From Baekduia alba (GTDB taxonomy: Bacteria > Actinomycetota > Thermoleophilia > Solirubrobacterales > Solirubrobacteraceae): a DNA stretch of 64,000 nt. The DNA is taken from assembly GCF_028416635.1 (NCBI RefSeq), contig NZ_CP114013.1, positions 62,001-126,000 on the forward strand. Reading direction: 5' to 3'. How positions within the stretch are numbered: the stretch's first letter is position 1; every line of letters starts with the position of its first letter. The translations under genes were made by a program, and so were the position numbers. Positions 1 to 64,000 of the stretch are shown piece by piece. The notes below the pieces were generated by a model. That model ran no database searches. It was given only the letters and a program-made list of their open reading frames with translations, and had not been told where the DNA came from.

Positions 1-77
1 CCGGTTCCCCCGCCGGCAAGGCCAAGCTCCTCTTCAGCGACACGCTCGAGAAGCTTCGCGACCGGACGGCGCGCTGA
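1..77 (+). CDS. Partial C-terminus, probably flagellar protein FliO
   Basis: Only the last 24 codons are in the window. The TGA stop overlaps the fliP ATG (TGATG), so the two genes are translationally coupled. The tail is charged and helical (ends LEKLRDRTAR), as in the cytoplasmic end of FliO, the small membrane protein usually encoded just before fliP. The assignment rests on position and this tail alone; another flagellar protein is possible. Confidence 0.45.
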   Translation, partial: GSPAGKAKLLFSDTLEKLRDRTAR

Positions 78-751
78 TGGTCTCCGCGACGATCTCCGCC
101 GCCACCCAGAACGGCATCAGCGCCGACGGCGACAACGCCGTCCAGCTGCTGATCCTCGTCGGGGCGGTCACGCTCGTCCCGGCGCTGCTGTTCTGCGTCA
201 CGGGCTTCACGCGGATCCTCGTCGTCCTCGGCTTCATCCGCACCGGCTTGGGCACCCCGACGGCGCCGCCGAACCAGGTCCTGGTCGGCATCGCGCTGTT
301 CCTCACCATCTTCGTGATGGCGCCGACTTTCACCCAGGTCAAGAAGGACGCCATCGACCCGCTGGCCAAGCACCAGATCACGCAGGCCGAGGCGCTGGAC
401 CGCGGCCAGAAGCCGCTGCGCGAGTTCATGTTCCGCCAGACGCGGACCAAGGACCTCGCGCTGTTCGTGAACCTCGCGCACCTCAAGCGCCCCAAGACGC
501 GCGCCGACGTCCCGACCTACGTCCTGATCCCCGCGTTCATCATCTCGGAGCTCAAGACGGCGTTCCAGATCGGCTTCCTCATCTTCCTGCCGTTCCTGGT
601 GATCGACCTGGTGGTCAGCTCCACCCTCATGTCCATGGGCATGATGATGCTGCCACCCGCGTTCATCAGCCTGCCCTTCAAGATCCTGCTCTTCGTCCTC
701 GTGGACGGCTGGGACTTGATCACCCGCTCGCTCGTGGAGTCGTTCCACTGA
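77..751 (+). CDS. fliP: Flagellar type III export protein FliP
   Basis: FliP is a core membrane subunit of the flagellar export gate; with FliQ and FliR it forms the protein-conducting channel. The 224-residue product has an early hydrophobic segment (about 22-42), the family stretch VTGFTRILVVLGFIRTGLGT, a second helix with FLTIFVMAP, a polar middle, and a C-terminal hydrophobic hairpin with the LMSMGMMMLPP signature. It is slightly shorter than the E. coli protein and shows no clear cleavable signal peptide. The ATG overlaps the upstream stop, and the TGA overlaps the fliQ ATG (TGATG), so the start is well fixed. Confidence 0.97.
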   Translation: MVSATISAATQNGISADGDNAVQLLILVGAVTLVPALLFCVTGFTRILVVLGFIRTGLGTPTAPPNQVLVGIALFLTIFVMAPTFTQVKKDAIDPLAKHQITQAEALDRGQKPLREFMFRQTRTKDLALFVNLAHLKRPKTRADVPTYVLIPAFIISELKTAFQIGFLIFLPFLVIDLVVSSTLMSMGMMMLPPAFISLPFKILLFVLVDGWDLITRSLVESFH

Positions 752-1020
752 TGGACACCGATACCGTCGTCACCCTCTCGACGCAGGCGATGAGCCTCGC
801 GTTGAAGCTCTCGATCCCGCTGCTCGGCGTGGGCCTGATCGTGGGCGTGCTGATCTCGATCGTGCAGGCCGTCACCTCCATCCAGGAGCAGACGCTCTCG
901 TTCATCCCGAAGGTGCTGGCGATGGCGGCCGTGCTCGTCGTCGGTGGTCCGTGGATGCTCAACCAGCTGTTGAGCTACACGTCGGAGCTGTGGACGTCGA
1001 TCCCCAACATGGTGGGGTAG
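751..1020 (+). CDS. fliQ: Flagellar export protein FliQ
   Basis: FliQ is a two-helix membrane protein of the export gate. The 89 residues match the family's usual length and contain the typical core of a first helix, the loop SIVQAVTSIQEQTLSFIPK, and a second helix. The start overlaps the fliP stop. The stop TAG at the end shares its last G with the GTG start of fliR, continuing the fliP-fliQ-fliR order found in most flagellated bacteria. Confidence 0.97.
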   Translation: MDTDTVVTLSTQAMSLALKLSIPLLGVGLIVGVLISIVQAVTSIQEQTLSFIPKVLAMAAVLVVGGPWMLNQLLSYTSELWTSIPNMVG

Positions 1021-1823
1021 TGGGTCCGCAGCTCCAGACCTCGGCCCAGACCCTGCTCACCGACTTCGGCGAGCAGCGCGTCCTGGCGTTCTTCCTGGTC
1101 CTGGCGCGGATCTCGCCGCTCTTCCTGCTGGCGCCGCTGTTCTCGTCCAAGTTGGTGCCGGCGCGCGTGCGCACCGTCGTCGCAGTTGGCCTGGCCATCG
1201 GCCTCTCCCCGGTCGTGTCGGCCGACGTGCACCTGCCGACCGACATCCTGGGGATCGGCACGCTGCTGGGCAAGGAGCTGCTGATCGGCGGGGCGTTCGC
1301 CTACGCCCTGGCCGCGACCTTCGCGGCGCTCGCCGTCGCCGGCTCGTTCCTGGACACGACGATCGGCTTCTCCTACGGGTCGCTCGTCGACCCGGTCAAC
1401 GGCAACCAGTCCGCGATCCTCAGCACCGCCTACTCGATGATCGGGTTGATGGTGTTCATCGCCATCGGCGGTGACGCCTGGGTCATCAAGGGCCTCGCGC
1501 GCACCTACGAGATCGTCGGCCTGACGCAGTACCCGTCGCTGGGCGCGATCGTCCACGGCGCCAACGGCGCGTTCGTCCAGGTCTTCACGAGCGCCTTCGA
1601 GGTCGCCGGGCCGGTGCTGATCGCGCTGATCCTCACCGACACCGCGTTCGGCATGGTCACGCGCGTCGTCCCGACGCTCAACGCGTTCCAGGTCGCCGTC
1701 CCGGCCAAGGTCGTCCTCGGCCTGCTGCTCGTCGGCGCGTCGATGCCGTTCGTCGCCGGCTGGCTCGCCACCGAGCTGCAGACCGACGTCGGCCAGGCCC
1801 TCCAGACCCTCAAGCTCGCCTGA
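1020..1823 (+). CDS. fliR: Flagellar export protein FliR
   Basis: FliR is the single-copy export-gate subunit. The 267-residue product is a multi-pass membrane protein with the conserved early ARISPLFLLAPLFSSK region and a large hydrophobic C-terminal half. The chosen start is GTG sharing one base with the fliQ stop; an in-frame ATG 69 bases upstream would lie inside fliQ and add a non-hydrophobic leader, so it is less likely. flhB follows after 13 bases carrying the Shine-Dalgarno sequence GAGGGAGGTGG. Confidence 0.95.
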   Translation: MGPQLQTSAQTLLTDFGEQRVLAFFLVLARISPLFLLAPLFSSKLVPARVRTVVAVGLAIGLSPVVSADVHLPTDILGIGTLLGKELLIGGAFAYALAATFAALAVAGSFLDTTIGFSYGSLVDPVNGNQSAILSTAYSMIGLMVFIAIGGDAWVIKGLARTYEIVGLTQYPSLGAIVHGANGAFVQVFTSAFEVAGPVLIALILTDTAFGMVTRVVPTLNAFQVAVPAKVVLGLLLVGASMPFVAGWLATELQTDVGQALQTLKLA

Positions 1824-1836
1824 GGGAGGTGGCGCG

Positions 1837-2907
1837 ATGGCCGATGCCGACAAGACCGAGAAGGCGACACCCAAGCGCCGCGAGGAGGCGCGCAAGCAGG
1901 GCAACGTCGCGAAGTCCGCGGACCTCTCGGGCGCCGTCGTCGTGCTCGCCGGCCTGTTCATGCTCGGCGCGACCGGCTCCTCGATGGTGCAGCGGATGGC
2001 CGACGGGATCCACGACTCGCTCGCCGCCGGCGGCAGCCGCGACCCGGTCACGATGGGCACGGTCTCCGACCTGCTGCTCAAGAGCGGCGCGAACGTCGTC
2101 TGGTGCCTGGCGCCGATCGTCGGCGTGTGCGCGGTGGCGGCGATCGTCGTCAACCTCGCCCAGGTCGGCATCCGGCCCAAGACGCAGGCGCTCAAGCCCA
2201 ACTTCAAGCGCCTCAGCCCGCAGCAGGGCCTCAAGCGCATCTTCGGCAAGCAGGGCCTCGTCGAGCTCTTCAAGAACCTCGTGAAGATCGCGGTCGTCGC
2301 GTACGTCGTCCTCAGCGCGTTCCTCCCGCACATGACCGACTACGCCGCGATGGTCGGCGTCTCCCCGCTGCAGCTCGGCGGGTCGATCGCCGCGCTCGTG
2401 AAGTCGATCGCGATGCGGGCGGCCTTCGCCTACCTCTTCATCGGGGTCGTGGACTTCTTCTATCAGCGCTTCACGCGCGAGAAGGGTCTGCGGATGAAGA
2501 AGGAGGAGGTCAAGGAGGAGTCCAAGGGCCAGGACCTCCCCGCCGAGGTCAAGGGCGCGATCCGCCGCCGCCAGCGCGAGGCCGCCCGCGCCCGGATGAT
2601 GGCCGACGTCCCGACCGCGGACGTCATCGTCACCAACCCCACGCACTTCTCCGTCGCCCTGAAGTACGACGGCAAGTCCAACGCGCCGACGGTCGTCGCC
2701 AAGGGCCAGGACCTCCTGGCCCTGCGCATCCGCGAGATCGCCGCCGAGAACAACGTGCCGATCGTCCCCGACCCGCCGCTCGCGCGCTCCATGCACGACA
2801 CGGTCGAGGTCGGCCAGATGATCCCCGAGGACCTGTTCCAGGCCGTCGCCCAGATCCTCGCCTACGTCTATCGCGTCGCCGGCCGCCGCCGGTTCGGCGC
2901 CGCCTAG
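1837..2907 (+). CDS. flhB: Flagellar export switch protein FlhB
   Basis: FlhB controls the switch of export specificity from hook to filament substrates. The 356 residues show the charged N-terminus (ADKTEKATPKRREEAR), four membrane segments up to about residue 215, and the cytoplasmic FlhB_C domain with the self-cleavage motif N267-P268-T269-H270. The family cleaves between Asn and Pro. Length and motif position are close to the E. coli protein (N269). A strong ribosome binding site precedes the ATG. Confidence 0.97.
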   Translation: MADADKTEKATPKRREEARKQGNVAKSADLSGAVVVLAGLFMLGATGSSMVQRMADGIHDSLAAGGSRDPVTMGTVSDLLLKSGANVVWCLAPIVGVCAVAAIVVNLAQVGIRPKTQALKPNFKRLSPQQGLKRIFGKQGLVELFKNLVKIAVVAYVVLSAFLPHMTDYAAMVGVSPLQLGGSIAALVKSIAMRAAFAYLFIGVVDFFYQRFTREKGLRMKKEEVKEESKGQDLPAEVKGAIRRRQREAARARMMADVPTADVIVTNPTHFSVALKYDGKSNAPTVVAKGQDLLALRIREIAAENNVPIVPDPPLARSMHDTVEVGQMIPEDLFQAVAQILAYVYRVAGRRRFGAA

Positions 2908-2921
2908 AGGACCCGCAGATC

Positions 2922-4988
2922 ATGACCAACGTGATGCAGAAGTTCGGCAAGTACACCGACCTGATCGCCGCCGGCGTGGTGGTCCTGGTCGTGGTGATGT
3001 TGATCATCCCGCTGCCGCCGATGCTGCTGGACCTGCTGATCACGCTGAACATCAGCTGCGCGCTGGCGATCGTGATCACCACGCTCTACGTCAAGAAGGC
3101 GCTGGAGTTCTCCGTCTTCCCGTCGCTGCTGCTGATCACGACGCTGTTCCGGTTGGCCATCAACATCTCGGTCACCCGCCTGATCCTGCTGCAGGGCGAC
3201 GCCGGCCACGTCGTCGAGGCGTTCGGCAAGTTCGTCATCGGCGGCAACATCGTCGTCGGCCTCGTCGTCTTCCTGATCCTCATCGTCATCCAGTTCGTCG
3301 TCGTCACCAACGGCGCCGGGCGCGTGGCCGAGGTCGGCGCGCGCTTCACCCTGGACGCCATGCCGGGCAAGCAGATGGCGATCGACGCCGACCTCAACGC
3401 CGGGCAGATCACCGAGGACCAGGCCCGCCTGCGCCGCAAGGAGATCTCCGAGGAGGCGGACTTCTACGGCGCGATGGACGGCGCCTCGAAGTTCGTGAAG
3501 GGCGACGCGATGGCGGCCGTCCTGATCACGATGATCAACCTCATCGGCGGCATCGTCGTCGGCGTGATGATGCAGCACCGCTCGTTCGGCGAGGCCGTCC
3601 ATCACTTCTCGCTGCTGAGCGTCGGCGACGGCCTCGCCGCGCAGATCCCGGCGCTGCTGATCTCGGTCGCGACCGGCATCATCGTCACGCGCTCGGCCAG
3701 CCAGGACGACCTCGGCTCGCAGGTCGTCACGCAGATCGGCGGCCAGCAGCGCGCCCCGCTCGTCGCCGGCGTCGTCATCTGCTTCTTCGCGCTGATCCCG
3801 GGGCTGCCGAAGATCCCGTTCCTCGTCATCGGCGGCCTGTTCTTCTTCGCCGGCCGCACGCTCAGCAAGAACGCGAAGGCCGCGGAGGTCGCCGAGGCGG
3901 GCAAGGCCGCCGAGCTGGCCGCCGCGCCGCCGGCGCTGGCCTCACCGCGCGACCAGGTCCAGGAGGCGCTGAGCCTCGACCCGCTCGAGCTGTGCATCGG
4001 CTTCGGCCTCGTGCCGCTCGTCGACGGCTCGGCCGGCGGCTCGCTGCTGCAGCGCGTCAGCGCCGTCCGCCGGCAGATCGCGGCCGAGGTGGGCACGATC
4101 ATCCCGTCGGTCCGCATCCACGACGAGATCGGGCTCCAGAGCCACGAGTACTCCGTCAAGGTCCGCGGCACCGAGGTCGCGCGCGGCCAGATCATGGCGG
4201 GCCATCAGCTGGCGCTCGACCCGGGCGACGCGTTCGGCAACCTCGACGGCATCCCGACCCAGGACCCGGCCTACGGCATGGCCGCGGTGTGGATCACGGA
4301 CGCGCAGCGCGCCGAAGCCGAGGCGTTGGGGTACACCGTGGTCGACGCGGAGTCGGTGGTCGTCACGCACCTGACCGAGACGATCCGGCGTCACACCGCC
4401 GACCTGCTCACCCGTCAGGACGTGCGCACGCTGCTGGACAGCCTCAAGGAGCACAACCAGGCCGTCGTCGAGGAGGTCGTCCCCGACCTGCTCTCGGTCG
4501 GCGAGCTGCAGCGCGTCCTGCAAGCGCTCTTGCGCGAGGGCGTCTCGATCCGCGACCTCGGCGCGGTCGTCGAGGCGGCCGGCGACCGGGCCCGCGTCAC
4601 GCGCGATCCGGAGCTGCTGGCCGAGTACGCCCGCCAGGCGCTGGGCCGCACGATCGTGTCCCCGTACCTCGACGCGGAGCGCACGCTGCGGGCGATCACG
4701 CTCGACCCGGGCCTCGAGCAGGAGGTGTCGGACGCCATCGCCCAGACACCCGACGGCGAGTACCTGGCGATGGATCCCTCGCGCGCGCAGGCTTTGGTGC
4801 ACCAGTTGTCGAACCATGTCGAGCAGGCCGTCACGCGCGGCCGGCGACCGGTGCTGATCTGCTCCTCTCGCGTGCGTCGTCACTTGCGTCGACTGTGCGA
4901 GCAGGCGCTGCCCCAGCTCTCGGTCTGCGCCTACAACGAGATCGCACCCGGCATCGGCGTTGAGACGATCGGAGTCGTGACTGCCTGA
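2922..4988 (+). CDS. flhA: Flagellar export gate protein FlhA
   Basis: FlhA is the large export-gate protein; its cytoplasmic ring docks chaperone-substrate complexes. The 688-residue product has about eight membrane segments in the first 330 residues and the FHIPEP-type loop with GRVAEVGARFTLDAMPGKQ. The cytoplasmic domain carries the GDAFGNLDGIPTQDPAYGM stretch. The ATG lies 14 bases after flhB with a weak purine-rich site (AGAGG). The TGA overlaps the flhF ATG. No truncation is seen. Confidence 0.97.
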   Translation: MTNVMQKFGKYTDLIAAGVVVLVVVMLIIPLPPMLLDLLITLNISCALAIVITTLYVKKALEFSVFPSLLLITTLFRLAINISVTRLILLQGDAGHVVEAFGKFVIGGNIVVGLVVFLILIVIQFVVVTNGAGRVAEVGARFTLDAMPGKQMAIDADLNAGQITEDQARLRRKEISEEADFYGAMDGASKFVKGDAMAAVLITMINLIGGIVVGVMMQHRSFGEAVHHFSLLSVGDGLAAQIPALLISVATGIIVTRSASQDDLGSQVVTQIGGQQRAPLVAGVVICFFALIPGLPKIPFLVIGGLFFFAGRTLSKNAKAAEVAEAGKAAELAAAPPALASPRDQVQEALSLDPLELCIGFGLVPLVDGSAGGSLLQRVSAVRRQIAAEVGTIIPSVRIHDEIGLQSHEYSVKVRGTEVARGQIMAGHQLALDPGDAFGNLDGIPTQDPAYGMAAVWITDAQRAEAEALGYTVVDAESVVVTHLTETIRRHTADLLTRQDVRTLLDSLKEHNQAVVEEVVPDLLSVGELQRVLQALLREGVSIRDLGAVVEAAGDRARVTRDPELLAEYARQALGRTIVSPYLDAERTLRAITLDPGLEQEVSDAIAQTPDGEYLAMDPSRAQALVHQLSNHVEQAVTRGRRPVLICSSRVRRHLRRLCEQALPQLSVCAYNEIAPGIGVETIGVVTA

Positions 4989-6472
4989 TGGCACCCGAGG
5001 ACCAGGACACCTACACCTACCGCGGCCGCTCCCTGGAGGAGCTCGTCCCGCGCATCCGCCAGGAGCTGGGCGACGACGCGGTCATCGTGGCGCGGCGCGA
5101 GACGACCAGCGGCGGCGTCGGCGGGTTCTTCGCCAAGCGCGAGATCGAGGTCGAGGTGCGCCCGGGGACCCTGACCCCACCCACCCCCGCCCCCGGCGTG
5201 GCCGCCGCGTTCGCGCAGCAGCTCGCCGAGGCGCACGAGCGCCAGGCCCAGCCATCCGGCGAGGTCCGCCCGATGACGGCGCCCGAGATCGACGCGCTGC
5301 CCGGCCCGACCGACGTCAACGTGACCGTCGACGACCTGTTCCCGGCCCCGTCGCCGGCGGCGTCGCAGAACCTCGCCGCGCTGTTCAACGCGGGGCTGCC
5401 GCCGGCCGCGCCGGAGCCCGAGCCCGAGCCCGAGCCCGCGGCGGAGGAGCCGCAGCCCGCGCCGGTCGCCAAGCAGCCCGAGGTGCTCGACGACGACGAG
5501 TGGGAGGAGGTCTACGGCGCCGAGGAGGAGGCCGAGATCGAGGTCGAGCAGCCCACCGGGATGTTCGACTACCTCGGCGTCGAGCCCGCGGCCGAGCCGG
5601 TCGCGCCCGCGCCGGAGCCCGTGGTCGAGGTCGCGCCCGAGCCGGCGCCGGCGCCCGAGCCCGTCGCCCAGGTCATCGCGCCCGCGGCCGGGGTGGGCGG
5701 GTCCGGTGTCGGCATGCCGGCCGCCGCGCTCGTCGCCGCCGAGCGGCTCGTCGCCCGCGGCCTGCGCGAGGGCCTCGCCGAGGCGATCGCGGAGGAGGCC
5801 ATCGCCGGCCTCGCGCCGCTGATGCCCGGCGCCGACCCCAAGGACCTCGTGACCGACGCGCTCGCGCGCCGCATCCCGATGCACCCGCTGCGCCGCGGCC
5901 CCGGCGTCGTCGGCTTCGTCGGCCCCGGCGGCGCCGGCAAGACGCGCTGCGTCGCGCGCCTCGCGGCCGCGCACGCGCGCCACGGCATCCTGCCCGTCAC
6001 CGTCATCGCCCTGCGCTCGCCCGACGGCGGCGCGGAGCTCCGGCGCCTCCTGGCGCCCTACGGCGTCGCGCTGCACGCGATCGAGAGCGGCGCGGAGGGC
6101 GCCGGCACGATCGCGGAGCTGCGCGGCACCGGCCTCGTCATCGTCGACACGCCGGGCGTCAGCCCGCGGTCGACTGGCGAGCTGCGCGCCCTCGGGCTCG
6201 AGCTGGACTCGCTCGCGCCCGACGAGCTGCACCTCGCCGTGCCCGCCACGATCGGCCCCGCCGCCGCCCAGGAGCTCGTCGGCGGCGTCCGCGAGCTGGG
6301 CGTGGGCGCGCTGGTGCTCACGCACACCGACGAGACCGAGATGCTCGGGACCGTCATCGGCCTGGCCATCGACTCCGGCCTGCCGCTGTCCTACCTCGCC
6401 CGCGGCCAGGCCGTCGAGGCAGGGCTGAAGCCCGCGTCCGCCACCGAGCTCGCGCGCGACCTCGTGCCATGA
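4988..6472 (+). CDS. flhF: Flagellar SRP-family GTPase FlhF (divergent G motifs)
   Basis: FlhF is an SRP-type GTPase that sets flagellar number and position. The N-terminal 55 residues (YRGRSLEELVPRIRQELGDD, then GGFFAKREIEVEV) match the FlhF B domain. A Pro/Glu-rich linker (about 60-240) follows, then an N and G domain. The P-loop is GPGGAGKT (G312-T319). G3 reads DTPG rather than DTAG, and the TKxD position reads THTD. These changes leave GTP binding likely but specificity uncertain. The C-terminal LARGQAVEAGLKPASATELARDL is typical of the family. No flhG or fliA follows, which is unusual. The stop overlaps the next start (ATGA). Confidence 0.9.
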   Translation: MAPEDQDTYTYRGRSLEELVPRIRQELGDDAVIVARRETTSGGVGGFFAKREIEVEVRPGTLTPPTPAPGVAAAFAQQLAEAHERQAQPSGEVRPMTAPEIDALPGPTDVNVTVDDLFPAPSPAASQNLAALFNAGLPPAAPEPEPEPEPAAEEPQPAPVAKQPEVLDDDEWEEVYGAEEEAEIEVEQPTGMFDYLGVEPAAEPVAPAPEPVVEVAPEPAPAPEPVAQVIAPAAGVGGSGVGMPAAALVAAERLVARGLREGLAEAIAEEAIAGLAPLMPGADPKDLVTDALARRIPMHPLRRGPGVVGFVGPGGAGKTRCVARLAAAHARHGILPVTVIALRSPDGGAELRRLLAPYGVALHAIESGAEGAGTIAELRGTGLVIVDTPGVSPRSTGELRALGLELDSLAPDELHLAVPATIGPAAAQELVGGVRELGVGALVLTHTDETEMLGTVIGLAIDSGLPLSYLARGQAVEAGLKPASATELARDLVP

Positions 6473-7128
6473 GCCGCCTGCTCCCCAACGTCGGCGACGA
6501 GCTGCTCCTGTCGGTCCCGCAGACCGAGCAGGTGCTCGTCCGCGTCACCGCCGACGGGCCCGGCTTCTTCGACCTGGCGCTGCTGGAGCAGCCCGACACG
6601 CCCCAGCCGATGCTCGAGCGCAGCGCGCTGACGATCGAGTTCGTCAACGACGACGGCGTCGCCCGCATGCACGGCAGGCTCGACGTCCCGCGCTACCGCC
6701 GGGGCACCGGCCGCGGCTACGGCGAGGGCTACAGCGCGAAGGACACCGTGCGCTTCGCCCACCGCGGCAGCCCGCAGCTCCTGCGCCGCCGCGAGTTCGT
6801 GCGTGCGACGGTGGACCTGCCGCTCACGCTCCTGTCGGCCGACGCCGATGAACAGGACGTGACCACGCAGGCCCACGCGATCGACCTCTCCGGCGGCGGC
6901 ATGCTCGTCGAGGGCCTGGCCCACCGTCCGGGCCTCGACGCCGAGCGGCGCTTCGAGCTCGACCTCGGCGACGGCAGCGCGCCGGTCCGCGGCGCGGGAC
7001 GCATCGTGCGGCTGGAGACCGGCGACCGCGTCGGCCTGCAGTTCAGCGACGTCTCGCAGCCCGACTGCGTCCGGCTCCAGCACCTCGCGTTCGCGATGTC
7101 GCGCGAACAGCGGCGGAGGTTCGCCTGA
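6469..7128 (+). CDS. PilZ domain protein, YcgR-like c-di-GMP receptor
   Basis: The 219-residue product has an N-terminal YcgR/YpfA-like beta domain (about 1-100) and a C-terminal PilZ domain. Both c-di-GMP contacts are intact: the RxxxR motif at R108-R112 within RRREFVR, and D139-L-S141-G-G-G144 as the (D/N)xSxxG motif. In other bacteria such proteins slow or brake the flagellar motor when c-di-GMP rises. Being inside the flagellar export operon, with ATGA overlap to flhF and TGATG overlap to the next gene, supports a motility role. The ligand is inferred from motifs. Confidence 0.9.
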   Translation: MSRLLPNVGDELLLSVPQTEQVLVRVTADGPGFFDLALLEQPDTPQPMLERSALTIEFVNDDGVARMHGRLDVPRYRRGTGRGYGEGYSAKDTVRFAHRGSPQLLRRREFVRATVDLPLTLLSADADEQDVTTQAHAIDLSGGGMLVEGLAHRPGLDAERRFELDLGDGSAPVRGAGRIVRLETGDRVGLQFSDVSQPDCVRLQHLAFAMSREQRRRFA

Positions 7129-7577
7129 TGGCCAAGAAGGACAAGGGCGGCGACGCCCCGACCGAGGTCATGGCCGCCGCCGAGGGCGCCGTGGCGCCGA
7201 ACGGCGACGGCATCCGCCTCTCCGCCCACCCGCGCGCCCGCCGCCACATCGGCATCGCCAAGGGCTGGGGCGGCCTGATCGCGTTCCTGGTCGTCCTCAA
7301 GCTGTCGCGCGGCGCGGCCCTGCCGTGGCCCGACGCGATCGAGCGCGCCGTCGTCGGCGGCGTGATCGGCTACGTGGTCGCCTGGGCCATCGCCCAGACG
7401 ATCTGGCGCCACGTCGCGCTCGCCGAGCTCGAGCAGCTGCGCAAGAAGCTCATCCTGATGGCCGAGGACCAGGCGGAGGAGCGCGAGCGGCAGATCGCCG
7501 AGGCCCGCGCCGCCGCCGCGGCGACCGCCGCGGCCGCCAACGCCGGCGGCGTCCCCGAACCCGTTCCGCAGGGCTAG
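7128..7577 (+). CDS. Small two-helix membrane protein of the flagellar operon
   Basis: I do not recognise this 149-residue protein. It has a charged N-terminus (about 1-45), two hydrophobic segments (about 46-64 and 71-92), then a charged helix likely to form a coiled coil (ELEQLRKKLILMAEDQAEER) and an Ala-rich tail. The start overlaps the PilZ gene stop, so it belongs to the flagellar operon. A membrane partner for the PilZ protein or the motor is possible but not shown by the sequence. Confidence 0.75.
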   Translation: MAKKDKGGDAPTEVMAAAEGAVAPNGDGIRLSAHPRARRHIGIAKGWGGLIAFLVVLKLSRGAALPWPDAIERAVVGGVIGYVVAWAIAQTIWRHVALAELEQLRKKLILMAEDQAEERERQIAEARAAAAATAAAANAGGVPEPVPQG

Positions 7578-7594
7578 GAAAGCGAGGTTGAGCC

Positions 7595-7795
7595 GTGCCA
7601 TTGGACCCCATCAACCCGATCGGTCCGCGGCGCGGCGCCCAGCCGGACGCCATCCCCGCGATCCGTCGCCCCGAGAGCTCGACGGACAAGCGCGAGCGCG
7701 ACGCCGGCGAGCAGCGCCGCAAGCGCCGCCCCGTCGTCCCGGAACTCCCGCCGCCGCCCGACGACGGGCTGCCGCACATCGACGTCCGGGTCTGA
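7595..7795 (+). CDS. Short Pro/Arg-rich protein, unknown
   Basis: A 66-residue product from GTG, with a weak upstream AGCGAGG. It begins PLDPINPIGP and ends with a Pro run before LPHIDVRV. It lacks membrane segments and looks disordered. It is the last gene before the flagellin promoter, 17 bases after the preceding stop. The frame fits the high-GC codon pattern (third-position G/C), which supports coding, but I know no homologue. Confidence 0.55.
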   Translation: MPLDPINPIGPRRGAQPDAIPAIRRPESSTDKRERDAGEQRRKRRPVVPELPPPPDDGLPHIDVRV

Positions 7796-7840
7796 CGCCC
7801 GCGATCTGACAACTCCCGTCCAAAGGACCCTGGACACACC

Positions 7841-7868
7841 TCAAGCAGGTCTCATGGGCCGCCGATCA
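7841..7868 (+). promoter_or_regulatory. Sigma-28/sigma-D-like promoter of the flagellin gene
   Basis: TCAAG (7841-7845), 15 bases, then GCCGATCA (7861-7868). The known flagellar sigma-28 class reads roughly TAAA-N15-GCCGATAA. The predicted transcription start is near 7875, which leaves a leader of about 90 bases. The same two boxes recur at five other sites in the window. Confidence 0.8.
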
Positions 7869-7874
7869 CCGGCG

Positions 7875-7964
7875 TAGCGGCGCAAGGAATGCACCGCCGG
7901 CAGCAAGCAGCGACATGGAGTCGCTGTGGGACCCCAACACAAACGTCATCAAGGAGATCGACGA
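7875..7964 (+). promoter_or_regulatory. Flagellin mRNA leader with CsrA-like hairpin
   Basis: A perfect 6-bp hairpin AGCGAC-ATGGA-GTCGCT (7909-7925) displays ATGGA in its loop. Two further ANGGA sites are AAGGA at 7884-7888, in a short GCA/TGC stem, and AAGGA at 7951-7955, which is also the Shine-Dalgarno sequence. CsrA binds ANGGA, preferably in hairpin loops, and in Bacillus subtilis represses flagellin translation through one upstream site and one over the Shine-Dalgarno. The pattern here is the same, but no csrA or fliW gene is in the window. Confidence 0.45.
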
Positions 7965-8771
7965 ATGTCCCTTCGCATCACGCACAACGTCGAGGCCATG
8001 AACAGCTACAACGCGCTGTCCAAGACCTCGGCTGCCATCTCGAAGTCGATGCAGCGCCTGTCCTCGGGCTACCGCATCAACTCCGCGGCCGACGACGCCG
8101 CGGGCCTCGGCATCTCCGAGTCCATGCGCTCGCAGATCCGCGGTCTCGGGCAGGCCCAGAAGAACATCCAGGACGGCGCTTCCATGGTGCAGACCGCGGA
8201 AGGCAACCTGGACGAGGTCCACTCGATGCTGCAGCGCGTGCGCGAGCTCGCCGTCCAGTACAAGAACGGCTCGCTCGACTCCACCGCTCGCTCGTCGATC
8301 CAGAACGAGGTCAACCAGCTCGCATCCGAGATCACCCGCATCGGCGACTCCGCGTCGTTCAACGGCATCAACCTGCTGAACGCCGCGACCACGGTGTCCT
8401 TCCAGGTCGGCGCCAACGACGGCCAGGAGATCGGCGTCAAGCTGGTCGACCTCGCCAACGAGGTCGGCACGTCGTTCGCGTCGCTGTCGACCACGGGCAC
8501 CACCGACATCTCCGAGATCGACACCGCGATCACCAACGTGTCGACCGCTCGCGCGACGTTCGGTGCCGTGCAGAACCGCCTGGACCACTCGCTGTCGGTC
8601 GCGGCCTCCTACCAGGAGAACCTGACCTCGGCGGAGTCGCGGATCCGCGACGTGGACATGGCGGACGAGATGGTCGCGTTGACCAAGAACCAGATCCTGT
8701 CGCAGGCCGGCACCGCGATGCTCAGCCAGGCCAACCAGGCCCCGCAGAGCGTCCTGCGCCTCCTCGGCTAG
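7965..8771 (+). CDS. fliC: Flagellin
   Basis: Filament subunit, 268 residues. The N-terminal D0/D1 region reads MSLRITHNVEAMNSYNALSK with the conserved LSSGYRINSAADDAAGL. The C-terminal D1/D0 region has NRLDHS, then AESRIRDVDMADEM and the final QAPQSVLRLLG. The central part (about 150-200) is very short, so the filament has no D2/D3 outer domains. A Ser/Thr-rich stretch there (SFASLSTTGTTDIS) could carry O-glycans. The ATG has AAGGAG nine bases upstream; a longer in-frame start lacks a ribosome binding site and flagellin homology. A GC-rich terminator follows. Confidence 0.97.
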   Translation: MSLRITHNVEAMNSYNALSKTSAAISKSMQRLSSGYRINSAADDAAGLGISESMRSQIRGLGQAQKNIQDGASMVQTAEGNLDEVHSMLQRVRELAVQYKNGSLDSTARSSIQNEVNQLASEITRIGDSASFNGINLLNAATTVSFQVGANDGQEIGVKLVDLANEVGTSFASLSTTGTTDISEIDTAITNVSTARATFGAVQNRLDHSLSVAASYQENLTSAESRIRDVDMADEMVALTKNQILSQAGTAMLSQANQAPQSVLRLLG

Positions 8772-8806
8772 CTCATACGCAGCACCTTCGTCGGATCTCC
8801 GACGCT

Positions 8807-8832
8807 GGGGGGCGGTCTTCGGGCCGCCCCCC
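8807..8832 (+). terminator. Terminator hairpin after flagellin
   Basis: Perfect 9-bp stem GGGGGGCGG (8807-8815) and CCGCCCCCC (8824-8832) with an 8-base loop, 35 bases after the flagellin stop. No T-run follows, as is common in high-GC genomes. Confidence 0.75.
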
Positions 8833-8858
8833 GTCGTTCGGGACCTGACGCCCCGCGT

Positions 8859-8885
8859 TGAAGGAAACGCGCAGCCCGCCGATCA
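8859..8885 (+). promoter_or_regulatory. Sigma-28-like promoter of the CHAP hydrolase
   Basis: TGAAG (8859-8863), 14 bases, GCCGATCA (8878-8885). The ATG begins nine bases after the -10 box, so the transcript would be leaderless or nearly so. The -10 box is identical to that of flagellin. Confidence 0.7.
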
Positions 8886-8894
8886 CGGTGGGGA

Positions 8895-9590
8895 ATGAGC
8901 GTGGAGACCGTCATGGCACGGATCGCGGAGCTGCACCAGGGCCTGGTGCCGCCGTCGACCGCTGCGCCGGCGACGGGCGCCGCGACCACATCACCGACCG
9001 CCTTCGCCTCCGCGCTGCAGGGCGCGACCTCGTCGACCGGCCTCGCCGGCGCCGACGGCGCGTCGACCGCGCTCGGCTTCTCCGGCGCCGCCGGCACCAC
9101 CGCCGCCGCATCGACCGCGGCCGCCGGCGCCACCGGCACCGCGACCACCGCGGGCCAGCGCGCGCTCCAGCTCGCCCAGGCCGAGGTCGGCCAGGCCGAG
9201 CAGCCGCCGGGCTCCAACGACTCCCCGCGCATCGCCGACTACCGCACGGCCACGGCCGGCAGCGGCGTCGGGCCGTGGTGCGCCTACTTCGTGTCCTGGG
9301 CGGCCAAGAACGCCGGCGCGCCGCTCGGCGAGGCCGGTCAGGGCTTCGGCGGCGTGTCCGCCGTCTCCTCGTGGGCGCAGCGGACCGGCCGCTGGACCCC
9401 CGCCGCCGCCGGCCAGCCGCCGCAGGCCGGCGACCTCGTCGTGTGGGGCGGCCAGCACATCGGCATCGTCGAGTCCGTCGACGCCGACGGCAAGATCCAC
9501 ACGATCGAGGGCAACTCCTCCAACATGGTCACGCGTCGCACCCACGACAGCTCCGGCGATGGGGCCTCCGGATATGTGCGACTTGGCTAG
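8895..9590 (+). CDS. CHAP-domain peptidoglycan hydrolase, probably flagellar
   Basis: The 231-residue product has a short helical N-terminus (SVETVMARIAELHQ), an Ala/Thr-rich linker (about 20-85) and a C-terminal CHAP amidase/endopeptidase domain. Candidate catalytic residues are C129 (in PWCAYF), H188 (in GQHIGIVE) and N207 (in EGNSS). It has no signal peptide, which fits export through the flagellar system, as for FlgJ-type hydrolases that open the wall for the rod. It lies directly after flagellin under a sigma-28-like promoter. A glycosyltransferase gene follows and may be cotranscribed. Confidence 0.85.
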   Translation: MSVETVMARIAELHQGLVPPSTAAPATGAATTSPTAFASALQGATSSTGLAGADGASTALGFSGAAGTTAAASTAAAGATGTATTAGQRALQLAQAEVGQAEQPPGSNDSPRIADYRTATAGSGVGPWCAYFVSWAAKNAGAPLGEAGQGFGGVSAVSSWAQRTGRWTPAAAGQPPQAGDLVVWGGQHIGIVESVDADGKIHTIEGNSSNMVTRRTHDSSGDGASGYVRLG

Positions 9591-9642
9591 CACGACCCAT
9601 CGCCCGGTGTCGGCGCCACCGGCGGACGTCCGCCTCGGCCAG

Positions 9643-12600
9643 ATGACCGCGTCCCCGCGCGTGACGCTCGGCGTCGCGACCTACTCTCGCGACACCTACC
9701 TGGCCGAGGCCGTCGCGTCCTGCCTGGCGCAGGACTACGCCGACCTCGAGGTCCTGGTCGTGGTCGACGGGTCGGTCAACCCGCGGATCGACGCCGTCCT
9801 GGCGACGTTCGACGACCCGCGGCTGCGCGTCGTCCGCCATCCCGAGAACCGCGGGATCGCCGAGGCCTACAACACGATCGTGCGCGAGGGCCGCGGCGAG
9901 CTGATCGCGATGCTCGGCGACGACGACGTCTGCCTCCCGGACCGGATCTCGCGCTCGGTCGCCGTCTTCGACGCGCATCCCGAGACCGCGATCGTCCACG
10001 GCGACGCGCAGGTCATCGACGCCGACGGCACGGGCCGCGGGCTGTGGCGCAGCGGCGACTTCGCGCCCGGGGCGCTGCTGCAGCACCTGTGGCGCATCCA
10101 CAACCCGCTGATCGACCCCACGCGGTTGGTCCACCGCCGCGTCTACGCGCAGGTCGGCGGCTACCACGCGGACTTCCGGACCTCGCAGGACTTCCACTTC
10201 TTCGTGCGCGCCGCCGACGCCGGCCTGCGCTTCCGCCACGTCGCGGGCGCGCCGCTGATCCGGCTGCGCCGCCACGACGACAACCTCTCCGGCGACGACC
10301 AGCTCGCCCGCCAGGTCGAGGAGGTCGAGCGGACGTTGTTGGAGTCCTTGGACCGCCACGACCTCGCCACGCTCGTGCCCGAGCTCGACTGGGCGGTCAT
10401 CGACCGCGCGGCGGGGGAGAAGCGGGCGCTCGAGATGCTGGCCGCCGCCGTCGAGCGTCGTGGGCTCCCGCTGCCCGGCCTGGCGCGCCGCCTGCGCCGC
10501 CGCGCCGAGGCCGTCGTCGTCGCGCCGCGGGGGGCGCGCAACGGTCGCAAGCTCGTCATGACGTCGTTCGGCTTCAACGACAGCGGCGGCGGCACGGCCG
10601 TCCCGCGCGTGCTGGCCAAGGAGCTCGTCCGCCGCGGCTGGGACGTCACGGTCTTCTACGCCGCGGTCGAGGCCGACCCGTCCGGCGTGCCCTACGCGCT
10701 CTCGCGGCGCGAGGAGGACGGCGTCACGCTCGTCGGCGTCCACAACCGCGCCCACGCCGGCCTGCTGGCCGTCGGCGACCCGGGGGCCGACCTCGACGAC
10801 CCGCCGATCACCGCGGCCTTCGCCGCGCTGCTGGACGAGGTGCGGCCCGACGTCGTCCACTTCCACAACCTGCACAACCTCGGCGCCGAGCTGCTGGAGC
10901 TGCCCGCGCGCCGCGGCATCCCCTCGATCTTCAGCCCGCACAACCACTGGCTGGTCTGCCCGCGCGCCTACCTGCTGCGTCCCGACGGGGCGCTGTGCGA
11001 CGGGCCGGGCGACGGCGCGCGCTGCGCGGCGTGCGTCGGGAGCACCGACGTCGCCGGCCACGTCGAGCGCCTCGACGGCATCCGCCGGCGCTTCGCGCGC
11101 TCGGTCGACGTCTGCCTCGCGATGTCGGAGGCGATCCGCGCCTCGCTCGTCGACGCCGGCTACCCGGCCGAGGCGATCGACCTGCTGCCGCAGTCGATGC
11201 CGGCCGTCGACACGATCTGGGACCGCGTCGGCCGCGACCGCGTGGGCGGTCGCCGCGCCGCCGGCGCGCCGCTGCGCGTCGGCTTCTTCGGCTCGGTCTA
11301 CGGCCTGAAGGGCCCGCAGGTGCTCGTCGCCGCCGCGCAGCAGGCCCAGGCCGACCTGCGCGTCGTCATCCACGGCGACGTCCCCGACGCGATGGCCCGG
11401 CAGCTCCGCGCGCTGGACCGGCGCGGGGTCGTCGAGATCCACGGGCGCTTCACGCCCACCGAGCTGCCCGACCTGCTCGCGTCGGTCGACGTCGCGGTCG
11501 CGCCGTCGCTGGTGTGGGAGACCCAGGGCCTCGCCGCGCTGGAGGCCCGCGCGGCGCGCGTACCGGTCGTCGCCGCTCGCATGGGCGGGCTGGCCGAGGC
11601 CGTGCGCCACGACGTCGACGGCCTCCTCTTCGACGGCGGCGACGCCGCCGGGCTGGCCGCGGCGCTGGACCGCCTCGCGACCGAGGACGGCCTGCTCGAG
11701 CGGCTGCAGGCCGCGATCCCGCAGCCGCCGTCGTTCGCGACGTTCGTGGACGCGCTCGAAGCGGTCTACGCCGGTGAGCGCGGGGGGCGGGTCGCCCGTC
11801 CGCGCGCCGCCGACCATCCCGTCGCCGTGCGCTGGCGCGGCGACCACGGCCTGGCGACGTCGTTGTCCACCATCAACCGCGAGGTCACCGCGCGCCTGGA
11901 CGGTGATCCCTGCATCGCGGTCGGTTGCGCCGAGCGCACGGGGGCGGGTGGGGCCGGATTCGCGCCGCTGCCGCACCTGGCCGACGTCGAGGTCCGCCAC
12001 GAGTGGCCGCCGGACTTCACGCCGCCGGCCTCCGGGCGGTTGGTGCTGATCCAGCCGTGGGAGTTCGGGACCGCGCCGCGCGACTGGGTCGCGCCGCTGC
12101 GCGACGAGGTCGACGAGCTGTGGGTGCCGTCCGAGCACGTGCGCGGGATGTACCTCGCCGCCGGCGTCCCGGGTGAGCGAGTCAAGGTCATTGCCAACGG
12201 TGTCGACCTGGTCAACTACTCGCCCGCCGGCCCGGCGCTCGACCTCGGCACCGAGCGCAAGCCCCTCCGGCTGCTGTTCGTCGGCGGCGCGATCGCGCGC
12301 AAGGGCGTCGACGTGCTGCTCGAGGCCTACATCTCGACCTTCGCCGGGCGCGACGACGTCGAGCTGGTCATCAAGGACTTCGGCCGCGACGGCGTCTACC
12401 GCGGCAGCGACCGCTCCACGCTGGACGCGCTCGCCGCGCCGGGCGCCCTGCCCAAGGTCACGCTGATCGACCGCGAGCTGTCGGGCGCCGACATGGCCGC
12501 GCTGTACCGCGCGTGCGACGTCCTCGTCCACCCCTACCGCGGCGAGGGCTTCGCGATGCCGGTGCTCGAGGCGATGGCCTGCGGGCTGCCGGTGCTCGTC

Positions 12601-13365
12601 ACCGCCGGCGGGCCGACCGACGAGTTCGTGCCCGACGACGCCGGCTGGAAGCTCCGCGCGACGCGCAAGCCGCTGGCGGTCGACGCGATCGCCGGGCTGC
12701 CGCTGGCCGCCGAGGGCTGGATGCTCGAGCCTGACGTCGCGCACCTGCGCGCGTTGCTCGCCGAGGTCGCGGGCGCCGGAACCGCGGCGCTGGCCGCGCG
12801 GGGCGCCGCCGCCGCGCGCGCCGCGCAGCGCCTGTCCTGGGACGCCGTGTCCGCCGCCTACGCGGAGCGCCTGCACGCCGTCGCCGCGCGCCCGCCGCGC
12901 ACGCACCGCGCGCCGGAGCTGGCGCCGATCCTCGACGAGGCCGGCCCGCGCGTCCTCGCGCTGCCCGCCTGGCGCGCCGACGCCGACGACCTGCCCGCGC
13001 TGCTGGCGGCCTGGGCGCAGGCCGCGCCCCCCGGGGCGCCCGGCACCCTGATCCTGGTCGCCGACGCGGAGCGCGACGGCGCGCCCGAGGCCGTCGAGGC
13101 GCGGATCCTGACGGCCGCCGCGCAGGCCGGCGTCGACCTCGAGCGCTGCGCCGACATCGCGGTGCGCTTCCTCTACGACCAGCCCGGCGGCGACGCCGCG
13201 CTGCACGCCGACGCCGACGCCTTCGTGCCGCTGCACGCCGCGTCGGCCGGGCACGCCCGGATGGCGCGCGCCGCCGGCAACGCCGTCCTGGCGCCGGACG
13301 CCGGCGCGCTGCGCGGCTTCCTGGCGGGCGCGGGCGCGCCCGCGCTCAGCGCCGCGGGTAGCTGA
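9643..13365 (+). CDS. Giant three-module glycosyltransferase (GT2-GT4-GT4)
   Basis: The 1240-residue protein has a GT2 domain (about 5-235; VTLGVATYSRDTYLAEAV, then GDDDVCLPDR), a GT4 domain (about 305-715; begins GFNDSGGGTAVPR, with VVHFHNLHNLG and FSPHNHW), and a second GT4 domain (about 730-1085; FVGGAIARKGVDVLLEAY, EGFAMPVLEAMACGLPVL). The last 138 residues form an unassigned domain shared with two nearby proteins. GTG at 9607 is an alternative start. Three transferases in one chain beside flagellin suggest assembly of a filament glycan. It may be cotranscribed with the CHAP gene. Acceptor and sugars cannot be read from the sequence. Confidence 0.88.
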   Translation: MTASPRVTLGVATYSRDTYLAEAVASCLAQDYADLEVLVVVDGSVNPRIDAVLATFDDPRLRVVRHPENRGIAEAYNTIVREGRGELIAMLGDDDVCLPDRISRSVAVFDAHPETAIVHGDAQVIDADGTGRGLWRSGDFAPGALLQHLWRIHNPLIDPTRLVHRRVYAQVGGYHADFRTSQDFHFFVRAADAGLRFRHVAGAPLIRLRRHDDNLSGDDQLARQVEEVERTLLESLDRHDLATLVPELDWAVIDRAAGEKRALEMLAAAVERRGLPLPGLARRLRRRAEAVVVAPRGARNGRKLVMTSFGFNDSGGGTAVPRVLAKELVRRGWDVTVFYAAVEADPSGVPYALSRREEDGVTLVGVHNRAHAGLLAVGDPGADLDDPPITAAFAALLDEVRPDVVHFHNLHNLGAELLELPARRGIPSIFSPHNHWLVCPRAYLLRPDGALCDGPGDGARCAACVGSTDVAGHVERLDGIRRRFARSVDVCLAMSEAIRASLVDAGYPAEAIDLLPQSMPAVDTIWDRVGRDRVGGRRAAGAPLRVGFFGSVYGLKGPQVLVAAAQQAQADLRVVIHGDVPDAMARQLRALDRRGVVEIHGRFTPTELPDLLASVDVAVAPSLVWETQGLAALEARAARVPVVAARMGGLAEAVRHDVDGLLFDGGDAAGLAAALDRLATEDGLLERLQAAIPQPPSFATFVDALEAVYAGERGGRVARPRAADHPVAVRWRGDHGLATSLSTINREVTARLDGDPCIAVGCAERTGAGGAGFAPLPHLADVEVRHEWPPDFTPPASGRLVLIQPWEFGTAPRDWVAPLRDEVDELWVPSEHVRGMYLAAGVPGERVKVIANGVDLVNYSPAGPALDLGTERKPLRLLFVGGAIARKGVDVLLEAYISTFAGRDDVELVIKDFGRDGVYRGSDRSTLDALAAPGALPKVTLIDRELSGADMAALYRACDVLVHPYRGEGFAMPVLEAMACGLPVLVTAGGPTDEFVPDDAGWKLRATRKPLAVDAIAGLPLAAEGWMLEPDVAHLRALLAEVAGAGTAALAARGAAAARAAQRLSWDAVSAAYAERLHAVAARPPRTHRAPELAPILDEAGPRVLALPAWRADADDLPALLAAWAQAAPPGAPGTLILVADAERDGAPEAVEARILTAAAQAGVDLERCADIAVRFLYDQPGGDAALHADADAFVPLHAASAGHARMARAAGNAVLAPDAGALRGFLAGAGAPALSAAGS

Positions 13366-14401
13366 GCCCGAGGCCCGGCACCGTGATCGTGCCGACCTGG
13401 TCGGTCACGGTGCCGATGCGCCGCGCACCCGGGTGACGTGCCGCGAGGATCGCGGACGCCGCGTCGGCGTCGGCCTCCGGCACGATCGCCATGAACCCGC
13501 AGCCCATGTTGAAGACCTCCCACATCTCGGCGGCCGTGACCTCGCCGAGGCGCGCGACGAGGTCGAAGACCGGCGGCACCGGCAGCGGGTCCTCGATCGC
13601 GTAGCCGGCGCCGAGGCGCAGGATGTTGTTCAACCCGCCGCCGGTGATGTGGGCCAGGCCGCGGACGTCGACCTCCGAGCGCAGCAGGTCGAGCACCGCG
13701 CGCACGTAGATGACCGTCGGCTCCAGCAGCGCGTCGGCGACCGAGGCGCCGCCGAGCTCCGGCGGGCGGTCGTCGAGCGCCAGGCCGCCGTCGACCTGCA
13801 GCGCCCGTCGCGCCAAGGTGTAGCCGTTGCTGTGCAGGCCCGAGGACGGCACGCCGATCAGCGCGTCGCCCGGCGCGATCCGGTCGCCGAGGATCAGGTC
13901 CTCCAACTTGACCGTGCCGATCGCGGTCGCGCAGAGGTCGAAGCCGTGCGGCGACGGGTGGCCGCGGATCAGCTCGGGCAGCACGGCCAGCTCGCCGCCG
14001 GGGACCTCGCAGCCGGAGGCCTCGGCCCCGACCTTCAGGCCGACGCCGATGCGCGCCAGCCGGCCCGCGTCGACCTCCTCGACGGCGAGGTAGTCGACGA
14101 GCGCGATCGGCTCGGCGCCGACGCAGACGAGGTCGTTGACGTTCATCGCCACGCAGTCGATGCCGACGGTCTCCAGCCGGTCGGCCTCCTCGGCGACGAC
14201 GAGCTTGGAGCCGACGCCGTCGGTCGCGATCGCGATGCCGAGGTCGTCGCTCACGCGCAGCACGGACGCGTAGTGGCCGCTGGGCACGACCGAGCGCGAC
14301 GGCGAGCCGGTCTCGATCGTCTTGAGGACCGAGACCAGGGCGCCGACGCCCTCGTCGGCCTGGTCGGTGTCGACGCCGGCGGCGGCGTACGCGTCACTCA
14401 T
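13346..14401 (-). CDS. purM: Phosphoribosylformylglycinamidine cyclo-ligase (AIR synthetase)
   Basis: Converts FGAM to AIR with ATP in purine synthesis. The 351-residue product shows the PurM motifs DGVGSKLVVA, the MNVNDLVCVGAEPIALVDYLA stretch (ATP and Mg sites), GLHSNGYTLAR and AHITGGGLNNI. The start at MSDAYAAAG matches family length; an upstream ATG in the same frame adds only a short tail. It is convergent with the giant glycosyltransferase, their ends overlapping by 20 bases, and divergent from the next one. It is a housekeeping gene set between glycosylation genes. Confidence 0.95.
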   Translation of the reverse strand: MSDAYAAAGVDTDQADEGVGALVSVLKTIETGSPSRSVVPSGHYASVLRVSDDLGIAIATDGVGSKLVVAEEADRLETVGIDCVAMNVNDLVCVGAEPIALVDYLAVEEVDAGRLARIGVGLKVGAEASGCEVPGGELAVLPELIRGHPSPHGFDLCATAIGTVKLEDLILGDRIAPGDALIGVPSSGLHSNGYTLARRALQVDGGLALDDRPPELGGASVADALLEPTVIYVRAVLDLLRSEVDVRGLAHITGGGLNNILRLGAGYAIEDPLPVPPVFDLVARLGEVTAAEMWEVFNMGCGFMAIVPEADADAASAILAARHPGARRIGTVTDQVGTITVPGLGLSYPRR

Positions 14402-14428
14402 GGGCGGATCGTCGCAGACCACACCGTC

Positions 14429-14456
14429 TCAAGGTGCCTGGACGGATCGCCGATCA
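14429..14456 (+). promoter_or_regulatory. Sigma-28-like promoter of the second giant glycosyltransferase
   Basis: TCAAG (14429-14433), 15 bases, GCCGATCA (14449-14456): both boxes and the spacing are identical to the flagellin promoter. The ATG lies eight bases downstream. The site is in the 63-base gap between divergent purM and the glycosyltransferase. Confidence 0.8.
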
Positions 14457-14464
14457 CCAGAGGG

Positions 14465-17400
14465 ATGTCTCCCTCTGCCGTGACGTCCGCACGTCCCCGT
14501 TCGGTCCTGGTCATCCACACGGGGCTGCCGGCCCACGACCGAGACTCCGGCTCACGCCGGCTGCGGTGGATCGTCGACCTCTTGGTCGCGGAAGGCCATC
14601 GCGTCACGTTCCTCGGCCACTCGGGCTTCGACCAGACGCGCTACGCCACGGAGCTGCGCGACCAGGGCGTCGAGGTCCACGCGTTCAACGGCCGCTGGTG
14701 GCGTGAGAGCGGTCGCGGCAGCGGCGTCCCGGGCGCTGGGATCGACGTCGCCCAGCTCCTGCGGCGCGGCCGCTTCGACCTGGCTTGGGTCTCGACCTAC
14801 GAGATGGGCCTGTACTACCTGGCCGACATCCGGCGCGAGTCGCCCGCGACGCGCATCGTCGTCGACACCGTCGACGTCCACCACGTCCGTCTGCTGCGCG
14901 GGGCCGAGCGAACCGGCGATGCCGCCGACTACGCGGAAGCCGAGCGCGTCCGTCAGGACGAGGAGCTCGTCTACCAGGCGGCCGACGGGCTCGTCGCGGT
15001 CTCCGAGCCCGACGCCGACGCGCTGCGGGCGACGGCTCCCGGCGTGCCGGTCTTCACGGTCTCCAACATCCACGCGATCTTCGAGCCCGGACCGGGATTC
15101 GCCGAGCGCACGGGCCTCGTCTTCGTCGGCAACTTCGGCCACACGCCCAACGTCGGGGCCGTCACCGGCTTCGTCGAAAGCGTCTGGCCCGCGGTGCGGG
15201 CGGCGATCCCGCACGCGACGCTCGCCGTCGTCGGCACCAAGCCTCCGCCGGAGATCCAGGCGCTCGCCGGCAACGGCGTGACCGTCACCGGCTGGGTGCC
15301 CGAGACGCGGCCCTACCTCGACGCCGCGCGCGTCTCGATCGCGCCGCTGCGCTGGGGCGCGGGCGTCAAGGGCAAGATCGGCGAGGCGCTGAGCCTGGGC
15401 CTGCCGGTCGTCACCACGAGCGTCGGCGCCGAGGGGATGGACCTGGTCGACGGCGAGACGGCGCTGATCGTCGACGGCGACGCCGAGATGGCCGAGGCGA
15501 TCGTCGGCCTCCACGAGGACCCCGAGCTCTGGGCGCGGCTGTCCACCGCGGGCCCCGCGCATGTCGATCGCACGCTCGGCACCGGCGCCGCGCGAACGGC
15601 GCTTCGCGACCTGTTCTCCGCGCTGCTCCCGCGGCCGTTCGTCGTCACCGACGCGTGGTCGTCGGACGCGGCGCTGCCCGCGGCGCTGCGCGGCTACCTC
15701 GCCGCGTTCGGCCCGGACGACGACGTGTCGCTCGTCCTGCCGGCTGGGCCCGGCGACCCGGATGCGGAGGCGGCGGTCGACCGCGCGCTGGCCGTTCTGG
15801 AGCAGCTCGGCGTGGATCCGGAGGCGATCCCCGACGTCGCGGTCCTGCCGGCCGCCGAGCGCGTGCCGGTGCCGTTCGGCGGCGTGCGCGTCGGCGCCGC
15901 ATCGTGGCGCGAGGAGCCGGTCGTGACGATCCCGCTCGACGCGCCGGCCGCGGCGTGGCGTGCGGCCCTCGAAGGGCCCGCTCCCACGCGCGACACGCCG
16001 CTGGTCAGCATCGTGATGTGCCTGTACGGCCAGCGTGCGGCCACCGAGCGCTGCCTCGCCACGCTCACCGGCGCGCTCGGCGCTGAGCTGGGCGGCACGG
16101 TCGAGCTGGTGCTCGTGGACAACGCCTCGCCGGACGACACCGGCGAGCTGCTGGATCTCTGGGAGGATCGGGCCCGCGTCATCCGCCTCGCCGAGAACCG
16201 GAACTTCGCCGGCGGCAACAACATCGGCGCGGCGGCCGCCACGGGGCGCGTCCTGCTGTTCCTCAACAACGACACCGAGGTCCCGCCGGGCGTCGTCGAG
16301 GAGCTGGCGGCGGAGGCGCTGCGCCCGTCGGTCGGGCTGGTCGGCCTACGCATGCGCTACCCCGACGGCCGCCTCCAGCACGGCGGCTTCGGCTGGCGCG
16401 CGTCGCCCAACCGGATCGTGCCGTTCCACCTCTTGATGGGCGAGGACGGCGACCTTCCGCTTGCGCGCTCCGCGTTCGACACGTCCTCGGTCACCGGCGC
16501 GTGCATCGCGATCACCGCCGAGCTGTTCGACGACGTCGGCGGCTTCGACGACAACTACGTCAACGGGTGGGAGGACGTCGACCTGTGCCTGCGCGTGAGC
16601 GCCGCCGGCGGGCGCATCCGCTATCGCGGCGACCTCGCGATCGTCCATCACGAGGGGCTGACCAGCGGCGGCAACTACGCCTCGCGCGACAACGAGGCGC
16701 GCTTCCGGGCGGCGCACGAGCGCGAGCTGCTCGCCGATGACGAGCTGCTCCGGAGCCAGCTCGGAGTGACGCTCGGGCCGCTCCTGCCGGAGGTGCGCGG
16801 GCGGATGTCGTCCGGGGGCGCCGGCGCGGTCGTGGTCGGGCCGCTGCACGGCGTCGGGCCCGGCAGCGACGAGGCCCGCGGCCTGCTCCGCGCGCTGACG
16901 GCCCTGGGCATCGGCGTCGCCGGCCGCACCCCCAGCCCGACCTGGGTACGTCCCGCGCTGCGCGACGCCGACCGTGAACCGCTGCGCGCCGCGCACGCCG
17001 CCGACGCGCGCGCCGGTGCGGCCGTCATCGTCGTGCCCGACGGCAGCCTCGCCACGCCGGAGTCCCCCATCGGCGGCGGGCCTGCCGACCCGCTCGTCCT
17101 GGCCGCGGCCCATCGCCCGGCCGTGGTCCGGCTCGCCGACGTGCCCGACGCGCCGGTCACGGGCGCCGTCGCGTGGGCGGCTACCGCCGCGCTCGCGCAC
17201 GCGCTGACCGGCGCGGGCTGGGCCGAGGATCGCGTGTACATCGTCCCGCCGCTCGGGATCGACGCCGAGCTCGGCCCGGGAGGGCCGGGCCTGCTCGCCG
17301 TCCTCCCAGACCACGACCCGGCCGCGTGCGCGGCGGTCCTCGACGCGCTGGCCCGCGACGGTGGCGGCGACGGTCAGCTGACCCTGGTCCCGACGGCCCG

Positions 17401-18049
17401 CACCTCCGAGCTGGCGTGGCGCGTCGCCGCGACGCTTCCGGGCGCCGACCTCGCGATGCCGATGACCGACGAGTGGGCGTTCGGCGCCGCCGCGGCGCTG
17501 GTCGACGTCGTCCTCGCCACCGATCCCGCCGACCGGTTCGATCGCCGCGCGCTCGTCGCGGCCGCGGCCGGCGCGGCCGTGGTGGTCCGCCGCGACGGCG
17601 CGGCGGCCGCGATCCTCGGCGACCTCGCGGTGACCGCCGACCCGGCCGACCCGGCGGCGCTCGCCGCGGCGCTGGCGCGGGTGGACACCTCGCAGGACGC
17701 GCGCCGCCGGCGCGCGGACGCCGTCCGCGCCGCCTGCGGCCAGGACGCGGTCCTGGTCGCGCTGCGCGCGCTGGCCATCGACGGCATCGCCGCCGAGCAC
17801 CACGCCGCCGGCATCGCCGCGTTCGGCGCCGGCGACGTCGCGGGCGCCGTCCGCGAGCTGGAGCTCGCGTTGGCCTTCGGGTTCGACGCCGACATCGCGA
17901 GCGACCTCGCGGTCGCGCTGCACATGGCCGGCGCCGTGGACCGCGCGGCCGCGCTGCTGCGCGAGTGCCTCGTGCAGTCGCCGGGCCACGCGGGCGCGAT
18001 CGAGAACCTGGCGCTGCTCGCGGCCGGCCCGCAGGCGGCGGCGGCCTAG
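14465..18049 (+). CDS. Giant glycosyltransferase (GT4-shared domain-GT2-TPR)
   Basis: The 1194-residue protein begins with a GT4 domain (about 12-385; HTGLPAHDRDSGSRRL, FVGNFGHTPNVGAV, GEALSLGLPVVTT). A domain shared with two nearby proteins follows (about 390-510). Next is a GT2 domain (about 512-765; VSIVMCLYGQ, NRNFAGGNNIGAAAA, FLNNDTEVPPG) of the rhamnosyltransferase type, then a degenerate GT-like region (about 780-1090) and a TPR-like tail (about 1110-1190; AAGIAAFGAGDVAGAVRELE). The promoter duplicates that of flagellin, which argues for filament glycosylation. The 3' end overlaps uppP by four bases on the other strand. Confidence 0.88.
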   Translation: MSPSAVTSARPRSVLVIHTGLPAHDRDSGSRRLRWIVDLLVAEGHRVTFLGHSGFDQTRYATELRDQGVEVHAFNGRWWRESGRGSGVPGAGIDVAQLLRRGRFDLAWVSTYEMGLYYLADIRRESPATRIVVDTVDVHHVRLLRGAERTGDAADYAEAERVRQDEELVYQAADGLVAVSEPDADALRATAPGVPVFTVSNIHAIFEPGPGFAERTGLVFVGNFGHTPNVGAVTGFVESVWPAVRAAIPHATLAVVGTKPPPEIQALAGNGVTVTGWVPETRPYLDAARVSIAPLRWGAGVKGKIGEALSLGLPVVTTSVGAEGMDLVDGETALIVDGDAEMAEAIVGLHEDPELWARLSTAGPAHVDRTLGTGAARTALRDLFSALLPRPFVVTDAWSSDAALPAALRGYLAAFGPDDDVSLVLPAGPGDPDAEAAVDRALAVLEQLGVDPEAIPDVAVLPAAERVPVPFGGVRVGAASWREEPVVTIPLDAPAAAWRAALEGPAPTRDTPLVSIVMCLYGQRAATERCLATLTGALGAELGGTVELVLVDNASPDDTGELLDLWEDRARVIRLAENRNFAGGNNIGAAAATGRVLLFLNNDTEVPPGVVEELAAEALRPSVGLVGLRMRYPDGRLQHGGFGWRASPNRIVPFHLLMGEDGDLPLARSAFDTSSVTGACIAITAELFDDVGGFDDNYVNGWEDVDLCLRVSAAGGRIRYRGDLAIVHHEGLTSGGNYASRDNEARFRAAHERELLADDELLRSQLGVTLGPLLPEVRGRMSSGGAGAVVVGPLHGVGPGSDEARGLLRALTALGIGVAGRTPSPTWVRPALRDADREPLRAAHAADARAGAAVIVVPDGSLATPESPIGGGPADPLVLAAAHRPAVVRLADVPDAPVTGAVAWAATAALAHALTGAGWAEDRVYIVPPLGIDAELGPGGPGLLAVLPDHDPAACAAVLDALARDGGGDGQLTLVPTARTSELAWRVAATLPGADLAMPMTDEWAFGAAAALVDVVLATDPADRFDRRALVAAAAGAAVVVRRDGAAAAILGDLAVTADPADPAALAAALARVDTSQDARRRRADAVRAACGQDAVLVALRALAIDGIAAEHHAAGIAAFGAGDVAGAVRELELALAFGFDADIASDLAVALHMAGAVDRAAALLRECLVQSPGHAGAIENLALLAAGPQAAAA

Positions 18050-18801
18050 CGCGCGCGGACGAGCGCGGCGCCGGCGAGCAGCGCCCGCTCCGCCGCTGCC
18101 GGCACGACCGAGGTCGCGGCGCGCAGCGGCGCGGCCGCGAACGTGGAGGCCAGGGCGGCGACCGCGCCCACGGCGAACGGCGCCCGCAGCTCGCGCGGCA
18201 GGCCGCGCCGGGCCAGTCGGACCGTCTTGAGCGCCGTCGCCCCGGCGATCACCGGCAGCCCCGCTCCGCGCGCCAGCGCGAAGGCGGCGGGACGATCGAA
18301 GCCGCGCAGGCGCGCGGCGGCGACGCTGAGCCCGAGCCGGGACGCGCCAGGGACGAGCGCGCAGGCCTGCGCCAGGCCGACGACCAGCGCGTCGGCCGCC
18401 GTCGCCGCGCCGGCGTCGGTGCGCGAGCGGTCGCCGATCGCGTCGGCGAGCAGCATCGCCGCGCTGCCGAGCAGCAGTCCGAGCGCGATGCCTCGCGTCG
18501 TCCCCAGCCGCTCCTCGACCAGGTCCTCGAACAGCAGGCCGGCGAGCGCGGGCGGGATGGTCGACACGACCAGCAACGCCGGTCGCGGCGTCGGCACGAG
18601 GACCACGAGCGCCGGCAGGGTGCCGGCGTGCAACGCGATCTCGAAGGTCTTGCGCAGGTCGCCCGGCAGGTCGGCGTACGCCCATCCCGCGAGCTGGGGG
18701 ACGAGCGCCGTGTGGCCCGAGGACGAGACGGGCAGCAGCTCGGCCGGGCCGTGCAGCGCGCCGAGCAGCGCCGCCTGTCCGAGCGTCAGCTTACGCGGCA
18801 T
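18046..18801 (-). CDS. uppP: Undecaprenyl-diphosphatase UppP (BacA family)
   Basis: Recycles undecaprenyl diphosphate to the monophosphate carrier used for cell wall and surface glycans. The 251-residue membrane protein has both family signatures: ALHGPAELLPVSSSGHTALV near residues 15-34, and the PGASRLGLSVAAARLRGF region. The Glu, Ser and Arg thought to be catalytic are present. The ATG overlaps the end of the upstream DedA gene by 11 bases, so both are probably one transcript. Confidence 0.9.
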   Translation of the reverse strand: MPRKLTLGQAALLGALHGPAELLPVSSSGHTALVPQLAGWAYADLPGDLRKTFEIALHAGTLPALVVLVPTPRPALLVVSTIPPALAGLLFEDLVEERLGTTRGIALGLLLGSAAMLLADAIGDRSRTDAGAATAADALVVGLAQACALVPGASRLGLSVAAARLRGFDRPAAFALARGAGLPVIAGATALKTVRLARRGLPRELRAPFAVGAVAALASTFAAAPLRAATSVVPAAAERALLAGAALVRAR

Positions 18802-19450
18802 CGGCCGCGGCGAGCCGCGCGCGGCGCCCGCGCCACCAGCGCACCGCGAGGTAGGCGACGCCGAGCACGATGATCGCCGCGACGCCGTAGTCGACGTAGT
18901 GCAGGCGGTCCTTCCATTCCGACCAGTTGTCGCGCGCGGCCTTGCCGACGAGCGTCAGCATCAGGATCCACGGGAGGCAGCCGGCGAACGTCAGGACGCT
19001 GAACCGCCAGAAGGGCATCCGCGCGGCGCCGGCCGGGATCGAGATGAACGTCCGGACGATCGGCAGCATGCGGCTGAAGAACACCGCCCACGAGCCCCAG
19101 CGCTCGAACCAGCGCTCGGTCAACGCGAGGTGCTCGGGCTTGACGCGGAAGACCTTGTGCCGGTCCAGCAGCTCCAGCCGGCCGTAGTAGCCGATCGCGT
19201 AGGCGATCCAGGACCCGACGAGGTTCGCGACGGTGCCGACCGCGACCGCCGCGAACAGCGAGTACTTGCCCTCGCTGACGTTGAACCCGGCGAAGAGCAT
19301 CGTCGCTTCCGACGGGATCGGGATGCCGGCGCTCTCGGGCACCATCAACAGGAAGATCCCGGGCAGGCCGAGGTCGCCGACGACGTTGGTGGCGAAGTCG
19401 GCGAGCTTGTCGGTGACCGAGGCCAGGACGAGGGCGGCAGCAAGCAGCAT
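18791..19450 (-). CDS. DedA family membrane protein
   Basis: DedA/SNARE-associated proteins include flippases that return undecaprenyl phosphate to the cytoplasmic face, which fits the neighbour uppP. The 219-residue product has the ESAGIPIPSEATMLFAGF motif, the FFSRMLPIVRTFISIPAGAA loop with the conserved Arg, and five or six hydrophobic segments. The start ATG was chosen because a -10 box TAGCCT (19459-19464, minus strand) lies eight bases upstream. A longer start 45 bases upstream adds a charged leader. Confidence 0.88.
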   Translation of the reverse strand: MLLAAALVLASVTDKLADFATNVVGDLGLPGIFLLMVPESAGIPIPSEATMLFAGFNVSEGKYSLFAAVAVGTVANLVGSWIAYAIGYYGRLELLDRHKVFRVKPEHLALTERWFERWGSWAVFFSRMLPIVRTFISIPAGAARMPFWRFSVLTFAGCLPWILMLTLVGKAARDNWSEWKDRLHYVDYGVAAIIVLGVAYLAVRWWRGRRARLAAADAA

Positions 19451-19515
19451 CCGCGGCAAGGCTAGACGCTCAGGGCGCTTCGACGCGGCGCCCACAGCGG
19501 ATGCTCAGGTTGCGT

Positions 19516-21546
19516 TCAGGCTGCGTGGGCGTGGGTCGCCCACGTGCGCTCGGCCAGCGCGCGCAGCGCAGCCATCTCCCCGACGGCAAAGCGCGGCAGG
19601 TCCTCCGGACCCCAGACGCCGCCCGTGAGCACGGCCTCGCCGAACGCGGGGCCGCCGGCCTCGACGAACACGGTGTCGGGCATCGTGTCCTCGTCGAGGT
19701 CGGCCGCGGCGATCGCGCCGCGGAGCTTCGGGACGACGTCCGCGGGCGCGCGGTCGGCGAAGAGCAGCAGCGTCGCCGGCTCGGCCGCGTCGAATGTCGT
19801 CGCGTAGGCGCGCAGGAGGTCCGGGCTGGCGATCAGCTCCTCGGCGTGGGCCAGCACGCAGAAGCGCGCCTCGGCGCCGGCGGCGTAGGACTGGACGAGC
19901 TCGGACGGCACCGGGGTCGGCCCGGGGGACACGGCGTCCTGGAAGGCGCGCTCGAGCTCCTTGGCCAGCGCGAAGCGGTCGGCCTCGGTGACGATCCCGG
20001 CGGTCACGAGGATGCGCAGGGCGATCTCGTCCTCGTCGAGCGCGCGCCACTCGACCGGCAGCTCCTCGCGGAAGGACCACGCGAGCATCGCGACGTTGCG
20101 CCAGACGACGAAGTCCAGGGGCAGAGACCCGCGGAAGCGCCATTCGCGGTCGATCGCGCGCCAGGCACCGCTCGCGCGGTCGACGACGATGTTGGACCAG
20201 ACCGCGTCGAGCGCGTCACCGCGCAGCAGCGGCACGCCGGCCGCGTCCTGCTGGTCGGTGCCGAACGCGCTCTGGAGCCAGTGGGCGTACCGCCGCACGA
20301 GCTCGACGAGGCCGCTGCCGATGCCCTCGCGCGCGATGGTGCTCAGGACGTCGAAGATCGCGAGCTCGCCGTGGGCACGCTCCTCGGCGCCGAGATGGTG
20401 TTCGAACAGGCCGACCTCGACCGACTCGGCAGTGCGCCGGGCGCCGAGGGCGGGCTCCTTGACGATCGTGCCGTCGCCGGTCAGCGTCACGCGCTTGCGG
20501 AACGAGGGGCGCCGGTTGAGCGAGTAGTGACGCGCCCGCCAACCGCGCTCGATGCCGAGCCGCTGCGCGGTGCGCTGCACGTCGCCGCGGTAGGCGATCA
20601 GCAGCAGCGAGTTGGACAGGTCGGCGGTGAGCCCGGCGCGCACGACCTCGCGCTGGGCCAGGGTCTCGCTGAACGACGGTGCGCGCAGGTCCCCGCCGCG
20701 ATCCGGCGCGGTGCCGATCAGCCAGTTGGCGAGGTCGGGGTCGTCGCCGGCGGCCGCGGCGTCGACGATCGTCGACGCCAGCTTGTAGTCCGGAAACGGC
20801 AGCAGCGTGTCGACGTGGTCGAAGCCGGCCTCGCGGACGAGGCGCTCCAGCTCACGGCGGTTGAACGTCACGCCGCCGCCGGTGCTGGGGTAGCCCTGGA
20901 CCGAGTCGTACGGGCGCGCGGAGTGGTCCTCGAACGCGCCGTTGAGGTACTTGAGCCCGAGCCGGTTCTCGATCGCCAGGACGAGCACCGAGTCGTCGCG
21001 CAGCGACTCGTAGGCGACGCGCAGGTTGTCGGCGGCGGCGGCGTGCGGGTCCGAGGTGGAAGGGTGGTACAGGTGGCCGTACTCGAGGACGCCGATCAGC
21101 GTGACCGCGTCGAAGGCCTCGCGCTCCGCCAGCAGCGAGTAGTTGGCCGCGAACACCGAGACGTTGTCGAGGTCGTCGCAGCGGGCGGCGGCGACCGATG
21201 CGCGCTCCACGCTGCCCTCGATCGCCGAGACCGAGCCGAAGTGCTCGCCGAGCCAGCGGGTGATCGCGCCGCAGCCGGCGCCGAGCTCCAGGACCGACGC
21301 CGTCTCGGCGCCGTGGAACCCGAGGCAGTCGAACAGCGTCGACCGGTAGGGCGTCAGGTGGTAGAGCGTCGGCCAGTCGGTGACGTGCCCGGCCAGCTCG
21401 AGCGAGCCGACACTGCGGTCGGTTGCGCCCTGGAGCGCGTCGAGGAGGCGCTGCTCGATGCCGTCGAGGTAGCCGGCAGGGGTGGACGACGACGCGGGGA
21501 CCCGCACCTTCGAGCCCGGGGAGGGGACGAACTCGGAGAGCTTCAC
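19516..21546 (-). CDS. SAM methyltransferase fused to kinase-like and shared C-terminal domains
   Basis: The 676-residue protein has a class I methyltransferase domain (about 60-260; motif I VLELGAGCG at 85-93, motif IV region LIGVLEYGHLY). A kinase-like region follows (about 330-480; IVKEP with K363, WSNIVVD with N452, AIDREW with D466). The C-terminal domain (about 558-676) is shared with the two giant glycosyltransferases. WbdD-type chain terminators of O-antigens also join a methyltransferase and a kinase, so a cap-adding role on a glycan is possible. GTG was chosen because it lies seven bases after a sigma-28-like promoter; the upstream ATG lies inside that promoter. Confidence 0.75.
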   Translation of the reverse strand: MKLSEFVPSPGSKVRVPASSSTPAGYLDGIEQRLLDALQGATDRSVGSLELAGHVTDWPTLYHLTPYRSTLFDCLGFHGAETASVLELGAGCGAITRWLGEHFGSVSAIEGSVERASVAAARCDDLDNVSVFAANYSLLAEREAFDAVTLIGVLEYGHLYHPSTSDPHAAAADNLRVAYESLRDDSVLVLAIENRLGLKYLNGAFEDHSARPYDSVQGYPSTGGGVTFNRRELERLVREAGFDHVDTLLPFPDYKLASTIVDAAAAGDDPDLANWLIGTAPDRGGDLRAPSFSETLAQREVVRAGLTADLSNSLLLIAYRGDVQRTAQRLGIERGWRARHYSLNRRPSFRKRVTLTGDGTIVKEPALGARRTAESVEVGLFEHHLGAEERAHGELAIFDVLSTIAREGIGSGLVELVRRYAHWLQSAFGTDQQDAAGVPLLRGDALDAVWSNIVVDRASGAWRAIDREWRFRGSLPLDFVVWRNVAMLAWSFREELPVEWRALDEDEIALRILVTAGIVTEADRFALAKELERAFQDAVSPGPTPVPSELVQSYAAGAEARFCVLAHAEELIASPDLLRAYATTFDAAEPATLLLFADRAPADVVPKLRGAIAAADLDEDTMPDTVFVEAGGPAFGEAVLTGGVWGPEDLPRFAVGEMAALRALAERTWATHAHAA

Positions 21547-21553
21547 ACCCTTG

Positions 21554-21580
21554 CTATCGGCCCGGCAGAACATTTGTTGA
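21554..21580 (-). promoter_or_regulatory. Sigma-28-like promoter of the methyltransferase fusion
   Basis: On the minus strand: TCAAC (21580-21576), 14 bases, GCCGATAG (21561-21554). The GTG start follows after seven bases. It lies in the divergent gap shared with the DegT gene. Confidence 0.7.
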
Positions 21581-21594
21581 GCGGGTCGCCGGGC

Positions 21595-21600
21595 TACGCT
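21595..21600 (+). promoter_or_regulatory. -10 box of the leaderless DegT gene
   Basis: TACGCT, with the ATG eight bases downstream; the TANNNT form and spacing recur before many starts in the window. Confidence 0.5.
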
Positions 21601-21608
21601 CCCTGGCG

Positions 21609-22700
21609 ATGCCGGTCCCGCTCTTCGACCCGACCTCGTCGCAGGCGCCGCTGCGCGCCGACATCCGCGCGGCGGTCCACCGCGTCCTCGACAGCGGGCA
21701 CTTCATCCTCGGTCCGGAGGTGGACGCGTTCGAGACCGAGCTGGCCGCCTACCTCGGCGCGAACCACGCGGTGGGCGTCGCCAACGGCACCGACGCGCTG
21801 ACGATCGCGCTGCGCGCATTGGGCGTCGGGCCGGGCGACGAGGTCGTCGTGCCGTCGTTCACGTTCTGGGCCAGCGCCGAGGCGATCCCGCCGACCGGCG
21901 CCGTGCCGGTGTTCTGCGACGTCGACCCGGACACGCTGTGCGTCAGCGCCGAGACCGTGAAGGCCGTGCTGACGCCGAAGACCAAGGCGGTCATCGCCGT
22001 CCACCTGTTCGGCAACGTCGCGCCGGTCGCCGAGATCGAGGCGCTGGGCGTGCCGGTGGTCGAGGACGCCGCGCAGGCCGCGGGGTCGACGTCGGCCGGT
22101 GGGCGCCCCGGCGCGCTGGGCACGATCGCGACGTTCTCGTTCTACCCCTCCAAGAACCTCGGCGCGATGGGCGACGGCGGGGCGATCACGTGCAAGGACG
22201 CCGACGTGGCCGAGCGCGTCCGCACGCTGCGCTTCCACGGGTCGGCCGACAAGGTCGACTACGTCGACATCGGCTACAACAGCCGCCTCGACGAGCTGCA
22301 GGCCGCGATCCTGCGCGTGCAGCTGCCGCACCTGGACAAGTGGGGCGCGGCGCGGGCGGCGGCGGGCGACGCGTACGCCGCGGCGCTGGAGGGCGTCGTG
22401 CGGCTGCCCCGCGCGGCGGCGGGGTCGCGGCCGGCGTGGCACCTCTACGTGATCCACCACGACGAGGTCGACCGCCTGGCGGGCGCGCTCGCCGCGGCGG
22501 GCATCGGCGCGCGGTCCTACTACCGCACGCCCGTCCACGCGCAGCCGCCGATGGCGCCGTGGGCGCCGCGCGTCCCGCTGCCGGCGACCGAGCAGGCGGC
22601 GCGCACGCACCTGGCGATCCCGATGTCCGCCGCCCTCGCGCCGGCGCAGATCGCCGAGGTCTGCGAGGCGGTCAAGAGCGCGGTGCTGCCCGCGCGATAG
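21609..22700 (+). CDS. DegT/DnrJ/EryC1/StrS sugar aminotransferase
   Basis: PLP-dependent transfer of an amino group to a nucleotide-linked keto sugar. The 363-residue protein has PLDP-type N-terminal motifs (DSGHFILGPEVDAFE), GVANGTDALTIALRALGVGPG, VEDAAQAAGS, and the PLP lysine K182 in FYPSKNLGAMGDGG. The C-terminal RLDELQAAILRVQLPHLDKW is typical. It probably acts after the CapD-type dehydratase encoded 3 kb downstream to make an amino sugar. The product sugar is unknown. An in-frame extension upstream lacks homology. Confidence 0.93.
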   Translation: MPVPLFDPTSSQAPLRADIRAAVHRVLDSGHFILGPEVDAFETELAAYLGANHAVGVANGTDALTIALRALGVGPGDEVVVPSFTFWASAEAIPPTGAVPVFCDVDPDTLCVSAETVKAVLTPKTKAVIAVHLFGNVAPVAEIEALGVPVVEDAAQAAGSTSAGGRPGALGTIATFSFYPSKNLGAMGDGGAITCKDADVAERVRTLRFHGSADKVDYVDIGYNSRLDELQAAILRVQLPHLDKWGAARAAAGDAYAAALEGVVRLPRAAAGSRPAWHLYVIHHDEVDRLAGALAAAGIGARSYYRTPVHAQPPMAPWAPRVPLPATEQAARTHLAIPMSAALAPAQIAEVCEAVKSAVLPAR

Positions 22701-22712
22701 CGTGGCGGCGCC

Positions 22713-23723
22713 TTGCGCGTCTGGTTCGACCTCACCAACTCGCCGCACGTCCTCGTCCTGCGTCCGCTGATCGCGGCGCTGCGCGACGACGGCGCCGAGG
22801 TCGCGGTCACCGCGCGCGACTTCGCCCAGACCGTCGCGCTGTGCGAGCGGTTCGGGATCGACTGCGACGTGATCGGCCGGCACCGCGGCGCCAAGCTCGG
22901 GGCCAAGGCCATCGGGTTGGTCGACCGGTCCTTCGCGCTGGTGAAGTACGCGCGCGGCCGGCGCTTCGACCTCGCGATCGGGCACGGGTCCAACGACATC
23001 TCGGTCGCCGCCACCGCGCTGCGGATCCCGCGGTCGACGATGTTCGACTACGAGTGGGCCAAGGTCCAGCACAACGTCAACTGCCGGCTGTGCCAGGCGG
23101 TCGTCGTGCCGGAGGCGATCCCGCCGGAGCGCCTGGACCAGTACGGCGCCAAGGGCAAGCTGCAGCGCTACGCCGGGCTGAAGGAGGAGTACTACCTCGC
23201 CGACTTCGCGGCCGACCCGGCGGTGCTCGACGAGCTGGGCGTCGACGTCCGCGAGCCGTTGGCCGTGGTCCGCACGCCGCCGGTCGTCTCGCTGTACCAC
23301 CGCTTCGAGAACGACCTGTTCGCCGACGTGCTGCGCGCGCTGCGCGAGCAGGCGCAGGTTGTCGTCCTTCCCCGCGTCGACGCCCAGCGCGAGGAGCTGG
23401 CCCGCGCCGGCGGCTTCATCGTCCCCGAGCGCGCGATCGACGCGCAGTCGCTGATCGCCTACGCCGACGTCGTCGTCTCCGCCGGCGGCACGATGAACCG
23501 CGAGGCCGTCGCGCTCGGCACGCCGGTCTTCACGACCTTCGAAGGCCGCCTCGGCGCCGTCGACGAGTGGCTGATCGGCACCGGCCGCCTGCGCCAGCTC
23601 AAAGCCGCGGCCAACGTCACCGTCACCAAGCGCTCCACCACGACACCCGGCACTGACCGGATCCGCCGCGACCCGCGCGACCTGCTGGCGCTGGCGATGG
23701 CGCCGCTGACCGCGCGGCGCTGA
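22713..23723 (+). CDS. DUF354 family protein (GT-B-like)
   Basis: The 336-residue product starts RVWFDLTNSPHVLVLRPLI and carries GHGSNDISVAATAL, then SLYHRFENDLF and the late AYADVVVSAGGTMNREAVALGTP region, all typical of DUF354. These proteins resemble UDP-GlcNAc 2-epimerase or MurG-like GT-B folds and are found in surface glycan clusters; activity is unproven. TTG is the start: TAGCGT (22698-22703) lies nine bases upstream, giving a leaderless message. It follows the DegT gene by 12 bases. Confidence 0.85.
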   Translation: MRVWFDLTNSPHVLVLRPLIAALRDDGAEVAVTARDFAQTVALCERFGIDCDVIGRHRGAKLGAKAIGLVDRSFALVKYARGRRFDLAIGHGSNDISVAATALRIPRSTMFDYEWAKVQHNVNCRLCQAVVVPEAIPPERLDQYGAKGKLQRYAGLKEEYYLADFAADPAVLDELGVDVREPLAVVRTPPVVSLYHRFENDLFADVLRALREQAQVVVLPRVDAQREELARAGGFIVPERAIDAQSLIAYADVVVSAGGTMNREAVALGTPVFTTFEGRLGAVDEWLIGTGRLRQLKAAANVTVTKRSTTTPGTDRIRRDPRDLLALAMAPLTARR

Positions 23724-23733
23724 GCGGCCTGGG

Positions 23734-23753
23734 GCCCGCGGCGCATCGCGGGC
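23734..23753. terminator. Hairpin between convergent genes
   Basis: GCCCGCG-GCGCAT-CGCGGGC forms a perfect 7-bp stem between the DUF354 gene and the convergent Gfo/Idh/MocA gene. It can act in both directions. Part of it (GGCCCGCGGCGCATCGC) repeats at 23788-23804 over the end of the second gene. Confidence 0.55.
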
Positions 23754-23774
23754 AGGTGCGGGCGCGCCGCCCGG

Positions 23775-24758
23775 CTAAGCCGCTTGCGGCCCGCGGCGCA
23801 TCGCCGGACGGTGCGCGATCAGCTCGATGCGCTTGAGGATCGCCAGCGCGGCCTCCTGGCAGGCGATCGCCTGGCCGATGCCGACCTCGGGCGCGGTGCG
23901 GCGCTCGACGTACTTCAGGAACGTCGCGGCCTGGACGACGGCGGGGTCCTCGTGGGGGAGGGCGATGCGCTGGGCGATGGACTCGTGGCGGCCGGTCGTC
24001 GCGGTGGTCCTCACGGCCTCGATGACGCGGGTCTCGAGGTCGGCGCGGATCTCGGCCTGGGTCGTGGTCACCCACAGGTGGCGGACCTTCGCGCCGCCGG
24101 CGCGCGAGGCGACCAGCGAGGCGACGAGGTCGTCCTCCATCACCAGCAGCGCCTGCGCGTGGTCGACCGGGCCGCCGCGGCGGACGCGGCGGCCGGCGGC
24201 CTGGGTCGCGGCGATCGGCTCGCCGGTCAGCGCCATCACGAACTGCAGGTCGTGGACCATCAGGTCCGAGACGACGTCGAGGTCGGCCAGCGGGCCGCCG
24301 ACGCCCGGGTCCATGCGGTCGACGTGGACCGCGACCAGCGTCTGGTCGGCCACCAGCGCGCGCAGCTCGCGCACCGTGGGGTCGAAGTGCTCGTCGAAGG
24401 CGACCTGGGCGACGGGACGCCGCGGCGCGCGGACGATCGCGCTGAGCAGCCCGTGGGCGAGCTCGACGGTCGGCGCCAGCGGCGGCTCGATCAGGACGTC
24501 CAGCCCGGCCTCGAGCGCGGCGCGCGCCATGCGCGGACGCGTGTCGACGACCCCGGCGACGATCGCGACGTGCGCCTCCTGGAAGGAGGGCTCCAGCGCC
24601 TCCAGCCACGGGACGCCGAGCGTCATGGCCAGCCGCTTGGCGGCTTCGGGATCGGGGTCGTAGACGCCCGCGACCAGGCAGCGATCGGCCAGCGCGCGGA
24701 ACGCGCGGCCGTGACGCTCGCCGGCTGGGCCGGCGCCGAGGAGGATCGCCCTCACCAT
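23775..24758 (-). CDS. Gfo/Idh/MocA-type sugar oxidoreductase lacking the EKP lysine
   Basis: The 327-residue protein has an N-terminal Rossmann fold (AILLGAGPAGERHGRAF) and the alpha/beta C-terminal domain of NAD(P)-linked sugar oxidoreductases. The family's EKP motif, whose Lys is catalytic, reads E91-P92-P93 here, so hydride transfer may be lost or altered. The SDLMVHDLQFVM region resembles the family's conserved D/H motif. ATG was chosen because it lies nine bases after a sigma-28-like promoter; a longer frame runs through that promoter. A role in flagellar glycan sugar formation or regulation is inferred from the promoter. Confidence 0.85.
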   Translation of the reverse strand: MVRAILLGAGPAGERHGRAFRALADRCLVAGVYDPDPEAAKRLAMTLGVPWLEALEPSFQEAHVAIVAGVVDTRPRMARAALEAGLDVLIEPPLAPTVELAHGLLSAIVRAPRRPVAQVAFDEHFDPTVRELRALVADQTLVAVHVDRMDPGVGGPLADLDVVSDLMVHDLQFVMALTGEPIAATQAAGRRVRRGGPVDHAQALLVMEDDLVASLVASRAGGAKVRHLWVTTTQAEIRADLETRVIEAVRTTATTGRHESIAQRIALPHEDPAVVQAATFLKYVERRTAPEVGIGQAIACQEAALAILKRIELIAHRPAMRRGPQAA

Positions 24759-24767
24759 CTCACCCGG

Positions 24768-24794
24768 TGATCGGAACCTCCAACGGTGCCTTGA
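24768..24794 (-). promoter_or_regulatory. Sigma-28-like promoter of the Gfo/Idh/MocA gene
   Basis: Minus strand: TCAAG (24794-24790), 14 bases, TCCGATCA (24775-24768); ATG nine bases downstream. The first base of the -10 box differs from GCCGATCA. Confidence 0.65.
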
Positions 24795-24862
24795 GGCCGG
24801 TGGTCGCCCTACAATGCGCCGGATGCGCCGCGCTTCCGAGCCGGAGCGATCGAGGCGATCGT

Positions 24863-24868
24863 TAGGAT
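24863..24868 (+). promoter_or_regulatory. -10 box of the leaderless capD-like gene
   Basis: TAGGAT with ATG eight bases downstream. It fixes the start at 24877 over two upstream ATGs. Confidence 0.5.
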
Positions 24869-24876
24869 CATGGCGG

Positions 24877-26970
24877 ATGCGCCGCGCCTTTCGCTCGGCT
24901 GCGCTTCCCCTCCATCGCCACTCGCTTCCCCAGCTGGGCATCGACGCGGCGTTGGTCGCGCTGGCCTACCTGCTCGCCTTCCGTCTCCGGTTCGACGGGG
25001 GGATCCCGAGCGACTACGGCGATCTGCTCGCCGCGACGCTGCCCTACGTCGTCGCCGCGTCGCTGCTGATCTTCACGATGTTCGGGCTCTACGAGAAGTT
25101 CTGGCGCTACGTCGGCCAGCGCGACTACGTGAACATCCTCCAGGCGGTGATCGTCGCGACGCTGTTCGTCCCGGCGTTCAACGCGCTGACGCACCCCGTC
25201 ATCGTCGGCTCCGGCCGCGGCGACGTGACGCTGAGCGTCCCGACCGGCGTCCTGGGCTCGTTCTTCCTGCTCACGCTCGTGCTCGTCGGCGGCTCGCGCT
25301 TCGTCGCGCGCACGGTCTACGAGCGCCCGCTGAGCGGCTTCCGTCCGCGTCCCGGCGCCCGGCGCGTCCTGATCGTCGGCGCCGGCGACGGCGGCCGCCT
25401 GGTCCTGCGCGAGATCCTGCGCAACCCGGACCTGGGCCTGGACCCGATCGGCTTCGTCGACGACGACCCGACCAAGCACCGCATGCGCGTCGAGGGCGTG
25501 CGCGTCCTGGGCCGCACCAGCGAGCTCGCGCGGATCCTCGACGAGGCCGAGCCCGACGAGGTCACGATCGCGATTCCCTCGGCGCCCGGCACGCTGCGCG
25601 CGGCCGTGGTGTCGGCCTGCCGCGCGCGCGGCATCGCCGTCCGGACGCTGCCGACCGTCTTCGAGCTGCTCAAGACCGGGGGCGGCAACGTCGTGCGCCA
25701 GGCGCGCCCGGTCGAGGTCGAGGACATCCTGGGCCGCGAGCCGATCCGGATGGAGCTCGACCGCGTCGGGCGGTACCTCCAGAACGAGGTCGTCCTGGTC
25801 ACCGGCGCCGGCGGCTCGATCGGCTCCGAGCTGTGCCGCCAGATCTCGCGCGTCGCGCCGCGCAAGCTGATCCTCCTCGACCACGCCGAGGACAACCTCT
25901 TCCGCATCATGCGCGAGCTGGAGGACGACCGCCACGTCCACCCGTCGTCGATGGCCGTCGTGCTCGCCGACTGCAAGGAGGGCGAGCGGATGCGCGAGGT
26001 CTTCGCCGAGCATCGGCCGACCGTCGTCTTCCACGCCGCCGCCTACAAGCACGTCGGGCTGATGGAGCTCAACCCGGTCGAGGCCGTGCGCAACAACGCG
26101 CTGGCGACCCGGCTGATGGCGCGCGTGGCCGGCGAGCACGACGTCCGCCGCTTCGTGCAGGTCTCGACCGACAAGGCCGTCACGCCCGCGACGGTCATGG
26201 GCGCGTCCAAGGCGCTGGCCGAGTTCGCCGTCGAGGCCGCGCAGGTGCGCTGGCCGAACACGCGCTACGCGATCGTGCGCTTCGGCAACGTGCTCGGCTC
26301 TTCGGGCTCGGTCGTCCCGATCTTCCGCCGCCAGATCGCGCTCGGCGGCCCCGTGACCGTCACCGACAAGCGCATGACGCGCTACTTCATGACGATCCCG
26401 GAGGCCGTGCAGCTCGTGATCCGCTCCGGCTCGCTGGGCGCGGGCGGCGAGATCTTCGTGCTGGAGATGGGCGAGCCCGTCTCGATCTGGCACCTCGCCG
26501 AGACGATGATCGAGCTCAGCGGCCTGCGTCCCGGAGAGGACATCGTCATCGAGGAGGTCGGGCGCCGGCCGGGGGAGAAGCTCTTCGAGGAGCTGTTCAA
26601 CCCGTACGAGCGCACGCAGCCCACGCCGGCCGAGAAGATCCTGCGCGCGGAGCGCGATCGGCTCGATCCCCAGGCGGTCGAGTCGATGTTCGACGAGGTC
26701 GGCCTCCTGGTGCTCGAAGGCGATGCCGCGGCCCTCGCCGCGAAGGTCGCCGAGCTGTCGGAGATGCGCGAGATCCAGGAAATCGCGGCCCGTCCGCCCG
26801 TGGGCGCGGACGTGCAGGACGAGACCGGCGGCGGGACGGACCGCGCCGCCCGGTCCCTGGGCACCGGCTTGCAGGACGAGACCGGCGGCGGGCCGGACCG
26901 CGCCGCCCGGTCCCTGGGCACCGGCTTGCAGGACGGCACCGGCGGCGGGCCGGACCGGGCCATTCTCTAG
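24877..26970 (+). CDS. Membrane-bound nucleotide-sugar 4,6-dehydratase (CapD/PglF/WbpM type)
   Basis: The 697-residue protein has four membrane segments (about 15-145), a Rossmann-like CoA-binding domain (about 160-275; RVLIVGAGDGGRLVLREIL) and a C-terminal SDR dehydratase (about 285-570; VTGAGGSIGSELCRQI, FHAAAYKHVGLME, STDKAVTPATVMGASK). The Met in place of Tyr in MGASK is normal for this subfamily. It probably forms UDP-4-keto-6-deoxy-HexNAc, the substrate of a DegT aminotransferase. The last 50 residues are a tandem repeat of a 19-residue unit (QDETGGGPDRAARSLGTG), not part of the enzyme fold. Confidence 0.93.
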   Translation: MRRAFRSAALPLHRHSLPQLGIDAALVALAYLLAFRLRFDGGIPSDYGDLLAATLPYVVAASLLIFTMFGLYEKFWRYVGQRDYVNILQAVIVATLFVPAFNALTHPVIVGSGRGDVTLSVPTGVLGSFFLLTLVLVGGSRFVARTVYERPLSGFRPRPGARRVLIVGAGDGGRLVLREILRNPDLGLDPIGFVDDDPTKHRMRVEGVRVLGRTSELARILDEAEPDEVTIAIPSAPGTLRAAVVSACRARGIAVRTLPTVFELLKTGGGNVVRQARPVEVEDILGREPIRMELDRVGRYLQNEVVLVTGAGGSIGSELCRQISRVAPRKLILLDHAEDNLFRIMRELEDDRHVHPSSMAVVLADCKEGERMREVFAEHRPTVVFHAAAYKHVGLMELNPVEAVRNNALATRLMARVAGEHDVRRFVQVSTDKAVTPATVMGASKALAEFAVEAAQVRWPNTRYAIVRFGNVLGSSGSVVPIFRRQIALGGPVTVTDKRMTRYFMTIPEAVQLVIRSGSLGAGGEIFVLEMGEPVSIWHLAETMIELSGLRPGEDIVIEEVGRRPGEKLFEELFNPYERTQPTPAEKILRAERDRLDPQAVESMFDEVGLLVLEGDAAALAAKVAELSEMREIQEIAARPPVGADVQDETGGGTDRAARSLGTGLQDETGGGPDRAARSLGTGLQDGTGGGPDRAIL
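26814..26960 (+). repeat. 57-bp in-frame tandem repeat, about 2.6 copies
   Basis: Units begin at 26814, 26871 and 26928 with GCAGGAC and are nearly identical; the third is partial and runs into the stop codon. Each encodes 19 residues of the dehydratase tail, so copy-number change keeps the frame. Confidence 0.9.
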
Positions 26971-26983
26971 CATGGCGCCCTGC

Positions 26984-28096
26984 ATGTCGTCGATCCTGGC
27001 CCTTTCGGTCTCCGACAAGATCGAGCAGTACGGGGCGTACGCCGGCTTCGCGTCGGTGCTCGGCCTCGCCATCCTCTCGTTGCTCTACTTCGCGCAAGCG
27101 CGCGAAGTCAAGCGTCTGCGCGAGTGGGCTGGCCGTGCTCCCGAACGCGCGCAGGACGTGCAGGAGCGCGCGGTCGCGGTCGCCCAGCAACGCGTGATCG
27201 CCCAGCCGCAGCGCCCGGCCCAGCCCGCGCAGCCCCAGCAGCCGGGCGCGCCCCGGCCGGCCGCCGCCACCCCGGCCGGCCAGGCGGGCGCCGTCCCCGC
27301 CCCGACGGTCGCCGCGGCCGCCACCGCCGCGGGCGCGGCCACCGCGACGCCGCCCAGCGCGGCGCCCAAGCCGCCCGTCCCCGCGCCCGCCGCGCCCGGC
27401 GGCCAGCCGACGACCGTCCAGCCCGCCGCCAACGGCGCCGCCGCGACGGCACCGCCCGCCCGCCCCGGCGAGCCGCTGCGCGTCCCGGCCGCGGCCGCGA
27501 CGCCGCCTCCGGGCTCCACGCGGACCAACTACGGCCCCGACGACGGCGATGACGACCATCGCTCGCGCCTGCCGATGTTCGGCGCCATCGCCGCGATCGC
27601 CGTGGTGGTCGTCGTCCTGGTCGTCCTGCTGACCGGCGTGCTCGGCGGGAGCGACGGCGGGACGCAGAAGGCCAACACGATCGGCACGCCCGGCGGTGCG
27701 GCGACCACGCCCAAGGGCGGCAACGCCGCGTCGACGACCAAGGCCAAGGCGCCCGCCGCCGCGCCGAAGCCCGGCACCTACACCGTCGCGGTGCTCAACG
27801 GCACGACCGTCCCGGGGCTGGCCCGCGGCGTCTCCAACCGGCTGACCAACGCCAAGTACAAGATCGGCAACGTCACCAACGCCGCGACGCAGGATCGCTC
27901 GGCCACGCTCGTCGAGTTCGCGCCCGGCCACCGGGCCGAGGCGGACTCGGTCGCCAAGGCGATCGACGTCCAGTCCGACTCCATCCAGCAGCTGTCGCCC
28001 GGGTCCAAGACCATCGCGGGCAACGAGGCGACGGTCGTGGTGACGGTCGGCGCCGACCAGAACACGTCGCCCCAGTCGTCGTCGACGACGCCGTAG
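26984..28096 (+). CDS. LytR_C domain membrane protein
   Basis: The 370-residue protein has an N-terminal membrane helix (about 12-32), a long Pro/Ala-rich linker (about 60-185), a second helix (about 200-222; IAAIAVVVVVLVVLLTGVL) and a C-terminal LytR_C domain (about 265-350; YTVAVLNGTTVPGLARGVSN). LytR_C is often found with LytR-CpsA-Psr phosphotransferases that attach glycans to peptidoglycan, but the catalytic LCP domain is absent here. A TAGCAT box (26968-26973) lies ten bases before this ATG, which favours it over the ATG 12 bases upstream. Confidence 0.8.
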   Translation: MSSILALSVSDKIEQYGAYAGFASVLGLAILSLLYFAQAREVKRLREWAGRAPERAQDVQERAVAVAQQRVIAQPQRPAQPAQPQQPGAPRPAAATPAGQAGAVPAPTVAAAATAAGAATATPPSAAPKPPVPAPAAPGGQPTTVQPAANGAAATAPPARPGEPLRVPAAAATPPPGSTRTNYGPDDGDDDHRSRLPMFGAIAAIAVVVVVLVVLLTGVLGGSDGGTQKANTIGTPGGAATTPKGGNAASTTKAKAPAAAPKPGTYTVAVLNGTTVPGLARGVSNRLTNAKYKIGNVTNAATQDRSATLVEFAPGHRAEADSVAKAIDVQSDSIQQLSPGSKTIAGNEATVVVTVGADQNTSPQSSSTTP

Positions 28097-28113
28097 CCGG
28101 CCGCCAAGAGCCC

Positions 28114-28866
28114 GTGGCCGGCTTCCTCGACCTCCCCGAGCGCAGCCTCAAGCCGCGCGACCGCGGGCTCACGCACGTCCTGGACAAGGGCCTGTCGTGC
28201 GCCGAGGTCGACGGGCTGATGGAGGTCGCCGGCGACGCCGTCGACATCGTCAAGCTCGGCTGGGGCACCGCGCTGGTCACGGGCAACCTGATCGACAAGC
28301 TCGCGCGCTACAAGGCGCACGGCATCCCGGTCGTTCTCGGCGGCACGCTCACCGAGATCGCGCTGCGCGACGACCGGCTCGACGGCCTGATCGCCTGGTG
28401 CAAGGAGCTCGGGATCGGCCACGTCGAGGTCTCCGACGGCACGATCGCGCTGGACGGCGAGCGCAAGCGCGCGATCGTGGCGCGACTCGCGCGCGAGTTC
28501 ACGGTCTTCTCCGAGGTGGGCTCCAAGGACGACGAGCGGATCATGGCCCCGTACCGCTGGGTCGAGGAGATCGAGGCCGAGCTGGCGGCGGGCGCCTGGA
28601 AGGTGATCGCCGAGGCGCGCGAGTCCGGCACCGCCGGGATCTTCCGCCCCGACGGCGAGGTCCGGATGGGCCTGATCGACGAGATCGTCCACGCGATCGA
28701 CCCGGCGCGCCTGATCTTCGAGGCGCCGCAGCGCGCCCAGCAGGTCTGGTTCCTCAAGCGCTTCGGCCGCGAGGTCAACCTCGGCAACATCGCGCCGGCC
28801 GACGTCCTGTCGCTCGAGACGCTGCGGCTCGGCCTGCGCAGCGACACGATGGAGATCGAGGGATGA
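28114..28866 (+). CDS. comA: Phosphosulfolactate synthase (ComA family)
   Basis: ComA adds sulfite to phosphoenolpyruvate to give (2R)-phosphosulfolactate, the first step of coenzyme M synthesis in methanogens and of sulfolactate formation in some bacteria. The 250-residue TIM barrel has the family motifs DIVKLGWGTALV, VVLGGTLTEIA, HVEVSDGTI, FSEVGSKDDE and NLGNIAPADVLSLETLRLGLR. GTG start, 17 bases after the preceding stop. The next gene overlaps by ATGA and encodes a phosphatase, which could release sulfolactate; this coupling is an inference. Confidence 0.88.
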   Translation: MAGFLDLPERSLKPRDRGLTHVLDKGLSCAEVDGLMEVAGDAVDIVKLGWGTALVTGNLIDKLARYKAHGIPVVLGGTLTEIALRDDRLDGLIAWCKELGIGHVEVSDGTIALDGERKRAIVARLAREFTVFSEVGSKDDERIMAPYRWVEEIEAELAAGAWKVIAEARESGTAGIFRPDGEVRMGLIDEIVHAIDPARLIFEAPQRAQQVWFLKRFGREVNLGNIAPADVLSLETLRLGLRSDTMEIEG

Positions 28867-29408
28867 GCGCGCACGGCGTCTTCCTCGCCCGCCACGGGGA
28901 GACCGACTACAACGCCGCGCGGCGCTTCCAGGGCCACCTGCCGGTGCCGCTCAACGCCCGCGGGCGCGAGCAGGCCCAGGAGCTGGCGCGCGTCGCCGCC
29001 CAGCAGGAGTGGGCGACGCTGATCTGCTCGCCGTTGGCCCGGGCGCGCGAGACGGCCGACATCGTCGGCGCCGCGATCGGCCACCACCCGATCGAGGACG
29101 CGCGCTTCGCCGAGACCGACTGCGGCATCTGGACCGACCGGATGTTCGACGACGTGCAGCGCGACGAGCCGGAGCTGTTCGCCGCCTACCTGCGCGCCGA
29201 CCCGGACTTCGCGTTCCCCGGCGGCGAGTCGTTCGCCCAGCAGCAGCTGCGCGTCCTGGAGGGCATCGACGCGGCCGCTCAGGGCCCGCGCCCGGCGCTG
29301 GTCGTCAGCCACCGCGGCTCGATGCGCCTGGCGCTCGCCGCGCTGCACGACGACGACGCCCATCGTGCGGCGGCGATCCCCAACGCGTCGCTGGTGGAGC
29401 TCCCGTGA
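28863..29408 (+). CDS. Histidine phosphatase (phosphoglycerate mutase-like)
   Basis: The 181-residue protein carries the catalytic R10-H11-G12-E13 and the second histidine in VVSHRGSMRLAL. It belongs to the broad-specificity branch of the superfamily. Overlap with comA (ATGA) suggests coupled translation and a phosphosulfolactate-type substrate, although such enzymes dephosphorylate many compounds. Its stop overlaps the next GTG start (GTGA). Confidence 0.88.
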   Translation: MSAHGVFLARHGETDYNAARRFQGHLPVPLNARGREQAQELARVAAQQEWATLICSPLARARETADIVGAAIGHHPIEDARFAETDCGIWTDRMFDDVQRDEPELFAAYLRADPDFAFPGGESFAQQQLRVLEGIDAAAQGPRPALVVSHRGSMRLALAALHDDDAHRAAAIPNASLVELP

Positions 29409-31282
29409 CCGCCACCAGACGGGCCCCGCTGATCATCTTCGGAGTCCTCGTCGCCGCGACCTTCGCGGCGTTCTTCGTGGCGCAGCGGCTGAAGAACGCG
29501 CCGAGCGTGGTGCAGTCGCTGCAGATCGCCACCGACGGTGTCCCGCCGATCATCTCGCCCAACGGCGACGGTCGCCGCGAGCGCGCGCACATCACGTTCA
29601 AGCTCAAGAAGGCCGACAACGCGGCCGTCCACATCATCAACGCCGACGGCGACGTGATCCGGACGTTGATGGACCGCCACCTCGGCGCCTACCAGCCGAT
29701 CGTCCCGTCGCTGAGCTGGGACGGCCGCGACGACGACGGCCAGCTCGTCCCCGACGGCCGCTACCGCATCAGCATCACGCTCAGCCACCTCGGCCGCACG
29801 GTCATCTCGCAGCGCACGATCCTCAAGGACACGACGCCGCCGCGGCCGCGCGTGCTGTCGATCGGGCCGGTGCGCACCTACGGCCCCGAGCTGCTGCCCG
29901 AGCCGAGCGGCAAGCCGGCGAAGGTCAACTTCCTGGCGGCGCAGCGCAAGCCCAAGATCATGGTGTTCAAGACGTCGCCGAGCGCGCCGCGCCTCGTGCG
30001 CACGGTCGTCGAGCCGGACATCAAGCAGGGCGCGACGAGCTGGGCGTGGGACGGAACCAACGACGCCGGCCGCCGGGTCTCGCCGGGCACCTACCTCGTG
30101 GTCCTGCAGTGGCGCGACCCGGCGGGCAACATCGGCACGTCCGCGCCGCTGGACCGCGCCGGGCTGCCGATCCTCACCCGCGGCAAGCTGCCCGGCCACG
30201 GCGGCATCACCGTCCGCTACCTCGGCGCGCAGACGCCGGTGACGCCGGTCAAGGCGCGCGAGACGGTCCCGATCCAGGTCGACGCGCGCCAGCAGCGGTA
30301 CTCGTGGACCGTCCACGCGGTCGGCGACCCGACGGTCCGCGCCCGTTCCAACAAGCCCAAGACGACGCCGAACGTGCGCTTCCAGGCGCCCGGCGGCAAG
30401 TCGCGGCTCTACGTCTTCACCGCGCACACGTCCACGCGCTCGACGCGGGTCGTGTTCCCGATCCAGGCGCGCCAGGCGGTCGCGGGCACGGCGGCCAAGC
30501 CCAAGGGCGTGTTGGTGGTGTTGCCCTACACGACGTGGCAGGGGCGCAACACGGGCGACGACGACGGCGACGGCGCGCCCAACACGCTCGACCTCGGCGG
30601 GCCGGTGCGGCCCGTGCGGATCATGGCCGGCGACGGCCTGCCGCAGGGCTTCACCGAGCAGGAGGGGCCGCTGACGCAGTGGCTGGACCGCAACGGCAAG
30701 CGCTATGACATCACCACCGACTTCGCGCTCGCCTCGGGCCGCGGGCCGGCGCTCGCCGGCCACCACGGCGTCCTGATCCCGGGCGACGCGCGCTGGCTGC
30801 CGGCGAAGGTCCGCGTCGCGCTGCGGGCGTTCGTCAAGGCCGGCGGGACCGTGGTCTCGACCGGGACGGACTCGCTGCGCCGCAGCGTCGCGCTCGACGC
30901 CAAGCACCGCCTGGCCGAGCCGTCGCCGCGCAAGCCAACTGACCTGTTCGGCGAGCGCATCGGCGCGTTGCAGGCCAAGACCACCGACTTGACCGTGTTC
31001 GACCAGGACACGAAGCTCGACCTGTTCAAGAACTCCAACGGCGTCTTCAAGGCCGTGCCGTCCTGGGAGCCCACCGAGGGCACCGGTGAGGAGGCCGACC
31101 AGCTGTCGACCGCCGTCACCGACCAGAAGTACGGCGCCAAGCCCGTCGTCGTGGCCGCGCGCTTCGGCCAGGGCCTGGTCATCCGGCCCGGCTACCCGTC
31201 GTTCGCGCAGCGCCTCTCCGCCAACTCCGACCCCGCCACCAGCGCGCTGATGGCCCGGATGTGGACGCTCCTCTCCCACTGA
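29405..31282 (+). CDS. Membrane-anchored FlgD-Ig-like protein, function unknown
   Basis: The 625-residue protein has an N-terminal signal anchor (about 6-26). Two FlgD/Omp85-type Ig repeats follow (about 45-140 with IISPNGDGRRE, SWDGRDDDGQLVPDGRYRI; and about 195-240 with WAWDGTNDAGRRVSPGTY). The C-terminal half (about 360-600) resembles the glutamine amidotransferase-like domain of N,N-dimethylformamidase large subunits (VLVVLPYTTWQGRN, then GHHGVLIPGDARWLP). It is probably extracytoplasmic. It is coupled to its neighbours by a GTGA overlap and a 22-base overlap. I cannot name a reaction. Confidence 0.75.
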   Translation: MTATRRAPLIIFGVLVAATFAAFFVAQRLKNAPSVVQSLQIATDGVPPIISPNGDGRRERAHITFKLKKADNAAVHIINADGDVIRTLMDRHLGAYQPIVPSLSWDGRDDDGQLVPDGRYRISITLSHLGRTVISQRTILKDTTPPRPRVLSIGPVRTYGPELLPEPSGKPAKVNFLAAQRKPKIMVFKTSPSAPRLVRTVVEPDIKQGATSWAWDGTNDAGRRVSPGTYLVVLQWRDPAGNIGTSAPLDRAGLPILTRGKLPGHGGITVRYLGAQTPVTPVKARETVPIQVDARQQRYSWTVHAVGDPTVRARSNKPKTTPNVRFQAPGGKSRLYVFTAHTSTRSTRVVFPIQARQAVAGTAAKPKGVLVVLPYTTWQGRNTGDDDGDGAPNTLDLGGPVRPVRIMAGDGLPQGFTEQEGPLTQWLDRNGKRYDITTDFALASGRGPALAGHHGVLIPGDARWLPAKVRVALRAFVKAGGTVVSTGTDSLRRSVALDAKHRLAEPSPRKPTDLFGERIGALQAKTTDLTVFDQDTKLDLFKNSNGVFKAVPSWEPTEGTGEEADQLSTAVTDQKYGAKPVVVAARFGQGLVIRPGYPSFAQRLSANSDPATSALMARMWTLLSH

Positions 31283-32766
31283 TCCTCGCCGCCCTCTTCG
31301 CCGCCGGCGCCGTCGTGGCGCCGCGGGCCCGCTGGCGCGCGTGGTCGACGCTCGGCGCCCTGGTGCTCGCGCCGGCGCTGCTGATCTCCGACATCTGGGA
31401 CACCGACCAGGTGCGGCCGCTGCGCGACCATCCGTCGCTCGCGCTCGCCGCGGTGGTCGTCGGCCTCGGCGCCCTGGCGGGGCTGGCCGTGCTGTTCGAC
31501 CGCCACCCGACGTGGTTCCCGCTGGCCGCGGCCGCGGCGATCCCGTTCCGGGTGCCGATCGCCAGCGGCGGCTCGACGGCGAACCTGCTCGTGCCGCTGT
31601 ACGTGGTCGTCGGCGCGGGCGCGCTGGCCTACGCGATCCCGCGGATATTCGGCCCGCCCTCCCCGCGCGGCGACGAGCCGGAGCGCAAGGCGACGCTGCT
31701 GGAGTGGCTGCTCGCCGCCTCGGTCGTGTTGTACGCCTTGCAGGGCTGGTACTCCGACGACTTCGACAAGGCGCTGGAGAACGTCGTCTTCTTCTACGTG
31801 CCGTTCGCGCTGCTGTTCGCCCTGCTCGCGCGGATCCCGTGGTCGCGCAAGCTGGCGGTGCAGGTGCTGGGCGTCCTGGCGGTGCTCGCGGTGGCCTTCG
31901 CGTGCGTGGGCTTCGTCGAGTACGCGACGCGCCACCTGTTCCTGAACCCCAAGGTCATCGCGTCCAACCAGTTCGAGTCCTACTTCCGCGTCAACTCGCT
32001 GTTCTTCGACCCCAACATCTATGGGCGCTTCCTGGCGATCGTGATGCTGGGGCTGGCCGCGGTGCTGATCTGGACCTCGCGAGCACGCGACATGTGGATC
32101 GTCACCGCGGTGCTCGCGGTGCTGATGGCCGGGCTGGTGCTGACGCTGTCGCAGTCGAGCTTCGCGGCGCTGTTGTTGGGGCTGTTGGTCCTGGCGGGGG
32201 CGCGCTGGAGCCCGCGCTGGGCGGTCGGCGTCGGCGCGACCGCGCTGGTGGTCGGCGCGCTGTTCGTGCTCGTCGCGCCGTCGTCGGTCCGGCTGGACCT
32301 CAGCTCGTCCAAGGGCGCCGACACCGCGACCAGCGGCCGCTACGACCTGCTCAAGGGCGGCGTGGACCTGTTCGCCGACAAGCCCCTGAAGGGGTACGGC
32401 TCGGGCGCGTTCTCGCGGGCCTACCGCCGGGCCGAGAACGGGTCGGCCGAGCGCGCGGTCTCCGCGTCGCACACGATCCCGATCACGGTCGCCGCCGAGC
32501 AGGGCATCGGCGGGTTGTTGGTGTACATCGCACTGCTCGTCGCGGGCTTCACGGCGCTGCTGCGCGGCGTGCGGGGCGACCCGGTCCGGGCCGCGATCGC
32601 CGCCGCGTTCGCCGGCCTGGTGCTGCACACCTGGAGCTACGCGTCGTTCCTGGAGGACCCGCTGACCTGGGCGCTGCTCGGCGTCGGCCTGGCGCTGTCG
32701 CTCGTGCCGCGCCGGCGCCGGCGGCCGGAGCCCGAAGCGGCCCCGGCGCCCGCCCCCGCCGCATGA
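31261..32766 (+). CDS. O-antigen ligase/polymerase-like membrane protein (Wzy/WaaL)
   Basis: The 501-residue protein has about eleven membrane segments and the Wzy_C-type loop between late helices (KGYGSGAFSRAYRR, then SHTIPITVAAEQGIGGLLVY), typical of enzymes that polymerise or transfer undecaprenyl-linked glycans. The start ATG lies 22 bases inside the previous gene. Its stop overlaps the next start (ATGA). It fits as the polymerase or ligase of the glycan made by this locus. Confidence 0.87.
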   Translation: MDAPLPLILAALFAAGAVVAPRARWRAWSTLGALVLAPALLISDIWDTDQVRPLRDHPSLALAAVVVGLGALAGLAVLFDRHPTWFPLAAAAAIPFRVPIASGGSTANLLVPLYVVVGAGALAYAIPRIFGPPSPRGDEPERKATLLEWLLAASVVLYALQGWYSDDFDKALENVVFFYVPFALLFALLARIPWSRKLAVQVLGVLAVLAVAFACVGFVEYATRHLFLNPKVIASNQFESYFRVNSLFFDPNIYGRFLAIVMLGLAAVLIWTSRARDMWIVTAVLAVLMAGLVLTLSQSSFAALLLGLLVLAGARWSPRWAVGVGATALVVGALFVLVAPSSVRLDLSSSKGADTATSGRYDLLKGGVDLFADKPLKGYGSGAFSRAYRRAENGSAERAVSASHTIPITVAAEQGIGGLLVYIALLVAGFTALLRGVRGDPVRAAIAAAFAGLVLHTWSYASFLEDPLTWALLGVGLALSLVPRRRRRPEPEAAPAPAPAA

Positions 32767-34160
32767 GCGCCCGCCGCGCGGAGCTGCTGGTCGTCGGCGC
32801 GCTGGCCGTCGCCGCGATCCTCTTCTGGGCGCTCGTCCCGACCTATCCGAACTACGACGCCTACTACCACCTGGCCTGGGGACGGGAGATCGTCGGCGGC
32901 CACCTGCCGGGGTTCGAGGCCTACCAGGCGCCGACGCAGCATCCGCTGTACCTCGCGATCTGCGCGGTCCTGGGCCTGTTCGGGCAGCACGCCGACCGGT
33001 TGCTCGTGCTGTTCACCTGCCTCTGCCACGTCGCGTTCACCTACGCCGTCTACCGGCTGGGGACGGCGATCTGGGACCGGCGCGCCGGGCTGGCGGCCGC
33101 GGTGCTGGCGGGCTCGTCGTTCGCGCTGCTCCTCTACGCGGCGCGCGCCTACGTCGACGAGCCGTTCCTGGCGCTGGTGCTGTGGGCGGCGGCGCTGGAG
33201 GCCGAGCGGACCGTGCGCGGCGATCGCGGCGGCACGGCGCCGGTCTGGGTCCTGCTCGTCCTCGCCGGCCTGCTGCGCCCCGAGGCGTGGCTGCTGGGCG
33301 GCGCCTACTGGCTGTGGCTGGCGTGGCCGTCGCGGCGGCTGGACTGGCGCACGCTGCCGCTCGTCGTCGCGGCGCCGCTGACCTGGTGCGCGATCGACGC
33401 GCTCGTGACCGGCGACCCGCTGTTCTCGCTGCACGCGACCTCCGACCTGGCCGACGAGCTGAACCGCTCGCGCTCGTTCTCCGAGGTCCCCGGCGACTTC
33501 GTCTCGTTCCTGGCCGACACCGCGCGGCTGCCGGTGGCGCTGGCCGCGGTGGCCGGCGCGATCTGGTCGCTGCGCCGCCGCGACTTCCGCGCCGCGCACG
33601 TGCCGCTCGCGCTCTTCCTCGCGGGGTCGTTCACGTTCTTCGCGACGTCGGTCGCGGGCCTGTCCGTGCTCCCGCGCTACCTCACCGTGCCCGCCGTCGC
33701 GCTCTGCCTGCCCGCCGGCTACCTGGTGACGCGCACCCGCGCGCTCTTCGCGCTCGCGGTCGTCGCCGGGGTCGCGTTCGTGATCGTCCGCGCCGACGCC
33801 TTCGACAAGCTCGCCACCGAGCTGCGCTTCATCCGCTCCACCCACGACGACCTCGTCGCGGTGTTGCACACCAAGTCGGTACGCGACGGCCGGGCGTGCG
33901 GGCCGGTGACGCTGCCCAACTACCGCCTCGTCCCCGACACCCGCTGGATCCTCGACGCCAGCCAGAAGCAGGTCGGCTCCCGCTCCGCCGTCCAGCGCAA
34001 GCACGGCGTCGCCCTCCTCCTCGTCGGCGAGAAGCTCCTCCGCCGCTACGGCTTCGCCGACGGAGCGAGCCCGAAGACCAACGGGCCGCCGGACGGGTTC
34101 GTCCGCGGCGACCGTCGCGGTGGCTTCACGGCGTACGTCGGCTGTTCGGGGCGGGGCTGA
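32763..34160 (+). CDS. GT39/PMT-like polyprenyl-sugar-dependent membrane glycosyltransferase
   Basis: The 465-residue protein has about ten membrane helices. The first outer loop holds PNYDAYYHLAWGREI, the Asp/Glu-bearing loop typical of GT-C enzymes, followed by YQAPTQHPLYLAICAVLG. GT-C enzymes use lipid-linked sugars outside the membrane; the family includes protein O-mannosyltransferases, ArnT and arabinosyltransferases. The acceptor cannot be told. Its start overlaps the ligase-like gene, and a convergent GNAT gene ends eight bases downstream. Confidence 0.82.
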   Translation: MSARRAELLVVGALAVAAILFWALVPTYPNYDAYYHLAWGREIVGGHLPGFEAYQAPTQHPLYLAICAVLGLFGQHADRLLVLFTCLCHVAFTYAVYRLGTAIWDRRAGLAAAVLAGSSFALLLYAARAYVDEPFLALVLWAAALEAERTVRGDRGGTAPVWVLLVLAGLLRPEAWLLGGAYWLWLAWPSRRLDWRTLPLVVAAPLTWCAIDALVTGDPLFSLHATSDLADELNRSRSFSEVPGDFVSFLADTARLPVALAAVAGAIWSLRRRDFRAAHVPLALFLAGSFTFFATSVAGLSVLPRYLTVPAVALCLPAGYLVTRTRALFALAVVAGVAFVIVRADAFDKLATELRFIRSTHDDLVAVLHTKSVRDGRACGPVTLPNYRLVPDTRWILDASQKQVGSRSAVQRKHGVALLLVGEKLLRRYGFADGASPKTNGPPDGFVRGDRRGGFTAYVGCSGRG

Positions 34161-34168
34161 GGTGGCCC

Positions 34169-34672
34169 TCAGCGCCGTCCCGTGTCCCTGAGCACGACGA
34201 ACGTCGCGGTGAAGCCCTCGCGCTCGTAGAAGCGCAGGGCGTCGTGGTTGCTGGCCACCGCGGTGAGGGAGAGCTGGGCGTAGCCCCGGCGCTCGACCTC
34301 GTCGCGGACGAGCGCGATGAGGCGGGCGCCGAGGCCGGTGCCGCGGGCCTCGGGCAGGAGGCTGAGGGTCTCGAGGTCCGCCCCGAGGCCGTCGCCCTCC
34401 CACGTCGGCGAGCCCTGCTGCTCGACGCGGACGAACGCGTAGCCGACGGCCCGATGCTGGCGGCGGGCGAGCAGGACGAAGGCGCGCTCGTCGCCGAGCC
34501 ACGCCTCGTACTGCGCTCGGCGACGGCGCCAGGACTCGTCGTCCTCGCGGACCGGGCCGAGGTCGGGCGCGATCTTGTTGTGGTGGTTGCGCAACGCGAG
34601 CCAGAGCGGCCGGACCTGGTCCAGCAGCTCGGCGCGGCCGCGGACGATCTCGATGTCGTCGCTCGCGCTCAC
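34169..34672 (-). CDS. GNAT family N-acetyltransferase
   Basis: The 167-residue protein shows GNAT motif A (LSLLPEARGTGLGARLIALV) and the terminal HDALRFYEREGFTATFVVL. It transfers acetyl from acetyl-CoA to an unknown amine. Its GTG start overlaps the stop of the upstream glycosyltransferase gene (GTGA), so an amino-sugar substrate is conceivable. Confidence 0.87.
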   Translation of the reverse strand: MSASDDIEIVRGRAELLDQVRPLWLALRNHHNKIAPDLGPVREDDESWRRRRAQYEAWLGDERAFVLLARRQHRAVGYAFVRVEQQGSPTWEGDGLGADLETLSLLPEARGTGLGARLIALVRDEVERRGYAQLSLTAVASNHDALRFYEREGFTATFVVLRDTGRR

Positions 34673-35724
34673 GTGATCCCCAGCGCGCGCAGCCGCCGCC
34701 ACAGCGGGTCGTTCTGCGACGACGCCGTCTGCTCCAGCGCCCACGCGCGCAGCTCCAGGTCGGGCGCGGTGCGGCGGCCGGCCTGCTCCACCAGCGCGGC
34801 GGCGAACGCGTCCGCGTCGGCGGCGGTCGTCACGGCGTCCGACCACGTCTTCACGCCCGCCAGCTCCGGCGCGACCGTCCGGCGGCCGAGGCGCGCGTAC
34901 TTGAGGATCCGGTAGGGCAGGCCCGCGTCGTTGAACGGCTCGACCCGGAACGGGACGATGCCGACGTCGGCGCACAGGATCAGGCGGGCGGCCTCCTCGT
35001 CGGTCCGGCTGCTGAGCCACACGAAGCCGGGATGCGCCCGGCACCAGGCGTAGTCCTCGTCGCCCTTGGCCTCGTCGTCGTGCCAGGCGCCGACGAGCAG
35101 CAGCGTCAGCCGCGAGCCGAGGCGCTCGCCGACCGCGCGCAGCAGCGCCCAGTCGGTCCGCCAGCCGAGGTGGCCGAGCGAGACCGCGACGACGTGGTCG
35201 GTCGGGTCGGGTGCCGGGAACGCGTCGGCGGCGAGCGGGACGAGCTGCGCGTCGCGCCCGGCGTCCTGCTCCAGGCGCAGCAGCTCGTCGCTGGCCACGA
35301 ACGTCAGCGACGACAGCGACGCGGCCGCCTCGTGCATCTCGGTCAGCCGCGCGCGCAGGTGCGGCTTGGCATCGTACGCGTGCTCGTAGCGGTCCCAGCG
35401 GCCGTACCAGAGCTCGCAGTCGGGCATCCGCTGCAGGATCGCCCGCGCGAGCAGCACCTGGACGGGGTGGAAGATCACGATGACCTTGGGTCGGTCGCCG
35501 TTGCGGCGCAGCACCTTCAGCAGCCGCCGGGCGACGCGGTTGGCCATGCGGTCGCCCACCGCGTGGGGCAGCCGGGCGAACGCGCCGTACGGGATCCGCG
35601 GCGGATCGACGGCGACCACGCCATCCGCGCGCAGCAGGTCCTCGGCCTGGTCGCGCAGGATGAAGCCCTCCAGCGGACGCGGGAGGAGCAAGAGGCAGAG
35701 GGGACGCAGCTCGGTCGGGGCCAT
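34669..35724 (-). CDS. GT-B fold glycosyltransferase
   Basis: The 351-residue protein resembles GT4/GT1-like transferases of polysaccharide clusters: LLLLPRPLEGFILRDQ at the start, WYGRWDRYEHAYDAK in the N-terminal fold, and SLGHLGWRTDWALLRAVG then ILCADVGIVPFRVEPFNDAGLPYRILKY in the nucleotide-sugar half. The start ATG follows a possible -10 box TACGCT (35742-35737, minus strand) by 12 bases. Sugar and acceptor are unknown. Confidence 0.82.
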   Translation of the reverse strand: MAPTELRPLCLLLLPRPLEGFILRDQAEDLLRADGVVAVDPPRIPYGAFARLPHAVGDRMANRVARRLLKVLRRNGDRPKVIVIFHPVQVLLARAILQRMPDCELWYGRWDRYEHAYDAKPHLRARLTEMHEAAASLSSLTFVASDELLRLEQDAGRDAQLVPLAADAFPAPDPTDHVVAVSLGHLGWRTDWALLRAVGERLGSRLTLLLVGAWHDDEAKGDEDYAWCRAHPGFVWLSSRTDEEAARLILCADVGIVPFRVEPFNDAGLPYRILKYARLGRRTVAPELAGVKTWSDAVTTAADADAFAAALVEQAGRRTAPDLELRAWALEQTASSQNDPLWRRLRALGIT

Positions 35725-35774
35725 GGGGCGGAGCGCAGCGTAGCCAGCGCGCCGTCGGTACCGTGCCCTCGCGC

Positions 35775-35908
35775 ATGGCCGGGCTGCTTCGCCGCGATGC
35801 CGCCCGCGACCCCGATAGCGTGCCGTGGCCGATGGCCGGGCTGCTTCGCCGCGATGCCGCCCGCGACCCCGATAGCGTGCCGTGGCCGATGGCCGGGCTG
35901 CTTCGCCG
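35775..35908 (+). repeat. 57-bp tandem repeat carrying a promoter box and start codon
   Basis: Two identical 57-base units (35775-35831 and 35832-35888) plus the first 20 bases of a third (35889-35908), which becomes the start of the flippase. Each unit begins ATGGCCGGGCTGCTTCGCCG and contains TAGCGT ten bases before the next ATG. The unit equals 19 codons, so all three ATGs are in one frame. Confidence 0.92.
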
Positions 35909-37346
35909 ACTTCTAGCGAGCACGTTCGCCTACCAGGCGCCGAGCATCCTCTCGAGCCTGCTGGCGCTCATCACGCTGCCGCTTTACACGGGCCACCTGA
36001 GCACGGCCGACTACGGCTACGCCGAGAACCTGCTCACGGCGATCATCTTCACGTCGATCCTGCTGCGCTTCGGGATCGGCGAGGCGTTCGTCCGGTTCTG
36101 GTTCGACGACGAGGACCACGCGCGGCGGCTGGACCTCGCCCGCACGGTGACCGCCTGGACGCTGTACGCGTCGACCGCCTTCTGCCTCGTCGCGCTCGTC
36201 TTCGCCGCGCCGCTGTCGCGCCTGATCCTCGTCGACGAGAACGTCGGCCTGATGCGGATCGGCATCTTCGGCCTGTGGGCGTTCACGAACCTGGAGGTCG
36301 CCAACGCGCTGCTGCGCGTCGAGGAGCGGCTCAAGACCTACGTGATCGCGGCGGTCGCCAACATCCTGCTGACGGTCACGCTGACGGTGACGCTCGTCGT
36401 GATCCGCGACGACGGCGCCAACGGCTACGTCTTCGGCAACTACGGCGCGTCGACGGTGATCCTGATCGCCCTGTGGATCGTCATGCGCGACCGCGTGTCG
36501 TTCCGGCCGCCGCGCCGGACCGTCGCGCTGCTGCGTTTCGGCGGCCCGACCGTGCCGGCCGACGCGGCGGCGTTCGCGCTCAACGTCCTGGACCGGACCT
36601 ACCTCATCCACGCGCAGTCCCCGGACGCCGCGGGCCGCTACGGCTTCGCGGCGAAGCTCTCGACGGTCGTGATCGTCGCGGTGCGCGGCTTCCAGGCCGC
36701 GTGGCCGCCGCTGGCGTACTCGGTGACCGACGAGGCGCAGGCCGCGCGGCTCTACGCCCGCGTGACGACGCTGTACGTCGCCGTGACCGGCACCGTGGTC
36801 TGCGGCGTGCTGCTCGTCGGCCGCTGGGCGGTCCGCGCGCTGGCCAGCGACCCCTCGTACTACGGCGCCAGCGCGGCGCTGCCGTGGGTCGCGCTCGGCT
36901 GGGCGCTGTACGGGTTGGTGTTGGTGTTGATCACGGTCGCGGGGCGCGCGAAGGTGACGACCCGGAACTTCCCGGCGACCGCGGCCGGCCTGGTGGTCAA
37001 CGCGGTGTTGTTGGTGACGTTGGTCGGGCCGCTCGGGATCGCGGGCGCCGGCATCGCGCTGTGCGGCGCCTACGTCGTGATCGTGGCCACGTTGTACCTG
37101 TTGACCCGGCACCTGTTCGCGGTCCCGTTCGAGTGGGCGCGCCTGAGCGCCGCGGTGGCCGTCTTCACGGTGATCGGCGTCGGCGGCGAGCTGCTGCTGC
37201 CGACCCAGGGCGCGACCGGGCTGATCACGCGCTTCGCGCTGCTGCTGCTCGTCCCGCCGGCGCTCGTCGCGGCGCGCGTCGTGACGGTCGCCGAGCTCAA
37301 GCGCCTCGGCGAGCTGCGCCGCCGCGGCGAGCCCGCGACGACCTGA
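35889..37346 (+). CDS. Polysaccharide flippase (Wzx/MATE-like)
   Basis: The 485-residue protein has about 14 membrane segments. It begins with the family pattern STFAYQAPSILSSLLALITL then TADYGYAENLL, typical of polysaccharide_synt proteins that flip undecaprenyl-linked oligosaccharides. Three in-frame ATGs exist because the 5' end is a tandem repeat. The third gives a normal-length protein and has TAGCGT ten bases upstream; the others would add one or two copies of MAGLLRRDAARDPDSVPWP. Confidence 0.9.
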   Translation: MAGLLRRLLASTFAYQAPSILSSLLALITLPLYTGHLSTADYGYAENLLTAIIFTSILLRFGIGEAFVRFWFDDEDHARRLDLARTVTAWTLYASTAFCLVALVFAAPLSRLILVDENVGLMRIGIFGLWAFTNLEVANALLRVEERLKTYVIAAVANILLTVTLTVTLVVIRDDGANGYVFGNYGASTVILIALWIVMRDRVSFRPPRRTVALLRFGGPTVPADAAAFALNVLDRTYLIHAQSPDAAGRYGFAAKLSTVVIVAVRGFQAAWPPLAYSVTDEAQAARLYARVTTLYVAVTGTVVCGVLLVGRWAVRALASDPSYYGASAALPWVALGWALYGLVLVLITVAGRAKVTTRNFPATAAGLVVNAVLLVTLVGPLGIAGAGIALCGAYVVIVATLYLLTRHLFAVPFEWARLSAAVAVFTVIGVGGELLLPTQGATGLITRFALLLLVPPALVAARVVTVAELKRLGELRRRGEPATT

Positions 37347-37367
37347 TCCTCGCGCCGGGCCCTGCGG

Positions 37368-37399
37368 CCCGCGGCGTCTCGGCCACGAGGCGCCGCGGG
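37368..37399. terminator. Strong hairpin between convergent genes
   Basis: CCCGCGGCG-T-CTCG, loop GCCA, CGAG-G-CGCCGCGGG: nine plus four base pairs with one T/G mismatch. It lies just after the flippase and before the convergent GT2 gene, so it probably ends both transcripts. No T-run is present. Confidence 0.7.
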
Positions 37400-37603
37400 T
37401 CGGTCGGGTCCGGCGGGGCGCCGCGTCGCCCTTCATCCCCAGCGGACCCAGCGTGCATGCCGATCCACCTCGCGGCGTCCGTTCGACCATAACCCTCGGG
37501 CGAAAGGCGCGGGATGCGATCCAATCCAACATTCGTCCGGGGCCGAACCGAAAATGGGGACGTCAACGCGCCGAAGTTGCGGCGCAATGGGAAGAGCCGG
37601 GAA
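37400..37603. other. Noncoding gap between convergent genes
   Basis: No convincing gene on either strand. The part near 37480-37570 is less GC-rich than the surroundings (for example ATCCAATCCAACATTCG and CCGAAAATGGGG). I see no riboswitch, tRNA or further terminator I can support. Confidence 0.5.
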
Positions 37604-38542
37604 CTAGAGCGTCGGGCCGCCGCGGTTGAACTCGTGGGCCGCTTCGCGCAGGCCCTCGCCGCGCGAGGGGCGCAGCGTCGCGGTGACGTGGCGCCAGTAG
37701 CGCTTCGGGTCGTGCCCGGGGGCGACCGTGGCGACCCCGGCCCGAACGGCGTACGCCCACGCGGTGAGCAGCCGGACGACGAACGCGGCGCCCGCCGAGT
37801 GGTGCTTGCGCATGTAGCGGTCGCGGTTGCGGGAGAGCTCGACGATGCGCCGCTCCGGCACCGCGCCGGTCGACAGCTGCTCGTGGTGGATCGCCTCGGC
37901 GGTCGGCACCCAGAGCGTGTGCCAGCCGGCGTCGGCCAGGCGGCGGCAAAAGTCGACCTCGTCGGAGTAGACGAAGAACTGCGGGTCGAACCAGCCGATC
38001 TCGCGCGCGGCGTCGCGGCGGACGAGCAGCGCGGCGGACTGCGCCCAGTCGACGCGGCGCGTGCGGCGCCCGCGCGACTGGACCGTGAGCCGCTTGTGCA
38101 GGAACAGCGCGCCGACCAGCGCGGTCGCGGGCGTCGGGAAGCGCCAGGCCGACGGCTGCACGCGGCCATCGGGGCGCAGCAGCTTGGCGCCGGCCGCGGC
38201 GGCCTCGGCGTCCTCGACCAGCGCGCGGTGCAGCGTGGCGGTCGCGCCGGGCCGCAGCTCGGAGTCCTCGTTGAGCAGCAGGCAGAACCGGCCGCGCGCG
38301 CGCTGGAGCAGGTGGCTGTCGTTCTCGCCCTTGCCGCGGCGCTGGTCGAGCGCGACGACCTCGGTCACGGTCGCGTGGCCCCTCGCCGCGCCGGCGGAGC
38401 CGTCGGTCGAGGCGTTGTCGAGGACGAGCACCTCGGTCGGGAACGGCAGCGCCTCGCGCTCGGCCGCGAGCGCGTCGAGGCAGTGGACCAGCAGCTCGCG
38501 CTGGTCGGTGTTCACGACGCAGAAGGAGACCTCGACGCCCAA
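37604..38542 (-). CDS. GT2 family glycosyltransferase (rhamnosyltransferase-like)
   Basis: The 312-residue protein has the GT2 fold: VSFCVVNTDQRELLVHCLDAL, EVLVLDNASTDGSAG, a LNEDSELRPG region for the DxD position, and FFVYSDEVDFCRRLADAGW, typical of WbbL-like rhamnosyltransferases. TTG start, six bases after the GH2 stop. It is the last gene of the carrier-protein operon. Confidence 0.88.
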   Translation of the reverse strand: MGVEVSFCVVNTDQRELLVHCLDALAAEREALPFPTEVLVLDNASTDGSAGAARGHATVTEVVALDQRRGKGENDSHLLQRARGRFCLLLNEDSELRPGATATLHRALVEDAEAAAAGAKLLRPDGRVQPSAWRFPTPATALVGALFLHKRLTVQSRGRRTRRVDWAQSAALLVRRDAAREIGWFDPQFFVYSDEVDFCRRLADAGWHTLWVPTAEAIHHEQLSTGAVPERRIVELSRNRDRYMRKHHSAGAAFVVRLLTAWAYAVRAGVATVAPGHDPKRYWRHVTATLRPSRGEGLREAAHEFNRGGPTL

Positions 38543-38548
38543 GGCGCG

Positions 38549-40825
38549 TCAGGGTTTCAGATCCGGCGCGACGACCGGTGACTCACCGATGAGGTTGAGC
38601 GCTGTGACGGTCGCTCCGGCGAGGCGGGCGCCGGGCGTGAGCGGGCGCAGCGCGATCGTGCGCGGGACGCCGGGCGTGAGCGTGAAGGCGTCGTCGGCCG
38701 GGGCGAAGCCGGGGGCAGAGAGGCGCACGCCCCAGGCGACGCGGTCGGTGGCGAGCGTCACCGCGCGGTCGCCGTCGTGCGTCGCGGTCAGCGTGAACGC
38801 GGTCGGCTCCGTCGGCGGCCCGAGCGGGAAGTGGGTGGCCTGGGCGAGTGGCGCGCCGGCGACGCGCAGCGTCGCAACGACCGTGTCATGGGCGGGGGAG
38901 CCGAAGCGGTAGGCGTAGGAGACGTCGAGGAAGCGGCCGAGGAGGCCTTCGACGTTGACGTGCTCGGCAGCGTGGGGCGGGAGGCGCAGCGCCGTCGTCG
39001 CCTCGGCGATCGCGCGCGTGCCGTCGGCGAGGACCGCGACCTCGAGCTCGGCGTCCAGGGCCTCCGGGCCGTCGTTGGCGACGTGGACGTCGAGGCCGTT
39101 CATGCCCTCGTCGACGATCCACACGGCACGCGGCGCGAGCGCGCGGCGCAGGTGGGCGAGCGCGACCTTCGGCCGCCCCGCGGCGTCGAGCACGCCCCAG
39201 CCCGCGCCGGGGCGGAGGTCGCGCGACCACAGCACGATGCCGCCGCCGCACGGCGAGGCGCGCCGCCGCCACTCGCCGAAGACCAAGGCCATCATCTCGC
39301 CGCTGACCTCGCGGCTGAGCGCGAGGTAGCGCTCGCGGTCGACGTCCGCCGCCGTCACGCCGTAGCGCTCGCGGAGGTAGTGGTCGCGCACGTCGGCGAA
39401 GTCCCAGTCGGCGCCGACGTCGCGCATGACGCCCTCGCCGTCGGCGACGTCGCCGTCCGGGACGTTCGCGAACGCCAGGCACTCCGAGGCGAACCGGACA
39501 CCGGCCGTCCGCGCGTCGCTGAGCGGGCGCCGGTAGCCGCCGACGCCGAAGTAGTTGGCGACCCCGCTGCCCGGGTGGAACGGCAGCGGCCCGCCGCTCG
39601 GCGCGCTCGGGACGTAGGGCACGTCCACGCCGGCCGCACGCGCCAGCCCGGGCAGCAGCCCTCCGAACAGCTCGCCGCGGCCGATCCCGTCTCCACCCAC
39701 CCCGACCCCGAACATCGCCGCCTGCTGCTCGACCTCGCTGTTGCCGCACAGCGCGACGAGGCTCGGCCGGCCGCCGACGCGCGCGAGCACGGCGCGCGCC
39801 TCGTCGACCACCTGCGCGCGGAAGTCCTCGTCCTCGATCGGGTAGTCGAGGTTGGCGAACATGAAGTCCTGCCAGACCAAGAGCCCCAACTCGTCGCAGA
39901 GGTCGTGGAACGTGACGTCCTCGTAGACGCCGATCCCCGGGATCCGGACGAGGTTGATCCCGGCGTCGCGCAGCGTCTCGAGCGTCGCGCGGACCTCGCC
40001 CTCGGGCACCGGCGTCCACACGACGCCGCGGGCGAAGACCGGGACGTCGTTGACCGCGAGCGCGGCGACGTCGTCCGACAGCGTGCGGAAGCCGGTGCGC
40101 CCGACGCCGACAGGTTGCCCGTCGTCGAGGACCAAGGACACGTCGTGCAATGCCGGCGTGCCGTGCGTGTGCGGCCACCACCGGGCCGGATCGACCACCC
40201 GCACTTCTCCGGTAAAGCGGCCGTCCTCGCCCGCCGCCAGCTCGGCCCGGGCGTCGCCCACCACCGCCTCCACCCGCGCGGCCGCGCCCGCCAGCCGCAC
40301 CGACACCGCGACGACGCCGTCGCCGCCCTCGATCCGCGGCCGCAGCGTGACGTCCTCGACCGTCGCGGCGCTCGCCGCACGCCGCACGAGCCACACCGGC
40401 CGCCACGGGCCGACCGTCGGCGGCCCCGGCGCGAACCCGGGCGCCCGGCCCACCACGCTCGTGCGGACGAAGCGCAGCGCGCCGCCGTTCTCCACCACCT
40501 TGGTCCGCCACCGCTGGCGCGGGCGCCTGGGCCGGTCGGCCAGCAGCTCCTCCTCGCTCGCGCAGCGGATCGTCAGCGTGTTGACCCCCACCAGCAGCGC
40601 GGTCACGTCCGCCTCGGCGCCGGCGAACATCGAATCGCCGCGCGCGAGCTCGGTGCCGTTCAGCTCCGCCGTCCACGCGGTCGCGACGCCGTCGAACACG
40701 AGCGACACCCGCTCGCCCGCCGGGCCGTCCGCGGCGTCGAAGGCCAGCGTGAACGTCTGCCCCGACCGCGTGAAGCCGTCGAGCCGCCGGACCGCGATCC
40801 CGTCCTGCTCAGGCCAGCGCGGCAT
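38549..40825 (-). CDS. Glycoside hydrolase family 2 (beta-mannosidase-like)
   Basis: The 758-residue protein has the GH2 order: jelly-roll sugar-binding domain (about 20-160), Ig-like domain (about 155-250), and TIM barrel (about 255-570) with DAGINLVRIPGIGVYED. The predicted acid/base is E364 in GNSEVE (GNNENE in beta-mannosidases) and the nucleophile E448 in FASECLAF. It has no signal peptide, so it should act in the cytoplasm. It overlaps the DUF1839 gene by 17 bases in the carrier-protein operon. A synthetic or trimming role on an intracellular glycoside is possible; substrate unknown. Confidence 0.87.
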   Translation of the reverse strand: MPRWPEQDGIAVRRLDGFTRSGQTFTLAFDAADGPAGERVSLVFDGVATAWTAELNGTELARGDSMFAGAEADVTALLVGVNTLTIRCASEEELLADRPRRPRQRWRTKVVENGGALRFVRTSVVGRAPGFAPGPPTVGPWRPVWLVRRAASAATVEDVTLRPRIEGGDGVVAVSVRLAGAAARVEAVVGDARAELAAGEDGRFTGEVRVVDPARWWPHTHGTPALHDVSLVLDDGQPVGVGRTGFRTLSDDVAALAVNDVPVFARGVVWTPVPEGEVRATLETLRDAGINLVRIPGIGVYEDVTFHDLCDELGLLVWQDFMFANLDYPIEDEDFRAQVVDEARAVLARVGGRPSLVALCGNSEVEQQAAMFGVGVGGDGIGRGELFGGLLPGLARAAGVDVPYVPSAPSGGPLPFHPGSGVANYFGVGGYRRPLSDARTAGVRFASECLAFANVPDGDVADGEGVMRDVGADWDFADVRDHYLRERYGVTAADVDRERYLALSREVSGEMMALVFGEWRRRASPCGGGIVLWSRDLRPGAGWGVLDAAGRPKVALAHLRRALAPRAVWIVDEGMNGLDVHVANDGPEALDAELEVAVLADGTRAIAEATTALRLPPHAAEHVNVEGLLGRFLDVSYAYRFGSPAHDTVVATLRVAGAPLAQATHFPLGPPTEPTAFTLTATHDGDRAVTLATDRVAWGVRLSAPGFAPADDAFTLTPGVPRTIALRPLTPGARLAGATVTALNLIGESPVVAPDLKP

Positions 40826-41744
40826 CCAGCTCGCCGGTGGCCTGCTCCCACGCGGCGGCGAGGCCGTCGACGACCGGCGCGGGGTCGAAGACCTTGCGCC
40901 GCGCCAGCTTCAACGACAACAACTTGCTCGCGCCGACGATGTCGTCCATCGCACCCGCCGCGCCCTCGCCGTCCGGGCCCAGCAGCCAGCGCACGTGCGC
41001 GGCCAGCAGGTCGAAGCCCGAGCCGACCATCCGGACGGTCGCGAACGCGTACGCGTGGTAGCCCGCCGGGTCGCCGGCCAGCAGCGCCGGCAGGTCGCGC
41101 TCCAGCGCCGCGCCGAAGCGGGCGAACGGGTTCGTCGCCGGGCGGCGGGCCAGGTGGTGGACGAGCAGCGCGCGGGCCGCCGCGCGCAGCGCGGCGCCCT
41201 CCAGCGCCGGGCCGGCGTCGAAGCGCACGAGCTCGGTGTACGGAGGCAGCTCGCCGCCGCCGGAGAAGACGCCACGGTAGTCCTCGCCGCTCAGCTCGTA
41301 GCGCCCGGCATTGTGGAAGTAGCGCAGCCACTGCGCGTCGCGGTCGATCGCGTCGACCGCCACCGAGGTCTTGACGTGGTCGGTCCGGTACGCGGTCGCC
41401 GCCGTGTCCGGCAGCCACCACGAGTCGAGCTCGACGATGATCGTGCGCCCGGCCGCCAACTGGTCGGCGATCTGGTCGGGCAGCGGCCGGTAGGGCTGCA
41501 TCTCGTGGATGTCGATCCCGTACAGCCGCTCCAGGTCGCCCGGCGCGGGCTTGAAGAACGTCCACTGGTCGCCCTCGAAGTCCATGCGCACGTTGATGCC
41601 CAGCGCGGCCAGCGGCTCCAGCCCGCGCGCGTGCAGTAGCTCGACGACGACGTCGGTGTAGCAGTTGGTCTCGACGTAGGTGCGACCCGGCTGGTGAACC
41701 GGGTGCGGCGTGTAGGACGACACCTCGGCGCCCACCGCGCTCAC
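40809..41744 (-). CDS. DUF1839 family protein
   Basis: The 311-residue protein matches DUF1839 in outline: early YVETNCYTDVVVELLHARGLE, then MDFEGDQWTFFKP, YGIDIHEMQPYRPL, and VELDSWWLPDTAATAYRTDH. The latter resembles peptidase-C39/NRPS-accessory BtrH-like N-terminal domains, which suggests acyl transfer or hydrolysis. The GTG start overlaps the stop of the amino acid:carrier-protein ligase. From memory, DUF1839 recurs beside such ligases in proteobacteria; this could be a transferase moving the aminoacyl group from the carrier to its acceptor, which is inference. Confidence 0.72.
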   Translation of the reverse strand: MSAVGAEVSSYTPHPVHQPGRTYVETNCYTDVVVELLHARGLEPLAALGINVRMDFEGDQWTFFKPAPGDLERLYGIDIHEMQPYRPLPDQIADQLAAGRTIIVELDSWWLPDTAATAYRTDHVKTSVAVDAIDRDAQWLRYFHNAGRYELSGEDYRGVFSGGGELPPYTELVRFDAGPALEGAALRAAARALLVHHLARRPATNPFARFGAALERDLPALLAGDPAGYHAYAFATVRMVGSGFDLLAAHVRWLLGPDGEGAAGAMDDIVGASKLLSLKLARRKVFDPAPVVDGLAAAWEQATGELDAALA

Positions 41745-42685
41745 GCCTCGGCGCCCCACAGCAGCGCGCGCACGTCCGCCGGCCAGGCGGCCACGTCGAG
41801 CCCGTGCGTGCGCAGCAGCGCGAGCACGATCCGCTCGTGGCCGAAGCCCAAGCACGCGGTGTGCGCGTCGCCGCCGTCGGCGGTCGTGATGCCGTACAGC
41901 GCGGAGAAGTGGTCCTGGTGGTAGTTGAAGGACGCGATCGCCGTCGGCTCGGGATCGGTGATCTCCACCAGGATCTCGAACTTCAGCGCCTGCTCGCGCT
42001 GGGACGCGGCCATCATCCGGCCCGAGCGCCCGAAGAACGGGTCGTTGGCCACGTCGAAGCGGGCGGCCAGGCCCAGGTCCACCAGCAGCTGCAGCGCGCG
42101 GTCGCGCCAGCCGTCGCGCCAGGTCTGCACGGTCTCGGGCTCGGCGATCCGGACCAGCTCGCGCATGTGGAACATCTGCAGCCGCGCCGGGTCGCCGGAG
42201 GGCTCGTGGCGGAACGCGTAGGACGCGCCCGGGTCGATCGTCAGGCCGCCGGCCGGCAGCGTGCCGCGGCGCGCGACCGCGGGGTAGACCGGGTAGCAGA
42301 CGGCCGGGGTGAGGCAGAGCTCGCTCTGGTGCTGGTGCTCGGACCAGTCCTCGTGGCGCCCGGCGACCTCGGCCATGCCGCGCGCCTGGGCCTCGGTGCC
42401 CTCGAACGCGAAGACCGAGCCGGCCAGGTGCGGGAAGTTCTCCAGGTAGCCGAGATCCTCGATCTGCTGGCGCGGCAGGACCGGCGGGAAGCGCAGGACC
42501 TCCGGAGTCTCACCCGCGGCGAGCGCGGCGCGCGTGACGTAGGCGTCGAAGCGCTGGCGGACGTCCTCGTAGTCGCTGCCGCGGCCGTAGACGCCGGGCA
42601 CGCCCGACGGGATCAGGTGCCCGGCTTCGACCAAGGCCTCCATCAACTGCGCCTGATCCGCAGACGCCTCGCGGTACGCGGCCAT
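41741..42685 (-). CDS. Amino acid:[carrier protein] ligase (seryl-tRNA synthetase-like)
   Basis: The 314-residue protein is a class II synthetase core without the tRNA-binding arm. Motif 2 is FRHEPSGDPARLQMFHMREL (158-177) and motif 3 contains CLGFGHERIVLALLR (278-292). C130, E176 and C278 fit the zinc ligands known from Bradyrhizobium Gly:CP ligase (C131, E176, C279), which activates glycine or alanine and loads it on a carrier-protein phosphopantetheine instead of tRNA. The carrier gene lies two genes upstream. AAGGAGG (42696-42702, minus strand) precedes the ATG. The amino acid cannot be read from sequence. Confidence 0.88.
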   Translation of the reverse strand: MAAYREASADQAQLMEALVEAGHLIPSGVPGVYGRGSDYEDVRQRFDAYVTRAALAAGETPEVLRFPPVLPRQQIEDLGYLENFPHLAGSVFAFEGTEAQARGMAEVAGRHEDWSEHQHQSELCLTPAVCYPVYPAVARRGTLPAGGLTIDPGASYAFRHEPSGDPARLQMFHMRELVRIAEPETVQTWRDGWRDRALQLLVDLGLAARFDVANDPFFGRSGRMMAASQREQALKFEILVEITDPEPTAIASFNYHQDHFSALYGITTADGGDAHTACLGFGHERIVLALLRTHGLDVAAWPADVRALLWGAEA

Positions 42686-42689
42686 GGCG

Positions 42690-43865
42690 CTAGACCTCCT
42701 TGGCGATCAGCAGCAGGCCGGCGTTGGTCTGGTGGATGCGCTCGTTGGCGACCATCAGCGACGCGGACATCGAGTCGCGCAGGTGGCGCCCGATGCTGAA
42801 CGGCGTGTCGTTCTTGAAGCCGACGATGCCGCAGACGCCCATCGCCTGCTGGCAGACGCGCGGCGCCTGCTCGGAGGCGGCGAGCTTGAGGTTGTTGAAG
42901 CGCAGGGCGAAGGCCATCGTCGACAGCCGCTCGCGGTCGGCCTCGGCCTCGGTCCAGTCCTGCATCGCGCTGTGGACCTCGGCGCGCAGCAGCGACAGCT
43001 GGGTCATGACGTGCGACAGCTTCATCGCGGCCGGGACCGGCTCGCCGGGCGCGCGGCGCGCGGCGGCGCGCACGAAGGCGCGGGCGCGGTCGAACGCGTC
43101 GGTCGCGATCCCGAGCCAGATGTGCGACCAGAGCAGGTGGCTGATCGGGACCATCGACTCGGTGGAGATCGACGGGAACGGCGCGCCCATGACCTGCGCG
43201 ACCGGCACCTCGGCGCGCACGACGTAGCCGGGCGAGCACGTGCCGCGCATGCCGAGCGGGTCCCACGTGCCGGTCGGCTCCAGCGTCGTGTCGCTTTGGC
43301 GGGCCAGCACCGCGACCTGGTCGCCGGGGCCGGCGTCCGGGCTGGCGCGCAGCGTCACCAGCAGGTCGTCGGCGTAGGCGCCGTAGGAGACGGTCGGCGC
43401 CTGCTTCTCGAACGTCGCGCGGGCCGGGTCGCCGTCGATGGGCGTGAGCGCGGCGACCGAGCGGCTCATGTCGCCGCCGGTGCCGACCTCGGAGGTCACG
43501 GAGGCGATCAGGCGCTGGTCGGCGACCAGCTCGCGCAGGTAGTCCTCGAACCACGGCGAGCCGTCGAGGTGGCGGACGATCGTCGCCACCTGGATCTGGT
43601 GCATGGCGAAGACCATGGCGCTGGCGCCGCAGCGGCGGCCGAGCACGAAGCAGGCCTGGGCGACGGCCTCGAAGGAGATGCCGTCCCCGCCGTACTCGGC
43701 CGGGACGAGCGCCGAGAGCGCGCGCTGCTCGCGCAGCGCGTCGATGGTCTCGGTGGGGAAGCGGGCGCCGCGGTCGACGTCGTCGGCGTGGACGGCCGCG
43801 ATCGCGTCGGCGAGCTGGTCGATGCCGGCGAGGAAGGCGGCGTCGCGGTCGGCGGCGACGGTCAT
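42690..43865 (-). CDS. Acyl-CoA dehydrogenase-like flavoprotein
   Basis: The 391-residue protein has the three-part acyl-CoA dehydrogenase fold: helical N-terminus (FPTETIDALREQRALSALVPAEYGGDG), middle beta domain (SVTSEVGTGGDMSRSV, then PTGTWDPLGMRGTCSPGY) and C-terminal helical bundle. In carrier-protein pathways such enzymes oxidise aminoacyl thioesters, as in pyrrole formation from prolyl-carrier protein. The ATG overlaps the carrier gene stop (ATGA), which suggests that it acts on the aminoacyl-carrier. The catalytic base is not clear to me. Confidence 0.83.
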   Translation of the reverse strand: MTVAADRDAAFLAGIDQLADAIAAVHADDVDRGARFPTETIDALREQRALSALVPAEYGGDGISFEAVAQACFVLGRRCGASAMVFAMHQIQVATIVRHLDGSPWFEDYLRELVADQRLIASVTSEVGTGGDMSRSVAALTPIDGDPARATFEKQAPTVSYGAYADDLLVTLRASPDAGPGDQVAVLARQSDTTLEPTGTWDPLGMRGTCSPGYVVRAEVPVAQVMGAPFPSISTESMVPISHLLWSHIWLGIATDAFDRARAFVRAAARRAPGEPVPAAMKLSHVMTQLSLLRAEVHSAMQDWTEAEADRERLSTMAFALRFNNLKLAASEQAPRVCQQAMGVCGIVGFKNDTPFSIGRHLRDSMSASLMVANERIHQTNAGLLLIAKEV

Positions 43866-44110
43866 GCGACCTGCACGTCGAGCTGGCTGAGGGCGGACGA
43901 GATCGAGCCGACCGACTCGAAGACGCTGCGCTTGAGCATCTCGTCGGGGAACTCCACGTCGTAGGCGTCCTCGAGGGCGAGCATGACGTTCACGCTCGCG
44001 TGCGAGGTCATTCCGGCCTCGTACAGGCTGTCGTCGTCGGACAGCGTCGTGACATCGACGCTCAGGCGACCGTGCTCGGAGACGATCTCACGGACTGCGG
44101 GGAAAGACAC
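43862..44110 (-). CDS. Acyl/aminoacyl carrier protein
   Basis: The 82-residue protein is a small acidic four-helix carrier. The phosphopantetheine site is YEAGMTSHASVNVMLALED, with S36 in the position of the usual DSL serine. The Thr-Ser-His context departs from fatty-acid ACP and fits carriers of the amino acid:carrier-protein ligase type. GTG start, eight bases after a sigma-28-like -10 box. First gene of a tightly packed six-gene operon; acpS, which could load its cofactor, lies 60 bases upstream. Confidence 0.86.
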   Translation of the reverse strand: MSFPAVREIVSEHGRLSVDVTTLSDDDSLYEAGMTSHASVNVMLALEDAYDVEFPDEMLKRSVFESVGSISSALSQLDVQVA

Positions 44111-44118
44111 GCTCCTGA

Positions 44119-44146
44119 TTATCGGTGCCCCGCCGCAAGATCTTGA
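44119..44146 (-). promoter_or_regulatory. Sigma-28-like promoter of the carrier-protein operon
   Basis: Minus strand: TCAAG (44146-44142), 15 bases, ACCGATAA (44126-44119), then eight bases to GTG. The -35 box and spacing equal those of flagellin, and CCGATAA matches the classical sigma-28 -10 core. Confidence 0.75.
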
Positions 44147-44170
44147 CCGCTGGATGAAAGGGTCGCCGGC

Positions 44171-44536
44171 CTATGTCCCCACGACGACCGCCGCGGCGTA
44201 CTCGTCTTCGTGGGTGAAGCTCAGCGCCAGCTCGGTGAGGCCCGCCTGACGGGCCAGCGCGGCGGCGGCTCCGTGCAGCGCGATCGCGGGCGCCGCGTCC
44301 GGGTTGCGGACCACCTCGATCGCCAGCCACGGCAGCGCGTCGTCGGCGCGCGGTTGCAGGACTTTCATGGTCGCCTCCTTGGCCGCGAAGCGCGCGGCGA
44401 GGCGCAGCGGGTCGCCGCCGCACTGCTCCTGCTCGGCCGGCGTGTAGACGCGGTCCAGGTACCGCGCGCCGTGCTCGGCGAGCGCGTCCTGCACCGTCGC
44501 GGCCTTGACGAGGTCGATCCCGACGCGGAGGGGCAT
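44171..44536 (-). CDS. acpS: Holo-[acyl-carrier-protein] synthase
   Basis: Moves 4'-phosphopantetheine from CoA to a carrier serine. The 121-residue protein has the family's Mg and CoA residues: D8 in GIDLV and E54 in RFAAKEATMKVL, with the late LSFTHEDEYAAAVVV. ATG has TAGGCT eight bases upstream (44550-44545, minus strand). It may be the general AcpS, but its place directly before a carrier gene suggests it also serves that carrier. Confidence 0.92.
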   Translation of the reverse strand: MPLRVGIDLVKAATVQDALAEHGARYLDRVYTPAEQEQCGGDPLRLAARFAAKEATMKVLQPRADDALPWLAIEVVRNPDAAPAIALHGAAAALARQAGLTELALSFTHEDEYAAAVVVGT

Positions 44537-44544
44537 CGTCGGCG

Positions 44545-44561
44545 AGCCTACGGCGTAGGGT
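44545..44561. promoter_or_regulatory. Divergent leaderless promoters of acpS and a GNAT gene
   Basis: TAGGCT on the minus strand (44550-44545) is eight bases before the acpS ATG. TAGGGT on the plus strand (44556-44561) is seven bases before the GNAT GTG. The two boxes are five bases apart, so only one polymerase could bind at a time. Confidence 0.6.
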
Positions 44562-44568
44562 CAGGCGC

Positions 44569-45057
44569 GTGACCGCATCCCTCCACCTCGAGCCCTGGAG
44601 CGACGCGGACGCGGGCCTGCTCGCGGCGCTGAACGGCGACGAGGCGCAGATGGCGCACGTCGGCGGCGCGGAGACGGCGGAGAAGATCGCCGAGCGCCAG
44701 GCGCGCTACGTGGTCGACCCGGGGCAGTACGCCGTGGTCGACGGCGACGGCGCGCGCACCGGCTGGGTCGGCTTCTGGGAGCGCGAGTGGCGCGGCGCGA
44801 CCGTCTACGAGATCGGCTGGTCGATCCTGCCGGCCTTCCAGGGCCGCGGGCTGGCGTCGGGTGGGACGCGGCTGGCGATCGCGGAGGCCCGCGCGGCCGG
44901 CGGCGCCGCCGCGATCCACGCCTTCCCGGGCGTCGACAACGCCGCCTCCAACGCGGTCTGCCGCTCTGTCGGCTTCACGCTGGTCGAGGCCGGCCTGGAG
45001 CTCGAGTACCCGCCGGGGACCACGATGGCCTGCAACGACTGGCGCCTGGCGCTCTAG
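44569..45057 (+). CDS. GNAT family N-acetyltransferase
   Basis: The 162-residue protein belongs to the RimJ/RimL-like GNATs: YEIGWSILPAFQGRGLASGG gives the acetyl-CoA loop, and NAASNAVCRSVGFTLVEAG the C-terminal motif. GTG start with a TAGGGT box seven bases upstream. It converges with a frameshifted gene whose stop overlaps its own by three bases. Substrate unknown. Confidence 0.87.
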   Translation: MTASLHLEPWSDADAGLLAALNGDEAQMAHVGGAETAEKIAERQARYVVDPGQYAVVDGDGARTGWVGFWEREWRGATVYEIGWSILPAFQGRGLASGGTRLAIAEARAAGGAAAIHAFPGVDNAASNAVCRSVGFTLVEAGLELEYPPGTTMACNDWRLAL

Positions 45058-45505
45058 TTGGGCTGGCTCGGGCGGCGGTAGGTCAGCCCGAAGTCGCGGA
45101 CGTAGGCGCCGTCGCGGTGGGCCTCCCAGGCGCCGTCGATCGTCGTGCCGTCGGCGCTGAGCGTCGCGCGGAAGCGCTGCGCGAAGTCCGGGGCCGGCGG
45201 GTGGCGCTCGAGCGTCCAGAGGCCGTCGGCGAAGGTCATGGCGTACTGGCGGACCACGCCGCGCGAGTCGAAGTAGTACTGCAGGAACGTGCCGTCGGGG
45301 TTGGCCCCGATCAGCGCGTGCAGATCGGGCGCGACGGCGACGCCCGGCACCTCGGCGCGCTGGAGCAGGAAGGCGCCGCCCAGGACCGGCTCGAAGCGCG
45401 TCGTCGCCGGGGACCGCCGGTCGGCGGCAGCTCGGGCGCCTCGACGATCCACTCGCCCAGCAGCGGCGCGAGCGCGGCCAGGCCGTCCTTCGGATGATCG
45501 GTCAT
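45054..45505 (-). pseudogene. Frameshifted DUF1579-like small protein
   Basis: The first part reads MTDHPKDGLAALAPLLGEW in one frame; the conserved rest (TRFEPVLGGAFLLQRAEVPG, QYYFDSRGVVRQYAMTFADG, TIDGAWEAHRDG) is in another. One missing base around 45410-45425 (plus numbering), near a GGCGGTCCCCGG run, would restore a protein of about 150 residues resembling a DUF1579/lipocalin-like fold. It may be a true recent mutation or a sequencing error. Confidence 0.7.
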
Positions 45506-45569
45506 GGGGCTGAGACGACGCGGGCGCGCCGGACTGAGCGGTCGCGGGGCCCGGTAGCGTGGCTCCCCG

Positions 45570-46682
45570 GTGCGAGTAGACGTCGTCGACCCCTCCGCGT
45601 TCACGCCGCCCTACGACCGCGCCCTCGCGGCCGCGCTCGCTCGCGCGGGCGCGCAGGTCCGGCTGGTCACGAGCCGCTTCGCCTACGGCGACGTCCCGCC
45701 GGCCGAGGGCTACGGGGTCGACGAGCGGTTCTACCGGCGCGCCGCGGGCGTCGGCGCGCCCGGCTCGAAGGCGCGGCTGGTCGCCAAGCTCGCCGAGCAC
45801 GTGCCCGAGATGGTGGCCTACGCGCGCGGGGCCGCGCGCGCCGCCGACGTCGTGCACTTCCAGTGGCTGACCGTCCAGCCGCTCGACGTCCACCTGCTGC
45901 CGCGCGGCGTCCCGACCGTGCTGACCGCCCACGACGTCCTGCCGCGCGAGCCGCGCGCGGGCCAGCTCCGCGCCCAGCGGCGCCTCTACGAGCGCGTCGA
46001 CCACGTCGTCGTCCACTCCGCGCACGGCGCCGCCCGGCTCACCCGCGAGCTGGGGATCGACCCGGCGCGCGTGACGGTCATCCCGCACGGCGCGTTCACG
46101 CACCTCGCGGCGCTCGACGCCCGCCTGCCGCCCGAGCTGGCGCCGGGGCCGGACACGCCCGTCGTCGCGCTCCCCGGCCTGCTGCGCCGGTACAAGGGGG
46201 TCGACGTCCTCCTCGACGCGTGGCGCCGCTTCGGCGCCGACCCGCCGGGCGAGCTGTGGATCGTCGGGATGCCGCGCATGCCGCTGCCCGACCCGGCCAC
46301 GCTGCCGCCCGGCGTCCGGATCGTCGCGCGCTTCGTCGACGACGCCGAGCTGGCCGGCGTCCTGCGCCGCGCCGACCTGATCGCGCTGCCCTACCGCGCG
46401 ATCGACCAGTCCGGCGTCCTCTACGCCGCGCTCGGCCTCGGCCGCCCGCTGCTGCTGAGCGCCGTCGGGGGCTTCCCGGAGGTCGCGGCGACCGGTGCTG
46501 CAGAGCTGGTGGCGCCCGACGACCCGGCCGCGCTGCACGCCGCGCTGGCGACCCTGCTGGCGGACCCGCGGCGCCGCGCCGCGCTGGCGGCCAGCGCGCA
46601 GGAGGCGGCGCGCACGACCTACTCCTGGGACGCCATCGCGCAGCAGCATCTGGCCCTGTACGCCATGCTCAGGCGCTCGTGA
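45570..46682 (+). CDS. GT4 family glycosyltransferase
   Basis: The 370-residue protein has the GT-B pattern: VHFQWLTVQPLDVHLLPRG and VLTAHDVLPREP in the N-domain, RVTVIPHGAFTHL, then LPGLLRRYKGVDVLLDAWRR and the ADLIALPYRAIDQSGVLYAA donor site. GTG start nine bases after TAGCGT (45555-45560). First gene of a four-gene operon with a GT2, a phosphoglycosyltransferase and an ATP-grasp enzyme. Sugar unknown. Confidence 0.9.
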   Translation: MRVDVVDPSAFTPPYDRALAAALARAGAQVRLVTSRFAYGDVPPAEGYGVDERFYRRAAGVGAPGSKARLVAKLAEHVPEMVAYARGAARAADVVHFQWLTVQPLDVHLLPRGVPTVLTAHDVLPREPRAGQLRAQRRLYERVDHVVVHSAHGAARLTRELGIDPARVTVIPHGAFTHLAALDARLPPELAPGPDTPVVALPGLLRRYKGVDVLLDAWRRFGADPPGELWIVGMPRMPLPDPATLPPGVRIVARFVDDAELAGVLRRADLIALPYRAIDQSGVLYAALGLGRPLLLSAVGGFPEVAATGAAELVAPDDPAALHAALATLLADPRRRAALAASAQEAARTTYSWDAIAQQHLALYAMLRRS

Positions 46683-47776
46683 GGCGCGGCATCTTCTGGA
46701 CATCGGCGGCCCTGCTCGGCTGGGCGCAGGTCGGCTACGGCGCGGCGCTCGCCGCGCTCCGGCCGCGCGTCGAGCAGGCCTGGCCCGACCAGGTCGACGA
46801 CACCGCGCTGCCCACCGTCTCGCTGATCGTCGCCGCGCACGCCGAGCGCGACGTCATCGCCGCCAAGGTCGCCAACGCGCTCGCGCTCGACTACCCGCGC
46901 GACCGGCTCGAGGTCGTCGTGGCCTGCGACGGCTCGACCGACGGGACGCCGGAGGCGGCGCGCGCCGCCGGGGCCGACGTCGTCCTCGACCTCCCGCGCG
47001 GCGGCAAGGTCCGCGCGCAGGACGCGGCGGTCCGGCGCGCGACCGCCGACGTCGTGGCGTTCTCCGACGCGAACGCGCTCTGGGCGCCCGACGCGCTGCG
47101 CCGCCTGGTCGCGCCGTTCGCGACCGACCCGAGGATCGGCTACGTCTGCGGCCGCGTGACGTTCGTCAACCCCGACGGCGGCACGAACCAGGAGGGCGTC
47201 TACTGGCGCTACGAGATGTTCCTGCGCGCCCGCGAGTCCGACCTCGCCTCGGTCACCGCCGGCAACGGGGCGATCTACGCCACGCGCCGCGACGCCTACG
47301 TCGAGGTCGACCCCGTCATGGGCCACGACCTCAAGTTCCCCTTCACCCTGGTCCGGATGGGCTGGCGCTGCGTCGAGCAGCCGCAGGCCCACGCGACCGA
47401 GCGAATGGTCCCCGACGTCGAGGGCGAGGCGGCGCGCAAGCGGCGCATGATGAGCCACGCGTGGGCGATCGTCCTGCACGGCGGCCTGCTGAACCCGCGC
47501 GGCTGGCCGGCCAAGTACACCATGATGATCGCCAGCCACCGCTGGCTGCGCTACTTCGGCCCGGCGCTGCACCTCGTCGCGCTCGCCACCGCGCCGAGGT
47601 GGCTGCGGCGCGCGCAGCTCTTAGGGCTGGCCGCCGCCTTCGCGCCGACGCGCGCCCGGCCCGTCCTCCTCGCCAAGTACTACATCCTGACCCAAGGCTC
47701 GATCGCGCTCGGGCTCGTCGACCACGTCCGCCACGGCACCGCCGCCGGTTGGGACCCGCCGGAGGGAACCCGCTGA
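46679..47776 (+). CDS. GT2 family membrane-associated glycosyltransferase
   Basis: The 365-residue protein has an N-terminal hydrophobic stretch (about 4-24), then the GT2 domain with VSLIVAAHAERDVIAAKVAN, CDGSTDGTPEAA, FSDANALWAPDAL and the late EGEAARKRRMMSHAW (QxxRW-like position), resembling processive GT2 enzymes. A second hydrophobic region lies near 285-330. The GTG start overlaps the GT4 stop (GTGA). It could elongate a glycan primed by the next gene product. Confidence 0.87.
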   Translation: MRRGIFWTSAALLGWAQVGYGAALAALRPRVEQAWPDQVDDTALPTVSLIVAAHAERDVIAAKVANALALDYPRDRLEVVVACDGSTDGTPEAARAAGADVVLDLPRGGKVRAQDAAVRRATADVVAFSDANALWAPDALRRLVAPFATDPRIGYVCGRVTFVNPDGGTNQEGVYWRYEMFLRARESDLASVTAGNGAIYATRRDAYVEVDPVMGHDLKFPFTLVRMGWRCVEQPQAHATERMVPDVEGEAARKRRMMSHAWAIVLHGGLLNPRGWPAKYTMMIASHRWLRYFGPALHLVALATAPRWLRRAQLLGLAAAFAPTRARPVLLAKYYILTQGSIALGLVDHVRHGTAAGWDPPEGTR

Positions 47777-47777
47777 G

Positions 47778-48380
47778 ATGAACGAACCCCTGCGCCGCGC
47801 GTTCGACGTGCTCGTCTCGGCGACCGTCCTGCTGCTCACCAGCCCGATCGTCGCGCTGGCGGTCGTCGCGATCCGGCTGGAGTCCAAGGGCCACCCGATC
47901 TACCGCCAGCACCGGGTCGGAAAGGACGGCGCGCCGTTCGACGTGCTCAAGCTGCGCACGATGGTCGCGGGCGCCGAGCGCATGGGCGCCGGCCTCGCGG
48001 TCGACGACGGCGACAGCCGCATCACGCGCGTCGGCGCGCTGCTGCGCCGGACGTCGATCGACGAGCTGCCGAACCTCGTCAACGTCCTCAGGGGCGAGAT
48101 GTCGATCATCGGCCCGCGCCCGACGGTCCCGGTCCAGGTCGCGCAGTACACCGACCGCCAGCGCGGCCGCCTGGCGCTCAAGCCGGGCATCACCGGCTGG
48201 GCGCAGGTCAACGGCCGCGCGTCGCTGCCGTGGCCGCAGCGCATCGAGCTGGACCTCTGGTACGTCGAGCACGCGAGCCTGGCGCTCGACGTCCGGATCC
48301 TGTGGCTGACGGCGCGGATGCTGGTCACCGGCCACGGCCTCTACAAGGGCGAGACGGGCGGATGGGTGGACCCCTCATGA
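47778..48380 (+). CDS. Initiating phosphoglycosyltransferase (small monotopic PGT)
   Basis: Transfers a sugar phosphate to undecaprenyl phosphate to start a glycan. The 200-residue size and motifs fit PglC/WcaJ catalytic cores: one N-terminal re-entrant helix (about 8-32), HRVGKDGAPFDVLKLRTM, the Asp-Glu pair in TSIDELPNLVNVLRGEMS, IGPRPTVPVQV and PGITGWAQVNGR. It starts one base after the GT2 stop region, and its end overlaps the ATP-grasp gene (ATGA). Confidence 0.93.
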   Translation: MNEPLRRAFDVLVSATVLLLTSPIVALAVVAIRLESKGHPIYRQHRVGKDGAPFDVLKLRTMVAGAERMGAGLAVDDGDSRITRVGALLRRTSIDELPNLVNVLRGEMSIIGPRPTVPVQVAQYTDRQRGRLALKPGITGWAQVNGRASLPWPQRIELDLWYVEHASLALDVRILWLTARMLVTGHGLYKGETGGWVDPS

Positions 48381-49375
48381 GCAGGTCGGTGATGTTGACC
48401 GGTACGGGCAAGCGCTATGACATCGTCAGCGCGTTCGCCCAGCACACCAAGGTCGTCGCGTGCGACCCCAACCCGCTGGCGCCCGCCCAGTACGCGGCGA
48501 CGGTCCGGACGTCGGTCCCGCTGATCAAGGACCCCGACTACGTCCCGGCGCTGCAGCGCCTGGTCGCCGAGCACGACGTCGGCGCGATCGTCCCGCTGAC
48601 CGACCTCGACATCGACGTCCTGGCCCACGCCCGCGCCGACGGCCGCCTGCCCGAGGCGCTGGTCCCGGACCCGGTCATCGCCGAGCACACCTACGACAAG
48701 TACGCCTGCCACGAGCTGCTCCAGCAGCACGGGCTGCCGTCGCCGCCGACCGTCAAGCCGGCGGACATCGACGCCGCGCCGTTCCCTGTGATGGTCAAGC
48801 CGATCCACGGCTCTGGCGCGCGCAACATCTTCCCGGCCGCCGACGCGCGCGAGGCGGCGTTCTTCGTCGACTACATCGACGAGCCCGTCATGTTGCAGCG
48901 GTTGATGGACGGCCCGGAGTTCTCCATCGACTGCCTGAGCGACCGCGACGGCCGCTGCCTCAACGCGATCCCGCGCACGATGCTCGAGTCGCGCGGCGGC
49001 GAGTCGATCAAGGGCACCATCATCGCCGACGCCGAGCTGGTCGACCTCGGCTGCCGGACGGTCGAGGCCTTCGGCGTCCGCGGCCCCGCGACCGTGCAGG
49101 TCTTCCGCGACAAGGACATCGGGTTGGGGATCACCGACGTCAACACGCGCTTCGGCGGCGCGTTCCCGGCGCCGGTCTACGCGGCGCGCCCGGGCCAGAG
49201 CTACCCGGAGCTGATCGCCCGGATGGCCGACGGCGAGACGATCGCGCCGCACGTCGGCGACTTCCAGGCCGGCACGACGTTCACGCGGTACTTCTGGCAG
49301 CTCGAGCTGGACGCCGAGCTGGCGCCGACCGGGCGGGACATCGTCGCGCCGCCCGGTCCGCCGGTCCCGTCCTAG
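48377..49375 (+). CDS. ATP-grasp (CarB-like) ligase
   Basis: The 332-residue protein has a pre-ATP-grasp fold (SVMLTGTGKRYDIVSAFAQH), the ATP-grasp lid and Mg site (VMVKPIHGSGARNIF, GPEFSIDC, ITDVNTRFGGAFPAPVYA). Such enzymes join a carboxylate to an amine via an acyl phosphate. In glycan clusters they may amidate uronic acids or attach amino acids to sugars. The ATGA overlap ties it to the phosphoglycosyltransferase. Confidence 0.85.
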   Translation: MSRSVMLTGTGKRYDIVSAFAQHTKVVACDPNPLAPAQYAATVRTSVPLIKDPDYVPALQRLVAEHDVGAIVPLTDLDIDVLAHARADGRLPEALVPDPVIAEHTYDKYACHELLQQHGLPSPPTVKPADIDAAPFPVMVKPIHGSGARNIFPAADAREAAFFVDYIDEPVMLQRLMDGPEFSIDCLSDRDGRCLNAIPRTMLESRGGESIKGTIIADAELVDLGCRTVEAFGVRGPATVQVFRDKDIGLGITDVNTRFGGAFPAPVYAARPGQSYPELIARMADGETIAPHVGDFQAGTTFTRYFWQLELDAELAPTGRDIVAPPGPPVPS

Positions 49376-49400
49376 GCGGTTCTCCGGCCCGGAGACCGCC
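49375..49400. terminator. Bidirectional hairpin
   Basis: GGCGGT-T-CTCC, loop GGCCC, GGAG-A-CCGCC, with one bulged T. It touches the ends of both the ATP-grasp gene and the convergent DUF3105 gene. Confidence 0.65.
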
Positions 49401-50128
49401 TACGGGATCAGCTCCGGGCCCTTGTCGACGAAGCGGTCGCGGAACGCGCGGATCGCGTCCCACGTCTTGTCGTTGACGGTCTCGCACCCGAGCAGCTGCG
49501 TCCACGCCGTCACCGCGACCTCGTAGGGCATGTTGGTGTTGTTCTCGAACAGCACCATGTGGTAGCCGCTCACGCCCTTGACCTTCTCGTTGAAGAGCGA
49601 GTACAGCTGGTTGCGCACGGCGGCCGGCGCCTTCGGCGAGTACTGCAGCTCGATGCGCCCGTGCTCGAGCGTGTGGACGAAGTTCTCCTTGTCGGGCGTG
49701 TTGCCCGGGGCGTAGACGCCGTCCTCGGCCGGCGTCGGCCGGTGGTTGCCCGACGTCGGCGGGTTCGTCTTGTACTTGTTGTTGACCGCGGTGTCGGACG
49801 GGAGGTGCGTCCGGCCCTCGCTCGGGTACTTCCTGTAGGTGCACCCGGCGGCCTTGACGGCCGCGTCGAAGTCGGTGGTCTTGCGGACCGGGAGCGCGAC
49901 GGACTTGTAGGAGCCGCTCGCCGAGCCGCCCCCGTCGCCCTTGTCGTCGCCGCCTCCGCCGGCGGCCGACACGATCGCCGCGACGACGGCGGCGATCGCC
50001 ACGAGGCCGATGACGGCTCCCGCGACGAGCTGCAGCCGGCGCCTGCTGGCGACCTTGCTGGCCTCCGCCTGCTCGCGTTCCTCGCGCTCGCGGCGGCGGC
50101 GCTCCTTCTCCTCCTGGCGGCTCGACAC
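49400..50128 (-). CDS. DUF3105 membrane-anchored protein
   Basis: The 242-residue protein has a charged coiled N-terminus (about 1-32), one membrane helix (about 33-56) and an outer DUF3105 domain with THLPSDTAVNNKYKTNPPTSG, HTLEHGRIELQYSP and YEVAVTAWTQLLGC. The conserved His residues suggest metal binding; function is unknown. GTG start is seven bases after TACTCT (50141-50136, minus strand), which suggests a leaderless transcript. Confidence 0.87.
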   Translation of the reverse strand: MSSRQEEKERRRREREEREQAEASKVASRRRLQLVAGAVIGLVAIAAVVAAIVSAAGGGGDDKGDGGGSASGSYKSVALPVRKTTDFDAAVKAAGCTYRKYPSEGRTHLPSDTAVNNKYKTNPPTSGNHRPTPAEDGVYAPGNTPDKENFVHTLEHGRIELQYSPKAPAAVRNQLYSLFNEKVKGVSGYHMVLFENNTNMPYEVAVTAWTQLLGCETVNDKTWDAIRAFRDRFVDKGPELIP

Positions 50129-50197
50129 GCGCGAGAGAGTAGCGGTGCGTCCATGAACGGTGCGTAAAGCGGCTTGCCGCTCTGGCTGAGCGGACGG

Positions 50198-51025
50198 TCA
50201 GGCCGCCGCCGAGCGCGTCTTGCGCCGCGGCTTCCAGCACTCGGCGAGGAACGCCGCGATCTCGCTCGTCAACCGCTCGGGCGTCATCCGCAGCTCCAGG
50301 AACGAGTCGGCGCGCAGCAGCCGCGCGTTCGGCAGCTCGTTGACGAGCGCGTCGCTGTCGGAGAACGGGTGGACCGGGTCGCGGTCGTGGCCGATGACCA
50401 GCGCCGGCGCGGCGATCGTGCGGCGGATGTCGCGGTGCGGGGCGACGCGGCCGAAGAACAGGCCCTGCAGGACGGCGGCGGACGGGCCGGGCTGCTGGCG
50501 GACGGTGTCGAGCAGGACGTCGGCGCCCCAGATCCCGCCGGTCGGGACCTTGCGCGTGAACCAGGAGACGCCCTTCATCACCGGCTCGCCGAACGTCAGT
50601 GCGCACATCAGCGGCGTGAACGCGATCGCGCAGCCGAGCAGCGCGTTGTCGAGCACCGGCATCTCGACGACCATCCCGCGCACACGGTCCGGGTGGGCGG
50701 CGGCGGCCTCGAGCGTCGCGTTGGCGCCCAGCGACGTCCCGGCCACGACCGCCTCGTCGAGCCCGAGGTGGTCGAGCAGCGCGATGACCTGCTCGCCGAA
50801 GAACGGCATCGAGTAGGCGGTCATGTCGCGCGGGCGGTCCGAGCGGCCGTGGCCGAGCAGGTCCAGCGTGATGACCCGGTTGCCCTCACGGGCGAGCGCC
50901 CGCGCGAGCGGCCGGTGCATCTTCTGCGACAGCAGCAACCCGTGCAGCAGCACGGTCGTGCGCGGTCCTTCGCCGTAGACGGTGTAGGCCAGGCGACGGC
51001 CCTCGTGCGCGAAGAAGGACGGCAT
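50198..51025 (-). CDS. Alpha/beta hydrolase
   Basis: The 275-residue protein has the fold's oxyanion motif LLHGLLLSQ, nucleophile S98 in GTSLGANAT, LLGHGRSDRP, an acid in IGHDRDPVHPF and a late catalytic His position that I cannot place with certainty. It resembles lipase or haloperoxidase-like hydrolases. It lies 12 bases downstream of the GMC oxidoreductase gene on the same strand, so the two may form an operon handling a hydrophobic ester or alcohol. Confidence 0.85.
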   Translation of the reverse strand: MPSFFAHEGRRLAYTVYGEGPRTTVLLHGLLLSQKMHRPLARALAREGNRVITLDLLGHGRSDRPRDMTAYSMPFFGEQVIALLDHLGLDEAVVAGTSLGANATLEAAAAHPDRVRGMVVEMPVLDNALLGCAIAFTPLMCALTFGEPVMKGVSWFTRKVPTGGIWGADVLLDTVRQQPGPSAAVLQGLFFGRVAPHRDIRRTIAAPALVIGHDRDPVHPFSDSDALVNELPNARLLRADSFLELRMTPERLTSEIAAFLAECWKPRRKTRSAAA

Positions 51026-51037
51026 GGGCGGACGCTA

Positions 51038-53026
51038 CTAGGAGGCGCCGATCGCCTCGGCGGTCCGGTGGGCCAGGGCCATCGTCGTCAGCATCGGATT
51101 GGTCCCGCTGGCGGTCGGGAACGCGGACGCGTCGCCGATCCAGACGCCGCCGACGTCGTGCAGCTCGCCGAACGGGCCGGCCACCGACGTCTTGCGGTCC
51201 TTGCCCATCCGCGCGCTGCCCATGTGGTGCAGCGAGAACGTCGCGTGCTCGAACGGCGACAGCGGCGCGGCCACGACCCGCGCCGCGTAGTCCTCGATCG
51301 CCTCGCCGCCGGACCGGACCCAGTGCAGGCGCTTGCGGTGCAGGGTCAGGACCTCCTGCGCGCCGGCGGCGTCGTGCATGAGCGCCATCGTCCGCAGGCC
51401 GTGGCGGAAGTTCGCGAGGTCCACGCCGTCGCTGAACGGATAGGTGTGGACCGGGTTGCCGGCGGCGTCGACGGTCACGCGCCCGTGCCCGCGGTCGCGG
51501 ATCAGGAACACCATCGCGCTGGAGATCGGGCCGCGCGCCATGTCGGCCTTGTGCTGGCGCCCGCTCTCCCACGGCACCGACGTCCCGGTTACGCCCGGCG
51601 AGGCGTGCGACGTCTCGACGAGGTAGCCGTAGCCGTCCTGGAGGTCGGCGTACTCCATCGACAGCGCCGACTGCGGCGCACCCCACCACGCCTGCTGGGG
51701 CGCGTCGTAGATCCCGATCACCGCGGTCGCCGGGTGCAGGCGCAGGTAGTCGCCGGCGGCGGGGCCGCCGATGCCGGAGCGCAGCAGCAGCGCCGGCGTG
51801 TCCAGCGCGCCGGCGGCGACCACGACCGTCGGGGCGCGGACGACGACGCGCGCCGCGTTGCCCTCGGCGTCGAGGTAGGTGCCCTCGACGCCGGCGGCGC
51901 GGCCGTTCTCGACGAGCACCTGCTCGACCCGCGTGTCGACCACGAACCGCGCGCCCGCGTCGGCCGCGTCCTGCAGGTAGGTCTTCAGGGTCCCGAGCTT
52001 GGCGCCGGTCACGTCGCCGAAGCCCATGAGCCCGGCGAGGTCGGCGTCGTACTTGTCCGGGTCGGCGTTGCGCGTGATCGTGCGCCCGTCGATCCCGAGC
52101 TGGGCCGCCGCGTCAAGCACGCGCTGGTTGGGGCCGTTGGCGTCCGAGCACGCGTCGGTCACGCCGATCCGCGCGCTGACCGCGTCGAGGTGGCGGTCGT
52201 ACTCGGGGCCGGCGAGGCCCTCGAGGCCGTGCACCTGCTCCCACTCCGCGCGCACCCAGTCGTAGGTGCGCAGGCAGTTGGTCCAGTTGACGGTCGTGCC
52301 GCCGCCGAGGTTGGCGCCGGTCATCAGCGCGATCTGGCCCTCGGCCGTCTGCGCCAGGCCGCCCGCGCGGTAGAGGTTCTGGTAGGCCCAGAGCTCGAGC
52401 TGGTTGAAGTCGGCCTCGTTGTAGTAGCCGCCGGCCTCGAGGACCACGACGTCCTTGCCGGCGCCCGCGAGCTGGCCCGCGATCACGCCGCCGCCCGCGC
52501 CCGAGCCGACCACGACGACGTCCGCGGTGAGCGTGAGGTCGGCGGTGGCGGGGCGCGTGATCGGGATCGTCTTGGGCGCCTCCTGCGCCGACGGCGGCTG
52601 CGCCCGCGGCCCCGGGTAGCCGATGGCCTCCCAGTTGGGGTTGCGGCCGGTGGCCGGGTCCGGGATCGCGTAGAACAACAGGAACGTCAGCGCGCGCAGG
52701 CCGCTGAGCCCGCCCAGCGCGGCCGGGTCGCTGTCCATGAACCCGTGCAGGATCGCCTCGCGGACCTCCTGCGGGGCCGCGTCGAAGCCCTGGGCGCTCA
52801 AGGCATCCAACAACTGCCGGAGCCCGTCGACCTGGTCCTCGGGGATCGCGCCCGACGACAGCTGCTGGGCGATCGCGGCGTCGACGCCGAGGTCGGAGCC
52901 CTTGCGCGCCCAGAACCCGGTCGGGTCGTCGTCGACCGCGACCTCCGGCGCGAAGGTGTCGACCAGCTGGCGCAGCGTCGCCTGCTGGAGCTCGGAGAGG
53001 ACGACCTCGACCGGAGTGCTTGACAC
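51038..53026 (-). CDS. GMC family oxidoreductase (long-chain alcohol oxidase-like)
   Basis: The 662-residue flavoprotein has an N-terminal helical extension (about 1-150; gluconate dehydrogenase subunit 3-like), the FAD site VVVVGSGAGGGVIAGQLA, GGGTTVNWTNCLRT and the C-terminal FSLHHMGSARMGKDR with the conserved His, then the GTNPM motif. The length and N-terminal region resemble long-chain fatty alcohol oxidases. GTG start is six bases after TAGGCT (53038-53033, minus strand). It is divergent from the SDR gene. Confidence 0.9.
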   Translation of the reverse strand: MSSTPVEVVLSELQQATLRQLVDTFAPEVAVDDDPTGFWARKGSDLGVDAAIAQQLSSGAIPEDQVDGLRQLLDALSAQGFDAAPQEVREAILHGFMDSDPAALGGLSGLRALTFLLFYAIPDPATGRNPNWEAIGYPGPRAQPPSAQEAPKTIPITRPATADLTLTADVVVVGSGAGGGVIAGQLAGAGKDVVVLEAGGYYNEADFNQLELWAYQNLYRAGGLAQTAEGQIALMTGANLGGGTTVNWTNCLRTYDWVRAEWEQVHGLEGLAGPEYDRHLDAVSARIGVTDACSDANGPNQRVLDAAAQLGIDGRTITRNADPDKYDADLAGLMGFGDVTGAKLGTLKTYLQDAADAGARFVVDTRVEQVLVENGRAAGVEGTYLDAEGNAARVVVRAPTVVVAAGALDTPALLLRSGIGGPAAGDYLRLHPATAVIGIYDAPQQAWWGAPQSALSMEYADLQDGYGYLVETSHASPGVTGTSVPWESGRQHKADMARGPISSAMVFLIRDRGHGRVTVDAAGNPVHTYPFSDGVDLANFRHGLRTMALMHDAAGAQEVLTLHRKRLHWVRSGGEAIEDYAARVVAAPLSPFEHATFSLHHMGSARMGKDRKTSVAGPFGELHDVGGVWIGDASAFPTASGTNPMLTTMALAHRTAEAIGAS

Positions 53027-53105
53027 GGTGTCAGCCTACCTCGCGCGGTCAAGCCGGGCCTGGTACGGTGACGCCCCCGTCATTTTCTGTTGGAGGCTCT
53101 GTCCC

Positions 53106-53990
53106 ATGGCCAAGCAGCACCGCATCCTCACCGGCCAGGTGGCCGCGATCACCGGCGCCGCACGCGGCATCGGCCGCGCCACGGCGCAGGCGTTCCTGCG
53201 CGAGGGGATGAAGGTGGCCATCGGCGACCTCGACTACGCGACCGCCCAGAAGACCGCTCAGGAGCTGGGCCACGGCACCGTCGCCTTCGAGCTCGACGTC
53301 ACGCGGCGCGCGTCGGTCAAGGCGTTCCTGGACGGCGCCGAGGAGCAGCTGGGCCCGATCGACGTCCTGGTCAACAACGCCGGGATCATGCAGGTCGGCC
53401 ACACGCTCTGGGACGAGGACGACGCGACGACCCAGCGCATGATCGACATCAACGTCAACGGCGTGATGCACGGCGTCAAGGAGATCGTCCCGCGCTTCCT
53501 GGCGCGCGGCCGCGGCCACGTCGTGAACATCGCGTCGACCGCCGGCAAGGGCGGCTTCCCGGGCGGCGGCACGTACTGCGGGACCAAGCACTTCGTCGTC
53601 GGCGTGTCCGAGGCCCTGCGCGCCGAGCTGCGCGACACCGGCGTCGAGGTCTCCTGCGTCATGCCGGTCGTCGTCAACACCGAGCTGGCCTCGGGCCTGA
53701 CCGAGACGCGCGGCGTCAAGCAGGTCCAGCCCGAGGACGTGGCCAACGAGATCGTGGCGGCGCTGAAGGAGGCGCGCTTCGACGTCTTCGTCCCGCGCTC
53801 GGTCGCCGGCATCACCAAGGTGATGAACCTGCTCCCGCGCGCCGGCCGCGAGGGCCTCAGCCGCGCGCTGAAGGCCGATCAGGTGCTCGCGCAGATCGAC
53901 ACGAGCAAGCGCGCCGCCTACGAGCTCCGCGCGTCGCACTCCGATCCGGCGCTCGAAGGCGCGGACGAGGCCAAGCAGCTCACTCCGTAG
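53106..53990 (+). CDS. Short-chain dehydrogenase/reductase
   Basis: The 294-residue protein has the NAD(P) motif TGAARGIG (16-23), NNAG (90-93) and the catalytic S144, Y157 and K161. It is slightly longer than a minimal SDR, with a C-terminal tail. Unlike many neighbours it has a real leader: TACGGT near 53063, then TTGGAGG, about nine bases before ATG. Adjacent to the GMC and hydrolase genes, it could take part in the same alcohol or lipid oxidation. Confidence 0.92.
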   Translation: MAKQHRILTGQVAAITGAARGIGRATAQAFLREGMKVAIGDLDYATAQKTAQELGHGTVAFELDVTRRASVKAFLDGAEEQLGPIDVLVNNAGIMQVGHTLWDEDDATTQRMIDINVNGVMHGVKEIVPRFLARGRGHVVNIASTAGKGGFPGGGTYCGTKHFVVGVSEALRAELRDTGVEVSCVMPVVVNTELASGLTETRGVKQVQPEDVANEIVAALKEARFDVFVPRSVAGITKVMNLLPRAGREGLSRALKADQVLAQIDTSKRAAYELRASHSDPALEGADEAKQLTP

Positions 53991-54020
53991 GGCCGCGTTC
54001 GGGCGGGTAGGTTGTCCTAT

Positions 54021-56060
54021 ATGGAAGCCGCCACCTCCTCCACCTCGATCGACCAGCTGAGCGTCGACACGATCCGCACGCTGTCGATGGACGCCGTCCA
54101 GAAGGCGAACAGCGGCCATCCCGGCCTGCCGATGGGCATGGCTCCTGCCGCGTACGTCCTGTACGCGAAGGTCATGCGCCACAACCCGAAGGACCCGGAC
54201 TGGCCGGACCGCGACCGCTTCGTCCTGTCCGCCGGCCACGGCTCGGCGCTGCTCTACAGCGTCCTGCACCTCAGCGGCTACGACCTGCCGCTCGACGAGC
54301 TCAAGCGGTTCCGCCAGTGGGGCTCGCTCACGCCGGGCCATCCGGAGCGCGACCGCGTCCACGTCACGCCGGGCGTCGAGGTCACCACGGGCCCGCTCGG
54401 CCAGGGCTTCGCCAACGGCGTCGGCATGGCCTTCGCCGAGGAGTTCCTGCGCCAGCGCTACGGCGCCGACGTCCAGGACCACTTCATCTACGCGATCGTC
54501 TCCGACGGCGACCTGATGGAGGGCGTCGCCTCCGAGGCGGCGTCGCTCGCCGGCCAGTACGGCCTCGGCAAGCTCATCTACCTGTACGACGACAACTCGA
54601 TCTCGCTCGACGGCCCGACGTCGCTGAGCTTCGACTCCGAGGACGTCGGCAAGCGCTTCGAGGCCTACGGCTGGCACGTCCTGGAGGTCCACGACGCCAA
54701 CGACGTCGTCGCGCTGCAGGCCGCCATCGAGGAGGGCCAGAAGCACACCGCCAAGCCCTCGCTCATCCGCGTCAAGTCGATCATCGGCTACCCGTCGCCC
54801 AACAAGCAGGGCACGAGCAAGGCGCACGGCTCGCCGTTGGGCGAGGACGAGGTCCGGGCCACCAAGGAGGCCATGGGCTGGGATCCCGACGCGCACTTCC
54901 TGGTGCCCGACGACGTCTACGCCGACTTCGCCAAGGCCGGCGAGCGCGGCGCCGCGCTGCAGGCCGAGTGGGACCAGCGGCTCGCGCAGCTCAAGCACGA
55001 CAAGGCCGACCTCGGCAGGGAGTGGGACCTGGCGTGGGAGGGCGGCTCCTACGGCGGCCGGCCGCTGCCGGGCCTGAAGGACGCGCTGCGCTCCGTCGAT
55101 TGGGCCCTCCCACCCGGCAAGGACAAGATCGCCACGCGCTCGGCCGGGCAGAAGGCGATGGCGGCGATGGCGCCGTTCGTCCCGACGCTCGTCGGCGGCG
55201 CTGCGGACCTGTCGGAGTCCACCAAGACGGAGTTCCCCGGCGGCGACGCCGAGCGCTTCACCCGCGAGCACGCGGGCCGCAACATCTTCTTCGGCGTCCG
55301 CGAGCACGGCATGGGCGGCGCCGTCAACGGCCTCGCGGCCCACGGCGGCATCCTGCGGCCCTACGGCTCGACGTTCCTCCAGTTCGCCGACTACATGCGC
55401 GGCTCGATCCGGTTGAGCGCGCTCACCGGCCTGCGCGTCGCGTGGATCTACACGCACGACTCGGTCGCGCTGGGCGAGGACGGCCCGACGCACCAGCCGG
55501 TCGAGCACCTCGCCGCGCTGCGCGCGATCCCGGGCCTCGCGGTCTTCCGGCCGGCCGACGCCAACGAGACGGCGGAGGCCTGGCGCGTGATCATCGAGGA
55601 CCTCGAGGGGCCGGCCGTGATGGCGCTGTCGCGCCAGGACCTGCCGATCCTGGACATCGACTTCGACGGCGTCGGCCGCGGCGGCTACGTCGTCGCGCCG
55701 GCCACCGGCGACGAGCGCGTGGTGCTGGTCGGCACCGGCGCCGAGGTCCACACGGCGATCGAGGCCCAGAAGCTCCTCGCGGACCAGGGCATCGGCGCGC
55801 GCGTGGTGTCGCTGCCGGCGTGGGAGCTCTTCGCCGAGCAGGACGACGCCTACCGCGACGGGGTCCTGCCACCCACGCTCCCGAAGGTCTCGGTCGAGGC
55901 GGCCGTGACGATGGGCTGGGAGCGCTGGGTGGACCGCTCGGTCGGCATCGACCGCTTCGGCGCGTCGGCGCCGGGCCCCGAGGTGCTCGAGAAGCTCGGC
56001 ATCACGGGTGAGAACGTCGCGCAGGTCGCCAAGGACCTGCTCAGCGCCGCCAACTCCTAG
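54021..56060 (+). CDS. tkt: Transketolase
   Basis: Transfers two-carbon units in the pentose phosphate pathway with thiamine diphosphate. The 679-residue protein has [30 protein letters not shown]-type early motifs, the thiamine-binding [22 protein letters not shown] and the late [25 protein letters not shown] was chosen because TAGGTT (54008-54013) is seven bases upstream; a TTG nine bases earlier overlaps that box. No other pentose phosphate gene is adjacent. Confidence 0.97.
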
Positions 56061-56062
56061 GA

Positions 56063-57433
56063 CTACCGCGTCAACGCCGCGGCGCGCGGGCCGACCGTCA
56101 CATGGATGACGGACGGCTCGCGCGTCCAGGCGATGGCGTCGAGCGCCGTGAGGCGGTCGAGCCAGAACTGGAGCGCCTGCGCCTGCGCGGGTGAGCGGTA
56201 GGCGCGCGAGAGGTCGAAGGCGTAGCCGGTCGTGTGCGCCGACGGCGGCGTCTCGGCGCCGAACGCGCCGCGCGTGTCGCGCTCCTCGCCGGCGACCGAG
56301 CGCGCCGCGCTGGTCACGACCAGCGGCGCGCTCTTGGACACCTCGCGCACGCCGAGCGCGAGGTAGCGCAGCAGTCGCAGCGCCTCGGGGCGCAGCGCCC
56401 GCTGCGCCGCGGGCCGCGCGGCCAGCGCCTGCGACGGCCGCAGCGCCGGCCCGGTGACGACCGCGAGCGCGTCGGTCTGCAGCGCGCCGTCGTCGGTGAA
56501 GGCCGGCGTCGCCCCCGAGGGCCGCAGGACGCGCTCGCCCGCCGGGCTGGCCTGCAGCGCGGCCTGCCGCACCACCTCGTCGGGGTCGTCGCGGTAGAGC
56601 TTCATGATGGTCTTGGCCGCGCCGATGCGCCACAGGTAGGTGGAGGAGTCGTCGCCGAGCCCGGCGAGGACGCCCCAGGCCTTGGCGTGGCGGACCGGGG
56701 TGGAGTCGAAGAAGAGCTGGGCGTAGGGGATGTCGGCGTTCCCATACGCCTTGAGCGCGCGCTGGAGGTTCCCGACGCCCATGTGGTAGCTCTCGACCGC
56801 GAGGTCGTCGCGCCGGCCGAGGTTGTCCTTGGCGAACTCCAGGTAGCGCGTCGTGGCCTCCAGCGCCTTGCGCGGGTCGAAGCGCTCGTCGACGCGGCGC
56901 CGCAAGGCCTTCAACTTCGCGATGTGGCTGAACGACTGCGACCGCGCGATCTGGGCGGTGATCCTCTGCGAGCGCGCGACGTCGACCTTCAGGCCCAGCA
57001 GGTCGGTCGCCGTCTGGGCGAGGATCTGGGTCAGGCCGACGGCGGACCGCAGGTCGTCGGAGGCCGCGACGTCGGGCCGGCCGGCGCTCTCCAGGAAGAC
57101 GATCGCCTCGAGCGTGTCGGGGTCCTGGTGCGCGCGCCGGGCGACGTCCTCGACGAGCGGGCGCAGGTTCTGGACGCGCTGCGCGGTCGCCACCGCGCCG
57201 CCCGGGCTCTTGGCGTAGAGCACGTGGCTGAGGCCCGCCGCGGCGGCGGTCTCGAAGTCGGCCTGCCGGCCGGCGTCGTAGGCGAAGGGATCGCGCGTGG
57301 TGTCGGTCGCACCGGCGCCCGGCGCCAGCCGACGCGGCCCCTGCGACTCGCCGCCCCTGCCGAGCAGGACGAGCACGGCCCCCGCCACGACGACGACCGC
57401 CGCCGCCAGAAGCGCGAGGCGTCGTTGTCGCAT
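56063..57433 (-). CDS. Lytic transglycosylase fused to a LAS-type peptidase-like domain
   Basis: The 456-residue protein has an N-terminal signal anchor (about 6-25), a lytic transglycosylase (SLT) domain (about 95-290) with catalytic E115 in FLESAGRPDV and AVGLTQIL, and a C-terminal domain with SAHTTGYAFDL (H400, D407) and VIHVTVG (H444). The latter is the zinc-ligand pattern of VanY/LAS peptidases. One protein could thus cut both glycan and peptide in peptidoglycan. It converges with tkt, two bases apart. Confidence 0.85.
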   Translation of the reverse strand: MRQRRLALLAAAVVVVAGAVLVLLGRGGESQGPRRLAPGAGATDTTRDPFAYDAGRQADFETAAAAGLSHVLYAKSPGGAVATAQRVQNLRPLVEDVARRAHQDPDTLEAIVFLESAGRPDVAASDDLRSAVGLTQILAQTATDLLGLKVDVARSQRITAQIARSQSFSHIAKLKALRRRVDERFDPRKALEATTRYLEFAKDNLGRRDDLAVESYHMGVGNLQRALKAYGNADIPYAQLFFDSTPVRHAKAWGVLAGLGDDSSTYLWRIGAAKTIMKLYRDDPDEVVRQAALQASPAGERVLRPSGATPAFTDDGALQTDALAVVTGPALRPSQALAARPAAQRALRPEALRLLRYLALGVREVSKSAPLVVTSAARSVAGEERDTRGAFGAETPPSAHTTGYAFDLSRAYRSPAQAQALQFWLDRLTALDAIAWTREPSVIHVTVGPRAAALTR

Positions 57434-57463
57434 CGTCCGATCACCGTGCCACATTCGCGGGCC

Positions 57464-58405
57464 GTGCGCGTCGTCCGTGATGTCGAACCCGTCCCCGCCC
57501 ACCCGCTGGCCCTCGACGACGACCTCCTGATCGAGGGCGAGAACCTGTCGGCGCTGCCGCGGCTGCCCGACCGCGCGTTCGACGTGGTCTACATCGACCC
57601 GCCGTTCAACACCGGGCGCGCTCAGGTCCGCACGACGCTGCGCGCGGTCGCCGACCCCGAGGGCACGCGGACCGGGTTCGGCGGGCGGCGCTACCGGACC
57701 GAGGAGGTCGGCTCGATGGCCTACGCCGACGCCTTCGACGACCTCCCGGCCTACCTGGAGCCGCGGCTGCGCGAGGCGCGCCGGCTGCTCGCCGACCACG
57801 GCACGCTCTACGTGCACCTCGACCCGCGCGAGTCGCACTACGTCAAGGTGCTGCTCGACGGGATCTTCGGCCGCGAGTGCTTCCTCAACGAGCTGATCTG
57901 GGCCTACGACTACGGCGCGAAGCCGCGCCGGCGCTGGCCCGCCAAGCACGACGTGATCCTGGTCTACGTCAAGGACCCGGCGCGCTACTGGTTCGACGAC
58001 GCCGAGGTCGACCGCGAGCCCTACATGTCGCCCGGCCTCGTCACGCCCGAGCAGCGTGAGCGCGGCAAGCGGCCGACCGACGTGTGGTGGCACACGATCG
58101 TCCCGACCAACGGCGCCGAGCGCACCGGCTACCCGACGCAGAAGCCGCTGGGCGTGGTGCGCCGGATCGTCGCGGCGTCGTCGCGGCCCGGCGGCTGGTG
58201 CCTGGACTTCTTCGCCGGCTCGGGCACCCTGGGCGCGGCGGCCGCGGAGCTGGGCCGGCGGTTCGTGCTGGTCGACGCGTCGCCGGACGCGATCGCCGTG
58301 TGTGAGCGTCGCCTGGGGAACGCCGGCCCAGGGGGCCGGGTTCCCGTAGCGGGTGTCGGCCCTGGGGGGCCGAACCCGCAGCCGAGCAGGGATCCGGCCT
58401 CGTAG
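57464..58405 (+). CDS. Orphan site-specific DNA methyltransferase (beta class)
   Basis: The 313-residue protein has motif IV DPPF (45-48) before motif I FFAGSGT (249-255), the order of beta-class amino-methyltransferases, with GYPTQKP before motif I as in type III and similar enzymes. It modifies adenine N6 or cytosine N4; the sequence recognised cannot be read. There is no restriction subunit nearby, so it is probably a solitary, perhaps regulatory, enzyme. GTG at 57464 is chosen; GTG at 57446 is also possible. Confidence 0.86.
   Translation: MRVVRDVEPVPAHPLALDDDLLIEGENLSALPRLPDRAFDVVYIDPPFNTGRAQVRTTLRAVADPEGTRTGFGGRRYRTEEVGSMAYADAFDDLPAYLEPRLREARRLLADHGTLYVHLDPRESHYVKVLLDGIFGRECFLNELIWAYDYGAKPRRRWPAKHDVILVYVKDPARYWFDDAEVDREPYMSPGLVTPEQRERGKRPTDVWWHTIVPTNGAERTGYPTQKPLGVVRRIVAASSRPGGWCLDFFAGSGTLGAAAAELGRRFVLVDASPDAIAVCERRLGNAGPGGRVPVAGVGPGGPNPQPSRDPAS
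58337..58378 (+). terminator. Hairpin at the 3' end of the methyltransferase gene
   Basis: CGGGTTC (58337-58343) pairs with GAACCCG (58372-58378), with a further GGCC-rich inner arm. It lies inside the last codons, between genes on opposite strands. Confidence 0.35.
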
Positions 58406-58416
58406 TCGCGACGGCG

Positions 58417-59346
58417 CTACGCCGGCGTCGACGACACCAGCCGCGCGCTGACGACGATGCGCTTCGCGGCGCTGTACAGCGGGTGGCAGGCGGTCAGGAC
58501 GAGGCGGTGCTGGCCGGCGTGCGAGACCAGCGACGACGCGTCGCCGGCCGTCGTGATGTGCCAGCCGATCACCCTGTAGGTGAACCGGCCGTAGGGCATG
58601 GTCATGACGATGCGCGAGCCAGCGTGGAGCTCGTTGACGCGCTTGAACGGCGCGCCGTAGGTCGTGCGGTGGCCGGCGAGGCCGACCGTGCCCGCCATGC
58701 CCGGCAGGACCGTGCCCTTGTAGTGGCCCGGTCCCTTCTTCAGGGCGTCGTGGTTGGTGTTCTCCACGAACACGCTCTTCAGCCCGATCTTCGGGATGCT
58801 GATCGAGCCCATCGCGGAGCCGGCGGGCCGGCCGGCGCCGTCGAGCGCGACCGCCTGGCGCTGCATCCGGTGGCGCGCGGTCTCCTGCGGCGCCTTGGGC
58901 GTCGAGGCGGCGAGCGTCTTGCGCAGGCCCTGGAGGTCGTCGCGCAGCGCGGCCTGGTCGCGCGACTGCTGCAGCGCGGTGATCGGCTCCTGCCAGACGA
59001 TGGTCAGCAGGCCGTCGGTGATCAGGAGCAGGCCGGCGAGGAGGCCGAAGAGGAGCAGTCCGCGCTTGGCGCGGTGGCGCAGGGACGGCGGCGGGGCGGC
59101 GGGGGCAGCGGGAGCCGACGTGGCGGCGAGCTGACGCTCGACCGCGGCGAGGCGCGCGCGCAGGTCGGCCGCGTCGGCCGCGGCCATGCGCGCGACGTCG
59201 GCGAGCGTGCGCTCGGCGGTGCGCCGGCGCTCTTCGGCGAGGCGGAGCGCCTCGTTGAGGCGCTCGACCTCGGCGCGCAGGTCGGCGATCGACGCACCGC
59301 GCCGCACCCCGAGGGGTGTGACGCGGGCGTCGTCGCCAGGTGCCAC
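58417..59346 (-). CDS. Sortase, probably class E
   Basis: The 309-residue protein has a coiled-coil N-terminus (about 20-75), one membrane helix (about 95-118) and a sortase domain with H226 in LAGHRTTYG, C287 in VLTACHP and R296. Class E sortases of actinobacteria cut LAxTG rather than LPxTG, and the gene directly upstream encodes a protein ending with LAFTG. The GTG start overlaps that gene's stop by one base, so enzyme and substrate are coupled. Confidence 0.9.
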   Translation of the reverse strand: MAPGDDARVTPLGVRRGASIADLRAEVERLNEALRLAEERRRTAERTLADVARMAAADAADLRARLAAVERQLAATSAPAAPAAPPPSLRHRAKRGLLLFGLLAGLLLITDGLLTIVWQEPITALQQSRDQAALRDDLQGLRKTLAASTPKAPQETARHRMQRQAVALDGAGRPAGSAMGSISIPKIGLKSVFVENTNHDALKKGPGHYKGTVLPGMAGTVGLAGHRTTYGAPFKRVNELHAGSRIVMTMPYGRFTYRVIGWHITTAGDASSLVSHAGQHRLVLTACHPLYSAAKRIVVSARLVSSTPA

Positions 59347-59702
59347 TAGTTCTGGTTGCGGCGGCGGTCGCGCACGAGCAGGGTGGCGGTGCCACCGGCG
59401 ATCGCGAGGCCGGCGATGATCAGCAGGAGCGGCTCGCCACCCGTGAAGGCGAGGCTGCTCGGCGCCGAGGCGGCAGGCTGGGCGGCGACGGCCGGAGCGA
59501 CCCCGGTGCCCTCCTGCGTGCTGGGCTTGGTGGTCTGCGTCGTCGTGGTCGGCGACGTCGTCTCGGTCTGCGTCTGCGTCTGCGTGTAGCCACTGGTCGG
59601 GTCGGTGCCCGTGCCGGTGGTGGTCGTGCTCTGGGCCGACGCGATGCCAGCGGAGAACAACAGGCCCGCGACCATCAGAGCGAGGGCGAAGCGGTAGCGC
59701 AC
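59346..59702 (-). CDS. Small Thr-rich surface protein with LAFTG sorting signal
   Basis: The 118-residue protein has a signal peptide (about 1-23, ending ASA), a Thr/Ser/Gln-rich stalk (about 25-80), the sorting motif LAFTG (84-88), a hydrophobic helix (about 90-110) and an Arg-rich tail (RDRRRNQN). It is therefore a wall-anchored protein, likely O-glycosylated given its Thr content. AAGGGA lies upstream of the GTG, and TACGAT (59747-59742, minus strand) is a possible -10 box. Confidence 0.87.
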   Translation of the reverse strand: MRYRFALALMVAGLLFSAGIASAQSTTTTGTGTDPTSGYTQTQTQTETTSPTTTTQTTKPSTQEGTGVAPAVAAQPAASAPSSLAFTGGEPLLLIIAGLAIAGGTATLLVRDRRRNQN

Positions 59703-59844
59703 GATCGAAAATCCCTTGGTCGGATCGGAAGGACGACAGCGATCGTACCCGTTAATGCGCCGATGCACTGTCGGACTGGTCATCGGTCGCGTGCCGGGAA
59801 TCTTGCGGGGTGGACGGTGCCATGCATGTGAGAAGGTCCTCAAC

Positions 59845-61014
59845 ATGCCCGATCCCGCACGGCCCTACGACGTCGCGCTGCTCGGCGCCACCGGCTTCAC
59901 CGGCGCGCTGACCGCGGTCGAGATCGCGGCGCGGGCGCCCGCGGGGCTGCGCTGGGCGCTGGCCGGGCGGTCGCGCGACAAGCTCGAGGCGGTGCGCGCG
60001 CGCGTCGTCGCCGCGCACCCCGACGCGCCGGCGCCGGAGCTGGTCCTCGCCGACGTGGGCGACGACACGTCGCTCGCCGCGCTGGCGCGCTCCACGCGCG
60101 TGCTCACCTCCACCGTCGGCCCCTACGTCCTGCACGGCGAGCCGGTCGTGCGCGCGTGCGCGGCCGCCGGGACCGACTACCTGGACCTGACCGGTGAGCC
60201 CGAGTTCGTCGACCGGATGTACGTCGCGCACCACGCCGCGGCGGTCGCGTCCGGCGCGCGGCTGGTGCACGCGTGCGGCTTCGACTCGATCCCGCACGAC
60301 CTCGGCGTGCAGTTCACGGTCGCGCAGCTGCCCGCGGGCGTGCCGCTGCGCGTGCGCGGCTATGTGCGCGCCGGCGGGCGCTTCAGCGGCGGGACGTTCG
60401 CCTCGGCGATGACGGGCTTCTCGCGGCCGCGGCAGAACATGGCGGCGGCGCGCGAGCGGCGCGCGCTCGAGGGCCGCAGCGACCGCGTCCGGATCGAGGA
60501 GCCCGGCAAGCCGCACCGCGCGCTCGACGCGTGGGCCGTCCCGCTGCCGACCGTCGACCCGCAGGTCGTGGGGCGCAGCGCGCGGGCCGACGAGCGCTAC
60601 GGCCCGGACTTCTCCTACGGCCACTACGCCGCGGTCAAGCGCCTGCCGATCGCGGTCGGCGGCGTCGCCGGGATCCTGTCGATGGTCGCCGCCGCGCAGG
60701 TGCCGCCGCTGCGCCGCGCGCTGCTGTCGCGCGTCCCGCAGGGCGAGGGCCCGAGCGACGCGCAGATGGCCAAGGGCTGGTTCTCGGTCCGGTTCGTGGG
60801 GGAGACGGCCGATGGCGCGGAGCGCGTCGTGTGCGAGGTGCGCGGCGGCGATCCCGGCTACCGCGAGACGTCGAAGATGCTCGCCGACGCGACGCTGTGC
60901 CTGGCGCTCGACGACCTGCCCGCGACCGCGGGCCAGGTCACGACCGCGCAGGCGATGGGGCCGGCGCTGCGGACGCGGCTGGAGCGGTCCGGCATCTCGT
61001 TTCGCAAGGTGTAG
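59845..61014 (+). CDS. Saccharopine dehydrogenase-like/trans-acting enoyl reductase family protein
   Basis: The 389-residue protein has an N-terminal Rossmann fold (YDVALLGATGFTGALTAVEIA) and TVGPYVLHGEPVVRACAAAGTDYLDLTGE, as in Mycobacterium Rv2953 and Rv2449c-like proteins. Rv2953 reduces a double bond in phthiocerol and phenolphthiocerol lipids. No polyketide synthase is nearby, so the lipid substrate here is unknown. AGAAGG lies about eight bases before the ATG. Confidence 0.87.
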   Translation: MPDPARPYDVALLGATGFTGALTAVEIAARAPAGLRWALAGRSRDKLEAVRARVVAAHPDAPAPELVLADVGDDTSLAALARSTRVLTSTVGPYVLHGEPVVRACAAAGTDYLDLTGEPEFVDRMYVAHHAAAVASGARLVHACGFDSIPHDLGVQFTVAQLPAGVPLRVRGYVRAGGRFSGGTFASAMTGFSRPRQNMAAARERRALEGRSDRVRIEEPGKPHRALDAWAVPLPTVDPQVVGRSARADERYGPDFSYGHYAAVKRLPIAVGGVAGILSMVAAAQVPPLRRALLSRVPQGEGPSDAQMAKGWFSVRFVGETADGAERVVCEVRGGDPGYRETSKMLADATLCLALDDLPATAGQVTTAQAMGPALRTRLERSGISFRKV

Positions 61015-61026
61015 GCGTCGGTCGCC

Positions 61027-62148
61027 TCAGGCGGCGAGCCGCAGCGCGAGCCCGAGCTCGAAGCGCGCCGAAGGGTCGTCGAGGTCGTCGCCGAGGCGCT
61101 CGCGCAGGCGCGTGAGGCGGTAGCGCACGGTCTGGTGGTGCAGGTGCAGCGCCTTGGCGATCTCGCGCGGGCGGCCCGGATGGTCGAGCCAGGCCTGGAG
61201 CGTCTCGCGCAGCAGCCGCTCGCGGGCAGGCGACGCGTCCCGCAGCGGGTCCAGGCGGGCGGCGACGAGCGCCTCGCCGGCGCCGGCGTCGGCGTGGACG
61301 ATCAGGTCGGCGAGGTGGTCCTCCCAGCGGTGGGGGCGGTCGGCGGGCAGGACGCCGGCGCGCGCGAGCGCCGCCAGCCGGCGTGCGCGCGCGAGGCTGA
61401 GCGGCGCCTGGTCGGCCGCGACGGCGGGGCCGGCCGCGAGCGGGAGCTCCTCGGCGAGCAGCGCGTCGGCGTCCTCCTCGCGCGCGACCGCCACCGCCAC
61501 GCCGTCGGCGCGGCCCAGCAGCAGGATGCGGTCGTCGAAGCGATGGCCCTCGGCCGAGAGCAGGACCGCGACGCGCAGCCGCGCGGGCAGCGGCCAGCCC
61601 GCGGCGGCGGCGAGCGCGTCGGCGTCGTCGCCGCGCCCGTCGAGCAGGGCGTCGAGCAGCGCCTGGCGCGCCCGGGCCCGGGCGCCCTGCGCGGCCTCGG
61701 CCTCGCGCGCGAAGCCCTCCAGCGAGTTGGCGGCCAGCTCGTCCATGTAGGCCATGGACTTGGACGCGAGCGTCAGCGCGACGTCGCCGGGCAGGTCCAG
61801 GTCGGCGGCGAAGGCCAGGACGCGGCGCCATCCGACCTGGGCGCCGATCCGGTAGGCCGCCATCAGCTCCTCGACGCTCGCGCCGGCCGCGGCCGTGGCG
61901 GCCCCGAAGGCGATGTGCCGCGCGCGGTCGTCGGGCGCGGTGTCGTCGAGGATCGCGACGAAGCGCTCGTGCGTGTGCGCGACGCCGAGGCGGACGTCGG
62001 CGGTGCCGACGCGCGCGACGAGCTCGGGGTGCTCGCGGTGCACGATCGCTTCGGTCGCGTCGGTCATCGCCGTGAGGTCCGCGCGCAGCAGCGCGATGAG
62101 CCGACTCATACCGTTGTGATGAAGCGCAGGGGCTGTTTCGTGCGTCAT
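61027..62148 (-). CDS. PucR/CdaR-type transcriptional regulator
   Basis: The 373-residue protein has an N-terminal helical RsbRD-like region (about 15-170), a central GGDEF-like degenerate domain, and a C-terminal PucR helix-turn-helix (about 315-360; PREIAKALHLHHQTVRYRLTRL). Such regulators often respond to metabolites. It is divergent from the SnoaL-like gene by about 40 bases and may control it. An ATG at 62109 (MSRLIALL) is an alternative start. Confidence 0.87.
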   Translation of the reverse strand: MTHETAPALHHNGMSRLIALLRADLTAMTDATEAIVHREHPELVARVGTADVRLGVAHTHERFVAILDDTAPDDRARHIAFGAATAAAGASVEELMAAYRIGAQVGWRRVLAFAADLDLPGDVALTLASKSMAYMDELAANSLEGFAREAEAAQGARARARQALLDALLDGRGDDADALAAAAGWPLPARLRVAVLLSAEGHRFDDRILLLGRADGVAVAVAREEDADALLAEELPLAAGPAVAADQAPLSLARARRLAALARAGVLPADRPHRWEDHLADLIVHADAGAGEALVAARLDPLRDASPARERLLRETLQAWLDHPGRPREIAKALHLHHQTVRYRLTRLRERLGDDLDDPSARFELGLALRLAA

Positions 62149-62153
62149 GGCCG

Positions 62154-62182
62154 TTGCGGGTTGATCGGTTCGTGCGTACCGT
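62154..62182 (+). promoter_or_regulatory. Promoter of the SnoaL-like gene
   Basis: TTGCGG (62154-62159), 17 bases, TACCGT (62177-62182); the ATG is seven bases downstream, so the transcript is probably leaderless. Confidence 0.5.
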
Positions 62183-62189
62183 CGCAGAT

Positions 62190-62681
62190 ATGGAGCTCGC
62201 CGTCGACAGTCCCCTCTCCGCCTACCGGGCCGCCTACGACGCCCACGACCTGGACGCGCTGCTCGCGACCATGCGTCCCGACGTCGCGCTGCACTCCCCG
62301 ATCACCGACCGCTTCGCGTTCCGCGGCCACGCGCAGCTGCGCGACCTGATGGAGGACGTGCACGCGGTGGTCTCCGACTCCGCCTACGTGCTCGACGTCG
62401 GCGACGACCGCACGCGGGTGCTGAAGCTGTCGGGCCGGATCGGCCGCCAGCCCTTCACCGAGACGCTGCTCATGCAGCTCGACGACGACGGGCTGATCGC
62501 GTCGATCGAGATCTTCGTCCGGCCGATGCCCGGCGTCACGGCGATGGCCGCGGCGCTCGGTCCCCGCATCGCCCGCCGGCGCTCGCGCGTGCGCGCGCTG
62601 CTGTTCCGCCTGATGATCGGCCCGCTGGCCTTCATGACGCGCACCGGCGAGCCGGTCGGCTCCAAGCTCGCCTCACCCTGA
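62190..62681 (+). CDS. SnoaL/NTF2-like protein
   Basis: The 163-residue protein has a cone-shaped NTF2-like core (about 5-115; YRAAYDAHDLDALLATMRPDVALHS is the typical opening) and an Arg-rich tail after residue 125. SnoaL-like folds serve as isomerases, hydrolases or ligand-binding proteins. No catalytic set is clear. Its end overlaps the convergent trmO gene by nine bases. Confidence 0.8.
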   Translation: MELAVDSPLSAYRAAYDAHDLDALLATMRPDVALHSPITDRFAFRGHAQLRDLMEDVHAVVSDSAYVLDVGDDRTRVLKLSGRIGRQPFTETLLMQLDDDGLIASIEIFVRPMPGVTAMAAALGPRIARRRSRVRALLFRLMIGPLAFMTRTGEPVGSKLASP

Positions 62682-63083
62682 GGCGTCGGCCGCCTTGAGG
62701 TCGACGATCGGCGTCCCGTCCAGCGCCTCGAGGTCGGAGACGAGCAGGCGCGCGCCGTCGACCGCGAGCACGGTCACCGGATGCAACCCGATGGGGTTGG
62801 GCCGGTCGGGCGAGCGCGTGCTGAACACGCCGGTGAGCGGGTTGTCCGGGTTGCCGCGCGGCCGGACCTCGAGGACGTCGCGGTCGGCGTGGTGCAGCCA
62901 CGTGATCAGCAGGAGCCGGTCGCCGGTCTGGATCGACCGGAGCGCCGGGAGCAGGTTGTCGTCGAGCTCGAGCCACGCGTCGGGCCCGCCTTCGGGACCC
63001 TGCTTGGGCGCGGCGGCGCGGTCGGTCAGCGGCGAGCGCACGACGCCGATCGGGCGCAGCGCGGGGGAGCGGTCTGGGGCCAT
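62673..63083 (-). CDS. trmO: TrmO family tRNA methyltransferase
   Basis: TrmO methylates N6 of t6A37 in tRNA using SAM. The 136-residue protein has LRPIGVVRSPLTDR, LLLITWLHHADRDVL, FSTRSPDRPNPIGLHPVTVLAV and LDGTPIVDLKA, the core motifs. It is shorter than E. coli TrmO, which has a C-terminal extension, but fits the compact bacterial and archaeal form. ATG lies six bases after TAGCGT (63095-63090, minus strand). Confidence 0.88.
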   Translation of the reverse strand: MAPDRSPALRPIGVVRSPLTDRAAAPKQGPEGGPDAWLELDDNLLPALRSIQTGDRLLLITWLHHADRDVLEVRPRGNPDNPLTGVFSTRSPDRPNPIGLHPVTVLAVDGARLLVSDLEALDGTPIVDLKAADASG

Positions 63084-63121
63084 CGGTCGACGCTACCCGG
63101 CGCGCGGCATCATGTCTTGGC

Positions 63122-63317
63122 ATGGCCCCGCTCCCCAGGGTCCTCGTGCCCGGCCTCTCCACGACGCCGCGCCAGTTCTTCGCGCAGCTCCCGGCGCCCT
63201 GGCGCTTCGCGCCCGTCCACGTCGCCGACACGACGCGCGGCGCGACGCATCACGAGATCGCCGTCCCGACGCTGATGCTCGTCGGCGAGGCCGACCAGCT
63301 CACGCCGGTCGAGCACG
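63122..63317 (+). pseudogene. Remnant of an alpha/beta hydrolase with a large internal deletion
   Basis: The reading MAPLPRVLVPGLSTTPRQFF is the normal start of an alpha/beta hydrolase. After about 40 residues it jumps to IAVPTLMLVGEADQLTPVEH, the segment with the acid residue that normally lies some 150 residues later. The nucleophile elbow is missing. It then runs directly into an ABC transporter fragment in another frame. Confidence 0.65.
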
Positions 63318-64000
63318 CTCCAGATCGGGCTGTACTCCGTGTTGGTGTTCATGACCCAGCGGCTGCTGTGGCCGCTGACCGAGCTCGGCGAGACGCTCGA
63401 CCTCTACCAGCGCGGCTGCGCGTCGATCCGGCGCATCCTCGACCTCGTCGACGCGCCGATCGCGATCCGGCCGGGCACGGCGGAGCTGCCGGCGCTCGCC
63501 GCCGACGCGGTCCCGGCGCGCGCGGCGGCGTTCCGCGACGTGTCGTTCTCCTACGGCAACGGCGTGCCGGTGCTCGACGGGCTGTCGCTGGACGTCGGGG
63601 CGGGGGAGACGCACGCGATCGTCGGCGCGACGGGGGCCGGGAAGTCGACCGTCGTCAAGCTGCTGCTGCGGCTGTACGAGGCCGGCGACGGCGACGGCGA
63701 GGTCGCGATCGACGACGTGCCGGTCGAGGCGCTGTCGTTCGGGTCGCTGCGCGGAGCGATCGGCTACGTGGGCCAGGACACGTTCCTGTTCGACGGGACC
63801 GTCGCGGAGAACCTGCGCTACGGCGCGTGGGACGCGAGCGACGACGCGCTGCGCGCCGCCGCGGAGCTGGCCGAGGCCGACGGCTTCGTGCGCGCGCTGC
63901 CCGACGGCTACGACACGCCGGTCGGCGAGCGCGGCGTCCGGCTGTCCGGCGGCCAGCGCCAGCGGCTGACGATCGCCCGCGCGCTGGCCCGCAACCCCTC
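63318..64000 (+). CDS. ABC exporter fragment (5' truncated; continues past the window)
   Basis: From LQIGLYSVLVFMTQRLLWPL the sequence is the last membrane helices of an ABC exporter, followed by its ATPase domain: Walker A GATGAGKST, Q-loop YVGQDTFLF, and signature LSGGQRQR. It lacks the first four or so membrane helices and any plausible start, since the frame opens only at 63276 after a stop. It joins directly to the hydrolase remnant, so it is either a decayed gene or the product of a wrong join. Confidence 0.75.

Follow-up and report, generated by a model that had tools for sequence, protein, structure and literature searches.

An amino acid:[carrier protein] ligase cassette behind a flagellar-type promoter in Baekduia alba: a candidate pathway for aminoacylating an amino sugar within a surface polysaccharide

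The presence of an amino acid:[carrier protein] ligase in a glycan locus raises the question of which acceptor receives the amino acid once it has been loaded onto its carrier. We addressed this question in a window of 64,000 nt from Baekduia alba (GCF_028416635.1, NZ_CP114013.1 forward strand, 62,001-126,000; all coordinates below are positions in this window), in which the minus strand encodes, in order, a carrier protein, an acyl-CoA-dehydrogenase-like (ACAD-like) protein, the ligase, DUF1839, GH2, and GT2. The initial annotation proposed that an aminoacyl group passes from the carrier to a sugar on flagellin or on another surface glycan made during motility, and stated that the ligase family had no established pathway role. 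The latter statement still holds; the role of aminoacyl carrier proteins charged by synthetase-like ligases has been an open question since 2010 and is called unknown in the available portion of PMC9437257 (2022). As to the former, we consider it somewhat probable that the operon specifies a pathway of the cytoplasm in which a carrier-bound aminoacyl group is attached to an amino sugar within a surface polysaccharide, and that it is here co-expressed with flagella. The model of an amide to a surface sugar, including the carrier-to-sugar step, is already in print, in that a 2010 note in proof in PMC2922099 predicted that an amino acid is joined through an amide to an amino sugar on the cell surface.

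Pfam and NCBIfam profile matches bear out the families and gene order first given for the operon. The dedicated carrier protein (43862-44110, minus strand; PF00550) exceeds the cut-off of NCBIfam PRK07081 (104 versus 72 bits), and its phosphopantetheine serine, Ser36, does not vary across 46 aligned rows when gaps are disregarded. The seryl-tRNA-synthetase-like ligase (41741-42685, minus strand) lies above the curated cut-off of NCBIfam PRK07080 (405 versus 357 bits) and matches PDB entries 4h2w, at 2e-78, and 3mey. The three residues singled out as zinc-binding in the initial annotation, C130, E176, and C278, do not vary, gaps aside, among 54 aligned ligases and align to 4h2w, and we take them to be the zinc ligands of the SerRS-like core. 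Ligase relatives studied so far use Gly or Ala as substrates. The tight packing of the genes was also described correctly, with overlaps of 4 (carrier protein/ACAD), 4 (ligase/DUF1839), and 17 bases (DUF1839/GH2) at three junctions and gaps of 4 and 6 at the other two, provided for the second overlap that DUF1839 starts at the GTG at 41744. The acpS-like phosphopantetheinyl transferase (44171-44536, minus strand; PF01648, 8e-15) does lie upstream, but not directly so; 60 bases separate it from the carrier gene and the promoter falls within this gap, and thus acpS is probably not part of the operon transcript. The enzyme likely primes the carrier protein; of the 80 nearest loci, 20 have an acpS match no more than 9 kb from the ligase.

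The strongest new evidence on the operon is the predicted structure of DUF1839 (40809-41744, minus strand; papain-like, PF08893 at 314 bits; model pLDDT 93.6). Its top structural match is CcbD (Z 20.6, rmsd 3.2 over 284 residues, 13% identity), followed by AziU2/U3 (Z 19.0), presumably of the azinomycin pathway, and CtaG (Z 18.0), with the next match at only 7.5. According to their PDB titles, one CcbD crystal contains a PCP domain and another contains methylthiolincosamide. Because the best match has thus been crystallized with a carrier domain or an amino sugar, a carrier-to-sugar step is plausible, and this part of the earlier proposal is strengthened by both the CcbD-like fold and the surrounding glycan genes (Wzy, Wzx, glycosyltransferase, and phosphoglycosyl transferase). 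The available portion of PMC10318531 names a C(T/S)H triad, which matches C28, T126, and H144 by our own assignment of positions; C28 and H144 are each present in 50 of 50 aligned rows, and position 126 is T or S in all 50. A profile of 50 sequences searched against PDB chains at E values up to 5 found no sequence relation of DUF1839 to solved structures, and the protein shares the CcbD fold but is not classed by sequence as a member of the CcbD-type transferases. From the model, we predict that DUF1839 would act as an aminoacyl-S-carrier:amine transferase.

The remaining enzymes would act on the tethered amino acid or on the glycan. The ACAD-fold flavoprotein (42690-43865, minus strand; PF02771/PF00441; predicted model with pLDDT 94.6) has a profile in which amino-sugar N-oxygenases and dehydrogenases score close to each other. 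At the two positions where a Glu base is usual, located as we assume at MCAD-376 and IVD-254, the alignments place Ile/Val and Ser, although the placing of these positions is uncertain; the best match, 7p98, carries Thr at the first. The flavoprotein may be an oxidase or monooxygenase that acts on the amino acid while it is bound to the carrier. The GH2 beta-mannosidase-like enzyme (38549-40825, minus strand; PF22666/PF00703) matches PDB 6byc at 1.2e-36, and E364 and E448, presumably its acid/base and nucleophile, are invariant in 70 aligned rows; hydropathy indicates no N-terminal hydrophobic, signal-peptide-like stretch. GT2 (37604-38542, minus strand; PF13641/PF00535) is a local addition, in that tblastn found a match near the ligase in only 1 of the 80 nearest loci (L022), not adjoining the cassette.

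Apart from GT2, the operon represents in this genome a conserved cassette, carrier protein-flavoprotein-ligase-DUF1839-GH2, often joined by a double α/β hydrolase. All five core genes are present in 71 of the 80 nearest loci, 70 of which keep order and strand; by gene, ACAD is found in 80, the carrier protein in 78, DUF1839 in 77, and GH2 in 73. In a sample of 199 genomes of the class, the ligase occurs in 7 and DUF1839 in 3, all three with the ligase, leaving four ligase genomes in which DUF1839 is missing. The double hydrolase, found anywhere in the locus in 62 of the 80, matches both TIGR03101 and TIGR03100 in one chain, but the three proteins scored stay below the curated cut-offs (57-87 bits versus 168 and 203), so that by sequence this sixth gene appears related to the exosortase-A-associated hydrolases 1/2 without being a member. 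It is missing beside the operon in the window, and a relative sits in a Wzz/Wzy locus of the B. alba genome. The window's cassette is flanked on one side by a Wzy-like polymerase/ligase (31261-32766, plus strand; PF04932, 1.3e-17) and a Wzx-like flippase (35763-37346, plus strand; PF01943/PF13440), whose true start is probably near 35889, past 57-bp repeats, and on the other by a GT4 glycosyltransferase (45570-46682, plus strand; PF13692/PF13439) and an initiating bacterial sugar transferase, a phosphoglycosyl transferase (47778-48380, plus strand; PF02397, 7e-62). In several alphaproteobacteria, GH5, Wzx, and GT4 adjoin the cassette. We regard a secreted polysaccharide expressed with motility as the likely acceptor.

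The claim of a flagellar-type promoter before the operon is sustained, in that its boxes and spacing are common to flagellar genes of the same genome. The site, TCAAG (-35)-N16-CCGATAA (-10), reads from 44146 to 44119 on the minus strand. The same boxes form the flagellin promoter (TCAAG-N16-CCGATCA, 7841-7866, plus strand; flagellin at 7965), and further sites of this type lie 10 bases ahead of the ATG (14465) that opens the gene for a GT4+GT2 protein of the glycan block (14429-14454, plus strand) and before a GFO/IDH/MocA oxidoreductase (site 24770-24794, gene 24758-23775, minus strand). Large multi-domain glycosyltransferases are encoded shortly downstream of flagellin. Across the genome, TCAAG-N15/16-CCGAT occurs 43 times, 9 of them within the 79.5-kb stretch bounded by the first flagellin and the operon; leaving out the two defining sites, 7 of 41 fall in this flagellar and glycan block against 0.56 expected (p 1e-6, with block limits chosen after the sites were seen). 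The reversed pattern gave 0 sites genome-wide with N16 and 7 with N15, and the two-box site with CCGATAA at spacings of 13-16 occurs once in 5.86 Mb. The glycan stretch holds three sites besides the operon's, one of them inside a coding frame; the other two by themselves give p 0.02. The operon, the glycosyltransferase, and the oxidoreductase share this promoter type with flagellin, FlgF/G-like, CheW, and FliO genes, which suggests that the glycan is probably made together with the flagellar programme in this genus. A flagellar, sigma-28-type identity of the promoter is, on its sequence, credible.

It could be objected that the likeness is accidental and that the operon is constitutive or answers to another sigma factor. 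By itself CCGATAA is uninformative (1 in the window versus 0.76 expected), and the strict site is confined to 3 of 22 actinobacterial-type loci, namely the window and two close relatives, all with flagellin; none of 60 other loci tested has it. Sites of the sister clade are looser (TTAAG-N16-GCGA in L022, L027, L030, and L031; TAAAG-N17-CCGA in L028). In other genomes, a regex search showed the two boxes in only 5 of 16 flagellin upstream regions, to which inspection by eye added two and a further comparison one. Against an accident stand the concentration of full sites in the block of flagellar and glycan genes, the retention of both operon boxes in L016 and L032 while the spacer diverged, and the presence of these boxes before some flagellin genes of relatives; we judge this objection unlikely to be right. 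If the promoter is flagellar, the glycan could be one on flagellin or another filament protein, as the initial annotation favored. The promoter shared with two other glycan-block genes, the large glycosyltransferases soon after flagellin, and the co-occurrence of ligase and flagellin in the class (5 of 7 ligase genomes versus 29 of 192 others, p 0.002, kinship ignored) agree with such a target. However, the neighborhood comparison suggested in that annotation tells against it: 13 of 50 cassette genomes lack flagellin matches, 11 of these FlhA as well, two members of the same family as B. alba (G121 and G142) carry the ligase without either, and 29 of the 34 flagellin-bearing genomes of the class sample have no ligase. 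The case named there as adverse, the operon behind the same promoter in non-flagellated relatives, is approached only loosely by two MAGs of unstated completeness (L028 in G211 and L030 in G213); neither gave a match to flagellin or FlhA, and in both a similar weaker site is kept and the exact site is absent. Nor did the B. alba genome (G000, 95.9% complete) give any match to Maf (PF01973), a search whose control matched only four archaea, and the Wzx/Wzy genes suggest a lipid-linked, exported glycan. A filament target is accordingly very unlikely.

The main rival to a polysaccharide acceptor is a soluble amino-sugar metabolite, such as an aminoglycoside-like or mycothiol-like product, with GH2 deglycosylating it during maturation and the glycan locus a mere neighbor. 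A polysaccharide acceptor is not a necessity, since the surroundings of the cassette in Undibacterium, Azospirillum, and Methylobacterium yielded no Wzx/Wzy, with only 4, 2, and 1 flanking proteins, respectively, Pfam-scanned; in Mycetohabitans, as at the Azospirillum and Undibacterium loci, none is annotated or was picked up by seed searches. GH2 without a signal-peptide-like stretch would fit such a product, and fold relatives of DUF1839 serve antibiotic pathways, CcbD that of lincosamides and CtaG that of closthioamide, according to the available portions of PMC4351081 and PMC6772006. On the other hand, Wzx, Wzy, and glycosyltransferases are neighbors in the window and in several alphaproteobacteria, the sixth gene resembles exosortase-linked hydrolases, and within 10 kb of the cassette Mycetohabitans has an annotated ArnT-type lipid A transferase and an LTA synthase family protein, and Azospirillum brasilense a GT9 and a sulfotransferase. 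We place the soluble product on the unlikely side. PMC2922099 relates that those who discovered the ligase proposed instead that the carrier feeds a non-ribosomal peptide, and CtaG is called a peptidyl transferase in the available text of PMC6772006; a peptide pathway leaves the constant beta-mannosidase-like neighbor unexplained, and we find it highly improbable.

For decoration of a surface polysaccharide, the pathway would begin with transfer of phosphopantetheine to the carrier protein by AcpS. The ligase, placed by its sequence family, would adenylate a small amino acid and load the carrier. The flavoprotein may then oxidize the aminoacyl group on the carrier; the chemistry of a classical dehydrogenase is less likely here than that of an oxidase or monooxygenase. 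Given its fold and triad, DUF1839 would accept the aminoacyl group on Cys28 and form an amide with a sugar amine, much as CcbD is thought to act on its amino sugar. GH2 and the local GT2 would trim or build the glycan, which the neighboring Wzx/Wzy could then export. We also entertain, as a doubtful extension, that the ligase, the carrier protein, a flavin oxygenase, and the papain-like transferase jointly place an oxidized aminoacyl amide on the exported polysaccharide and are switched on by the flagellar regulon, giving swimming cells a coat of aminoacylated glycan over themselves or over their filaments. If true, this coat would be a further amino-acid route to altered surface charge, beside dlt and MprF.

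The CcbD-like fold of DUF1839 points to the missing transfer step and to the kind of acceptor, and the promoter to a growth state in which the operon may be active; together they reduce an orphan enzyme family to a short list of assays. The closest comparison is the ligase system of Bradyrhizobium and Agrobacterium, reportedly the work of Mocibob in 2010 and 2013, which has the same ligase family, a dedicated carrier protein, a redox enzyme, a conserved uncharacterized protein, and a glycosidase. In contrast to that system, the B. alba operon is preceded by a flagellar-type promoter and a neighboring acpS, includes a GT2 of its own but no double hydrolase, and is located within a Wzx/Wzy locus next to flagellar genes. 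The CcbD/LmbD lincosamide condensing system joins a carrier-bound amino acid to an amino sugar, and its fold is shared by DUF1839 over nearly the full length, whereas the low identity, the C(T/S)H triad, and a locus in which no antibiotic cluster is seen set DUF1839 apart. CtaG resembles it in fold and in using an acyl carrier donor, with a different acceptor. BtrH, likewise with a different acceptor, is papain-like and ACP-dependent according to the available portion of PMC10318531. Exosortase A (XrtA) exopolysaccharide loci contain the hydrolases 1 and 2 that the cassette's frequent sixth gene resembles, below cut-offs, and differ from the window's operon, which lacks that sixth gene. In the D-alanylation of teichoic acids by Dlt, an amino acid is likewise activated, loaded onto a carrier, and moved to a surface polymer, but there by a DltA-type ligase and membrane DltB, and here by a class II aminoacyl-tRNA synthetase fold and, as we propose, DUF1839.

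The operon for which the initial annotation had proposed aminoacyl transfer from a carrier protein to a sugar on flagellin or another surface glycan is real, conserved, and was correctly spotted; the role it gave was a proposal. All seven genes, including acpS (44536-44171) and the six that follow it (44110-37604), lie on the minus strand with the positions, overlaps, and gaps it described, and its family calls are borne out across all seven by Pfam and NCBIfam: acpS encodes AcpS, the carrier protein belongs to PRK07081, the ligase scores well above the curated cut-off for PRK07080, and the remaining products are an acyl-CoA-dehydrogenase-fold protein (ACAD), DUF1839, GH2, and GT2. The ligase matches a solved ligase structure, presumably the Bradyrhizobium enzyme, at 2e-78, and C130, E176, and C278, its presumed zinc ligands, show no variation across a 54-sequence alignment, gaps uncounted. 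No RNA element reached its gathering score in 34000-46000.

A ligase scan of one genome per species returned 299 relatives, from which the best 80 loci were retained, a set biased toward close relatives because the query was the window's own ligase. Among these 80, tblastn with the window's proteins found ACAD in every locus, the carrier protein in 78, DUF1839 in 77, GH2 in 73, and all five together in 71, with order and strand identical in 70 of the 71 (the exception is L026). Counts were taken from tblastn because ORF calling by composition loses genes (ligase ORFs were recovered in 53/80 loci), and some missing genes reflect contig ends, as at L020, L032, L056, L064, and L085. The loci are labelled as Actinomycetota, Alpha- and Betaproteobacteria, Myxococcota, and one MAG called Chloroflexi; cultured species with the cassette include Azospirillum brasilense (Sp7) and Patulibacter minatonensis. 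In a sample of the class, taken to be the same 199 genomes throughout, the ligase occurs in seven genomes and DUF1839 in three, all within those seven. GT2 was ruled out as a core gene, with a match in 1/80 loci, and that one non-adjacent. A variant at L024 (about 6261-10933) comprises ACAD, an ATP-grasp protein, an esterase, carrier protein, and ligase, with no DUF1839 or GH2 match; its ATP-grasp protein may substitute for DUF1839 in amide formation.

A frequent sixth gene encodes a double alpha/beta hydrolase, one half following the other in a chain of about 600 residues, found in 62 of the best 80 loci when counted anywhere within the locus, adjacent to the cassette or not. In three such proteins, a single chain matches both the exosortase-A-associated hydrolase 2 and hydrolase 1 models, below their cut-offs. 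The double hydrolase is absent from the window's operon, and the genome carries a 39% homologue at G000:C1:4752000-4771000, in a second exopolysaccharide-type locus with Wzz, Wzy, and GT4.

The proposed flagellar-type promoter also stands, as TCAAG-N16-CCGATAA in the gap between acpS and the carrier protein gene, compared with TCAAG-N16-CCGATCA for the window's flagellin. Both boxes are kept in the nearest relatives, L016 and L032, with a diverged spacer; CCGATAA alone was rejected as evidence. A regular expression found 16 starts among 38 flagellin loci elsewhere, and TCAAG/TAAAG-N15-CCGA(T) occurs in 5 of these 16 upstream regions from other genomes; CTCAAG-N15-ACGAT was seen by eye in two further ones, there was one additional site, and the others had none. 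Genome-wide, TCAAG-N15/16-CCGAT occurs 43 times and its backward reading 7 times, and 9 of the 43 sites fall within a 79.5-kb block bounded by the first flagellin and the operon. Once the two pattern-defining sites are set aside, this block holds 7 of 41 versus 0.56 expected, the block limits having been set afterwards. Downstream of these sites are a FlgF/G-like gene, cheW, fliO, a 117-residue ORF, the oxidoreductase gene (24758-23775), and the GT4+GT2 gene at 14465; one of the seven sites is inside a coding frame. Because these block-clustered sites precede flagellar and glycan genes, the operon is probably read with the flagellar genes, and judging from these motifs its co-regulation with flagella in this genus is likely.

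In actinobacterial loci outside the nearest relatives, looser sites precede the cassette as TTAAG-N16-GCGA in L022, L027, L030, and L031 and as TAAAG-N17-CCGA in L028, and neither flagellin nor FlhA was found in the genomes of L028 and L030. The loose pattern occurs at 8/22 loci versus 3/222 other ORF upstreams, and in 0.6% of shuffles, some upstream stretches being short (78 bases in L001, 53 in L005); its p-value is not a fair test, since the pattern was picked after reading the same upstream sequences. In 60 other loci, the 150 bases before the cassette held neither a strict nor a loose site; two looser sites occur farther upstream, in L053 and L059.

The association with flagella does not extend to the chemistry. 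Flagellin was sought in the genomes of 50 of the 80 loci (all but L044, L047-L058, L060, L065, L067, L068, L071-L073, L075-L081, L083, L085, and L092), genome completeness not being stated, and was found in 37; of the 13 genomes without it, 11 also lack FlhA and two have it. The class sample shows enrichment, with flagellin in five of seven ligase genomes versus 34 of 199 overall (p 0.002, uncorrected for kinship). The 13 of 50 cassette genomes lacking flagellin rule it out as a required partner. Since such genomes exist, and since 29 of the 34 flagellin genomes of the class sample are without the ligase, the chemistry has no fixed link to flagella, which makes flagellin an unlikely general target. 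The earlier suggestion that flagellin accepts the aminoacyl group therefore fares poorly, and we regard it as an unlikely acceptor. Maf-type glycosylation was also rejected, with no match in the genome; the control matched in archaea only.

The surroundings of the operon favor a polysaccharide. In the window, flagellar genes come first (FlhA within ORF 2103-4988, an SRP54-type GTPase at 4988-6472, and flagellin from 7965), followed by a long glycan block. Shortly past flagellin and a CHAP-domain gene are two very large multi-domain glycosyltransferases, a GT2+GT4+GT4 protein (9559-13365) and a GT4+GT2 protein with a flagellar-type promoter (14465-18049). The block also contains a minus-strand GFO/IDH/MocA oxidoreductase (23775-24758), whose flagellar-type promoter, TCAAG-N15-CCGATCACCGG, is complete, a ComA-like phosphosulfolactate synthase (28114-28866, 3e-86) flanked by a LytR_C protein and by a protein with FlgD-type Ig and DMFA2_C domains (29009-31282), a Polysacc_synt_2 enzyme, Wzy (31261-32766), Wzx (35763-37346), the operon itself, a GT4 (45570-46682), and an initiating sugar transferase (47778-48380). 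At its 5′ end, wzx carries a perfect 57-bp tandem repeat of 2.4 copies (35775-35908), and as every unit opens with ATG, several in-frame starts are possible.

Among the 80 loci, a search with 20 seed proteins matched Wzx in 11 and GT4 in 20. GH5, Wzx, and GT4 genes adjoin the cassette in Pannonibacter, Stappia, Mesorhizobium, and Kaistia, and GH26-like and GT4 genes do so in one actinobacterial clade. L022, L027, L030, and L031 have runs of three GH26-like genes downstream of the cassette, one gene identified by Pfam (41 bits) and the others by phmmer; together with GH2, and GH5 elsewhere, these runs may hint at a mannan-type glycan. GH2 itself is beta-mannosidase-like; its two presumed catalytic Glu residues do not vary across 70 aligned rows, and no N-terminal hydrophobic stretch was seen. 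Wzx and Wzy were not seen in the Azospirillum, Undibacterium, Methylobacterium, and Mycetohabitans loci, where few flanking proteins were Pfam-scanned. At some of these loci surface genes do lie nearby: Azospirillum brasilense Sp7 has GT9 and a sulfotransferase near the cassette, and in Mycetohabitans the annotation places a lipid A transferase of the ArnT type and a member of the LTA synthase family within 10 kb. The full six-gene cassette of the fungal endosymbiont Mycetohabitans endofungorum (L180) is on a megaplasmid. With Wzx/Wzy beside only some loci, the cassette is self-contained, and some lineages have combined it with polysaccharide loci.

The redox step may not be a simple dehydrogenation. 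The window's ACAD, modelled from an alignment of 47 of 79 matches plus the protein itself, keeps conserved flavin-region residues, and two places that we take to be the catalytic Glu positions of the acyl-CoA dehydrogenase family both seem, in alignment, to be non-Glu. Profile searches gave 95 bits for dehydrogenases versus 87 bits for the amino-sugar N-oxygenase KijD3, and in fold comparison all listed rows, at Z 39-43, leave dehydrogenases, oxygenases, and ColB1 unseparated; ColB1 is an ACAD-fold protein that, per its PDB title, oxidizes carrier-bound cysteine. A plain dehydrogenase is doubtful. A 2010 note added in proof (PMC2922099) examined the ligase neighborhood and predicted that an amino acid is attached by an amide bond to an amino sugar of the cell surface; an uncharacterized neighbor was put forward as the enzyme forming the amide, with the redox enzyme probably acting as a monooxygenase, so the chemistry of the initial annotation is a rediscovery. 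A largely title-level literature search recognized neither an experimental ligase pathway nor flagellar control of the ligase. Apparently new are the definition and counting of the six-gene cassette, its link to exosortase-type hydrolases, the flagellar-type promoter on it in this lineage, and structural support for the transfer step, none of which was found in the literature consulted. We consider that an aminoacyl group is probably passed from the carrier to an amino sugar of a surface glycan. The best explanation of the whole, which we hold with slightly better than even confidence, is an aminoacyl-carrier pathway that decorates a surface-polysaccharide amino sugar and is co-expressed with flagella.

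Support for the transfer step comes from DUF1839, for which 50 cassette sequences (49 of 74 matches plus the window's protein) yielded an AlphaFold2 model with a mean pLDDT of 93.6. Cys28, Thr/Ser126, and His144 are present in all 50 rows, and we equate them with the C(T/S)H triad reported for DUF1839 in PMC10318531, where context led to the suggestion that the protein might act on glycans at a cell wall acyl-CoA-dependently. The closest solved structure is CcbD (Z 20.6 over 284 residues), followed by AziU2/U3 (Z 19.0) and CtaG (Z 18.0), the next row reaching only 7.5; as sequence searches linked DUF1839 to no solved chain, this is a likeness of fold and not membership. LmbD is assigned as the condensing enzyme of its system, and PDB entries for CcbD include one complex with a carrier domain and a separate one with methylthiolincosamide. 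In 2015, with the function of LmbD not yet settled, PMC4351081 placed CcbD/LmbD in the lincosamide condensing system, in which an amide bond links an amino acid with an amino sugar.
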